Positions 1-64,000 of a stretch of 64,000 nt of DNA are shown in pieces. Source of the stretch: Streptomyces sp. V3I8 (lineage in GTDB: Bacteria > Actinomycetota > Actinomycetes > Streptomycetales > Streptomycetaceae). The position numbers and the translations under genes are program-made. The notes under the pieces were generated by a model, which searched no databases, had not been told where the DNA came from, and saw only the letters and a program-made list of their open reading frames with translations. Location: positions 194,683-258,682 of the forward strand of contig NZ_JAUSZL010000004.1 of assembly GCF_030817535.1 (NCBI RefSeq). The letters are read 5' to 3'. How positions within the stretch are numbered: the first letter of the stretch is position 1; each line of letters begins with the position of its first letter.

Positions 1-3000
1 GTCGGCCTGGATGCGGATGGGGACCAGCAGGGCTTCGTCGAGGGCCAGGGCCTCGTCGAAGAGGGCCAGTCCCTGTTCGGTGGTCAGGGCGGGCATGCCC
101 AGGCGGTCCATGCGGTGCAGGTCGGCGTCGGTGACGCCGCCGCCCAGGCCGGTCCTGGCCTCCCACAGGCCGAAGGGCAGTGCGGTGGCGGGCAGTCCGC
201 TGTGCCTGCGGTGCAGGGCCAGGGCGTCGACGAAGCGGTTGGCCGCCCCGTAGTTGCCCTGGCCGACGCCGACGAGGAGTCCGGCGCACGAGGACAGCAG
301 GACGAACGCGGTCAGGTCGAGGTCGTGGGTGAGTTCGTGCAGGTTCCATGCCGCGTCGACCTTGGGCCGCAGGACGGCTTCCAGCTGGGCCGGGGTGAGG
401 GCGGCGAGCAGGGCGTTGTCCATGACGCCCGCGGCGTGCACGACCGCGCGCAGCGGGCGGTCGGCGGGGATGGCGGTGAGGAGGTCGGCCAGGGCGGTGC
501 GGTCGGCCACGTCGCAGGCGACGGCGGTGGCCTGGGCGCCCAGTGCGGCGAGTTCGGTGAGCAGTTCGCGGGCGCCGGGGGCCTGCTCCCCGCGGCGGCT
601 GGTCAGGAGCAGGTGGCGTACGCCGTGCTCGGTGACCAGGTGGCGGGCCAGCAGTGCGCCCAGGCCGCTGGTGCCGCCGGTGATCAGGACGGTGCCGGCC
701 GGGTCCCAGGGGGCGGGCCGCTCGGTGTCGTCGAGGGGGATGCCGGTCAGGCGCGGGACGCGGACGTCGCTGCCGCGCACGGCGAACTCGGGTTCGCCCA
801 GGGCCGCGAGCGGTGCGGTGATGCGGCTGTCCTCGCCGAGGTCGGCGAGCAGGATGCGGCCGGGCATCTCCTGCTGGGCGGAGCGCACCAGTCCCCATAC
901 GGGGGCCTGGACGACATCGACGCTCTCCCCGGCACCGGTGGCGGTGTCGGTGTCGACGACGACGGCGCCGCGGGTGACGACCATCAGGCGGGTGTCGGCC
1001 AGGCGGGTGTCGGCCGTCCAGGTCCGCAGGACCTCGAGCAGCTCCTCCAGTACGGTGCGGACGGCCGCCGGGGTGTCGCCGGTGGCCCGGGGCACGGGGT
1101 ACAGCACCAGTTCGGGTGCGGGGGCGCCGGCGTCCAGGGCCGCGGTGAAGGCGGCGGGGCCGGTGTGGACGGGGACGTCCTCGGGTACTCCGGCGTCGGC
1201 CGGGGTGCCGCCCAGGACGGCCCAGTCGCCCGCGGCGGTGGCGCCCGCGGTGCCCAGCGGGAGGTGGCTCCAGCCGACCCGGTGCAGGGCCTCGCGCTGC
1301 TGGGTGCCGGTGGAGGCGGCGGCCGCGGCGGCCACCCGGTCCGGGGTGACGGCGCGCACCACGAGGGACTCCACGGTGGCCACCGGCAGGCCGGTGGCGT
1401 CCGCGAGTTCCAGGCGTACGGCGTCCGGGCCGATCGAGTTGAGTTTGACGCGCATGCGGGCCGCTCCCCCGGCGTGCAGGGAGACACCGGTCCAGGCGAA
1501 CGGCAGGTGGGAGGCGCCGACGTCCTGGGGCCGGTAGCCGCCCAGGAAGTCGGTGGCGCTCAGGGCCGCGTCCAGCAGCGCGGGGTGCACCCGGTAGCCG
1601 GCGGCCTCCTGGCGTGCCTCCTCGGGCAGGGCGACCTCGGCGTAGACGTCCTCGCCGTGGCGCCAGACGGCCTTGAGGCCGCGGAAGGTGGGGCCGTAGT
1701 AGTAGCCCTGGCTGGTGAGGTAGTCGTAGACGTCGCTGATGTCGACCTGTTCGGCGCCGGGCGGCGGCCAGGCGGCGGTGCCCAGGGGGGCGGGCGCCGT
1801 GGCCAGGGGGTCGGAGGGGGCGAGGAATCCGGAGACGTGCCGGGTCCAGCCGACGTGGTCGGGGGCGTTCTCGGCCCGTGAGTACACCGCCAGGGAGCGT
1901 CGTCGCTCGGCGTCCGCGGCGCCGACGAGCACCTGCACGGCGGTGCCGCCGGTGGCCGTCAGCGGCATGATCGCCTCGATGGTGAGTTCCTCCACGAGGT
2001 CGCAGCCGACCTCCTCGCCCGCGCGCAGGGCCAGTTCGACGTAGCCGGTGCCGGGCAGCAGCAGGGTGCCGAGCACGTTGTGGTCGGCCAGCCAGCGCTG
2101 GGTGTCCATGGCGAGCCGGCCGGTGAGCACCACTCCGCCGGACTCCGGGGAGACGACGACGGCGCTCAGCAGGGGGTGCGCGGCGGGCTGCTGGCCGATG
2201 TCCTCGGCGGAGCCGGAGCCGGCCGCGGGGATCGCGTCCAGCCAGTAGCGGCGCTTTTCGAAGGGGTAGGTGGGCAGGTCCAGGCGCTGCGCGCCGCGGC
2301 CGGCGAACAGGGCCGCCCAGCGGGGGCCCGCGCCGTGCACGTGCAGGCGGGCCAGGGCGCCCAGCAGGGACTGCGGTTCGGGGGTGTCCTTGCGCAGGGC
2401 GGGCAGGACGGCGTGGTCCTGCGCGTCGAGGCAGGCGGCGGCCAGGGCGCTCAGGACGCCGTCGGGGCCGATCTCGAGGTAGCGGGTGACGCCGTCGGCC
2501 TCCAGGGTGCGGACGCCGTCGGCGAAGCGCACGGCCTGGCGGACGTGGCGCACCCAGTAGTCGGCGCAGGCCAGTTCCTCGGGGCGGGCCTCGCGGCCGG
2601 TGACGTTGGAGACGATCCGCAGGGCCGGGGCGCGGTAGGTGAGGCTGTCGGCGATCTGCCGGAACTCCTGGAGCATCGGTTCCATCAGCGGGGAGTGGAA
2701 GGCGTGCGAGACCCGCAGCCGGGTGGTCTTGCGGCCCAGCCGGGCGAAGTGGGCGGCCAGGGCCAGGACGGCGTCCTCGTCGCCGGAGACGACCACGGAG
2801 GTGGGGCTGTTGAGGGCGGCGATGCCGCTGTGCGCGTCCAGCAGCGGCAGCACCTCCTCCTCGGTGGCCTGCAGCGCCATCATGGTCCCGCCGGCCGGCA
2901 GGGCCTGCATGAGGCGGCCGCGGGCGGCGACCAGGGTGGCGGCGTCGGCGAGGGACAGGACGCCGGCCACGTGGGCGGCGGCCAGTTCGCCCACCGAGTG

Positions 3001-6000
3001 GCCCATCAGGACGTCGGGGACCGTGCCCCACGACTCCAGCAGCCGGTACAGGGCCACTTCGAAGGCGAACAGGGCGCTTTGCGTGTAGAGGGTCCGGTCC
3101 AGCTCACGGGTGCCCGCGGCCGTGCCCGTGCCGTCGGCCGTGCCCGTGGTGTCGGGGGCGTCGGGGGTGAACATCACTTCGCGCAGCGGGCGCGGCAGGT
3201 GCGGGTCCAGGTGCTCGCACACGGCGTCGAGGGCGGCGGCGAAGGCCGGGAACGCGGCGTACAGGCCGCTGCCCATGCCGGGGCGCTGGGTGCCCTGGCC
3301 GGAGAAGAGGAAGGCCAGCGGGGCGCCGGGGGCGGTGGTGCCGGTGACGGCGGCGGGGTGTTCGCGCTGTCCGGCGAGCGCTTCGAGCGCCTCGAGCGCG
3401 CCGGCCCGGTCGGCGGCGAGCACGACGGCCCGGTGCTCGAGTGCGGAGCGGGTCGTCGCCAGGGAGAACGCGGTGTCCAGCAGGGTGCGTCCGGCATCCG
3501 CCGCCAGCCAGGACGTCAGCTCCTGGGCCTGCCGGAGCAGACCGGAGGCGCTGCGGGCGCTCAGCAGCAGCGGCAGCGGCAGCGCGGGCAGCGGCGCCGG
3601 CTGCGGCGCTCCCGGTCCGGCGGCCGGCCCGGAAGCGGACTCGGGAGCGGACTCGGGGACAGGCTCGGGGGCCGGGGCCTCCTCGATGATCATGTGGGCG
3701 TTGGTGCCGCTGAGGCCGAAGGAGGAGACACCGGCGCGGCGCGGCCGCTCGGAGCGCGGCCACGGGCGCTGCTCGGTCAGCAGGCGTACGTTGCCGTCCG
3801 ACCAGTCGACCTGCGGTGAGGGCTCGTCCACGTGCAGGGTGCGCGGCATGGCCTGGTGGCGCAGCGCCATGATGGCCTTGATGACGCCGCTGACGCCGGC
3901 CGCGGCCTGGGCGTGGCCCATGTTGGACTTGATGGAGCCCAGCCACAGCGGTTCGTCCGCGGGGCGGTCCTGGCCGTAGGTGGCCAGGAGTGCCTGGGCC
4001 TCGATGGGATCGCCGAGGCGGGTGCCGGTGCCGTGTCCCTCGACGAGGTCGATGTCGGCCGCGCTCAGACCGGAGACCTCCAGGGCCTGGCGGATGACGC
4101 GCTGCTGGGAGGGGCCGTTGGGGGCGGTGAGGCCGTTGGAGGCGCCGTCCTGGTTGATGGCGCTGCCGCGGATGACGGCCAGGACGGGGTGGTTGTTGCG
4201 GCGGGCGTCGGAGAGGCGCTCCACCAGCAGCAGGCCGATGCCCTCGGACCAGCCGGTGCCGTCGGCGGAGGAGGCGAAGGCCTTGCAGCGGCCGTCCGCG
4301 GACAGTCCGCGCTGCTGGCTGAAGTCGATGAACAGTTCCGGGGTCGCCATCACGGTGACGCCGCCGGCCAGCGCCATGGTGATCTCGCCCTGGCGCAGGG
4401 CCTGGCAGGCCATGTGCAGGGCGACCAGCGAGGAGGAGCAGGCGGTGTCGACGGTGACGGCCGGGCCCTCCAGGCCCAGGGTGTAGGCGACGCGGCCGGA
4501 GGCGATGCTGGCGGCGCTGCCGTTGCCGATGTAGCCGGTCAGGTCCTCGGGGACCTCGGGGAGCCTGCTGCGGTAGTCGTGGTACATGACGCCCGCGTAG
4601 ACGCCGGTGCGGCTGCCGCGCACGGACTGCGGGTCGATGCCTGCGCGTTCGAAGGCCTCCCAGGCGCCCTGGAGCAGCAGGCGCTGCTGGGGGTCCATGG
4701 CCATCGCCTCGCGCGGCATGATGCCGAAGAACTCGGGGTCGAACTCGGTCGCGTCGTGCAGGAAGCCGCCGTGGCGGGTGTAGGTGTGGCCGGCGACGCC
4801 CGGTTCGGGGTTGTAGAGGCTCTCCAGCGGCCAGCCGCGGTCGTCGGGGAAGCCGGAGACGACGTCGCGTCCGTCGGCGACCATCTGCCACACGTCCTCG
4901 GCGGAGCGCAGTCCGCCGGGGAAGCGGCAGCTGATGCCCACGACGGCGATCGGCTCGTCGGTGTCCGCCGCCGGGGCCGGGGCGGCTGCGGCGGGCAGGG
5001 GTTCGGCGGGGGTGATACGGCTCTTGAGGTATCCGGCGGCGGCCCGTGCCGTGGGGTAGTCGAAGACGAGGGTGGCGGGCAGGCGTACGCCTGCCGCGGC
5101 GCCGAGTGCGTTGCGCAGTTCGACGGCGGCCAGGGAGTCGAAGCCGAGGTCCTTGAAGGCCCGGTCGGCTTCGACCGCGTCGATGGTGGAGTGGCCGAGC
5201 ACTGTGGCGACGTGCTTGCGGACCAGGTCCAGCAGCAGGCGTTCGCGCTGTCCCTCGTCGAGCGGGGCCAGCCGCTGGGCCAGGGCGTTCGCCTCGGCGG
5301 CGTCGGCGGGGCGGGCGCTCCTGCGGGTGGTGCCCCGGGCCAGGCCCTTGAGGAGGGCGGGCAGTTCCTCGCCCCGTGCGGCCAGTGCGGTGGTGTCGAT
5401 CCGCAGCGGGATCAACAACGGCTGCCCGGGCCGGTCCACGGCGCCATCCAGCAGACCCAGCGCCTCCTCGACCGGCAGGGCGGGCAGGCCCAGCCGCGCC
5501 ATCCGCGTCTCCGCGTCCGCCTGCGAGGACACACCCCCCAGCCCCGTGTCATACGCCCACAGACCCCAGGCCAGGGAGGTCGCGGGCAGGCCCAGGTGGT
5601 GACGGTGGGCGGCCAGCGCGTCCAGGAACGTGTTGGCAGCCGCGTAGTTGGCCTGCCCCGCGGCCAGCACCATGCCGCCCGCGGAGGAGAACAGCACGAA
5701 CGCCGACAACTCCAGGTGCGCGGTCAGCTCGTGCAGATGCCAGGCCGCGTCCGCCTTGGGCGCCAGCACCCGCTCCAGACGCTCCCGGTCCACATCCTGC
5801 ACCAGGGCGTTGTCCATCACACCGGCCGCATGCACCACACCCGACAGCGGGTACTGCGGGTCGATGCCGGCCAGGAGACGGGCCAGCGCACCACGGTCGG
5901 CCACATCACACGCGGCCACCCGCACCCGCGCCCCCAGTCCTTCCAGCTCCGCCACCAGGTCACTTGCACCGGCCGCTTCGAGGCCGCGCCGGCTGGTCAG

Positions 6001-7820
6001 CAGCAGATCCTGCACCCCGCGCTCACGCACCAGATGCCGGGCCACCAACGCACCCAGACCACCGGTACCACCGGTCACCAGCACCGTCCCCGAACCCCAC
6101 CCCACACCAGCCGCATCCGGTACGTCCGCCGTGTCGATCGTGTCGATCATGTCCGGAAGGAGTGGTTCCTTTGGAGCCAGAGCACGTACCAGCCGGGGCA
6201 GCAGCACCCGGCTTGCGCGGACCGCCAGTTCGCTCTCCCCCGCCTGCACGGCGGCAGACGCGACAGCGACGTCCGCACCGGCGTCGAGGTCCACGACGGT
6301 GAAGCGGCCCGGGTTCTCCGCAGCTGCGGCCCGCAGCACACCCCACACACCCGCCACCGCCACATCAACATCGGCAGCAGCAGCAGCAGCGTCAGCAGTA
6401 GCCGTGCCGGTGCTGGTGTCGGTGGGGATGCTGACCGCGTTGCGGGTCACCACCACCAGCCGCGAGGAACCCGCACGCGAATCCTCCAGCCACTGCCGCA
6501 CCCGCTCCAGCACGGCACCAGTCACCGACCGGGTCCGCTCCAAGACCGAGCCCTCCGTGCGCGGCACCTCCCACACCACAACGGCAGGCAGACTCTGCGC
6601 ATCCTGCACGTCGTCCCAGTAGGGCAGCGTGTGGGTGCCGGAGGTCTCGCCGTCCGCCGGTTTCCAGGCGAGCTGCCACAGTGACCGCTCCGATGCGGCG
6701 GCGGTCGCCTGTTCCAGCTGTTCGGCCGAAACCGGCCGGGAGACGAGGGAGTCGACGGTCGCGACGAGCCGGCCGGTGGCGTCGGCGACGCCGATGGCGG
6801 AGACCTCCTCGCCGCGTACGCGGCGGATGTGGACGCGCAGGGCGCCGGCGCCGGCCGCGTGCAGTGTGACCCCGTTCCAGGAGAAGGGCAGCAGGGTCTC
6901 GCCCTCGTCCTCCTCCGTGCCGTCCAGCAGGAGGTCGACGTGCATGGCCGTGTCCAGGAGGGCCGGGTGCAGGCCGAAGCGGGCGGCCTCGGCCTGGGAC
7001 TGCTCGGGCAGTTCGACCTCGGCGAACACGTCGTCGCCGCGCCGCCAGGCCGCCTTGAGGCCCTGGAAGACGGGGCCGTAGCCGTAACCGCGCTGGGCCA
7101 GCCGCTCGTAGGCGCCCTCGACGGTCAGGCTCCGGGCGCCGGGCGGGGGCCAGGCGGTGAGGTCGAACTCGGGAACGGCCGTGCTGCGGGCAAGCAGGCC
7201 TGCCGCGTGCCGGGTCCACGGCGCGTCGCCGGTCTCGGCCCGCGAGTACACCTCCACCGGTCGCAGACCGGTCCCGTCGGGGGCGCCGACCACCACCTGC
7301 ACGGCGACGCCGCCGTCGGCGGGCAGCACCAGGGGGGCTTCCAGGGTCAGTTCCTCGACGGCGCCGCAGTCGACCTGGTCGCCGGCGCGGACGGCCAGTT
7401 CCACGAAGCCGGTGCCGGGCAGCAGGAGGCTGCCCAGGACGTCGTGGTCGGCGATCCACGGGTGGGTGTCCAGGGCCAGCCGGCCGGTGAGAACCACCGC
7501 GTCGGAGTCGGGTGAGACGACCACGGCGCTCAGCAGCGGGTGGGTGATGCCCTCCAGTCCGGCCGAGCCCATGTCACCGGCTCCGGCGGCCGGGACGTCC
7601 AGCCAGTAGCGCTCACGCTGGAAGGCGTACGTGGGCAACTCCACGCGCTCGGCGCCGTGTCCGGCGTAGAAGACGTCCCAGTCCACGACTGCGCCGGAGG
7701 CGAACAGCCCGCCCAGCGCGGTGAGCGTGGTGACGTCCTCGGGCCGATCCTTGCGCAGCACCGGCAGATAGGTCACCTCGTCGACGCCGTCGAGAATCTG
7801 GCGGGCCAGGCCCGTCAGGG
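1..7820 (-). CDS. Modular PKS, first gene, downstream part after frameshift (rest of module 2, most of module 3; runs off left edge)
   Basis: Continuation of the PKS gene that starts at 15,886, one frame over because of an extra G at 7,818-7,820. The frame checks at three points (YHDY motif of the KS near 4,587, KR nucleotide-binding loop near 696, first codon at 1-3) and stays open to the edge. Approximate order on the minus strand: DH of module 2 (7,540-6,740; HxxxGxxxxP intact), KR (6,100-5,560; Ser, Tyr and Asn present), ACP (5,240-5,030); then module 3 with KS (4,955-3,690; DTACSSS), AT (3,320-2,280; GHSVGE and HAFH, malonyl type), DH (2,190-1,370; HNVLG intact, but the second motif ends in Ser instead of Gln/His) and KR (700-160; catalytic SS and NYGAAN present). 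The ACP of module 3 and everything after it lie outside the window. Both KRs read MDN where B-type KRs have LDD. These modules should form double bonds if the frame is restored. Confidence 0.85.
5343..6625 (-). repeat. KR-region duplication, copy 1
   Basis: About 1.28 kb covering the post-DH linker, KR and post-KR linker of module 2 in the first PKS gene is nearly identical at DNA level to 32,969-34,245 in the three-module PKS. The two differ by scattered bases and short indels, for example an extra repeat unit near 6,141-6,149. It points to recent duplication or gene conversion. Confidence 0.85.
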
Positions 7821-10800
7821 ACGGCGTCGGGGCCGCACTCCACGAAGCGGGTCACGCCCGCGCCGTGCAGGGTCTTCACCGCGTCCGCGAAGCGCACCGC
7901 CTCACGCACATGACTCACCCAGTACTCGGGGTCGGTCAGCTGCCCGGCCGTCGCCAGGACGCCGCTCACGTTCGACACGACGGCCAGCTTCGGCTGCGTG
8001 TAGGTCAACGAGGTGGCCACCGTGCGGAACTCGTCGAGCATCGGCTCCATCAACGGCGAGTGGAAGGCGTGCGAGACCCGCAGCCGGCTCACCCGGCGGC
8101 CCAGCGCACGGAAGTGTTCGTCAACCGTGTCGACGTCGGCCTCGGCGCCGGAGACCACCACAGAGGTGGGCCCGTTGACCGCGGCGATCCCCACCACGCC
8201 GCTGAGCAGCGGCAGGACCTCGTCCTCGGTGGCTTCGACGGCGAGCATCGCGCCGCCGGAGGGCAGCGCGTCCATCAGCCGGCCCCGCGCCGCCACCAGC
8301 GTCGCCGCATCCTCCAACGACAGAACACCTGCGACGTGGGCGGCGGTGATCTCACCGATGGAGTGCCCGGCCACGAAGTCCGGGCGTACCCCCCACGATT
8401 CGAGGAGACGGAACAGCGCGGTTTCGACGGCGAACAGGGCGGCCTGCGCGAACACGGTGCGGTTGAGGGCATCGGCGTCGTCACCGAACACCACCTCCCG
8501 CAGCGGGCGCTCCAGCCGGCCCTGCAGCGCTTCGCACACCGCGTCGAAAGCGGCCGCGTACACCGGGAACGCCTCGTACAGCTCGCGGCCCATGGACAGG
8601 CGCTGGCTGCCCTGGCCGGTGAAGAGGACGGCGGTGCGGCCGTCGTGGGCCTCGCCCACGGCGGCGGCGGTGAGGGGGGTTTCGGTGCTGAGGGTGTCCA
8701 GGGCCTGGGCCAGGGAGTGGCGTCCGTCGCCGATGACCACGGCCCGGTGTTCGAGGGCGGCGCGGGTGGTGGCCAGGGCGTGGCCGGCCGGGCGCAGTTC
8801 GTCGTCGGTGAGGGTGTCGAGGTGGGTGCGCAGGCGGGTGGCCTGGGCGTGCAGGGCCTGTGGGGTGCGGGCGGAGATCACCCAGGGCAGGAGGGGGCTG
8901 GTGTGCCGGCCGGCGGGCGGGGCGGGGGCGGTGGCCGGGGTGGCGGGGTCGGTGGTGGGGGCCTGTTCGACGATGACGTGGGCGTTGGTGCCGCTGATGC
9001 CGAAGGAGGAGATGCCGGCGCGGCGCGGGCGCGGGTCGGGGGCGGTGGGCCAGTCGCGGGCCTCGGTCAGGAGGCGGACGGCTCCTTCGCTCCAGTCGAC
9101 CTGGGGGCTGGGTTCGTCGGCGTGCAGGGTCTTGGGGAGCTGTCCGTGGCGCATGGCCATGACCATCTTGATGATGCCGGCGACGCCGGCGGCGGCCTGG
9201 GTGTGGCCCATGTTGGATTTGATGGAGCCCAGCCACAGGGGCTGGTCGGCGGGGCGGTCCTGGCCGTAGGTGGCAAGGAGGGCTTGGGCCTCGATGGGGT
9301 CGCCGAGGGTGGTGCCGGTGCCGTGGCCCTCGACGGCGTCGACGTCGGCGGGGGTCAGGCCGGCGGTGGCCAGGGCCTGGCGGATGACGCGTTGCTGGGA
9401 GGGGCCGTTGGGGGCGGTGAGGCCGTTGGAGGCGCCGTCGGAGTTGACGGCGCTGCCGCGCAGGAGGGCGAGGACGGGGTGGTTGTTGCGGCGGGCGTCG
9501 GAGAGGCGTTCGACCAGGAGCAGGCCGGCGCCTTCGCCCCAGCCGGTGCCGTCGGCGTCGGCGCCGAAGGACTTGCAGCGGCCGTCGGCGGACAGTCCGC
9601 CCTGGCGGCTCATGTCGATGAAGGTGTCCGGGGTGGACATGACGGTGACGCCGCCGGCCAGGGCCAGGGAGCATTCGCCGGAGCGCAGGGCCTGGGCGGC
9701 CATGTGCAGGGCGACCAGGGAGGAGGAGCAGGCGGTGTCGACGGAGACGGCCGGTCCTTCCAGGCCCAGGGTGTAGGCGACGCGGCCGGAGACGACGCTG
9801 GCGAGGCTGCCGTTGCCGTGGTAGCCGGCCACGTCCTCGGGCAGCGGGCCCAGGCGCAGGCCCCAGTCGTGGTACATGACGCCGGCGAAGACGCCGGTGT
9901 CGCTGCCCTTGAGGCTGTGCGGGTCGATGCCGGCGCGTTCCAGGGTCTCCCAGGCGACTTCGAGGAGGAGGCGCTGCTGGGGGTCCATGGCCTGGGCTTC
10001 GCGGGGGCTGATGCCGAAGAACGCGGCGTCGAAGTGGGCGGCGTCGTGGAGGAAGCCGCCTTCGCCCGCGGAGCTCTTGCCCGTGGCGTCGGGCCGGGGG
10101 TCGTGGAGGTCGCGGGCCCAGCCGCGGTCGGTGGGGAAGGGGGAGATGACGTCGGTGCCGGTGGTGACGGTGTGCCAGAGGTCTTCGGGGGAGGTGATGT
10201 CGCCGGGGTAGCGGCAGGCCATGGCGACGATGGCGAGGGGTTCGTCGGTGGTGGCCACGACGGCGGGGCGGCCGGGGCGGGCGTCGGCGACGGGTTTGCG
10301 GACCTTGGTGGCGAGGTGGTCGGCGAGGGTGCGCGGGGTGGGGTAGTCGAAGGTGAGGGTGGCGCTCAGGCGCAGGCCGGTGGCGGAGTTGAGGCGGTTG
10401 CGCAGTTCGACGGCGCCCAGGGAGTCGAAGCCCATGTCGGTGAAGGCGCGCTGGGCGTTGACGGCGTCGGCGGAGTCGTGGCCCAGGACGTCGGCGACCT
10501 GTTCGCGGACCAGGTCCAGCAGGTGCTGGGTGAGTTCGGTGTCGTCCAGGCCGGCCCAGCGGCTGATGGTCTGGGAGGCGTGGGGGGCGGTGGTGTGGGC
10601 GGCGGTGCGGCGGGCGGGTACGCGTACCAGGTCCTGCAGGAGGGCGGGGATGCCGTCGTTCCTGGCGCGCAGGGCGTCGACGTCGATGCGCAGCGGGGCC
10701 AGGGTGGGGGCGTGGGTGGCCAGGGCCTGGTCGAAGAGGGTGAGGTTGTCGGCGGCGGAGAGGCCTTCCATGCCCAGGCGGCGGGCGCGTTGCAGGGCGG

Positions 10801-13800
10801 CGGCGTCGAGGTGGGCGCCCATGCCGGCGTCGCCGGTCCACAGGCCCCAGGTGATCGAGGTGGCCGGCAGGCCGGTGGCGTGGCGCTGGTGGGCGAGGGC
10901 GTCGAGGAAGACGTTGGCGGCGGCGTAGTTGCCCTGGCCGGCGCCGTCGAGGAGGCCGGCCATGGAGGAGTACAGGACGAAGGCCGACAGGTTCAGGTCG
11001 CGGGTGAGTTCGTGCAGGTGCCAGGCGGCGTCGGCCTTGGGGCGCAGGACGGCGTCGAGGCGGTCGGGGGTGAGGGCGCCGGTGAGGGCGTCGTCGACGA
11101 TGCCGGCGGTGTGCACGACGGCGCCGAGGGGGTGGGCGGCGGGCAGGCTGTCCAGGAGTGCGGCCAGTTCCTGGCGGTCGGCGACGTCGCAGGCGGTGAC
11201 CTGGACGTGGGCGCCGGCGGCGGTGAGGTGGGCGGTGAGGTCGTGGGCGCCGGGTGCGTCGGGGCCGCGGCGGCTGGTGAGCAGCAGGTGGCGTACGCCG
11301 TGGTGGGTGACGAGGTGGCGGGCGAGGTGGCCGCCGAGGCCGCCGGTGCCGCCGGTGATCAGTACGGTGCGCTCCGGGTCCCAGGGCTGGGGGGCGGGGT
11401 CGGTGCCGGGGTGGGGCAGCAGGCGCGGGATGTGCAGGGCGTCGCCGCGCAGGGCGGTCTCGGGTTCGCCGGTGGTCAGGACGACGGCGGCCACGGCGGC
11501 GTCGGGGGCCGGGGTGTCGGTGTCGAGCAGGACGATGCGTCCGGGGTTCTCGGCCTGGGCGGAGCGGATCAGTCCCCAGGCGGCGGCCAGGTGGGGCTGG
11601 GGTGTTTCGCCGGGGGTGACGGCGACGGCGCCGCGGGTGCGGATCAAAAGGGTGCTGTCGGCGAGGCGTTCGTCGCCGAGCCAGGTGTGCAGGGTGTGCA
11701 GGGCGGTGGCGGTGGTGGCGCGTGTGCGGGCGGGCAGGTCGGTGCCGGGCGGGGGGTGGGGCAGGTCCAGGACGACGGCGGCGGGGACGCCGGTGGCGTC
11801 GGCGGCGAGTTGGTGGAGCTGTTCGGGGCTGCCGTCCCAGGGGGTGGGTTCGCCGGTGGGGGCGGCGGCCGGGACCAGGGGGCGCCAGGTGACGTGGTGC
11901 AGGGCGCCGCCGTGGCCGGTGCGTGCGGCGCGCAGTTGTTCGGCGGAGACGGGGCGCAGGAGGAGGGAGGCGATGTCGGCGACGGGTGCTGCGGCCGGGT
12001 CGGTGAGGGTCAGGGCGAGGGTGTCGGGGCCGGTGGCGGTGATGCGGACGCGGACGGCGCAGGCGCCGGTGGCGTGGAGGGTGACGCCGTTCCAGGAGAA
12101 GGGGATGCGTACCTGGTCGGTGGGAGTGTGGGGGGAGGCGTGGTCGGCGGTGTGCAGGGCGGCGTCGAGGAGGGCGGGGTGCAGGGCGAAGGCGGCGGCG
12201 GTGGTGCGCTGGTCCTGGGGCAGGGCGACGTCGGCGTAGACGTCGCCGTCGTGGCGCCAGGCGGCGCGTACGGCTTGGAAGACGGGGCCGTAGCCGTAGC
12301 CGTCGCGGGCCATGTCGGGGTAGAGGGTGGTCAGGTCGAGGGGTTCGGCGCCGGTGGGGGGCCAGGGGGCGAGGTCGGCGGCGGGTGGGGCGGGGGTGGC
12401 GGCGGTGCGGGCCAGGAGGCCGGTGGCGTGGCGGGTCCAGGGGGTGTCGCCGTCCTGGGGGCGGGAGAAGATCTCCAGGGGGCGCAGTCCGGTTTCGTCG
12501 GCGGCGCCGACGACGACCTGGACGGCGACGGCGCCCTCGTCGGGCAGGACGAGGGGGGTCTGCAGGGTGAGTTCTTCCAGCAGGGCGCAGTCGACCTGGT
12601 CGCCGGCGCGGACGGCGAGTTCGACGAAGGCGGTGCCGGGCAGCAGGGTGACGCCGGAGATGACGTGGTCGGCGAGCCAGGGCTGGGTGCGCAGGGACAG
12701 GCGTCCGGTGAGGACGGCGGTGTCGGCGCCGGCGAGGGTGACGGCGGCGGCCAGCAGCGGGTGGTCGACGGCGCTCTGGCCCAGTCCGGGGGCGTCGCCG
12801 GTGGCGGGCGGGGCGGTCAGCCAGTAGCGGCGGTGCTGGAAGGCGTAGGTGGGCAGGTCCAGGCGGCGGGTGTCGTGGTCGGCGAAGAGGGCGGTGCCGT
12901 CCAGGGGGGCGCCGTGGGCGTGGGCGCGGGCGAGCGCGGTCAGCAGGGTGGTCTGCTCGTCGTGGCCGCGGCGCAGGGCGGGCAGGAAGAGGGCCTCGTC
13001 GTGGTCGAGGGTCTGCTGGGCCAGGGCGCTCAGGACGCTGTCGGGGCCCAGTTCGAGGAAGGTGGTGACGCCGCTGTCGGCGAGGTGGCGGATGCCGTCG
13101 GCGAAGCGGACCGCCCGGCGGACGTGGTCGACCCAGTACTGGGGGGAGCACAGCTGTTCGGCGGTGGCCAGGCGTCCGGTGACGTTGGAGACGACGGGGA
13201 TGGTGGGGGCGCAGTAGGTGAGGATCTGCGCGATGCGTTCGAACTCGTCGAGCATCGGTTCCATCAGCGGGGAGTGGAAGGCGTGCGAGACGCGTAGCCG
13301 GCTGTTCTTGCGGCCCAGGGCGCGGAAGTGGTCCTGGAGGGCGTCGACGGCCTCGGTGGTGCCGGAGACGACGACGGCGTCGGGGGCGTTGACGGCCGCG
13401 AGGCCCGCCGATTCGCCGAGCAGGGGCAGTACTTCGTCCTCGGTGGCCTGCAGGGCCAGCATGGCGCCGCCGGCGGGCAGGGCCTGCATGAGGCGGCCGC
13501 GGGCGGCGACCAGGGTGGCGGCGTCGTCGAGGGACAGGACGCCGGCGACGTGGGCGGCGGTGAGTTCGCCGATGGAGTGTCCGGCGAGGAAGTCGGGGCG
13601 CAGGCCCCAGGACTCCAGGAGCCGGAACAGGGCGGTCTCGACGGCGAAGAGGGCGGCCTGGGCGAAGACGGTGTCGTCGAGCAGGGCGGCTTCGGGGGTG
13701 CCTGCTTCGGCGAACAGGATGTCGCGCAGGGGGCGTTCGAGCTGGAGGTCGAGGTAGCCGGCGGCCTGGTCGAGGGCTTTGGCGAAGACGGGGAAGGTGT

Positions 13801-15886
13801 CGTAGAGGCCGCGGCCCATGTTCAGGCGCTGGCTGCCCTGGCCGGTGAACAGGAAGGCCAGGGCGTGGTGGTGTGCGGTGCCGCGCTGCAGGCGGGGGCT
13901 GGGGGCCGCTTCGGTGAGGGCGGTGAGGGCCTCGGTGAGCTGGGTGCGGTCGGCGGCGATGAGGACGGCGCGTTCCTCGAGGGCGGCGCGGGTGGTGGCC
14001 AGGGCGTGGCCGAGGTCGGCGGGGGTGATGCTCGTGTCGGTGTCCAGGAGGGCCAGGAGGCGGGCGGCCTGTTCGCGCAGGGCCGGTTCGGTGCGGGCGG
14101 ACAGCGGCACCAGGCAGGCGCCGGGGCCGTCCGGGGTCAGGGGTGTGCCGTCCTGGGGGTGGGGGGTGATGTGCTGGGGGTGGGGTGCGGCGTCCTGGGG
14201 GTGGGGTTCTTCGAGGATGACGTGGGCGTTGGTGCCGGAGACGCCGAAGGCGGAGACGCCCGCGCGGCGGGGGGTGTCGTTGGCGGGCCAGTCGACGGGT
14301 TCGGTGAGCAGGCGTACCTCGCCGGCCGACCAGTCGACGTTCGGGGAGGGTTCGTCGACGTGCAGGGTGGGGGGCAGCACGCCGTGGCGCATCGCCTCGA
14401 TCATCTTGATGATGCCGGCGACGCCGGCGGCGGCCTGGGTGTGGCCGATGTTGGACTTGACCGAGCCCAGCCACAGCGGGTGTCCCTCGGTGCGGTTCTG
14501 GCCGTAGGTGGCGACCAGGGCCTGGGCCTCGATGGGGTCGCCCAGGGTGGTGCCGGTGCCGTGGGCCTCGACGGCGTCGACCTGGTCGGCGACCAGGCCG
14601 GCGCGGGCCAGGGTGTGGCGGATGAGGCGGCGCTGTGCGGCGCCGTTGGGGGCGGTGAGGCCGTTGGAGGCGCCGTCCTGGTTGATGGCGCTGGCGCGGA
14701 TGACGGCCAGGACGGTGTGGCCGTTGCGGCGGGCGTCGCTGAGGCGTTCGACGACCAGGACGCCGACGCCTTCGGCGAAGCCGGTGCCGTCGGCGGCGCG
14801 GGCGAAGGCCTTGCAGTGGCCGTCGGGGGCCAGGCCGCGCTGGCGGCTGAACTCGGTGAACGTGGCGGGGCTGGCCATGACGGTGGCGCCGCCGGCCAGG
14901 GCCAGGGTGCATTCGCCGCGGCGCAGGGACTCGGCGGCCAGGTGCAGGGCGACCAGGGAGGAGGAGCAGGCGGTGTCGATGGTCAGGGCGGGGCCTTCGA
15001 GGCCCAGGGCGTAGGCGACGCGGCCGGAGGCGATGCTCAGGGCGGTGCCGGTGAGGAGGTAGCCGTCGGTGCCCTGGGAGTCCTCGTGGGAGCGCACGCC
15101 GTACTCGTGGGCGCCGGCGCCGATGAACACGCCGGCCCGGCTGCCGCGCAGGGAGGTGGGGTCGATGCCGGCGCGTTCGACGGCTTCCCAGGCGGTCTCC
15201 AGCAGCAGGCGCTGCTGGGGGTCCATGGCCAGGGCCTCGCGGGGGCTGATGCCGAAGAACTCCGCGTCGAAGTCGGCGACGCCGGTGAGGAAGCCGCCCT
15301 TGCGGACGTAGCTGCGGCCGGGGGCGTCGGGGTCCTCGTCGAAGATGCCTTCCAGGTCCCAGCCGCGGTTGTCGGGGAAGTCGCCGACGACGCTGTGCTG
15401 GGCGGTGACGGTGCGCCACAGGTCGGTCGGGGAGGAGATGTCGCCGGGGAAGCGGCAGCCGATGCCGACGATGACGATCGGCTCGTCGTCGTCGGCGGCG
15501 GGCGCCTCGGGTTCGGGCAGGTCCTCGCCCAGGCCCAGGACCTGGGCGCGCAGGTGGTCGGCGAGCAGGGCGGGGGTGGGGTGCTCGAAGGCGACGGTGA
15601 CCGGCAGCGCGAGGCCGGTGGCGGCGTTGAGGCGGGCGTGCATCTCGACCAGGCCCAGTGAGTCCAGGCCGAGTTCCTTGAAGGGGCGCGCGACGTCGAC
15701 GCCGGTGTCGGTGTCCTCGTCGGGGCGGACTTTCCGGAGCATGATCCGGGTCTGTTCCCGTACCAGATCGAGCAGCATTCGGCGCTGTTCGGAAATGGGA
15801 AGTACAGCCAGCTCGCGCGTGATGCGCGAGCGGTCCACCGGCGTGTCCTCGTCGCCGGCGGAAAGGAAAATCCCAGACTCGCTCAT
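7613..15886 (-). CDS. Modular PKS, first gene, upstream part: loading ACP, module 1 (KS-AT-DH-KR-ACP), KS-AT of module 2; frameshifted
   Basis: Starts at ATG 15,886 with GGAG about ten bases upstream; the ATG at 15,985 only adds an unconserved leader. Residues 35-110 are a loading ACP (GLDSLG, phosphopantetheine Ser76), placed before any KS as in VinP1-type macrolactam synthases that receive an aminoacylated starter from a free ACP. Then KS (about 15,490-14,220), AT (GHSIGE, HAFH: malonyl), DH (HVISG motif and LLDAALH both intact), KR (GGTGGLG, VDD in place of LDD so B-like, NYAAAN) and ACP (GFDSLG, near 10,430) form module 1. KS and AT of module 2 follow. After VECGPDAV the protein turns into an Arg/Pro-rich tail ending at 7,613, because 7,818-7,820 has one G more than the same site in the sister AT domains; the real frame continues to the left edge. 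The divergent neighbour at 16,315 is the starter-activating enzyme. Confidence 0.9.
7818..7820 (-). other. Single-base insertion (GGG for GG) breaking the PKS frame
   Basis: The sister AT domains read gtcagga at the codons for the LTGLA stretch (for example around 52,015); here the sequence reads gtcaggga. Removing one G restores a continuous reading frame from 15,886 to base 1. It may be a sequencing or assembly error in a G-run inside a block present nearly unchanged six times in the window, or a true mutation that would kill the product. Confidence 0.9.
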
Positions 15887-16314
15887 CGAGGCACACTCCA
15901 CGTTATCGATTAAAATCATGCAGGCGGTCCGCACCTGGGTCACCACCCAAACGCACGGTACGGCAGGTAAAAGGCGGGCCGTCACCCCTAGCCACCCCTA
16001 GGCGGCACCCCGGGTCCGTGGGCCCTTATATGTAAGGGGAGTTCGGGTTCGCGGGCGGGGTGCGGGCACTGCCCCAGAGTGCGGCGGAAAACCTTGCCCG
16101 CGGCCGGGGGCCGTGATAGGAATCCGGTCGAGAGTCCGAGAATTGCGTGTTACCGGACGCAGAATTCAGCGTCTGTCCGCGCATCCGGCCGGCCCGCGAA
16201 AACTTTGCATTCGACAGTTCAGGGCCGTCTGCGTGTACGCCCCGCCGCCGGAGCATGGATCCGGTGAATACCGGGCCCGCCATAACCCGCCGCCAGTGAT
16301 GGGGGAATATTCAC
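15887..16314. promoter_or_regulatory. Divergent promoter region between first PKS gene and starter adenylating enzyme
   Basis: A 428-base gap without a gene separates two divergent start codons, so it must hold promoters for both. It contains a direct repeat of caccccta with exact 10-base period (15,983-16,000; reads TAGGGGTG on the PKS-sense strand) and an inverted repeat ccctta-tatg-taaggg at 16,023-16,038, both 95-155 bases upstream of the PKS start. The gap has AT-richer patches (ttatcgattaaaatcat near 15,902) that fit a promoter. Related repeats lie at 21,425-21,453, 25,753-25,782 and 58,523-58,546. The binding protein is unknown; phased direct repeats are typical of SARP-type activators, but no such gene is seen here. 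Confidence 0.55.
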
Positions 16315-17904
16315 GTGAGCTTGCGCCAAGAGATGTCGGTGTCGGTTTCCGCGCCGATCGACAGAATGCACGACTTCATGCTGGCCTGGGCCAGGGTGAC
16401 CCCGGATGCGCCGGCGGTGATCGAGGACGGGCCGCAGGGCGCTCCGGCCATGGTCAGCTACCGGCAGCTGGAGCAGCGGGTCCACGACTACGTGTCCGTG
16501 CTGGACGGTCTGGGCCTGGACATGGGTGAGCGGGTGATCCTGGAGTCGGACACCTGCGCCTCGGCAATCGCGATGTTCCTGGCCTGTTCGACGCTGGGTC
16601 TGGCTTTCGTGCCGGTGAGTCCCGAGACGCCGCTGCAACGGCTGCTGACCATCGTCGACACCACGGGGCCGGGCCTGTACGTGCAGGCGGCGGACGGTCT
16701 GCGGGAGGGGCTGCCGCGGGGGCTGGGGCTGGGGCGGTTCGGGCCGCAGGGGCTGATGGTGGAGCGGCGGCCCGCGCCGCGGGTGCGCCACCGCCGCGAG
16801 CCGGTGGGCACCGACACCGCCTACATGATCTTCACGTCGGGGACGACGGGCCGCCCCAAGGGGGTGGTGATGAGCCACCGGGCGGTGGTGTCGTTCTACC
16901 GCGGGATGCTCCAGCACGCCCTGGTGGGCAGCGGCGACCGGGTCGCCACCACCTCGCCGCTGCAGTTCGACTTCTCGCTGCTGGACATCGGTCTGGCGCT
17001 GGGCAGCGGGGCGGCCGTGGTGCCCGTGCCGCGCGACACGCTGCGCTGGCCGCGGCGGTTCGTGCGTTTCCTGCGGGACATGGAGGTCACCCAGGTCGAC
17101 GGGGTGCCCTCGATCTGGCGCTCGGTGCTGCGCCACGAGAGCGAGCAGCTGGCCGCGCTGGACAAGCTGCGCGGTGTGCTGTTCTGCGGCGAGGACTTCC
17201 CGCTGCCGGAGCTGCGGCTGCTGCAGCAGCTGCTGCCGGCCGCCCGGCTGGTCAACTGCTACGGCGCCACCGAGTCCATGGCGTGCTCGTTCACCGACGT
17301 GCCCAACCCGCTGCCGCCGGACCTGGAGAAGCTGTCCATCGGCTTCGCCCACCCGGGCGCGGAGATGATGATCGTCGACTCCTCGGGGCGGGTGGTCGAG
17401 GAGGCGGGCGTGCAGGGCGAGATCCACCTGCGCACCCCGGCGCTGTTCACCGGCTACTGGGACGACGCGCAGGCCACCCGGCGCGCCCAGGTGCCCGACC
17501 CGCTGGATCCGCGTTCGGGGCAGCTGGTGCTGCGCACCGGTGACCTCGCCTACCGGGGCCGCGGCGGCGAGATGTACTTCTGCGGGCGGGTCGACTCCCA
17601 GGTGCAGATCCGCGGCAACCGGGTGGAGACCGGCGAGGTGGAGCGCAGGATCCTGGAGTTCCCGGGGATCACCGCGGCCGCCGTGCTGGTGGTGCAGCGC
17701 CCGGGCCGGGAGGCCGTGCTGGGGGCGTTCGTGTCGATGGCGCCGGGCGCTACGGCGCCCAAGGGCACCGAGCTGAGCGCGTTCTGCACGCAGAGCCTGC
17801 CGGCCTACATGGCGCCCAAGGAACTGCACGTGGTCGCGGAGTGGCCGGTGACCGCGCACGGCAAGACCGACCGCAGCGCGCTGGCGGCGGTGGCCGGCGT
17901 CTGA
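16315..17904 (+). CDS. ATP-dependent adenylating enzyme for the beta-amino acid starter (VinN/IdnL1-like)
   Basis: A 529-residue stand-alone adenylation protein of the acyl/aminoacyl-AMP ligase family. Visible motifs: P-loop [10 protein letters not shown] (residues 174-183), QFDFS with Asp219 at the place that binds the substrate amine in amino acid adenylating enzymes, [18 protein letters not shown], and the C-terminal catalytic Lys in [10 protein letters not shown]. The GTG start has GGGGGA about eight bases upstream. In the incednine and vicenistatin systems such an enzyme activates the beta-amino acid and loads it on a free ACP. With the aminomutase and decarboxylase in this window the likely substrate is (S)-3-aminobutyrate (inference). 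It lies divergent to the PKS gene that carries the loading ACP. Confidence 0.85.
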
Positions 17905-17914
17905 TCCGTGCCTG

Positions 17915-17961
17915 CGCACCCCCGGGGGGTGCGGGTCCGCCGCGCGGCGGGTCCGCACCCC
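17915..17961 (+). terminator. Two overlapping, mutually exclusive hairpins after the adenylating enzyme gene
   Basis: Hairpin A pairs gcaccccc (17,916-17,923) with gggggtgc (17,925-17,932). Hairpin B pairs ggggtgcgg (17,926-17,934) with ccgcacccc (17,953-17,961) and encloses a perfect 14-base palindrome at 17,937-17,950. They share 17,926-17,932, so only one can form at a time. The position ten bases after the stop fits a terminator; the alternative folding is unusual. Confidence 0.55.
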
Positions 17962-17980
17962 CTTGCCGCCCCCCGGGGCC

Positions 17981-18028
17981 GTGGACCCGTAGGTCCACGA
18001 GGCTGTGGACCCGTAGGTCCGCGGGGTC
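17981..18028 (+). promoter_or_regulatory. Two tandem 24-base repeats, each an inverted repeat, upstream of the TetR gene
   Basis: gtggacc-cgta-ggtccac at 17,981-17,998 is followed 24 bases later by gtggacc-cgta-ggtccgc (18,005-18,022). Arm length and position, 80-125 bases before the TetR start, would suit a TetR-family operator or a leader hairpin pair. The role is inferred from position only. Confidence 0.4.
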
Positions 18029-18103
18029 GTGGGCCTTGCCCGGGGGTGAACGGGAAGCGCAGTGTATGGAACGTATGTATAGGACGTCGACTAAGGTTGA
18101 AGC

Positions 18104-18718
18104 ATGGGACATCGTGAGGACTTGCTCATCGGCGCCAAGCGCTGCTTGATCGAAAAGGGCTACGGCCGTACCACCACGCGGGACATCGTCGCCGCCTCCG
18201 GTGCGAACCTTGCCTCCATCGGCTACCACTACGGTTCGAAGGAGGCGCTGCTGAACGCGGCGCTGCTGGAGGCGCTGGACGAGAGCGGCAAGGAGATCTC
18301 GCCGACCGAGGTCCCCGACGTCGATCCGCAGGCGACGCCGGTGGAGCGGTTCGAGGCGGTCTGGTCGCAGATCGTCGACAAGTACACCACCAACCGGCAG
18401 CTGCTGCTGGCGAGTTTCGAGGTCTTCGCGCAGGTGGACCGGGTGCCGGAGCTGAAGCCGGCGCTCGCCGACGGTGTCGAGCAGGGCCGGCAGTCGATGA
18501 CCGAGCTGTTCAAGAGCATCGCGGGCGAGAGCGCCGAGGACCTGGACGAGGAGTCGCTGCGGGCGATGGGCGCCTTCTTCCAGGCGATGGCCACCGGGGT
18601 GATGGCGCAGTGGCTGGTCGATCCCGAGCGGGCGCCCACCGGCGCCGACCTCACGCTCGCGCTGCGGGCCATGCTGCGCTGGTCCGGGGCCAAGGCCCCC
18701 GAGTCCGTCCAGAGCTGA
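18104..18718 (+). CDS. TetR-family transcriptional regulator
   Basis: A 204-residue protein with the N-terminal helix-turn-helix of the TetR family (residues about 22-46: TTTRDIVAASGANLASIGYHY followed by GSKEALL). The C-terminal part is a helical ligand domain with no recognisable specificity; it resembles the TetR_C group common in actinomycetes. An aagg sits ten bases before the ATG. It is monocistronic: the gap upstream holds hairpins and the tandem inverted repeats at 17,981, and a strong terminator follows. It probably represses itself or neighbouring cluster genes in response to a small molecule, perhaps the product or an intermediate; this is an inference from family and position. Confidence 0.9.
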   Translation: MGHREDLLIGAKRCLIEKGYGRTTTRDIVAASGANLASIGYHYGSKEALLNAALLEALDESGKEISPTEVPDVDPQATPVERFEAVWSQIVDKYTTNRQLLLASFEVFAQVDRVPELKPALADGVEQGRQSMTELFKSIAGESAEDLDEESLRAMGAFFQAMATGVMAQWLVDPERAPTGADLTLALRAMLRWSGAKAPESVQS

Positions 18719-18739
18719 GCGGGCGGCCCCTGCCGCGGG

Positions 18740-18797
18740 CACACGCCGCCGGCCGGCCCCCCTTGTGGTGCAAAGGGGGGCCGGCCGGCGGCGTGTG
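18740..18797. terminator. Strong bidirectional terminator between convergent genes
   Basis: A perfect 25-base inverted repeat (18,740-18,764 against 18,773-18,797) with an 8-base loop, lying between the convergent TetR gene and the SMP-30-like gene. The arms carry CTT/AAG at the loop side. Confidence 0.9.
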
Positions 18798-18839
18798 CGA
18801 GGGGATACGGGGCGTGTGCGCGGGGGTGCGGGGCGGGGG

Positions 18840-19778
18840 TCAGATGCGGCGCAGGACGAAGTCGTCGGCCGTCTCGCCGCGGAAGAGGTACTCGGGGCGG
18901 CCGCTGAGCACGTAGTCGCCGTGCGGGGTGGGCAGGACGTCGGTGGGGTTCGCCTCGGGCCACGCCTGCTCGTGCAGGGTCTTGGCGCTGGACCAGTCCT
19001 CCTCCTGCGGGCTCAGGACGATCACCGCGTCGCGGCCGTGGTCGGTGGCGAGCTTGTTGCTGACCACGACCGCGGTGCCGTCGGGGCGCAGCGCGAACGC
19101 GTCACCGCCGACGATGGGCCCGCCCGAGAGCGTGACCTGGTGGACCTGTCCGCTGCGCGGGCAGATGCGCAGCAGTTGGCCGGTGGTGTAGTGCAGGGCC
19201 AGCAGGAAGCCGGCCGGGTGCACGCGCAGGCCGATCACCCCGGCGCCGGTGCCCAGTTCCCAGCCCGGTGACAGGGCCCGGCTGTCCACGAGGACCTCGG
19301 CCGTGCCGTCCACGCCCACCCGGTAGATCTTGTTGGCGGCCGGGTCGCTGACGTAGGCGGTGCCCTCGAGGTCCAGGGCGATGCGGTCGGCGGCGTGCAT
19401 GGGCTCCTCGCCCAGCGCCAGGTCGACCAGGTGCTGCTCCTCGCCGGTGGTCAGGTCGTAGATCGCCAGGCCCGATTCCTTGAGGTTGGTCTCGGGGGTG
19501 GAGCGGGCGCCGATGCCCAGGTCGTGGTAGCCCAGCAGCAGGCGGTTGCGGGGCACGTCGACGGTGATGCCCACGCTCGAGACGATCCGCGGGTCGGGGT
19601 CGCTCACCAGCGCACTGACGCGGCCGTGGCCGTCGACGACCGAGGCGGTGCCGTGCCGGGTCGAGCTGACCACGAAGGCCTGCCGGCCGGGGTCCCAGTC
19701 GACGCCTTCGGGGTGCAGGGCATCGGCGTGCCCGGTGATGACGTCACCGAAGGGGGCGGCGCTGCCGGCGTGGGACAT
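18840..19778 (-). CDS. SMP-30/gluconolactonase-like beta-propeller protein
   Basis: A 312-residue protein with repeated blades ending in DG-x-(A/V)-xVS patterns (EGVDWDPG near the N terminus, LEGTAYVSDPAANKIYRV, HPAGFLLALH, RPDGTAVVVSNK), as in the SMP-30/gluconolactonase/NHL propeller group. These proteins bind a divalent metal and hydrolyse lactones or related esters, but the usual metal-ligand set is not obvious beyond the first Glu. The start at 19,778 has aggaga seven bases upstream. It follows the aminoacyl-adenylating gene by 74 bases on the same strand, so it is probably co-transcribed. The known incednine and vicenistatin starter cassettes, as I recall them, have no such member, so its role is open: lactonase, intermediate-binding or self-protection. 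No signal peptide is seen. Confidence 0.7.
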   Translation of the reverse strand: MSHAGSAAPFGDVITGHADALHPEGVDWDPGRQAFVVSSTRHGTASVVDGHGRVSALVSDPDPRIVSSVGITVDVPRNRLLLGYHDLGIGARSTPETNLKESGLAIYDLTTGEEQHLVDLALGEEPMHAADRIALDLEGTAYVSDPAANKIYRVGVDGTAEVLVDSRALSPGWELGTGAGVIGLRVHPAGFLLALHYTTGQLLRICPRSGQVHQVTLSGGPIVGGDAFALRPDGTAVVVSNKLATDHGRDAVIVLSPQEEDWSSAKTLHEQAWPEANPTDVLPTPHGDYVLSGRPEYLFRGETADDFVLRRI

Positions 19779-19852
19779 GGTGGTCTCCTGGAGGTCGTGA
19801 GGTCGTGAGGCCGTACGGGCGGGGCGGATCGGCAAGAGGCGGGCGGGGCGGG

Positions 19853-21412
19853 TCAGGAGGGGGCGGGCAGGACGGCGGCCTGTTCGCGCAGGGCCTTGCG
19901 GTCGACCTTGCGGTTGGAGTTCAGGGGGAAGTCCTCCACGTGCCGGTAGTGCTTGGGGACCATGCCCTGCGGCAGCAGGGCGCGCAGGGCGGCGGCCAGG
20001 GCGGCGGCGGGGGTGGGCCGGCCGGTGTAGAAGACGACCAGTTCGGTGCCGGCGTCGCCGGTGCGGGCGACGGCGACCGCGTCCTGCACGGAGGGGCAGG
20101 TGCGCACGGCGTGTTCGACCTCGGCCAGTTCCACGCGCCAGCCCTGGATCTGCACCTGGGCGTCGAGGCGGCCGAGGTAGACCAGTTCCCCGCCGGCCAG
20201 CCGCCGCACCCGGTCGCCGGTGCGGTACCAGGTGCGTCCCTCGTGCTGGAGGAAGCGTCCGCGGTCGTGCTCGGGGTCGAGGTAGCCGCTCGTCATCTGT
20301 GGTCCGGTGATGAGCAGTTCGCCCTCGGCGTCGGTGGGCCGGCCGTCCTGGTCGAGCAGCAGGTGCTCGTGTCCTTCGTGGACGGTGCCGATGGGCACCA
20401 GGCCGTTCACGCACAGGGCGGGCGAGGTGCGCGGGGACCAGCGGTGGCCGGTGACGGTGACGGTCAGTTCGGTGGGCCCGTAGATGTTCTCCAGGGTGGA
20501 GGCGGGGGCCGCGGCCTGCCAGTCGGCGGCGTCCTGGTCGCGCAGGGCCTCTCCCGCGAACAGGCTCCAGCGCAGGCCGGGCAGGGCGCCGGGGGCCAGG
20601 GAGCCCGTGCGGCGCAGCAGGGAGATGGTGCTGGGGGTGGAGAACCAGACTGTCATGCGGCGTTCGGCGACGAAGGCGGGCAGGTCGCGGTAGGCCTGCA
20701 GCGGCACCGGGTGCACGGCGCCGCCGGCGCCCCAGGCGCTGAACATGTCGAACATCGCGCAGTCGAAGTTGACGTCGAAGGTCTGGGAGAAGACGTCGTC
20801 GGCGTCGAAGCGGTAGCGCTCGTCGATGAGGCGGAAGTAGTGGGTGGTGCTGCCGTGCGCGATGGGCACGCCCTTGGGCCGGCCGGTGGAGCCGGAGGTG
20901 AACAGGATGTAGGCGCGGTCGCCGGGGGCGACGGGCCGCGGCTCGCGCAGGGCGTCGCGGGGCGCCGCCTGAAGGCGCCGCGCGGTGCCGGCGCCCCGGG
21001 CGGCGAAGGGCGCCAGGACCGGCAGGCCGACGCCGTCGCCGTCGCCCAGGGCCTGCTCCAGGGCGGCAAGGCCCGCGTCGTCGGCGAGGACCGCCGAGAC
21101 GCCCGCGTCCTGCAGCATGCTGCGGGTACGGGCCGCGGGGAAGGCCGGGTGCAGGGGCACCACGGTGGCTCCCGTGTACAGGCCGGCGAGGATGCCGGCG
21201 TACGCCTCCAGGCCCTTGGCGGCCAGCACGCCGATCGCCGCGGGCGGTCCGGCGGGTGAGGCGAGCAGGGTTCCGGCCCACTGCAGGGCCAGTTCGTGCA
21301 GTTCCTCGTAGCTGACCGTCCGCTCCCCCAGGTGCAGGGCCGGGCGCTGCCCGGAGGTGGCGAGCCCGCGCAGGAACCGCGCGTGCAGCGCGTCCTCGAT
21401 CGTCTTCAACAT
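19853..21412 (-). CDS. Stand-alone aminoacyl-adenylating enzyme (VinM/IdnL7-like)
   Basis: A 519-residue adenylation protein: P-loop TSGSTGRPKG (172-181), NFDCA with Asp217 at the alpha-amine binding position, NIYGPTE, YRTGDR and the catalytic Lys in NSNRKVDRKAL. It starts at ATG 21,412 with ggagaaag just upstream; ORFs that begin earlier run through the divergent ACP gene. In related clusters this enzyme attaches an amino acid (L-alanine for VinM) to the beta-aminoacyl-ACP, masking the amine so that the chain cannot cyclise early. The cap is removed later by the peptidase encoded at 25,828. The amino acid used here cannot be read with confidence. It is divergent from the free ACP gene it should act on, with 120 bases between. 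Confidence 0.85.
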   Translation of the reverse strand: MLKTIEDALHARFLRGLATSGQRPALHLGERTVSYEELHELALQWAGTLLASPAGPPAAIGVLAAKGLEAYAGILAGLYTGATVVPLHPAFPAARTRSMLQDAGVSAVLADDAGLAALEQALGDGDGVGLPVLAPFAARGAGTARRLQAAPRDALREPRPVAPGDRAYILFTSGSTGRPKGVPIAHGSTTHYFRLIDERYRFDADDVFSQTFDVNFDCAMFDMFSAWGAGGAVHPVPLQAYRDLPAFVAERRMTVWFSTPSTISLLRRTGSLAPGALPGLRWSLFAGEALRDQDAADWQAAAPASTLENIYGPTELTVTVTGHRWSPRTSPALCVNGLVPIGTVHEGHEHLLLDQDGRPTDAEGELLITGPQMTSGYLDPEHDRGRFLQHEGRTWYRTGDRVRRLAGGELVYLGRLDAQVQIQGWRVELAEVEHAVRTCPSVQDAVAVARTGDAGTELVVFYTGRPTPAAALAAALRALLPQGMVPKHYRHVEDFPLNSNRKVDRKALREQAAVLPAPS

Positions 21413-21532
21413 TCTTTCTCCGAATAAGGGGCGTCGCTGCGTGATTAGGGGGGTGAGGGAGCGGTTTTCCGGCGGCTTCCCGGAATATATTCGTAGGCCA
21501 GTGGACCTATTTTCCCCGGGAAGGAACTGACG
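21413..21532. promoter_or_regulatory. Divergent promoter region with phased TAGGGG-type repeats
   Basis: The gap between the divergent aminoacyl-adenylating and ACP genes. taagggg (21,425-21,431) and ttagggg (21,445-21,451) are exactly 20 bases apart, and an AT-rich patch aatatatt lies at 21,484. The repeats match the type seen before the first PKS gene and the aminomutase. Confidence 0.45.
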
Positions 21533-21784
21533 ATGTGGGACGAGAAGTTCGAGGAGACCCTGCGGAAACATCTTCCGTTTCTCGGCGACGGTGAGGAGCT
21601 GAATGCGGGGGCCGATCTGCGTGATCTGGGTCTGGACTCGCTGGGAACGGTCGAACTGCTGGCCGCTTTGGAAAGCGCGTACGACGTGCGTTTCGTGGAC
21701 GACGCTTTGACGATGGACAATTTCGCGACGCCCGGCACGCTGTGGAACGCGCTGTCGCAGGTGGCCGGCCACCTGGGCGGCTGA
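21533..21784 (+). CDS. Free-standing acyl carrier protein for the starter unit (VinL/IdnL6-like)
   Basis: An 83-residue acyl carrier protein with the phosphopantetheine site [12 protein letters not shown], Ser36. aagga precedes the ATG by seven bases. In this cluster type the free ACP carries the beta-amino acid while it is capped with a second amino acid, then delivers the dipeptidyl group through a dedicated acyltransferase to the loading ACP of the PKS. It is the only plus-strand gene between 18.7 and 62.9 kb, is transcribed alone and is followed by a hairpin. Its sequence is acidic, as expected for a carrier protein that serves several partners. Confidence 0.9.
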
Positions 21785-21796
21785 GACCGGCCGGGT

Positions 21797-21841
21797 GCGG
21801 CGCGCCCTTCGGTGACGAGCTGTCGCCGAAGGGCGCGCCGC
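21797..21841. terminator. Hairpin terminator between the ACP and acyltransferase genes
   Basis: A perfect 16-base inverted repeat (21,797-21,812 against 21,826-21,841) lies between the convergent ACP and acyltransferase genes, and can serve both strands. Confidence 0.85.
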
Positions 21842-21847
21842 CTGCTG

Positions 21848-22804
21848 TCAGGCGGCGACCGCGGTGCGGCGCGGGAGCATGGCCGTGCGGGGGCTGGCCT
21901 GCACGACGTCGAAGGCGCGGGTGGTCACGCCGACCCGCCCGAAGAGGCTGTCGGGGCCGCACACGTACATCCGGCCGATGTCGAGCCGGTCCTTGAGCGT
22001 GGCCACCACCTGCGGCCAGCGCACCGGCAGCACGTAGCCGTCCAGGAGCATGCGGCGCACCTGCTCACCGGTGCTCAGCACGGCGCCGTCCTGGTCGGCG
22101 ACGACGGGCAGGGTGGGGTCGGCGAAGGTCAGGCCGGCCAGCACCTCGGTGTCGATGCGCTCGCGCAGCGCGCCGAAGGCGCTGCAGTGCATGGGCGGGC
22201 GCATGGTGTAGAGCGGCATGCCGCCCAGCGAGCGCAGCTGCTTCTCCATCCACTCCACGCTGCCGGCGTCGAGGGAGACCATGTAGAAGTCGTCGTCGAT
22301 GTGGCAGGACAGGTCGTGCCACTCGCCGCGGTCGGTGAGTTCGGCGAGCACCTCGTCCAGGCGGGCGCGCGGGGTGCGGGTGAAGGAGAGGGTGACGGCG
22401 TTCTGGTACTCGCGGGAGAAGTAGTCGTTCTCGCAGCGGGCCATCTGCGCGGTCATCCGCACGGCGTCGCTGAAGCCGAGCACGCCGGAGAAGACGGCGG
22501 CCGCCTTGCTGCCGAAGCTGGGTCCGGCGACCGCGTCGGGGCGGATGCCGTACTCCTGCTCGGCCCAGTGCGCCAGCGCGAAGCAGTTGACGAAGAAGGC
22601 GACCTGGGCGTACTCGGTGTAGTCGCCGTCGGCCTCGCGGTAGCGGTCGAACAGGGAGTAGCCCAGCGCCTCGTCCGCGCTCTGCAGGAGGCGGCGGGCG
22701 TGCGGGTTGATCAGCATGAACTTCGCCACGTCCGCGAAGCGGACGGGCGCCATGCCGGGAAAGACGAGCGCGCTGCCAATGTCGGGTTCGGGCTGTGTGG
22801 TCAT
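21848..22804 (-). CDS. Stand-alone acyltransferase moving the starter between ACPs (VinK-like)
   Basis: A 318-residue protein of the malonyltransferase fold, recognised from LVFPGMAP near the N terminus and the nucleophile elbow AGPSFGS (Ser96), where usual PKS acyltransferases have GHSxG. The HAFH-type extender signature is missing, as expected for an enzyme that handles acyl-ACP and not malonyl-CoA. By family (VinK) it transfers the dipeptidyl starter from the free ACP to the loading ACP of the first PKS. The ATG at 22,804 has gaggag about twelve bases upstream. It lies 104 bases downstream of the decarboxylase gene, with three near-copies of ggctcagg in the gap, and is likely in the same operon as the aminomutase. 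Confidence 0.85.
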   Translation of the reverse strand: MTTQPEPDIGSALVFPGMAPVRFADVAKFMLINPHARRLLQSADEALGYSLFDRYREADGDYTEYAQVAFFVNCFALAHWAEQEYGIRPDAVAGPSFGSKAAAVFSGVLGFSDAVRMTAQMARCENDYFSREYQNAVTLSFTRTPRARLDEVLAELTDRGEWHDLSCHIDDDFYMVSLDAGSVEWMEKQLRSLGGMPLYTMRPPMHCSAFGALRERIDTEVLAGLTFADPTLPVVADQDGAVLSTGEQVRRMLLDGYVLPVRWPQVVATLKDRLDIGRMYVCGPDSLFGRVGVTTRAFDVVQASPRTAMLPRRTAVAA

Positions 22805-22908
22805 CTGTGCGGTTCACTCCTCGGCAGAAGGCAGGCGGCAGGAGGCAGGCGGCGGCCGGCGGCCGGGCGCTCGGGCTCAGGACCTCCGGGGCTCAGGACC
22901 TGCGGGGC

Positions 22909-24165
22909 TCAGGGGACGAGCTTGGTGAAGGTCTCCTCGATACGGGTCATGACGTTGCGCACGTGCGGCAGGGCGAGCGGGTCGGCCGCGGCCAGTGACT
23001 GCTCCTGCTGCTGGGCCGTGTCGCCGTAGAGCATGCTGGTGGCGGCCTTGAAGCGCAGGGCGTGCTCGTCGTCGCCCAGGTGGTGGCCGGCCAGCACGAC
23101 GAGGCCGAACTCGTCCAGCAGGTGCTGGTGCAGGGAGAGCGAGTCGTGAACGCCGCGCTGGGCGAGCTCCTCGCGCAGCGGCTCGAAGTCGGGGTAGACG
23201 TAGAAGGCGCCGGTCGGCGGCCGGCACACGGCGCCGTTGGCCACCAGGATGCGGTGCACGTCGCGGGCGATGACGCCGTGCAGCCGGGCGGCCGCGGCCA
23301 GGCGTGCGCGGATCTCGGGGGGTTCGGCGAACGCGTAGGCGGCGACCTCCTGCATGGGGCCGGCCAGGGTGGACCACACCTCGCTGGCCGCGGAGACCAC
23401 CCCCTCGCGGATGCGGCGGCCCCAGGCGTTGGCGGGGAAGCGGGCGCCGCCGATGCGCCAGCCGCCCAGGGCCAGGCTCTTGCTCAGCCCGGTGGTCACG
23501 ACGGTGCGCTCGGGGGCCACCTCGGCCGGGCTGAGCACCTCGGTGGCGGGGTCGTGGACGACGTCGCGGTAGATCTCGTCGGAGACGATCAGCAGGTCCT
23601 CCTCCCGTGCGACGGCGCAGATCTCGCGGATCAGCGCGGGCGGGGCGAGGGTGCCGGTGGGGTTGTCGGGCAGGGTCAGCACCACGATCCGCGGATCGTG
23701 GCCCAGCACCCGGGCGGCGTGGACCGCCTCGCGCAGCGCGGCCGGCTCGGGCACCCCGCCGCACTCCTGGGGGATGTCCACCCCGATGACCTGCTTGCCC
23801 AGGTAGCGGGCCTGGGGGGCGTAGGAGTTCCAGCAGGGCCGCGGCAGCAGCACGTCGCCCTCGACGCTCAGGTGCAGGGCCATCAGCAGCGGCTTGCTGC
23901 CGGGGGCCAGGACCACCTGGTCGGCGTCGGTGGGCATCCGGCGGCGCGAGAAGTAGCCGGCCAGCGCCTCGCGTGCATCCTTGCCGCCCGCGACGGGGCC
24001 GTAGGCGTTGCGGTGCGCTCCCGCCGCCAGCCGCTCCAGCAGGGGGGCGAACGCGGGCAGCCGCGCCTCGCCGAAGCCCAGGTGCACGAGGGACTCCCCC
24101 GCGGCGGTGCGCTCGGCCACCAGCTGGTTGAGCGCGAGATTGGGGGACACGTTCCGGCCTGACAT
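22909..24165 (-). CDS. PLP-dependent fold-type I enzyme, likely beta-glutamate beta-decarboxylase (IdnL3-like)
   Basis: A 418-residue aminotransferase-fold protein with the class I/II pattern: DNPTG (Asn168), SDEIY (Asp196, Tyr199), and TTGLSKSLALGGWR with the PLP Lys229. Taken alone it would be called an aminotransferase. Placed 30 bases after a glutamate-type 2,3-aminomutase, it matches the IdnL3 case, where this fold decarboxylates beta-glutamate to (S)-3-aminobutyrate. It has a very good ribosome site (aaaggag, seven bases before the ATG). The operon order aminomutase, decarboxylase, acyltransferase follows the order of the pathway. An ordinary transaminase role cannot be excluded from sequence alone. 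Confidence 0.8.
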   Translation of the reverse strand: MSGRNVSPNLALNQLVAERTAAGESLVHLGFGEARLPAFAPLLERLAAGAHRNAYGPVAGGKDAREALAGYFSRRRMPTDADQVVLAPGSKPLLMALHLSVEGDVLLPRPCWNSYAPQARYLGKQVIGVDIPQECGGVPEPAALREAVHAARVLGHDPRIVVLTLPDNPTGTLAPPALIREICAVAREEDLLIVSDEIYRDVVHDPATEVLSPAEVAPERTVVTTGLSKSLALGGWRIGGARFPANAWGRRIREGVVSAASEVWSTLAGPMQEVAAYAFAEPPEIRARLAAAARLHGVIARDVHRILVANGAVCRPPTGAFYVYPDFEPLREELAQRGVHDSLSLHQHLLDEFGLVVLAGHHLGDDEHALRFKAATSMLYGDTAQQQEQSLAAADPLALPHVRNVMTRIEETFTKLVP

Positions 24166-24195
24166 GGCCGTCTCCTTTCGGATCCTGCCCGCCGC

Positions 24196-25524
24196 TCAGG
24201 ACCTGGGCGGGCCGCCGTTGATCGCGGCCGCCAGGTCCGGCGGGGTGTCGGGATCCAGCTCGAGGTCGTCCACCCACGCGGCGTCGGGCGAGTAGCGGGC
24301 CCTGAAGGCCCGGCCGACCAGTTCGGGGTTGCGCGCCTGCAGCATCCGCAGCTGGAAGAAGCTCCCCTGCGGGGTGTGCGACACACCGTCCACGGCGACC
24401 TTGCCGGGGGTGGCGGACATGACCGGTCCGCGCACGGTGCGGGCCAGCCCGGGCAGTGCCCGGTAGGCGCTCTGGAAGATCTCCACGGCGTTGGCCAGCG
24501 GGACCTTGAAGTAGCCGTAGGGGCCCGTGTCGCGTTCGACGAACATGTAGTAGGGCACCGAGCCGGCGGCCAGTTCGGCGCGCCACATCTCGTTCCAGGT
24601 CGCGGCGTCGTCGTTGACGTGCGCGATGAGCGGGGCCTGGCAGTAGACCAGGGCGCCGGAGGCGCGGATGCGCGACAGCGCCCGGCGGGCGAGGTCCGTC
24701 TCCAGTTCGCGGGGGTGGCTGAAGTGCGCCATCACCGCCAGGTTGCGGCCGGAGTCCACGACCTTCTCGAACAGTGCCAGCACGTCGTCGGCGTCCTGGT
24801 CGGTGACGAAGCGGTGGGGCCAGTAGGCCACGGACTTGGTGCCGATACGGATGGTGCGCACGCTCTCCACCGCCAGCAGCGGCTCCAGGTGCGAGCGCAG
24901 CCGCTCGGTGGTCATCACCATCGGGTCGCCGCCGGTGACCAGGACGTCGCTGACCTCCGGGTGCCGGCGCAGGTAGCCGATCAGCTCGTCCGGGCTGGAG
25001 GCCGCGAACCGCAGGTCGGCGTCGCCCACGAACTGCGCCCAGCGGAAGCAGTAGGTGCAGTAGCTGTGGCAGGTCTGGCCGTGGCCGGGGAAGTAGAGCA
25101 CCGTCTCGCGGTACTTGTGCTGCATGCCCGCCAGCGAGACGCCTTCCTCGCTGGGCACGTTGAGCTCCCGCTGGCCCGAGGGGTGCGGGTTGAGCTGCGA
25201 GCGGATCTGCGCGACGACCGCCTTCAGCTGCGGTCTCGACTTGCTCGCCAGCGCCTGCGCCACCAGGTTCTCGTCCTCGGCGGTGAGCATGCCCCGCTGC
25301 GGGAAGACCAGCTGGAAGATCGGGTCGTCGGGGATGTTCTGCCAGTCGACGAGCTGGGACAGCACGTACTCGTTCACCCGGAACGGCAGGACCTCGGACA
25401 CCACGCGCACCGTCTCGCGCAGGTCCGCCGGCAGCCCGTACCGCTTGGCGATCTCGTCGATCTGGCGTGGTCCGTGGGCACGGAAACGCACTGTCTCGAA
25501 TGGGCTGAGAGTCAGCTGGGACAT
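24196..25524 (-). CDS. Radical SAM 2,3-aminomutase, probably glutamate 2,3-aminomutase (IdnL4-like)
   Basis: A 442-residue KamA-family enzyme. The [4Fe-4S] motif CHSYCTYC (Cys152, 156, 159) is followed by the SAM-binding GGDP (198-201), and TPGK places the likely PLP Lys at 375. The family moves an alpha-amino group to the beta position; members act on lysine or glutamate. Being beside an IdnL3-like decarboxylase and a beta-amino acid adenylating enzyme, it most likely makes beta-glutamate from L-glutamate, the first step to the 3-aminobutyrate starter. The first gene of its operon, it is preceded by a 303-base gap carrying the phased repeats. Lysine 2,3-aminomutase is the main alternative and would leave the decarboxylase unexplained. 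Confidence 0.85.
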   Translation of the reverse strand: MSQLTLSPFETVRFRAHGPRQIDEIAKRYGLPADLRETVRVVSEVLPFRVNEYVLSQLVDWQNIPDDPIFQLVFPQRGMLTAEDENLVAQALASKSRPQLKAVVAQIRSQLNPHPSGQRELNVPSEEGVSLAGMQHKYRETVLYFPGHGQTCHSYCTYCFRWAQFVGDADLRFAASSPDELIGYLRRHPEVSDVLVTGGDPMVMTTERLRSHLEPLLAVESVRTIRIGTKSVAYWPHRFVTDQDADDVLALFEKVVDSGRNLAVMAHFSHPRELETDLARRALSRIRASGALVYCQAPLIAHVNDDAATWNEMWRAELAAGSVPYYMFVERDTGPYGYFKVPLANAVEIFQSAYRALPGLARTVRGPVMSATPGKVAVDGVSHTPQGSFFQLRMLQARNPELVGRAFRARYSPDAAWVDDLELDPDTPPDLAAAINGGPPRS

Positions 25525-25827
25525 CCGATATTTCCTCCGGTCTTCTGGACCACGGACAATTCCGAAAGCACGGAAAAGTGCCAGAGCTGATGAATTGCTG
25601 GAATGACCGGAACAGCCCGGTCGGAACGGCCCGGTCGGAACGGGGCGTTCACCCTCCGCGCGACTGCGGTCCGAATGTCACTGAATTCCCCGGGTATTCG
25701 AGGAGCGCGCCCTGAAGCTGGAAACAACGGTAGTTCATGCAGGGCCGCAGGAACCCCTAAGGCCACCCCTGCCCTGCCCTTAACCTCCCCTTTCCGCACC
25801 GCAGGGGTCCGGCCCCCGCGCCGCGGG
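25525..25827 (-). promoter_or_regulatory. Intergenic promoter region of the aminomutase operon
   Basis: No gene is seen. It holds a 14-base tandem repeat cccggtcggaacgg (25,616-25,643), and further upstream acccct at 25,753 and 25,765 plus ccctta at 25,777. Read on the minus strand these are AGGGGT boxes 12 bases apart with a TAAGGG beside them, like the regions before the first PKS gene and the flavin oxidoreductase gene. Confidence 0.45.
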
Positions 25828-26739
25828 TCACGAACCCTGCTCCCCCAGCGCGTCCAGGTGGGCGCGCAGCACCTGCAGGAACCGCTCGGGCTCCTCCAGG
25901 TGGGGCATATGGCTGGACTCCTCAAGGACCTCCCAGCGCACGTCGGGGATCAGGTCCAGGAAGGGGCGCACCGTCGCCGGGGTGGCCTCGTCGTGCCCGC
26001 CGGTCAGCACCAGGGTGGGCACCGCCACGTCCGCGCAGTGCTCCACCACCGACCAGTCGCGCAGGGTGCCGATCACATGGAACTCGTTGGGGCCGTTCAT
26101 CGTGTAGTAGACGGTGGGGTCGTTGTAGACCTCCATGAACGAGGCCATGAAGTCCCGCGGCCACGGCGTGAGCCGGCACACGTGCCGCTCGTAGTAGGGC
26201 CGCATGGCATCGAAGTACTCCTGGCTGTCGGTGGTCCCGGCGGCCTCGTGGCGCAGCAGCGTGTCGTTGACGCCCGGCGGCAGCAGGTCGCGCAGCACCT
26301 TCGCCTCCTGCAGCCACAGCGGGTACGACGCCGGCGCGTTCGCCACCACCAGGCCGCGCAGCCCGGCGGGCCGGCGGGCGGCGTGCGCCACGCCGAGCAG
26401 ACCGCCCCAGGACTGGCCGAACAGGAGGTAGTCGTCGGCGATTCCCAGGTGCCGCAGCAGGTTGTCGAGCTCGTCCAGGAAGAGGTCCACGGTCCAGAAG
26501 TCGGCGCCGCGGTCGGGCAGATGGGTGGAACCGCCGTTGCCGATCTGGTCGTAGTGCACGACCGGCCGGCCGTCCTGGGCCAGTGCGGTGAGGTTGAGCA
26601 GGTAGTCGTGCGTGCTGCCCGGGCCGCCGTGCACCACCACCAGGGGGGTCCGGCCGCCGTGCAGGTCGCCGGTGACGCGGAACCAGGTCTGGTGCTCGCC
26701 GAACGGCGCCGTGCCCTTGGCGCTGGGTGCCACATGCAT
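25828..26739 (-). CDS. Proline iminopeptidase-like alpha/beta hydrolase (VinJ-like), removes the capping amino acid
   Basis: A 303-residue alpha/beta hydrolase of the prolyl aminopeptidase group: HGGPG oxyanion loop (37-41), nucleophile in GQSWGG (Ser110), and C-terminal HMPHLEEP with the catalytic His. In vicenistatin-type pathways this peptidase takes off the terminal amino acid from the PKS-bound chain, freeing the amine for macrolactam closure. The start was set at ATG 26,739, which has gggag eight bases upstream; the GTG at 26,748 overlaps that site. It lies 305 bases after the large PKS gene on the same strand, with a hairpin and purine-rich repeats in between, so it may have its own promoter. 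Confidence 0.85.
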   Translation of the reverse strand: MHVAPSAKGTAPFGEHQTWFRVTGDLHGGRTPLVVVHGGPGSTHDYLLNLTALAQDGRPVVHYDQIGNGGSTHLPDRGADFWTVDLFLDELDNLLRHLGIADDYLLFGQSWGGLLGVAHAARRPAGLRGLVVANAPASYPLWLQEAKVLRDLLPPGVNDTLLRHEAAGTTDSQEYFDAMRPYYERHVCRLTPWPRDFMASFMEVYNDPTVYYTMNGPNEFHVIGTLRDWSVVEHCADVAVPTLVLTGGHDEATPATVRPFLDLIPDVRWEVLEESSHMPHLEEPERFLQVLRAHLDALGEQGS

Positions 26740-26778
26740 GTCAGCCACTCCCGGTGGTCGCGGTGAAGATCGGACAAA

Positions 26779-26812
26779 AGATCAAAGAGAAGACCAAAGA
26801 GAAGATCAAGAG
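26779..26812 (-). repeat. Purine-rich 12-base direct repeats upstream of the peptidase gene
   Basis: Three near-copies of agatcaaagaga (26,779, 26,791, 26,803), 40-73 bases upstream of the peptidase start. The tract is AT-rich in a very GC-rich window. It may be an operator or a leader element, or a chance simple repeat. Confidence 0.6.
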
Positions 26813-26828
26813 GGGGCACGGGCCCCGG

Positions 26829-26862
26829 CGGTACGGGTGTGCGGGCGGTACGGGTGTGCGGG
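26829..26862. repeat. Two exact 17-base tandem repeats
   Basis: cggtacgggtgtgcggg occurs twice in tandem and a third, degenerate copy follows to about 26,880. It lies in the 305-base gap between the large PKS gene and the peptidase gene. Function unknown; simple GC-rich repeats of this kind are common in this window's spacers. Confidence 0.6.
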
Positions 26863-26955
26863 TGGTACGGGCAAGTACGGGTGTACGGGCGGTGCGGGTG
26901 GTGGCAGGGGCTGCGGCGTGGTGCGCGGCGGCGGGCCCCGCGCACCGCACGGCGG

Positions 26956-26980
26956 GGCACGGCCCGCCGTGGGCCGTGCC
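26956..26980 (-). terminator. Hairpin after the three-module PKS gene
   Basis: ggcacggccc (26,956-26,965) pairs perfectly with gggccgtgcc (26,971-26,980) around a five-base loop, about 65 bases past the PKS stop codon. Confidence 0.65.
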
Positions 26981-27044
26981 GGGCCGCGGGTCCGTGGCGG
27001 GCCGGGGGTCCGTGGCGGGCCGGGGCCGCGCACGCGCCGCCGGA

Positions 27045-43301
<16,257 letters not shown>

Positions 43302-43604
43302 CTCAGTCTCTCCGAGTCCTGTAATTCGAAAGCCCGGTCTGGTGAGCCGGGAGGGCTGGTCGTACGGGGCCGGGAAGGCTTGTCACGTGCCTGTGCCTGT
43401 GCGCGTACGCAGGTGCGGGTGTGCAGGTGCAGGGGTGGAACTGGTCGAACTGGTGGCGCTGGTGGAGCCGGTGGCGCTGGTGGCAGGGGGGCCGGGGCCG
43501 CGGGGGCGGTGCGGGGGTCCGGGTTCCTGCGGGCGACCGCGGCCCCGCCCTGCGGTGGCCGGGCGAAGGCGGGGACGCGAGGGGGGCGGACGGGTGGGTG
43601 GGGG
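43302..43604. other. Intergenic spacer between PKS genes, no gene seen
   Basis: 303 bases of GC-rich spacer with short repeats (tgcctg, tgcaggtg, ctggtggcg). Only the ribosome site of the downstream PKS gene is recognisable. No terminator-like hairpin stands out. Confidence 0.6.
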
Positions 43605-46600
43605 TCAGGTGAGGCCGAGTTCCTTGTCGATGAAGTCGAAGACGTCGTCGGCCGATGCCGTCTGCAGTTTCTGGCCGACGCTGGAGGCCGCGTCGCTCTC
43701 GGTGTTCACGATGTCGGTCAGGCGTGCGGTCAGGCTCTGCAGCCGGGCGACGAGCCGGTCGGCCTCGATCTCCTGCGGGTCCAGGCCGGCGGCCGCCGCC
43801 TCCAGCCGTTCCAGCTGGGCCAGCAGCGGCAGGGGGCCGGGGGCGGTGTCCGGGGCCAGCTCCGTGAGCAGGAACTGTGCGAGCGCGGCCGGGCTGGCGT
43901 AGTCGAAGACCATGGTGCTGGGGAGTTTCCTGCCGGTGGCGGTGCTCAGGCGTCCCCGCAGGTCGACGGCCGACACGGAGTCGAAGCCGAGGTCGTCGAA
44001 GGCCCGTTTGAGGTCCAGGGCGGCGGGGTCGTCGTATCCGAGCAGGGCCGCGGTGTGGGAGCGCACGAGGTCCTGCACGGTGCGGCTCTGCTCGGCCTGG
44101 GGCAGGCCGGCCAGCTGTGCCGCGAGCTGGGGTGCGGTGGAGGCGTCCGGCTGCGGGCCGCTGTCTGCGGCCAGGGCCGCCCGGACGTCGGGGATGTCCG
44201 CGATCAGGGGGCGGGGCCGGGCCAGTGTGTAGGCGGGGACGAAGCGTGACCAGTCGAAGTCGGCCACCACGAGATGGCTCTGTCCCTGCTCAAGGGCCTG
44301 TTCCAGGGCGTTGACGGCGGTGGCGGGTGCCATCGCCGGTGCGCCCATGCGGCGCATGAGCGCGCTGAGTTCGGCATCGACCATGCCGCCCTCCCACGAT
44401 CCCCAGGCCACGCAGGTCGCGGTGCGCCCGCGGGCCTGGCGCCGGTGGGCGAGGCCGTCCAGGAAGGCGTTGGCGCTGCCGTAGGCGGCCTGGCCGCCGC
44501 TGCCCCAGACGGCGGAGCCGGAGGAGAACAGGACGAACGCGTCCAGTGGGCGGTCCGCCAGCAGGTCGTCCAGGTGCAGTGCGCCCAGGATCTTCGCCCG
44601 GCCGACCTCGGCGAACTCCTCCAGGTCCAGTTCGGGCAGGGAGGCGATGCGCTGCGGCAGGCCGGCCGCGTGGACGACCGCCCGCAGCGGCGGGTCCTTG
44701 GGCAGTGAGTCCAGCAGGGCGGCCAGCGCGTCCCGGTCGGCGACGTCGCAGGCGGCGACCGTGACCTGGACGCCCTGCCCTTCGAGTTCCTCCTTCAGCG
44801 CCGCGGCGCCCTGCGCGGCGGGGCCGCGGCGGCTGGTGAGGACCAGGTGCCGGGCGCCGTTGCGGGCGAACAGGCGGGCCACGTGGGCGCCGAGCCCGCC
44901 GGTGCCGCCGGTGATCAGGACCGTGCCGCCCGCCGCGACAGCCTGAGCCTGCCCCGCACCGGCGGCGGCCGGTACGGCGGGCCGCGTCACGGGCCCGGCG
45001 TCGGACACGGGGGCGGGGGCGGCGTCGGACGCGGGGGCGCGGTGGTGCGGCAGGCTGCCGGGGGCCGGGGCGGCGGTGAGCGGGGAGCGGACCATGCGGC
45101 GTGCGAACACGCCGTCGGGGCGGACGGCGAGCTGGTCCTCGTCCGCCTCGGCGCGCAGGACCGCGCCGAGGTGGCGTGCCGTCTGTGCGTCGGGGGCGGC
45201 GGGGATGTCGATCATGCCGCCGAAGCTCTGCGGCTGGTCCAGGGCCAGGCTCGCGCCCAGTCCCCACAGGGCCGCCTGGTGGGGGCTGAGGAGTTCCGCG
45301 GAGTCGTGCACCGCGACCGCGCCGCTGGTGACACACCACAGCGGTGCGGTGGCCTCGGCGTCCTGCAGTGCCTGGGCCAGGACCACGGTCGCGGCGCCTC
45401 CCCTGGTGAGCGCCGGGTACTGCGGGTGGGGGCGGTCGTCCAGGCCCAGCAGCGACAGGATCCGCACGGGAGCAGTATCGGCAAGGACGGTACGCAGGCT
45501 TGCGGCCAGCTCCGCACGGTCGGGGTCGGTGACCTCCAGCGACACGAGTTGCGCCTCGGTGGCCAGGGCGTCGCTCAGGCGCGCGAGCGTGTCGTTCGCC
45601 GCGGCCGGGGGCCGGACGAGGAGCCAGGTCGGCGCCGGGGCGCCGGCCGCGGCGGGAGTGGCCGGGGCGGGGGCCGGTGTCCAGGTCACCTGGTAGCGCC
45701 AGGAGTCGAGCAGGGCGTTCTCCTGGCGGCGGTGGCGCCAGGCGGCCAGCGCGGGCACGACGGCACCCAGGTGCGCTGTGGGCACGTCCAGTTCTTCGGC
45801 CAGCAGCAGGCTGTCGCCGCGCTCCACGGCGTTCCAGAAGTCGGCGTCCAGCGTGCTTGACGCTGCGGTGCCGTCGGCGGGACCGGCCGCGTGGGCGGAG
45901 GAATCACCCTGTGCGGCGGACATGCTGTCGGTCGACCAGTAGCGGCGGCGCTGGAAGGCGTACGTGGGCAGGTCCACGCGCTCAGCGCCGTGTCCGGCGT
46001 AGAAGGCGTCCCAGTCCACGGTGGCACCGGAGGCGAACAGCCCGCCCAGCGCGGTCAGTACGGTGACGTCCTCGGGCCGGTCCTTGCGCAGCACCGGGGC
46101 GTAGGTGATCTCGTCGACGCCGTCGAGAATCTGGCGGGCCAGGCCCGTCAGTACGGCGTCGGGGCCGCACTCGATGAAGCGGGTGACGCCCTGGCCTTGC
46201 AGGGTCTTGATCCCGTCGGCGAAGCGCACCGCCTCACGCACATGACTGACCCAGTACTCGGGGTCAGTCAGCTGCCCGGCCGTGGCCAGAGCACCCGTCA
46301 CGTTCGACACGACGGTCAGCTTCGGCTGCGCATACGTCAACGAGGCGGCCACTGTGCGGAACTCGTCGAGCATCGGCTCCATCAGCGGGGAGTGGAAGGC
46401 GTGCGAGACCCGCAGGCGGCTCACCCGGCGGCCCAGCGCACGGAAGTGCTCATCAACCGTCTTCACGTCGGCTTCGGCGCCGGAGACCACCACAGAAGTG
46501 GGACCGTTGACCGCGGCGATCCCCACCACACCGTTCAGCAGCGGCAGGACTTCGTCCTCGGTGGCCTCGACGGCGAGCATCGCTCCCCCGGAGGGCAGCG

Positions 46601-48665
46601 CGTCCATCAGCCGGCCCCGCGCCGCCACCAGCGTCGCCGCATCCTCCAGCGACAGGACGCCGGCGACGTGGGCGGCGGTGATCTCACCGATGGAATGCCC
46701 GGCCACGAAGTCCGGGCGCACACCCCACGACTCGAGCAGACGGAACAGGGCGGTTTCCACGGCGAACAGGGCGGCCTGAGCGAACACGGTGCGGTTGAGG
46801 GCATCGGCGTCGTCACCGAACACCGCCCCCCGCAACGGCCGCTCCAGCCGGCCCTGCAACGCTTCGCACACCGCGTCGAAGGCAGATGCGTACACCGGGA
46901 ACGCCTCATACAACTCCCCTCCCATGGACAGGCGCTGGCTGCCCTGGCCGGTGAACAGCACGGCGCTCAGGCCGTCGGAGGCCGGCGCCTGCTGCACGCT
47001 CGCGGCCGGCTCCCCCGCCGTCAGCGCGGACAGGCCCGCCAGCAGGTCTTCGCGGCTGCGGCCCACCACGACGGCCCGGTGTTCGAGGGCGGCGCGGGTG
47101 GTGGCCAGGGAGAAGCCGATGTCGGCCGGGGTGAGGTGAGGGCGCTTTTCCATCCAGCGGGCCAGCTGCTCGGCCTGGGCGGGCAGTGCGCCGGCGCCGC
47201 GCGCGGAGATCACCCACGGCACCGCCGGTGAGCCGGTCGCCGGGGTTTCGGCGTCGGCCGGGGCCGGGACGGTGGTCGCGGTGGTTTCGGTGGTCTCGGT
47301 GGGGGGTTGCGCCGGTGGCGGTTCCTCGATGATGACGTGGGCGTTGGTGCCGGAGAGGCCGAAGGAGGAGATGCCGGCGCGCTTGAGGTGGCCGGTGTCG
47401 GGCCAGGCGGTCTGTTCGGTGAGCAGGCGGATGTTGCCCGCGCTCCAGTCGACGTTGGAGCTGGGTGCGTCCACGTGCAGGGTCTGGGGCAGGACGTCGT
47501 GGCGCATGGCCATGACCATCTTGATGATGCCGCTGACGCCGGCGGCGGCCTGGGCGTGGCCGATGTTGGATTTGATGGAGCCCAGCCACAGGGGCCGGTC
47601 TTCGGGGCGGTCCTGGCCGTAGGTGGCCAGGAGTGCCTGGGCTTCGATGGGGTCGCCCAGGGTGGTGCCGGTGCCGTGGGCCTCGACGGCGTCGATCTGG
47701 TCGGCGGCGAGCTGGGCGGCGGCCAGGGCCTGGCGGATGACGCGTTGCTGGGAGGGGCCGTTAGGGGCGGTGAGGCCGTTGGAGGCGCCGTCGGAGTTGA
47801 CGGCGCTGCCGCGCACGACGGCCAGGACGGGGTGGTTGTTGCGGCGGGCGTCGGACAGGCGCTCCACCAGCAGCATGCCGATGCCCTCGCCCCAGCCGGT
47901 GCCGTCGGCGGCCTCGGCGAAGGCCTTGCAGCGGCCGTCGGGGGCCAGGCCGCGGTCCTGGCTGAAGCCGACGAAGGAGACGGGGGTGGACATGACGGTG
48001 ACGCCGCCGGCCAGGGCCAGGGAGCAGTCTCCGGCGCGCAGGGCCTGGATGGCCCAGTGCAGGGCGACCAGGGAGGAGGAGCAGGCGGTGTCGACGGTGA
48101 CGGCCGGGCCCTCCAGGCCCAGGGTGTAGGCGATGCGGCCGGAGGCGACGCTGGCCAGGGCGCCGGTGCCGCTGTCGGCGGAGTAGTCGTGGTAGACGAC
48201 GCCGGCGAAGACGCCGGTGCGGCTGCCCTTGAGGGACAGCGGGTCGATGCCGGCGCGTTCGAAGGCTTCCCAGGCCGTTTCCAGCAGCAGGCGCTGCTGG
48301 GGGTCGGTCTCGCGGGCCTCACGGGGGCTGATCTTGAAGAAGTCGGCGTCGAACTGTCCGGCGTCGTGCAGGAAGCCGCCTTCGCGGCAGTAGGTCTTGC
48401 CGGGGGTGGCGGGGGTGGGGTCGTAGAGGTCGGTGACGTCCCAGCCCCGGTCGGTGGGGAAGGGGGAGATGCCGTCGCCGCCCGAGGACACGAGGTCCCA
48501 CAGGTCTTCCGGTGAGGCGATGTTGCCGGGATAGCGGCAGCTCATGGCCACGATCGCGATCGGTTCGTGCTGCCTGGCCTCCGCGTCGCGCAGGCGCCGC
48601 TTGGTCTGCTGGAGGTCCGACGTGGCACGCCTGAGGTATTCGCGCAGCTTCTCGTCGTTGCCCAT
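43605..48665 (-). CDS. Single-module PKS, KS-AT-KR-ACP (no DH), hydroxyl-forming
   Basis: A 1,686-residue protein. N-terminal docking coil ([13 protein letters not shown]), KS (about 48,570-47,300; DTACSSS), malonyl-type AT (46,980-45,960; GHSIGE, HAFH), a post-AT linker with a [10 protein letters not shown] segment in the place of a DH (45,850-45,100), KR (about 44,940-44,340) and ACP (GFDSV, near 43,980), then a docking helix ([14 protein letters not shown]). The KR has GGTGGLG, catalytic Ser and Tyr (QAAYGSAN), lacks the LDD triad (AGLPQR) and has Trp in AVWGSGG: the A-type fingerprint, so an L-configured hydroxyl should remain in the chain. The KS elbow region differs from the neighbours ([13 protein letters not shown]), but the active site is intact. 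It follows the upstream PKS gene by 61 bases; the three are surely one operon. Confidence 0.92.
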
Positions 48666-48726
48666 CTGGCCCTCTGCCCCTCGCTCGGTGCTGCTCGTAC
48701 GGTTTCGTGGACGGGACGCGGCCGGG

Positions 48727-51700
48727 CTATGCGATGCCCAGCTCGCTGTCGAGGACGTCGAAGAGTTCCTCGTCGGTGGCGGATGTGTAGCCGGCCCCGG
48801 ACTCGGGGGGTGCGGTGTCCTGGCGTGCGTCGTGCCAGGTGCGCAGGAGGGCTTCGAGGCGGCTGGTGATGCGTTCTTGGTCGCCGGGTGCGCTCTGGGC
48901 GCTCAGGGGGCCCAGCAGGGCTTCGATCCGGTCGATCTCGCCGAGTGCTTGCCGGGCCGCCGACTCGTCCTCCTCGGGCAGGACCAGGGCGTCGATGTGG
49001 TCGGCGGCGGCCCGGGAGTTGGGGTGGTCGAAGACCAGGGTGGCCGGCAGGGTCAGGCCGGTGGTGCGCTCCAGGCGCCGACGCAGTTCCACGGCGGCCA
49101 GCGAGTCGAAGCCCAGGTCCTTGAAGGCGCGGTCGGCTTCCACCGCGCCGGCCGAGGGGTGGCCCAGGACCGCGGCGACCTGTGCGCGGACCAGGTCCAG
49201 GAGCCGGCGGCCGCGTTCGGGGGCGGTAAGGGTGAGCAGGTGCCTGCGCAGCTGCCGGCCGGTGTCGGCGGTGGCGCGGGTGGCAGGGGTGGTGCGGGGG
49301 ATGCGTACGAGGGCGCGCAGCACGGCGGGCAGGTCGTCGCCGCGGGCGTACAGGGCGCCCCGGTCCAGGCGCAGCGGCACCACCACACCCTCACCGCTGC
49401 CACTGTCACTGCCACTCCCGGTGCCGGTTGTGGTGGCGGTGCCGGTTGTGGTCAGGGCGTGGTCGAACAGGGCGAGTCCTTCGCCGGTGTCCAGGTAGGG
49501 GGTGCCCAGTTCGGCGGCCCGCCGACGCTGGGCGGCGTCCGGGGCGTCCTCGTGCGTGGCCCAGGGTCCGTACGCCAGGGAGAGCGCCGGCAGGCCCTGG
49601 GCGCGGCGGTGGCGGGCGAGTGCGTCCAGGAAGGTGGCGGCGGCGGCCTGGTTGGCCTGGCCGGCGCCGTGCAGCAGGCCGGTGGAGGACGACAGCAGGA
49701 CGAACGCCGCCAGGTCCTGACCGGCGGTGAGTTCGTGCAGGTGCCAGGCGGCGCCGGCCCGGGGCAGCAGCGCGCTCTCCACGCGGTCGCGGGTCATCGC
49801 CTCCAGCAGGCCGTTGGCCGGGGTGAGGGCGGTGTGGACGACGGCGGTCAGCGGGTGCTCGTGCGCCACGGCGGCCAGTACGCCGGCCAGGGCCGCACGG
49901 CTGGTCAGGTCGCAGGTGTGCACGTCGATGTGGGCGCCGCTCTCGCGCAGGCCGCTCACGTCCGGGGCGGGGGCGGCCGGGTCGCAGGCCAGCAGCAGCC
50001 GGCGGACGCCGTGGTGGCCGATGAGGTGGCGGGCCAGCGGCAGGCCGTGGCCGTCCACGCCGACGGTCACCAGGACCGTCCCGTGCGCCGGCAGCGGCCC
50101 GGCCTCCCCCACCGCGCCGAAGCCGGTACCGGCGGCGGCCAGGCCGGAGGCGGTACTGAGGCCGGAGCCGGAGGCGGCGGGGGCGGGAGTGGCGGACGCG
50201 GGAGCAACGGGGGCGGCGGGTGCGGGGGTGGTGTCGGCGGGGGTGAGGCGGCAGACGAGCGGTCGTCCCTCGTGCAGGGCCACGTCGCTCTCCCCCTCGT
50301 CCAACAGCGCCAGCGCGGCGGGCAGGGCGGCGCGGGAGGCCGCCGAGCCGTCCAGGTCCACCAGGGCGAACCGGCCGGGGTTCTCCGCCTGTGCGGCGGT
50401 GACCAGGCCGCGCACCGCGGCCTGGGCCAGTCCCGTGGCGCTGTGGGCGGACACGGCGCCCTCGGTGACCACCACCAGGCGTGCGGTGGCAAGGCGCGGG
50501 TCGCCGGCCCAGGAGTGCAGTGCGGCGCGGACGTGCTCGAGGACCGTGCGGGCGGCGGCCAGGACGTCGCCGGGGGCGTCCTGGCCGGGCGCGGCGCCCA
50601 GCAGCAGCATCTGCCCGGGGGTGTCCTGGCCGGGGGTGTCCTGGCCGGTGAGGTGTTGGGCGAAGGAGTCGATGTCCGCGTGGAGGGGGGCGGGGCTGTC
50701 GCCCAGGGCGCGCAGGGGGTCCTGTCCCAGCACCGCCCAGCTCGGGTGCGCGGGGGCGCCGGCCGGTGCGGCCGCGTCCTGCCACTGCGGGTACAGCAGT
50801 ACGTCGGGGCGTACTCCGGTGGCCGCGGCGAGCGTGTCCGGTGTCAGGGGGGCGCAGGTGAGGGAGGCTACGGACAGCACCGGGGTGCCCGCGGTGTCGG
50901 CGAGGTCCAGACTGACGGCACTGGCGGCACTGGCGGCGCTGACGGCGCTGGGTTCGGTGCCGGTGTCCGTGCCGGTGGTGCGGGCCGCGCGTACGCGCAA
51001 GGTGGTGGCGCCGGGCGCGTGGCGCGACACCTGCCTCCAGTGCAGCGGCAGTGAGGGGCCTTCGCCGGCGCCGGGCAGCAGGTGGCGCAGCAGCGTAGCG
51101 GCCTCCCACAGCACCGGGTGCACGGTGAAGTCCTCGGTGCCGGTGTGCAGTTCGGGTGCCAGTGTCACCTCGGCGAACACCTCGTCGCCGCGGCGCCACA
51201 GGGCCGTCAGCGCGTCCGGGGCGGGCCCGGCGCCGTAGCCGTGCGCAAGGAGCGCCGCGCGGGCTTCGCCGGTGTCCAGTGCGCTCGCGCCGGGCGGCGG
51301 CCACTGGGTCAGGTCGGCCGGTGCCGGCGGGGGGCCGCCGGCCAGGGTCGCGGTGGCGTGCACGGTGGCGGGGATGTGCGGGTGCGGGGAGCGGGAGTGG
51401 ACACGCACCGTGCGGCTGCCGTCCTCGCCGGCCGGTGCCAGGGTCACCTGCAGGGCCGGCATCTGGTCCCCGGACAGGACGAGCGGCGCCGTGGTGTGCA
51501 GTTCACCTATGCTCTCGCAGCCCGCGTACGCCCCGGCGGCCAGGACGAGTTCGGCCAGTGCGGCCGGCGGGAACAGCGCGGTGCCCAGCACGTCGTGTCC
51601 GGTGGCCCAGGGGTGTTCGCGCGGGGAGAGCCGTCCGGTGAGGACCAGGCCGTCGCCGTCGGCGAGGGTGAGCGCGGCCTTGAGGAGCGGGTGGCGCGGG

Positions 51701-54552
51701 GCCTCGAGCCCGGCCGCGCTCAGGTCCGTGCCGCCGGCCAGCGCATCGAGCCAGTAGCGCTCGCGCTGGAAGGCGTACGTCGGCAGCTCCACGCGCTCGG
51801 CGCCGTGTCCGGCATAGAAGGCGTCCCAGTCCACTGCCGCACCGGAGGCGAACAGCCCGCCCAGCGCGGTCAGTACGGTGACGTCCTCGGGCCGGTCCTT
51901 GCGCAGCACCGGCAGGTAGGTCACCTCGTCGGCCGCAGTGGTGGTGCCGGCCGGGACGGCACTGGTGTCGGTAGCGGTGCCGGTGGTGTCGAGGATCTGG
52001 CGGGCCAAGCCCGTCAGGACGGCGTCGGGGCCGCACTCCACGAACCGGGTGACTCCCGCGCCGTGCAGGGCCTTCACCGCGTCGGCAAAGCGCACGGGCC
52101 GGCGGACGTGGCTGACCCAGTACTCGGGGTCGGTCAGCTCCTCGGCCGTCGCCAGGACGCCGCTCACGTTCGATACGACGGCCAGCTTCGGCTGCGTATA
52201 GATCAACGAGGCGGCCACCGTGCGGAACTCGTCGAGCATCGGCTCCATCAACGGCGAGTGGAAGGCGTGCGAGACCCGCAGGCGAGTGCTCTTGCGGCCC
52301 AGCGCACGGAAGTGCTCGTCAACCGTGTCGATGTCGGTCTCGGCGCCGGAGACCACCACGGAGGTGGGACCGTTGACCGCAGCAATCCCCACCACGCCGC
52401 TGAGCAGCGGCAGGACTTCGTCCTCGGTGGCTTCGACGGCGAGCATCGCTCCGCCGGAGGGCAGCGCGTCCATCAGCCGGCCCCGCGCCGCCACCAGCGC
52501 AGCCGCATCCTCCAGCGACAGGACGCCTGCGACGTGGGCGGCGGTGATCTCACCGATGGAATGCCCGGCCACGAAGTCCGGCCGCACCCCCCACGACTCC
52601 AGAAGCCGGAACAGCGCCGTCTCCACGGCGAACAGGGCGGCCTGGGCGAAGAGGGTGCGGTTGAGCAGGTCGGCGTCGTCACCGAACACCACCTCCCGCA
52701 GCGGGCGTTCCAGCCGGCCCTGCAGCGCTTCGCAGACGGCGTCGAAAGCGGCCGCGTACACCGGGAACGCCTCGTACAGCTCCCGGCCCATGGACAGGCG
52801 CTGGCTGCCCTGGCCGGTGAAGAGGACGGCGGTGCGGCCCGAGGGGCGCGACCGGGTCACCGCGTCGTCGCCGAGCCCGGTGAGCGCGGCCAGGAGGTCC
52901 TCGCGGGTGCGGCCCACCACGACCGCCCGGTGTTCGAGGGCGGCGCGGGAGGAGAGCAGGGAGAAGCCGATGTCGGCCGGGGCGAGGTGGGGGCGTTCCT
53001 CCACCCAGCGGGCCAGTTGCTCGGCCTGGGCGGGCAGTGCGCCGGCGCCGCGCGCGGAGATCACCCACGGCACCGCCGGTGAGCCGGTTTTCGGGGCGGT
53101 GGCCGCTGCGGGGGCGGTGGGCAGGGCGGCGGGGGGTGCGGGGTGTTCGCCGTCCTGGGGGGCCTGCGGCGTCGGGTCGGGGTCGTGCGGGGGTGGTTCT
53201 TCGACGATGACGTGGGCGTTGGTGCCGGAGAGGCCGAAGGAGGAGATGCCGGCGCGGCGCGGGCGGCCGTCGTCGTTGACGGGCCAGGGGCGGGGCTCGG
53301 CAAGGAGCTGGACGGCTCCGGTGTTCCAGTCGACCTTGGTGGAGGGCTGGTCGGCGTACAGGGATTTGGGCAGGACGTCGTGGCGCATGGCCATGACCAT
53401 CTTGATGATGCCGGCGACGCCGGCGGCGGCCTGGGTGTGGCCGATGTTGGATTTGATGGAGCCCAGCCACAGCGGGCGGTCTTCGGGGCGGTCCTGGCCG
53501 TAGGTGTCCAGCAGGGCCTGGGCCTCGATGGGGTCGCCCAGGGTGGTGCCGGTGCCGTGGCCCTCGATGACGTCGATGTCGGCGGGGGTCAGGCGGGAGC
53601 CGGAGAGGGCCTGTTTGATGACGCGCTGCTGGGAGGGGCCGTTGGGAGCGGTGAAGCCGCTGGAGGCGCCGTCCTGGTTGGTGGCGCTGGCGCGGATGAC
53701 CGCGAGGACGGGGTGGTTGTTGCGGCGGGCGTCGGAGAGGCGTTCGAGCAGCAGGACGCCGGCGCCTTCGGAGCAGCCCATGCCGTCGGCGGATTCGGAG
53801 AAGGACTTGCAGCGGCCGTCGGCCGCCAGGCCGCGCTGGGTGCTGAAGTAGACGAACATCTCGGGGTTGGACATGACGGTGACGCCGCCGGCCAGGGCCA
53901 GGGTGCAGTCGCCGCGGCGCAGGGCCTGGGCGGCCAGGTGCAGGGCGACCAGGGAGGAGGAGCAGGCGGTGTCGACGGAGACGGCCGGTCCCTCCAGGCC
54001 CAGGGTGTAGGAGATGCGGCCCGTCACCAGGCTGCCGGCGCTGGAGCTGCCGGCTTCCTTGCCCTGGGCGTAGTCGTGGTACATGACGCCGGCGAAGACG
54101 CCGGTGCGGCTGCCCTTGAGGGTGAGGGGGTCGATGCCGGCGCGTTCGACGGCCTCCCAGGCGGTTTCCAGCAGCAGGCGCTGCTGGGGGTCCATCACCA
54201 GGGCCTCGTTGGGGCTGATGTTGAAGAACGCGGCGTCGAAGTCGGCGGCGTCGTGCAGGAAGCCGCCCTCGTTGGCGTAGGTCTTGCCGGCGTGGCCGGG
54301 CTGGGGGTCGTAGACGCCCGCGTCCCAGCCGCGGTCGGCGGGGAAGGCGGAGACGGCGTCGCGGCCGTCGGCGACCAGCTGCCACAGGTCTTCGGGGGAG
54401 GTGACGCCGCCCGGGTAGCGGCACGCCATGCCGACGATGGCGACGGATTCGTCGTCGGGTTTGCGTGCCGCCTCGTCGAGGCATCTGCGAGCGTCGCGCA
54501 GCTCCGCGAGAGTGCGCTTGAGGTATTGAAGGAGCCGTTCCTCGTTGCTCAC
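48727..54552 (-). CDS. Single-module PKS, KS-AT-(inactive DH)-(inactive KR)-ACP, beta-keto-forming
   Basis: A 1,941-residue protein from GTG 54,552 (gaggag ten bases upstream). Docking coil, KS (54,440-53,200; DTACSSS), malonyl-type AT (52,840-51,780; GHSIGE, HAFH), a DH remnant (51,700-50,880), a KR remnant (50,090-49,540), ACP (GFDSL, near 49,110) and docking helix ([15 protein letters not shown]). The DH keeps HDVLG but has lost the catalytic Asp (LWEAATL for LLDAALH, Glu codon at 51,103-51,105) and the YGPxF motif. The KR nucleotide loop GGTGGLG has become VGVDGHG, the catalytic Tyr is Gln (codon 49,648-49,650) and the following Asn is Ala. KS, AT and ACP look intact, so the module should extend the chain and leave a ketone. 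It is the first PKS gene of the operon; the epoxidase gene lies upstream across a 254-base gap. Confidence 0.92.
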
Positions 54553-54806
54553 AGGTGGCCATCTCCTCTCGGGTGGTGTGATCGGGCGCAGCGGAGCTGT
54601 CTGTGGCGGACGCCGCCGGGAAGTGCCGGCGGCGGGCTCCGCCGGGGGTGCCGGTGACGGGCTCCGCCGGGGTGCCGGTGGCGGACTCCGCCGGGGTGCT
54701 GGCGGGGTGCCGCAGGGTGTTGGCGGCGGGGGTGCCCGCCGGGGGTGCCCGCTTTCCCCCCCTTGTCCCCCTTCTTCCTGTGGGGGCGGCCTGGGCCTGA
54801 GGGGGG
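54553..54806 (-). other. Intergenic gap with 24-base tandem repeats before the PKS operon
   Basis: A 254-base gap between the epoxidase stop and the start of the PKS operon. Three imperfect 24-25-base units (gggctccgccggggtgccgg and variants, about 54,643-54,715) carry ggcgg/ccgcc arms that can fold. It may combine a terminator for the epoxidase operon and a promoter for the PKS genes; neither is certain. Confidence 0.5.
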
Positions 54807-56219
54807 TTAGCGGGGGGTGTCGTGCAGGTCGGGCCGGGTGTGCTGGGCGAGGAGTTCGCCGATCTGCGGGAACTGGGCGCGGGCCTGCTGCGCGGTGAGG
54901 GCGGGCTTGTCGGGGCCGCGCAGCACGGACAGCAGCAGCGGCAGCGACATCATCCTGCTCTGCGGGCTGCGCAGGGTGCTGACCTCGTAGACGGCGCGCA
55001 GCACGTTCTCGTTGGCGGCGGCGGTGCGGGCGTAGCGGGCGCCGATGCTCTGCTGCATGGCCGCGCCGCGGACGGTGATGTTGGTCTTGACGCCGGGGAA
55101 GAACAGGTCGGTGGTGCTGGCCATGGTCCAGGGGCCCGCGCCGGCGGCGGCGATGTCGTTCTGCACGGCGCGCGCCAGGCCCGGCTCGAGTCCGTGGGTC
55201 TTGAGGCGGGTGCGCAGGGCAAGAGCGCCGAAGGCGGCCATCGACATGCCGGTGGCGTAGTTGGGGCTCAGCACCATCACGGCGTCACCGATGGCCAAGA
55301 ACCCGTCGGGCAGGGGCAGTTTGTGCCACAGGCGGCGGCGGTTGGCCAGTCCGCGGGAGCCGCGGACCTCGGTGAGGGGGCGGGCGGTGGCGATGAGTTC
55401 GGCGACGACGGGGTCGCGCATGTCGCGGGCGAAGTCCGTGAAGCCCTCGTCCTGGGTGGGCGGCTGGCCGCCCTGGGTGCCGATGAGGGAGACGATCCAG
55501 CGGCCGTCCTCCTGGGGCATGAACGCGGCGCCCTTGCCGGGCTGTCCGGTGCCGGGGACGGTCTGGATGAGGACGCCGGGAAAGTTCTTGGCGGCCTGCG
55601 GGGGCGCTTCGTACTCGCGGCCGGCGTAGGTGAGGCCGGCGTCGACGAACTCCTCGGCGACGGCGGGCAGGCCCAGGCCGGCGAGCCAGGTGGGGGACTT
55701 GGAGCGGCTGCCGCAGGCGTCGACGACCAGGTCGGCGCCGATGACGGCTTCGGAGCCGTCGGCGCGTTCGACGGCCACCCCGGTGACGGCGGTGGCGTCG
55801 CCTCTCAGGGCGACCGCCCTGGTGGCCTGCAGCACGGTGACGGCCGGGTCGTCGAGGACCTGGCTGCGCACGACGTGGTCGATCAGGGGGCGGCTGCAGG
55901 CGATCGTGTAGGAGTCGTCGTCGAAGGTGCGGAACCAGCCCTCGGAGGAGAGGGTGAGCATGTCGCTGCCCATGGCCAGGGTGTGGGCGCCGGCCGCGGT
56001 CAGCTGGGCCAGGGTGCCGGGCAGCAGCTGCTCGAGGGCTTCGGCGCCGCCGGCCATGAGCATGTGGTTCTGCCGGCCCTGGGGCAGGCCCTTGCGCTGG
56101 GCGGGCCCCTGGGGGTAGGTGTCGCCCTCGATGACGGTGACCTTGTCGGCGTGCCGGGCCAGGACGCGGGCGGCCAGCAGGCCTGCCAGTCCGCCGCCTA
56201 TCACCACTGCCTGTGTCAT
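54807..56219 (-). CDS. FAD-dependent epoxidase/monooxygenase, Lsd18/MonCI-like
   Basis: A 470-residue flavoprotein: N-terminal FAD site GGGLAG (residues 8-13), [13 protein letters not shown] (about 42-54), DACGSRS in the middle and [16 protein letters not shown] as the second FAD motif. The order and wording of these blocks, including [13 protein letters not shown], closely follow the polyether epoxidases (Lsd18, MonCI), relatives of squalene epoxidase that act on polyene polyketides. No transmembrane or signal segment is seen. Its ATG overlaps the stop of the preceding SRPBCC gene (ATGA at 56,216-56,219), so the two are translationally coupled. It probably epoxidises an alkene of the polyene chain or ring; hydroxylation is the main alternative. 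The assignment to this family is from recalled sequence pattern, not a search. Confidence 0.8.
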
Positions 56220-56665
56220 CGGATGCTGCCCCTCTGTGCGGTGCGGCGCTGTGCCTCGCGCTCCAGCGCCTTGAAGGTGGCGCGGGTGTCACCGCGGAAG
56301 GCCTTGGCCCACACGAGGCGGAACAGCGGGACGAAGGGGCCGTGGACCTCGACGCGGCGGTGCAGCGCGACCTTGCCCGGGCCCTGGGCGCGGTAGGTGT
56401 TGATGATCAGCATCTTGCCGCCGGGCATCGGGGACTGGGTGGTGTAGGAGGTGCCGGGTTCGGTTTCGACGAGGGTGAAGTAGCCGCGCCGGCCCGAGAC
56501 GATGCGGGAGATGGTCCAGCCGCCGCTGCCCGGCTCGAAGGGCCCCTCGAAGCCGCTCTGCAGGACGTGCGGGTCCCAGGTCGCCCAGGCGGGCACGTCG
56601 GAGACCGTCTGCCAGACGGCGTCCGGTTCGGCGTCGATGATGTCCGACTCTTCGAACGCGTACAT
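56216..56665 (-). CDS. SRPBCC-family (polyketide cyclase/dehydrase-like) small protein
   Basis: A 149-residue protein with the START/SRPBCC pattern: an N-terminal strand with DIIDAEPDAVWQTVSDVPAWATWDPHV, then alternating strands (YFTLVETEPGTSYTTQ, GKVALHRRVEVHG) and a long C-terminal helix. The fold forms a deep hydrophobic pocket; members act as aromatase/cyclases, dehydratases or lipid carriers. No catalytic residues can be assigned. ATG 56,665 has gagagg nine bases upstream. It overlaps the epoxidase start by four bases, so the pair is probably made in equal amounts and may work on the same substrate, for example opening or rearranging the epoxide. Confidence 0.75.
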   Translation of the reverse strand: MYAFEESDIIDAEPDAVWQTVSDVPAWATWDPHVLQSGFEGPFEPGSGGWTISRIVSGRRGYFTLVETEPGTSYTTQSPMPGGKMLIINTYRAQGPGKVALHRRVEVHGPFVPLFRLVWAKAFRGDTRATFKALEREAQRRTAQRGSIR

Positions 56666-57123
56666 GACCAAGTACCTCTCATTTGCGTGACACGACGGAG
56701 GGGGAGGAAGCGGGCGCGGGCCCTGCCGGGGCCCGCCGGAGTCCCGGCGGGGCCCGCCCGGCGAAAGCGCCCCGGCCGGATCCCCCTGGCAGGGGCGCCC
56801 CTGGTGGGGGTCCGCCCCAGGCGGGGGGTACGCCCCGGCCGGATGCGCCCGTTTGTCCGGGAGGTACATCCGCCCGGAAAGTGCGCCCATCCGGAGCGGG
56901 TGCGCCCGCCCGGGGGGTGCGCCCGCCCTGGGGGGTGCGTCCCGGACCGGGTGCGCCTGTGCGGAGGTGCGTCCGCCGAAGGCGGTGCGCCTGTGCGGGG
57001 GTGCGCCCTGCGGCAGACGCCGACGCCCGGGACACGGCGTCCGGGACACGGTGTCCCGGGGGGGGCGCCGGGGGGTGCCTGCCGGGCATCTCGTCCGGGG
57101 CGCCGGACGGGGCGCCGGACGGG
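56666..57123 (-). other. Repeat-rich intergenic gap, no gene seen
   Basis: Between the flavin oxidoreductase stop and the SRPBCC start. It contains many variants of ggtgcgcccg (56,890-57,010) and an inverted repeat ccgggacac-g-gtgtcccgg at 57,041-57,059. The latter could end the upstream transcript; a promoter for the SRPBCC-epoxidase pair would have to lie here too, but none is obvious. Confidence 0.5.
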
Positions 57124-57139
57124 GCGCCCCGCGGGGCGC
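57124..57139 (-). terminator. Palindrome just after the flavin oxidoreductase gene
   Basis: gcgccccgcggggcgc is a perfect 16-base palindrome eight bases past the stop codon of the luciferase-like gene. It is short and has no loop, so terminator strength is uncertain. Confidence 0.45.
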
Positions 57140-57146
57140 GGCGGGG

Positions 57147-58382
57147 TCAGTTCCCGGGCGTGGGACGCGGGTTCTGGAACTCCTCCATGTCGGTACGGAT
57201 CACGTAGTCGGACACGTCCACCGCCGGGGCCTCGATCCGCTCCAGGGCGTTCTTCAGCGGCACGGCGAGCCGGTCCTGCTTGGCCAGTTCGGCCGCCTCG
57301 CGGCGCCCGGCGAACTCCGGCATGACCTCGCGGGCGAACAGTTCCAGGGACTCGCAGATGTGCTCGTGGCTGTTGGAACCGAGCTGCACCTGGAAAATGA
57401 TCTCGTCGACGCCCGCGGCCTCCTGCACCCGGATCATCTCGGCGAGCTTGTCCGGGGTGCCGATCCCGCGGCGCACCACCTTGTCCATGCGCTCCGCGTT
57501 CTCCGGCGGCACCGGCGGCTGCTTGGCGAACTCTTCCGACAGCACCGTGGTGCCGGGACGGTGGCCGCCCTGCACGTAGAAGTGCATGAAGGAGTTGACG
57601 TAGAAGTCGACGCCGCCCATGGCCCGCTCGTAGGCAATCTCCTCGTCGCGGTGGCACAAGAAAGGCAGCGCGACCGCGAAGTTGGCGTTGACGGCCTTGC
57701 CGACCGGGACGCAGTCCTCGGACTCGATGGTGCGGTAGTAGGCGCCGACGCGCTCGGTGGCCTCCTCCGGGGTCATGAACGCGAACGACAGGGCACCCAC
57801 CCCGTTACGGGCGGCCGTCTCGACGGTCTCGGGGGAACTGCAGGCCACCCACAGCGGGGGGTGCGGCTTCTGCTTGGGCTTGGGCAGCACGTTGCGCGGC
57901 GGCATGTCGATCCACTGGCCCTGGTGGCCGGTGAAGGGCACCTCGGTGAGCATCCGGGTGATCACGCCGATCGCCTCGCGCCACTGCTCGCGCTTGGTGG
58001 CCCGGTCCACACCGAACGCGCCGAGCTCGTGCTGGGTGCTGCCCTGCCCGGAGCCGAACTCCACCCGCCCCCCGGACACCAGGTCCAGCATCGCGATGCG
58101 CTCGGCGATACGGGCGGGATGGTTCACCGCCGGCGGCAGCGTCACGATGCCGTGCGCCAGCCGGATGTTCGTGGTCCGGGCGGCCGCCGCCGCCAGGAAC
58201 ACCTCGGGCGCCGAGGAGTGCGAGTACTCGTCCAGGAAATGATGCTCGGAGGCCCAGACCGTGTCGAATCCCAGCCGGTCGGCGAGTTCTATCTGCTCCA
58301 GGGCCTCATTGAGTGTTTTCTCCTCCCCGTCCTCGGTCCACGGACGGGGATTCTGCAGGAGATAGATCAGACCGAAGCGCAT
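57147..58382 (-). CDS. Luciferase-like (LLM class) flavin-dependent oxidoreductase
   Basis: A 411-residue TIM-barrel protein of the bacterial luciferase-like monooxygenase group: MRFGLIYLLQ start, ADRLGFDTVWASEHHF, the family block with SGGRVEFGSGQG, and PPLWVACSSPETVETAARNG. These enzymes use reduced FMN (or F420) and oxygen for Baeyer-Villiger, hydroxylation or dehydrogenation steps and need a separate flavin reductase, which is not in the window. The ATG at 58,382 follows gaggagcg, giving a usual ribosome site. It lies upstream of the SRPBCC-epoxidase pair on the same strand but with a 481-base gap and hairpins between, so it may be a separate unit. Likely a tailoring oxidase of the macrolactam; the substrate is unknown. 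Confidence 0.85.
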   Translation of the reverse strand: MRFGLIYLLQNPRPWTEDGEEKTLNEALEQIELADRLGFDTVWASEHHFLDEYSHSSAPEVFLAAAAARTTNIRLAHGIVTLPPAVNHPARIAERIAMLDLVSGGRVEFGSGQGSTQHELGAFGVDRATKREQWREAIGVITRMLTEVPFTGHQGQWIDMPPRNVLPKPKQKPHPPLWVACSSPETVETAARNGVGALSFAFMTPEEATERVGAYYRTIESEDCVPVGKAVNANFAVALPFLCHRDEEIAYERAMGGVDFYVNSFMHFYVQGGHRPGTTVLSEEFAKQPPVPPENAERMDKVVRRGIGTPDKLAEMIRVQEAAGVDEIIFQVQLGSNSHEHICESLELFAREVMPEFAGRREAAELAKQDRLAVPLKNALERIEAPAVDVSDYVIRTDMEEFQNPRPTPGN

Positions 58383-58520
58383 ACTCGCTCCTCTTCATCG
58401 ACAGGAATGTCACCGCTGCCCGAGCCACGGCACCACTGGCTTTTCACCGGCCACTTCCGCGCAGAGGGCTCCCTGTGGAAGCAGGCCCGGCCACGGTATG
58501 AGCAAAGACTTCACGACCGC

Positions 58521-58550
58521 TCCCCCTACAAGCCCCTTAGCGGCCCTTAC
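58521..58550 (-). promoter_or_regulatory. Phased TAGGGG-type repeats upstream of the flavin oxidoreductase gene
   Basis: cccctacaag and ccccttagcg follow each other with a 10-base period (boxes at 58,523 and 58,533) and cccttac comes ten bases later. On the minus strand these are TAGGGG, AAGGGG and TAAGGG boxes, 140-165 bases upstream of the start. They resemble the regions at 15,983-16,038 and 25,753-25,782. Confidence 0.4.
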
Positions 58551-60161
58551 CCCCACCCCGCCCCGCCCCCGCCACCAAGCCCCACCCACACCCGCCCACC
58601 CGCACCCGCCCACCGGCCGCACCCGCAATCACGCACGGCCACCGGCCGCGGCGTACAAGACACGCAGGCACGCAGGCACGCAGGCACGCAGCAACGGCCA
58701 CGGACTGCAGGACGCGAAGTACCGAGCACAACTGCGGGGCACGGCCACGGGATACGCCTGCGGGATACGGCTGCGAAGAGGCGCAGAGCCGGGACACGGG
58801 GTACGGGGGTGCGGGGGCTGCAAGACGCGGGAGTACGGCTGCGCAGTGCGGGGCGCAGGGTGCGGGACACGGGGTACTACGGGCTGCAAGACGCGGGGTA
58901 TGCCTGCGCAGCACCGAGCGGGCTGCGGGCTGCGGGCTGCGGGCTGCGACCCACACGATCACGGACTGCGGAAAGCGGCAGCTCCCGGCCCCCGGCGGCA
59001 GCCGGCCGGCCACCGCGACCACAGCCCCGCCTCCCCGGAGAGGGGCGTGCTGCTCCCCGGCTCGCTCCGCGACCACCCCGGGACTGCCCGGAACTGCCGC
59101 GCATGCCTGCGCGGCGAGCGGTCCCCTCGAAGGGCAGGCGCGGGATGCGTAAAGCAGGAGCAGGCCCCCAAGAAGCACGTGCGGGCCACCGCGCCGAACG
59201 GGCAACCCCCTACGAGCAGACCCACCCCTACCCCCAGACACGACAAGGACACGAAGACCGAAACCGGCCCAGAGCACGACGGACACCGACAGGGACACGG
59301 TCACGGGCACGGGCACGGGGACGGGGACGGGGCAGGGCGGACACGGAAGCGGCACGGGGACGGGGGCGGGGGCGGGAGGGGTCCAGGGCAGGCAGGCGGG
59401 CAGGGAGGGGGCTGGCAGGGCACGGGATCGGGGCGAAGGCGGGGCCGGGCCGGATACGGGGTGGGTACTCCCCCGGGTGCGGCACCGACGGGGCCCGGCG
59501 CTGTCCCGGCCGCCACGGCGGGTGGGCACCGCCCGGCGCCGGCGCTGCCGGGCGGGCACTTTCCACGCTGGCGCTGAACGTCTGGAGGCTTTCCCTTTTT
59601 GACGGCCCGCCACCTCCGCCGCCCCGGGCGCCCCCTTCCCCCTTTTCCTCACACTGCCTGCCTGCCGCCGCACGCCGCATGGTGGACGGCTGCGCAAAGG
59701 AAAGCGCGGTACGCGGGACGGCCCCCGGCAAGGCAGGGGCCCGCCGCACCGGGAGGGGACCGTGCGGGCGGCGCGCCGGCCAACCAGCCACCGCCCGACG
59801 GGTGCTGCCGGGCACCGGGGCACCCGGCGGCCTCTGCCATCGGCCACCGCCCGGAACACCCCGCCCCCGCACGCCCCCGCCACCGCACGGTGCATGCGGT
59901 GGCAGGGAGGGGTGCATGCGGTGCAGTGCGGCGGGCCCCGCCGGTAAGGCCGCACCCCCGGCAAAGCGGCCCGCGCAGAAACCGCCGCCCCCCTCAAGGG
60001 CACAGCCCCGCCTTTGGGGCCGCAGTCCCAAAAGCAGCGGCCGCCCACCGGGGCCGGCGGTCCCTCAGGGCGGGCGGTCCCCGCAGAGCACCCCGCCCCC
60101 GGAGCCGCGCCCCGGCAGGGGCGGGTCCGGGAAGAGCGGGCCCGCCGCAGGGGCGGTGGTC
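58551..60161. other. 1.6 kb repeat-rich stretch without a recognisable gene
   Basis: Several long open frames cross this stretch on both strands, but all translate to Arg/Pro/Gly/Ala-rich sequence with no domain, consistent with stop-poor GC-rich spacer. It contains tandem repeats: cacgcagg four times (58,661-58,692), ggctgcg four times (58,921-58,948), and repeated gggctgcaagacgcggg-type words at 58,817-58,905. It may be a decayed gene or recombined spacer; I see nothing functional in it. Confidence 0.6.
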
Positions 60162-61433
60162 TCAGGAGGGGTTGATCTGGGGAGCCAGCTGCTCGCAGGG
60201 CAGTTCGATGGTGGCGGTGGTGGGACCGCCCGGCGGACTGTGCAGGGCCAGGATCCCGTCGAACGCGCCGAGCCTGCGCTCGATGCCCGCCAGCCCGCTG
60301 CCGCCGGCCGGGTCCGCGCCGCCCCTGCCGTCATCGGTCACCGTGATCCGCAGCATGCCCTCCTCGCAGCGCATGTCGATCCAGATCCGCTCCGCCCGGG
60401 CGTGCTTGGCGACATTGGTCAGCATCTCCGACACGGAGAAGTACGCGGCCGCCTCGACCGGCGCGGCCAGCCGCCCGATCACCTCGTCACCGACCTCGGT
60501 CCTGACCGGACTGCGCAGCGCCAGCGCCCGCACCGCATCGCCCAGACCCCGCTCGGCAAGGACGGGAGGATGAATGCCCCGCACCAGCTGGCGCAGTTCG
60601 TCCAGGGCCTCCGCGGAGGACTTGCGGGTCTGCGCCAGCAGCACGGCCGCCTGGTCGGGATCACTGCGCAGCAGGTGCTCGATGGTGCCCAGACTCATCC
60701 CCATCGCCACCAGCCTCGCCTGCGCCCCGTCGTGCAGATCACGCTCGATACGCCGCAGCTCGGCCGCCGAGACGTCCACCGCGTCCGCACGGGACTCCTT
60801 CAGATGCTCGATACGCATCTGCAGCGCCCGCCCCCGTCCGGGCGCCAAGAACGCCCTCGTCAGCAAGCCGTGCACATGCAGGATCAGCGGATCGTAGCGC
60901 AGCCCCGCCGCGATGAACCCCGCCCCCAGCACGGCCGCCGCCAGCGCGGTCAGCTGCCCGCCCACCGGAACGAACGCATACCAGTACCCGACCTCACGCA
61001 TCGGCCGCCACACACCGGCCGCCAGCACGAACCCCCACACCCCGTACAGCAGCAGAGCCGCCGCGAACATCCCCAGCACGAACCCCGCCACCGGATCGAC
61101 GATCATCCACAGCAGATCACGCCAGGTCGCAGGATCCTTCAACAGCCACCGCCAGCGCTGGACCTGACCCACCACACCGCCCGCATCCGCCGGCAGCGGC
61201 CGGTAGGGCACCGCGATGTCCACCGCGCACCAGCGCCCCGCCAGCCGGCGGCGCGCGGTGGCATTGGCCCGGGCCGCACCGATCACCCACGGCGTGGTGA
61301 ACACCCCGATCCCCACCACACTCAGCGCGATCGACACCACCGAGAGACAAAACAGCACCAGCGAGACCACCATCGACAGCAATGCCAGGCACGCCCCCCG
61401 GGCCGCAGCCGCCACACCGGCCCGAACATCCAT
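60162..61433 (-). CDS. Two-component sensor histidine kinase (HisKA_3 type) with membrane sensor domain
   Basis: A 423-residue membrane kinase. Hydrophobic segments at about 13-45, 108-140 and 155-180 form the sensor part. The dimerisation box RIERDLHDGAQARLVAMGMSLG puts the phospho-accepting His at 234, as in NarL-type (HisKA_3) kinases, and the ATPase part has SEMLTNVAKHARA (N box) and TDDGRGGADPAGGSGLAGIERR (G boxes). The start at 61,433 was chosen because it has ggag five bases upstream and the longer frame to 61,814 adds only Gly-rich low-complexity sequence. No NarL-type response regulator lies beside it, and the LuxR-type protein at 62,903 lacks a visible receiver domain. Membership of the cluster is uncertain. 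Confidence 0.88.
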   Translation of the reverse strand: MDVRAGVAAAARGACLALLSMVVSLVLFCLSVVSIALSVVGIGVFTTPWVIGAARANATARRRLAGRWCAVDIAVPYRPLPADAGGVVGQVQRWRWLLKDPATWRDLLWMIVDPVAGFVLGMFAAALLLYGVWGFVLAAGVWRPMREVGYWYAFVPVGGQLTALAAAVLGAGFIAAGLRYDPLILHVHGLLTRAFLAPGRGRALQMRIEHLKESRADAVDVSAAELRRIERDLHDGAQARLVAMGMSLGTIEHLLRSDPDQAAVLLAQTRKSSAEALDELRQLVRGIHPPVLAERGLGDAVRALALRSPVRTEVGDEVIGRLAAPVEAAAYFSVSEMLTNVAKHARAERIWIDMRCEEGMLRITVTDDGRGGADPAGGSGLAGIERRLGAFDGILALHSPPGGPTTATIELPCEQLAPQINPS

Positions 61434-62902
61434 CTCGTCTCCCGTGATCGAAACGCGCCGGCCCCGACGCGAAACCCCTTCACCACACCCGGACCCCGCC
61501 GCGCGACGCCCCGGCCGTACAAGACCCCTACTGTGCCGCCCGCCGGCCGCCAGCGGCACCGCCCCAGCACCCCGAAACCAGGGTGTACCTGCCACCACCG
61601 TGACCCATCCGGCACACCCACCACCACTATCCAGCCACCCCCACACCCCCCAACCAACCAACCGGCCGGCGGAGCAGCCCACCGGCCCACCGGCCCGCCA
61701 GCCAGCCCACCGACCTGCCGGCGCGCCCACCGGCCCACCGGCTGCTCCGCCGGCAGACCCACACCCCCGCAACTCCCCCGCCCACCCGCACCCCCGCCCC
61801 GGCCCCGAACTCAACCCTCACCCTCACCCTCACCCTCAGCCTCAGCCTCAGCACCGGCACCGGCACCGGCACCGGCACCGGCACCGGCACCGGCACCATC
61901 CCGCCGAACGGCCCGCCCGTATCCCGTACCCCGCGCCCCGCCCCGCCCCGCCCCGCCCACGCACCACCACACCGCCGGCGGCGGGCCCGGCATCGCCGCC
62001 CCCACCGGCACACCACCCGGACCGCCCCACGACCCGCACATCGGGGCAGGTTCCCCGGCCCGACGACACGGCCACCGTGCCCCCCCCTGGCAGGCCGGAA
62101 ACAGCCCCGGCCACCTACCGGCGCCTGCCCACCGGACCCGGGCCAAGGACAACCACCGCCCGGCCACCCTCCTGGGACAGGACACCACCCACACCACAGC
62201 CCACCCGCACCCCGCCCACGATCCGCCCCGCCCACACCCCCATCCACATCCACATCCGCCCGCACCCGGCACCCGGCACCCGGCACCCGGCACCCGGCAC
62301 CCGGCACCCGGCCACGCACTACCCCACCCGCGTCCCGCCCACACACCACACCCCGCCCCGCCCGCGCTGCCCCCGGCCCGGCCGCACACCACCCGCCCAC
62401 AGCCCTCACAGCCCCCTCCCCCGACACCGGCCCCCGACAGGCCCGCAGCCGGCTCCCACCGACAGCCCACCACCCCGCAGGCCCGCCCCCACCGCTCGCC
62501 ACCGGCGCCCCACCGGCCCGCGACGGGTCCCGACAGGCCCGCGGCCGGTCCCCACCGACAGCCCACCACCCCGCAGGCCCGCCCCACACCGGCCCACCGG
62601 CCCGCAACGGATCCCGGCAGGCCCGCAGCCGGCTCCCACCGGCCCGCCACCACCCCCACCGGCAGCCCACCGGCCCGCAGGCCGGCTCCCACCGCCCGCC
62701 ACCGGCGCCCCCCTGGCCCGCGACGGGCCGGTGGCGGGCCCGCGTCCGGACGGCGGCAGGCCACCGCCGGCCCGCATCCGGCCACCGCCGCCCACCGCAC
62801 GGCCGAAAACCACAGGCCCCTCCAACGCCTCCTGCCACGAACGCCGTTCATGGCTTAAAGTTGCGCTGCCGCGACCAGCATGACGAAGGGGGCACCCCGA
62901 AG
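61434..62902. repeat. 1.5 kb C-rich repetitive spacer
   Basis: No gene is seen; long frames here are low-complexity artefacts. Repeats: ccctca-type hexamers (61,814-61,850), caccgg seven times (61,852-61,893), cacccgg seven times (62,263-62,311), and about 95-base imperfect repeats with the word aggcccgc(a/g)gccgg at 62,439, 62,536 and 62,618. The plus strand is extremely C-rich, the minus strand G-rich. A TAAAGT patch near 62,856 may belong to the LuxR-type gene's promoter. Confidence 0.7.
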
Positions 62903-64000
62903 ATGTCGGTCACCAGCGGACGGGGACCCGACCTCGACGACGTGACACGTGCCGCCTACCAGCACGCCGTCAGCACCGGCCGCTTCCAGCGCGAGGACAT
63001 CACCGCCCGCCTGCACCTGACCACCGACGAGGCCCTGCGCATCGAACGCACCCTGCGCTCCCTGTGCCTGCTGCACCCCCTGGCCGCAGGCAGCCACCTC
63101 GTCCCCGTCAGCCCCGACGCCGCCGCCGTCGCCCTGGTCGCCTCCACCGAACGCCACATCCACGACCTCCAGCACAGCGTCACCGCCGCCCGCGCCCGCC
63201 TGCTGTCCCTGATGCCCCGCTACCTCGAAGGCCGCCACACCCGCACCCAGCACGACGCCGTCGACGTCATCGCCGACCCCGACACCGCACAACTCATGAT
63301 CGACCAGGCCACCGACCAGGCCACCAACGAAATCCTCACCATGCGCCCCGGACCCCCCCTGCCCCCCCACCGCCTGGCAGCCGACCACCACAACGCCCTG
63401 CACACCCTCCGACGCCACATCACCCTACGCACCCTCTACCAACACACCGCCCGCACCGACCCCCCCACCACCACCCACCTCAACGAACTCACCACACACG
63501 GCGCCCACATCCGCACCACCAGCGAAATCACCGACCACATCACCATCTACGACCGCACCACCGCCTTCCTCCACAACCCCACCCACACCCTCACCCTCAT
63601 CCGCGAACCCACCCTCCTCACCCTCCTCACCAACACCTTCCACCACCACTGGGACAACGCCACCCCCTACCACCCACCCACCCACACCACCAGCCACACC
63701 CACACCAGCGGCAGCCTCGACAACAGCCACACCAGCGGCAGCGGCAGCAACACCGGCGCCCACACCGGCACCGGCACCAGCACCAGCACCAGCACCGACA
63801 TCAACACCGACATCAAACACACCATCATCCGCCTCATGGCCCAAGGCCACAAAGACGAAGTCATCGCCCGCCGCCTCGGCATGTCCCTACGCACCTGCCG
63901 CCGCCGCATCGCCGAAATCATGACCCAACTCAACGCCACCAGCCGCTTCCAAACCGGCGTCAACGCCACCCGCACCGGCCTCCTCAACCCACCCCCACCC
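62903..64000 (+). CDS. LuxR-type helix-turn-helix regulator, cut by right edge
   Basis: 366 residues are visible and the frame is open at the edge, probably only a few codons from the end. The N-terminal 60 residues look like a winged-helix segment (STGRFQREDITARLHLTTDEAL), followed by a TrmB/LuxR-associated helical and alpha/beta region (TERHIHDLQ, RPGPPLPP, LRTLYQ). The C-terminal block MAQGHKDEVIARRLGMSLRT, RRRIAEIM and SRFQ is a LuxR-type helix-turn-helix, the layout of a large actinomycete family. There is no receiver domain. Residues about 250-300 are a Thr/Ser/His/Gly repeat insert (TSHTHTSGS, TGTGTSTSTST) unlike the rest. ATG 62,903 has gaaggggg about eleven bases upstream. It could control the cluster but may belong to the flanking genome. 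Confidence 0.85.
   Translation, partial: MSVTSGRGPDLDDVTRAAYQHAVSTGRFQREDITARLHLTTDEALRIERTLRSLCLLHPLAAGSHLVPVSPDAAAVALVASTERHIHDLQHSVTAARARLLSLMPRYLEGRHTRTQHDAVDVIADPDTAQLMIDQATDQATNEILTMRPGPPLPPHRLAADHHNALHTLRRHITLRTLYQHTARTDPPTTTHLNELTTHGAHIRTTSEITDHITIYDRTTAFLHNPTHTLTLIREPTLLTLLTNTFHHHWDNATPYHPPTHTTSHTHTSGSLDNSHTSGSGSNTGAHTGTGTSTSTSTDINTDIKHTIIRLMAQGHKDEVIARRLGMSLRTCRRRIAEIMTQLNATSRFQTGVNATRTGLLNPPPP

Follow-up and report, generated by a model that had tools for sequence, protein, structure and literature searches.

Lsd18 (lasalocid) and MonCI (monensin) are the closest described relatives of the flavoenzyme considered here. Two motifs, RKGX1PQX2RHX3HX4LWSX5GA and AFNPX1X2GHGMSX3X4A, are presented in the relevant passages of PMC10560226 as confined to polyether epoxidases, and the passages of PMC12144862 on Lsd18 define its stereocontrol subpocket as Y218, V252, and V342. 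Among beta-amino-acid macrolactams, the tailoring of hitachimycin and cremimycin is assigned in the corresponding passages of PMC11284099 to two NAD oxidoreductases, a P450, and two sugar-isomerase-type proteins, with no LLM or SRPBCC protein named there. For sceliphrolactam and verticilactam, the accounts consulted in part give post-PKS oxidation by a P450 and ferredoxin and describe no LLM/FAD/SRPBCC set.

We analysed a stretch of 64,000 nucleotides from Streptomyces sp. V3I8 (the window), in which a gene of the Lsd18/MonCI family lies beside a macrolactam PKS. Its features are as follows.

1-7776, minus strand: PKS-A, second part, leaving the window on the left
7613-15985, minus strand: PKS-A, first part, with an ACP before the first KS (loading type) and modules 1 and 2
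16315-17904, plus strand: second AMP-binding ligase
18104-18718, plus strand: TetR regulator
19853-21772, minus strand: AMP-binding ligase, ORF start probably over-extended
21848-22804, minus strand: VinK-like acyltransferase (VinK_C)
22909-24165, minus strand: PLP enzyme, aminotransferase class I/II, candidate IdnL3-like decarboxylase
24196-25524, minus strand: KamA-family radical SAM aminomutase, candidate IdnL4-like glutamate 2,3-aminomutase
25828-26748, minus strand: alpha/beta hydrolase, which from its cluster context we take to be VinJ-like
27045-43301, minus strand: PKS1, three modules KS-AT-DH-KR-ACP with malonyl-type AT
43605-48665, minus strand: PKS2, one module KS-AT-KR-ACP, hydroxyl predicted
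48727-54552, minus strand: PKS3, one module KS-AT-DH-KR-ACP
54807-56219, minus strand: FAD-dependent monooxygenase (470 aa), macrolactam clade of the Lsd18/MonCI family
56216-56219, minus strand: ATGA stop/start overlap of the SRPBCC and FAD genes
56216-56665, minus strand: SRPBCC protein of 149 aa (PF10604), a candidate for the partner in ring closure
56666-57146, no strand: GC-rich, repeat-laden spacer (481 nt) from LLM to SRPBCC
57147-58382, minus strand: LLM-class flavin oxidoreductase, probably FMNH2-dependent and two-component (PF00296, E 5e-55)
60162-61814, minus strand: sensor histidine kinase ahead of the LLM gene, in the same position in Streptomyces sp. AC512_CC834 (74%)

The KamA-type aminomutase, PLP enzyme, VinK_C protein, two AMP ligases, alpha/beta hydrolase, and type I PKS confirm the beta-amino-acid macrolactam setting given in the earlier note, and these gene families point to a cluster of the 3-aminobutyrate type, the substrates being predicted. 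The aminomutase and PLP enzyme are shared with the incednine type (3-aminobutyrate), the AMP ligases and the VinK and presumed VinJ-like set with 3-aminobutyrate and P450-only macrolactams, and the ten PKS modules with sceliphrolactam. Identity with verticilactam or sceliphrolactam was ruled out by the different tailoring set in the parts of their descriptions consulted. The PKS-A frame is broken near 7613-7776. In PKS3 the KR is degenerate (Tyr to Gln, Lys to Arg, Asn to Ala, NADPH motif lost) and the DH carries Asp to Glu, so that this module is predicted to leave a ketone; its counterpart in Kitasatospora Root107 and in G492 consists of KS-AT-ACP only.

Kinship of the FAD protein with Lsd18 and MonCI, which the earlier note had read from the sequence, was borne out over its full length. 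A phmmer search of the PDB matched it to Lsd18/LasC (E 4e-109, residues 3-447; 45% identity) and MonCI (E 4e-88, residues 3-444; 39% identity), and its AlphaFold model was closest to Lsd18 (TM 0.91-0.93, rmsd 1.7-2.0 across Lsd18 chains). Full-length homology and a common fold thus place it in the Lsd18/MonCI superfamily of FAD monooxygenases, with which it also shares class A flavin monooxygenase motifs and a polyketide polyene setting. The label 'polyether-type', however, was not supported. The FAD enzymes of macrolactam clusters form a clade of their own, separate from Lsd18 plus MonCI. Neither polyether motif is present in the window protein, where the corresponding stretches of 18 and 14 residues read differently, and only two of the eight flavin- and substrate-contact positions compared with Lsd18 are kept, N51/M53/M55/Q219/A232/N320 standing at Lsd18 A70/I72/W74/H239/V252/V342. 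Within the stereocontrol subpocket, Y198 is kept, while A232 and N320 differ. On these motif and pocket comparisons, we rejected polyether membership for the FAD enzyme. An apparent in-frame stop in the FAD gene of a relative (G117) was found to be its natural stop, just beyond the conserved part.

The ATGA overlap of the SRPBCC and FAD genes, read as translational coupling in the earlier note, was confirmed and is also found in three other genomes. The long ORF at 56216-57049 is over-extended: its PF10604 stretch starts at residue 129, and the ATG at 56665 gives a protein of 149 aa, in line with the 149-150 aa of 13 database records. Only the SRPBCC and FAD genes overlap, because the GC-repeat-rich spacer parts the LLM gene from them. 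The SRPBCC protein matched PF10604 with 59.1 bits (gathering score 27.4), and its AF2 model (pLDDT 93) showed the helix-grip fold, which places it in the SRPBCC / Polyketide_cyc2 group. Resemblance to known cyclases, which the earlier note had suggested modelling, held for the fold but was not specific, since SMU.440, plant PYL receptors, and PR-10 matched equally well. Identity to the aromatase/cyclases TcmN, ZhuI, and WhiE-ORFVI was 10-16%; unlike these type II PKS proteins, the window SRPBCC protein is partnered with a modular PKS flavoenzyme. A PDB sequence search returned 3ijt only (E 0.0044). In three relatives, a DUF993 gene instead of an SRPBCC gene overlaps the FAD start, so that two unrelated proteins occupy one coupled slot; this swap strengthens the proposal of the earlier note that the SRPBCC protein may take the place of the customary epoxide-opening enzyme. 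Lsd18 and MonCI differ from the window system in two further respects: here the FAD gene overlaps an SRPBCC gene and the contig has no SnoaL_2-type gene. All 19 SnoaL_2 (PF12680) matches in the genome lay on contig C2 and none on the cluster contig C4, other epoxide hydrolase families being possible.

The LLM gene was located upstream of the SRPBCC/FAD pair as the earlier note had described, and the combination of PF00296 with a flavin reductase encoded in the same cluster points to a two-component FMNH2-dependent monooxygenase. That reductase gene (L006:14492-15022) is far from the LLM gene and adjoins an SDR gene. Flavin reductase genes lie beside the LLM homologues in G382, G582, and G490, and none was detected in the examined sequence of G492, G117, Root107, and AC512. 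LLM, SRPBCC, FAD, and PKS genes are contiguous in three other genomes, and the SRPBCC-FAD pair occurs in two further ones; across the loci, LLM was present in 8 of 9 and SRPBCC in 6 of 10. The trio is rare yet found repeatedly, and so is not peculiar to this strain; we found no printed description of it in the open-licence PMC literature. A P450, an SDR of the mycofactocin family, a flavin reductase, and the LLM protein are often encoded alongside. Unexpectedly, a mycofactocin operon stands beside this cluster class in six of eight genomes; the papers listed for mycofactocin together with macrolactam in the open-licence PMC literature concern RiPPs, to judge by their listings.

As a control, aminomutase loci with at least 69% identity were collected outside the own genome (18 loci, one partial), and nine were examined. 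Eight of them (G054b, G259, G100, G066, G273, G012, G062, and G106) lacked comparable PKS modules and could not serve as controls, which left G054a as the one macrolactam PKS cluster available for comparison. Over 120 kb, G054a gave no match to the FAD, LLM, SRPBCC, or SDR proteins. It does carry the doublet of one keto and one hydroxyl module, which is thereby rejected as a marker of the cassette.

Hitachimycin and cremimycin share with the window a beta-amino-acid macrolactam PKS and SDR plus P450 tailoring, and differ in that the window starter genes point to 3-aminobutyrate; CmiM1-4, M7 and HitM1-5 were compared with the window cassette by their described roles. The same families of FAD enzyme, LLM protein, and flavin reductase occur in the relatives G382 and G582, where they accompany a starter gene of the beta-Phe type (PF00221). 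Assignment of these two to hitachimycin is doubtful, as G582 has 11 modules and inspection by eye revealed no gene of the sugar-isomerase type; viridenomycin is a possible alternative.

We favour, with a probability of about 0.42, a reading in which the three genes form the core of an oxidative cassette that recurs among polyene macrolactams primed with a beta-amino acid, and in which FAD-dependent epoxidation would be followed by an SRPBCC-steered C8-C12 carbocyclisation. The PKS would yield a polyene built wholly from malonate, in which a single ketone left unreduced by PKS3 adjoins a single hydroxyl from PKS2; the tailoring enzymes would act on this segment. If the ten modules are read colinearly, in an order taken over from the arrangement of the genes in G490 and G748, the result would be C13=O, C11-OH, and an alkene at C8=C9. 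A mycofactocin-coupled-family SDR encoded elsewhere on the contig would oxidise the C11 alcohol and so acidify C12. The FAD enzyme would epoxidise a nearby disubstituted alkene, C8=C9 being the best candidate, and the SRPBCC protein, with its polyketide-cyclase fold, may bind the product and steer the C12 enolate to the carbocycle; LLM with flavin reductase and the P450 would supply the remaining oxygen. An oxidative ring-forming step as such, put forward in the earlier note, is likely. More specifically, and doubtfully, the SRPBCC protein would itself be an epoxide-opening carbocyclisation enzyme, setting a 1,3-diketone enolate onto the FAD-made epoxide, with DUF993 doing the same job, the unrelated proteins having taken one slot, and the diketone arising through the SDR and a mycofactocin operon travelling with the cluster.

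Several observations speak against this favoured reading. The keto/hydroxyl doublet is also present in G054a and so is no sufficient predictor of the cassette; non-cyclases fit the SRPBCC model as well as cyclases do; the hitachimycin/cremimycin enzyme list, in the passages cited above, lacks LLM and SRPBCC; part of another review has the ring closing by a Michael or Nazarov reaction; and the hydroxyl module lies five modules from the end in G582 and six in G748, not four. A ring of the polyether kind would instead have the SRPBCC protein act as epoxide hydrolase/cyclase in place of MonB/Lsd19, so that attack on the epoxide by the lactam N or by the hydroxyl from PKS2 would give an aza- or oxa-cycle. 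The kinship of the FAD enzyme to Lsd18/MonCI, the free hydroxyl expected from PKS2, the lack of a SnoaL_2 match on the contig, and the epoxide-derived C-O/C-N rings proposed for mirilactams, dracolactams, and ciromicins (PMC9230918 and PMC10662134, in part) are consistent with such a ring, but the loss of both polyether motifs and most pocket residues and a recurrent SDR, which suggests that a hydroxyl is oxidised rather than retained as nucleophile, make it unlikely, and a carbocycle as in hitachimycin/cremimycin is more likely.

It is also possible, if rather improbable, that the SRPBCC protein is a non-catalytic carrier that binds the hydrophobic macrolactam and either delivers it to the FAD enzyme or shields the product, any ring closure being spontaneous. 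SRPBCC is a general ligand-binding fold, and hormone receptors and functionally uncharacterised proteins are among its top structural matches here; loss of the piericidin SRPBCC protein PieC merely cut titre to about 35-50% (PMC4979870, in part), and spontaneous cyclisations are described in macrolactams in passages of PMC11236979. Against a carrier stand the gene overlap, the DUF993 occupying its slot in relatives, and polar residues invariant across 13 SRPBCC sequences (D23, D31, H33, N89, R103, and E106). Passages of the same paper mention PyrE3-type FAD-dependent cyclases, and the FAD enzyme might hydroxylate or, like PyrE3, guide a cycloaddition, leaving the key oxygenation to LLM. The polar shift of its pocket (N51, Q219, N320), the Met at the Lsd18 W74 position, and an LLM at least as constant as SRPBCC would fit; the whole-length match and TM of 0.93 to Lsd18, with flavin-stacking His, GGGLAG, and GD motifs retained, make this very unlikely.

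According to section 7 of PMC11284099, consulted in part, the extra-ring enzymes of hitachimycin/cremimycin-type macrolactams await functional analysis. The cassette offers a minimal candidate pair for ring closure, FAD with SRPBCC or FAD with DUF993. It shows Lsd18-type flavoenzymes forming a clade of their own outside the polyethers, and it links mycofactocin, a redox cofactor, to one class of polyketide clusters. The FAD-SRPBCC pair is a testable candidate for a new ring-closing route.

Beside the macrolactam PKS genes at the right end of contig C4, three genes lie together on the minus strand: an LLM-class flavin oxidoreductase (LLM, PF00296), an SRPBCC protein (PF10604) and an Lsd18/MonCI-like FAD monooxygenase (FAD) of 470 aa.

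Genes of the trio and the PKS genes after them, in order of transcription, and the mycofactocin operon of the same contig
57147-58382, minus strand: LLM flavoprotein, first
56216-56665, minus strand: SRPBCC protein, second
54807-56219, minus strand: FAD monooxygenase, third
48727-54552, minus strand: PKS3, after FAD
43605-48665, minus strand: PKS2, after PKS3
27045-43301, minus strand: PKS1, after PKS2
C4:153172-165211 (in loci L008:9172-9477 and L006:507-1211): mycofactocin biosynthesis operon, outside the window

The SRPBCC gene starts at the ATG at 56665, which gives a protein of 149 aa as in its homologues, and its stop overlaps the FAD start in an ATGA. Between LLM and SRPBCC lie 481 nt of GC-rich sequence with repeats (56666-57146), whereas the same gap is only ~110-135 nt in Streptomyces sp. 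AC512_CC834 and Kitasatospora sp. Root107. Imperfect repeats of 11-17 bp, 24 bp and 50 bp were seen in this spacer. Genes for an alpha/beta hydrolase, a KamA-family aminomutase, a PLP enzyme, a VinK-like acyltransferase, AMP ligases and a TetR regulator are located left of PKS1. C4 left of the window carries further PKS genes, including on the plus strand the terminal PKS, which has a thioesterase; genes for a P450, a flavin reductase and a short-chain reductase (SDR) of the mycofactocin-coupled family TIGR03971 are also there. The genome comprises 9.3 Mb in four contigs. The window spans C4:194683-258682, so that its right edge is the end of C4, possibly a linear plasmid. This 258,682-base contig breaks off inside an ORF (62861-64000) that has a weak HTH match.

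Sequence search matched FAD over nearly its full length to Lsd18 (E 4e-109; 45% identity in aligned parts) and MonCI (4e-88; 39%). In the AlphaFold2 model (pLDDT 92), the nearest structure was Lsd18 (TM up to 0.93), followed by MonCI (0.91), with a marked fall to squalene epoxidase (0.67). The excerpted text of PMC12144862 names A70, H71, I72, W74, Y218, H239, V252 and V342 as Lsd18 residues touching substrate or flavin; mapped by alignment, FAD has N51, H52, M53, M55, Y198, Q219, A232 and N320 there, and this exact signature occurred in 25 of 129 aligned sequences. FAD also fails both motifs described, in the excerpt of PMC10560226, as confined to polyether epoxidases. Among the 129 sequences, 18 database homologues also matched the first motif, and one matched the second. 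A 68-row tree, arbitrarily rooted, with 51 unlabelled rows and several long branches, placed FAD within a 44-row clade (99/97), and Lsd18 and MonCI in a separate 21-row clade (100/99). The 11 SRPBCC-linked rows formed one side of a branch (99/94); for five of them (P0006, P0007, P0008, P0015, P0018) linkage is presumed solely from an SRPBCC record on a contig of equal length.

Relatives of the Lsd18 family in the broad sense were present in 332 of 392 Streptomyces genomes (E 1e-60). The macrolactam-type FAD (E 1e-165) was found in 3/392 (the window's own genome G000, G382 and G117), 5/249 of a family sample and 3/394 of a class sample, each count including the own genome and the samples overlapping. 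A second Lsd18-family gene on the chromosome (G000:C2:668541-669869; L002, L007; 41-42%) is of the widespread type grouping with Lsd18/MonCI. Protein search returned 13 SRPBCC records including the window's own, five of them on contigs equal in length to those of FAD matches, and two of these five likewise for LLM matches. With ten candidates scored per genome, the SRPBCC profile matched only the window's genome among the 392. Outside the window, the window's cluster also encodes a more distant SRPBCC protein (29% to that of the trio) near an MFS gene (L006:12226-12660), and G490 has a relative of it (L059:7488-7973; 35%).

Ten FAD loci were compared: the window, AC512_CC834 (L010), Root107 (L011; counted as one genome with G428), G492, G748, G614, G382, G582, G490 and G117. 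Contiguous LLM-SRPBCC-FAD was observed in four (window, AC512, Root107, G492), and SRPBCC adjoins FAD in G748, across a short gap with no overlap, and in G614, a 9-kb contig. The G748 LLM lies ~77 kb off, at the opposite end of the cluster. In G382, G582 and G490, where no SRPBCC of the window's family was found, a DUF993 gene overlaps the FAD start (GTGA; assigned by PF06187 for the G382 copy and by tblastn, at 93% and 62%, for the others), with a P450 1.5-6 kb and LLM plus flavin reductase 7-14 kb from FAD. In G117, DUF993 and FAD are ~12 kb apart, visual inspection suggests a glutamate-mutase-like gene, and no LLM was found within 100 kb. G382 and G582 look, from gene content, like beta-Phe-type clusters, because each has a TylF methyltransferase gene (its family was tested in G382) and, within 41 kb, a gene of the aromatic lyase/aminomutase family (PF00221). 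No published description of the trio was found in the open-licence literature searched.

The C4 assembly line has ten modules, and all ten AT domains carry HAFH, which we take to mark malonyl-CoA specificity, so that disubstituted alkenes would be expected. The PKS3 KR reads TVGVDGHG where TGGTGGLG is expected, with Lys->Arg, Tyr->Gln and Asn->Ala changes, and its DH has Asp->Glu. The AC512 counterpart shares the KR Tyr->Gln, and that of Root107 and G492 is a 1075-aa KS-AT-ACP protein. PKS2 is KS-AT-KR-ACP with catalytic residues present. A KR-less module followed by a KR-only module also occurs in G492, G748, G582 and G117; the keto assignment in G490 is uncertain, and the G382 contig stops too early for comparison. 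The gene order of G490 and G748 supports a window order of M1-M4, PKS3, PKS2, PKS1 and terminal module, which would place a ketone at C13 and a hydroxyl at C11. Reading-frame breaks in PKS-A (7613-7776) and the next PKS gene (L004:5112-5443), whose pieces were read separately, may be assembly errors. In G490 (L067/L059) and G582 (L064/L058) one module is apparently split, KS ending one protein and AT opening another, with LLM, P450, DUF993 and FAD genes between.

The own genome has a single MftC over cut-off (C4 153524-154537), with the closest PKS gene ~26 kb to its right; MftB adjoins this MftC and MftE is ~10 kb further. MftC was over cut-off in six of eight FAD genomes searched (G000, G490, G117, G748, G492, G428; none in G582 and G382), always with a copy on the FAD contig within ~111 kb of FAD. 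The mft genes lie within the macrolactam cluster in G117 and abut the cluster's SDR and aminomutase genes in G490. MftC occurred in 15 of 249 family genomes, and in four of the five FAD genomes of a sample of equal size and scope (hypergeometric 4e-5 if the two samples are identical, uncorrected for kinship, G428 and G492 being of one genus). Ten of the 11 other MftC loci were examined with ~20 kb each side, and all ten lacked VinK, KamA-type aminomutase, FAD and SRPBCC homologues; in some of them LLM, KS, AMP ligase or lyase gave weak matches (24-39%). The G582 SDR is also TIGR03971 although that genome has no MftC over cut-off, so the cluster SDRs are only putative users of mycofactocin.

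A mycofactocin operon thus far accompanies this class of macrolactam cluster in 6/8 genomes, with an SDR of the mycofactocin-coupled family inside the cluster. What is new here is that Lsd18-like enzymes form a clade of their own, belong to macrolactam clusters and have an unusual overlapping partner, the kinds themselves being already known.
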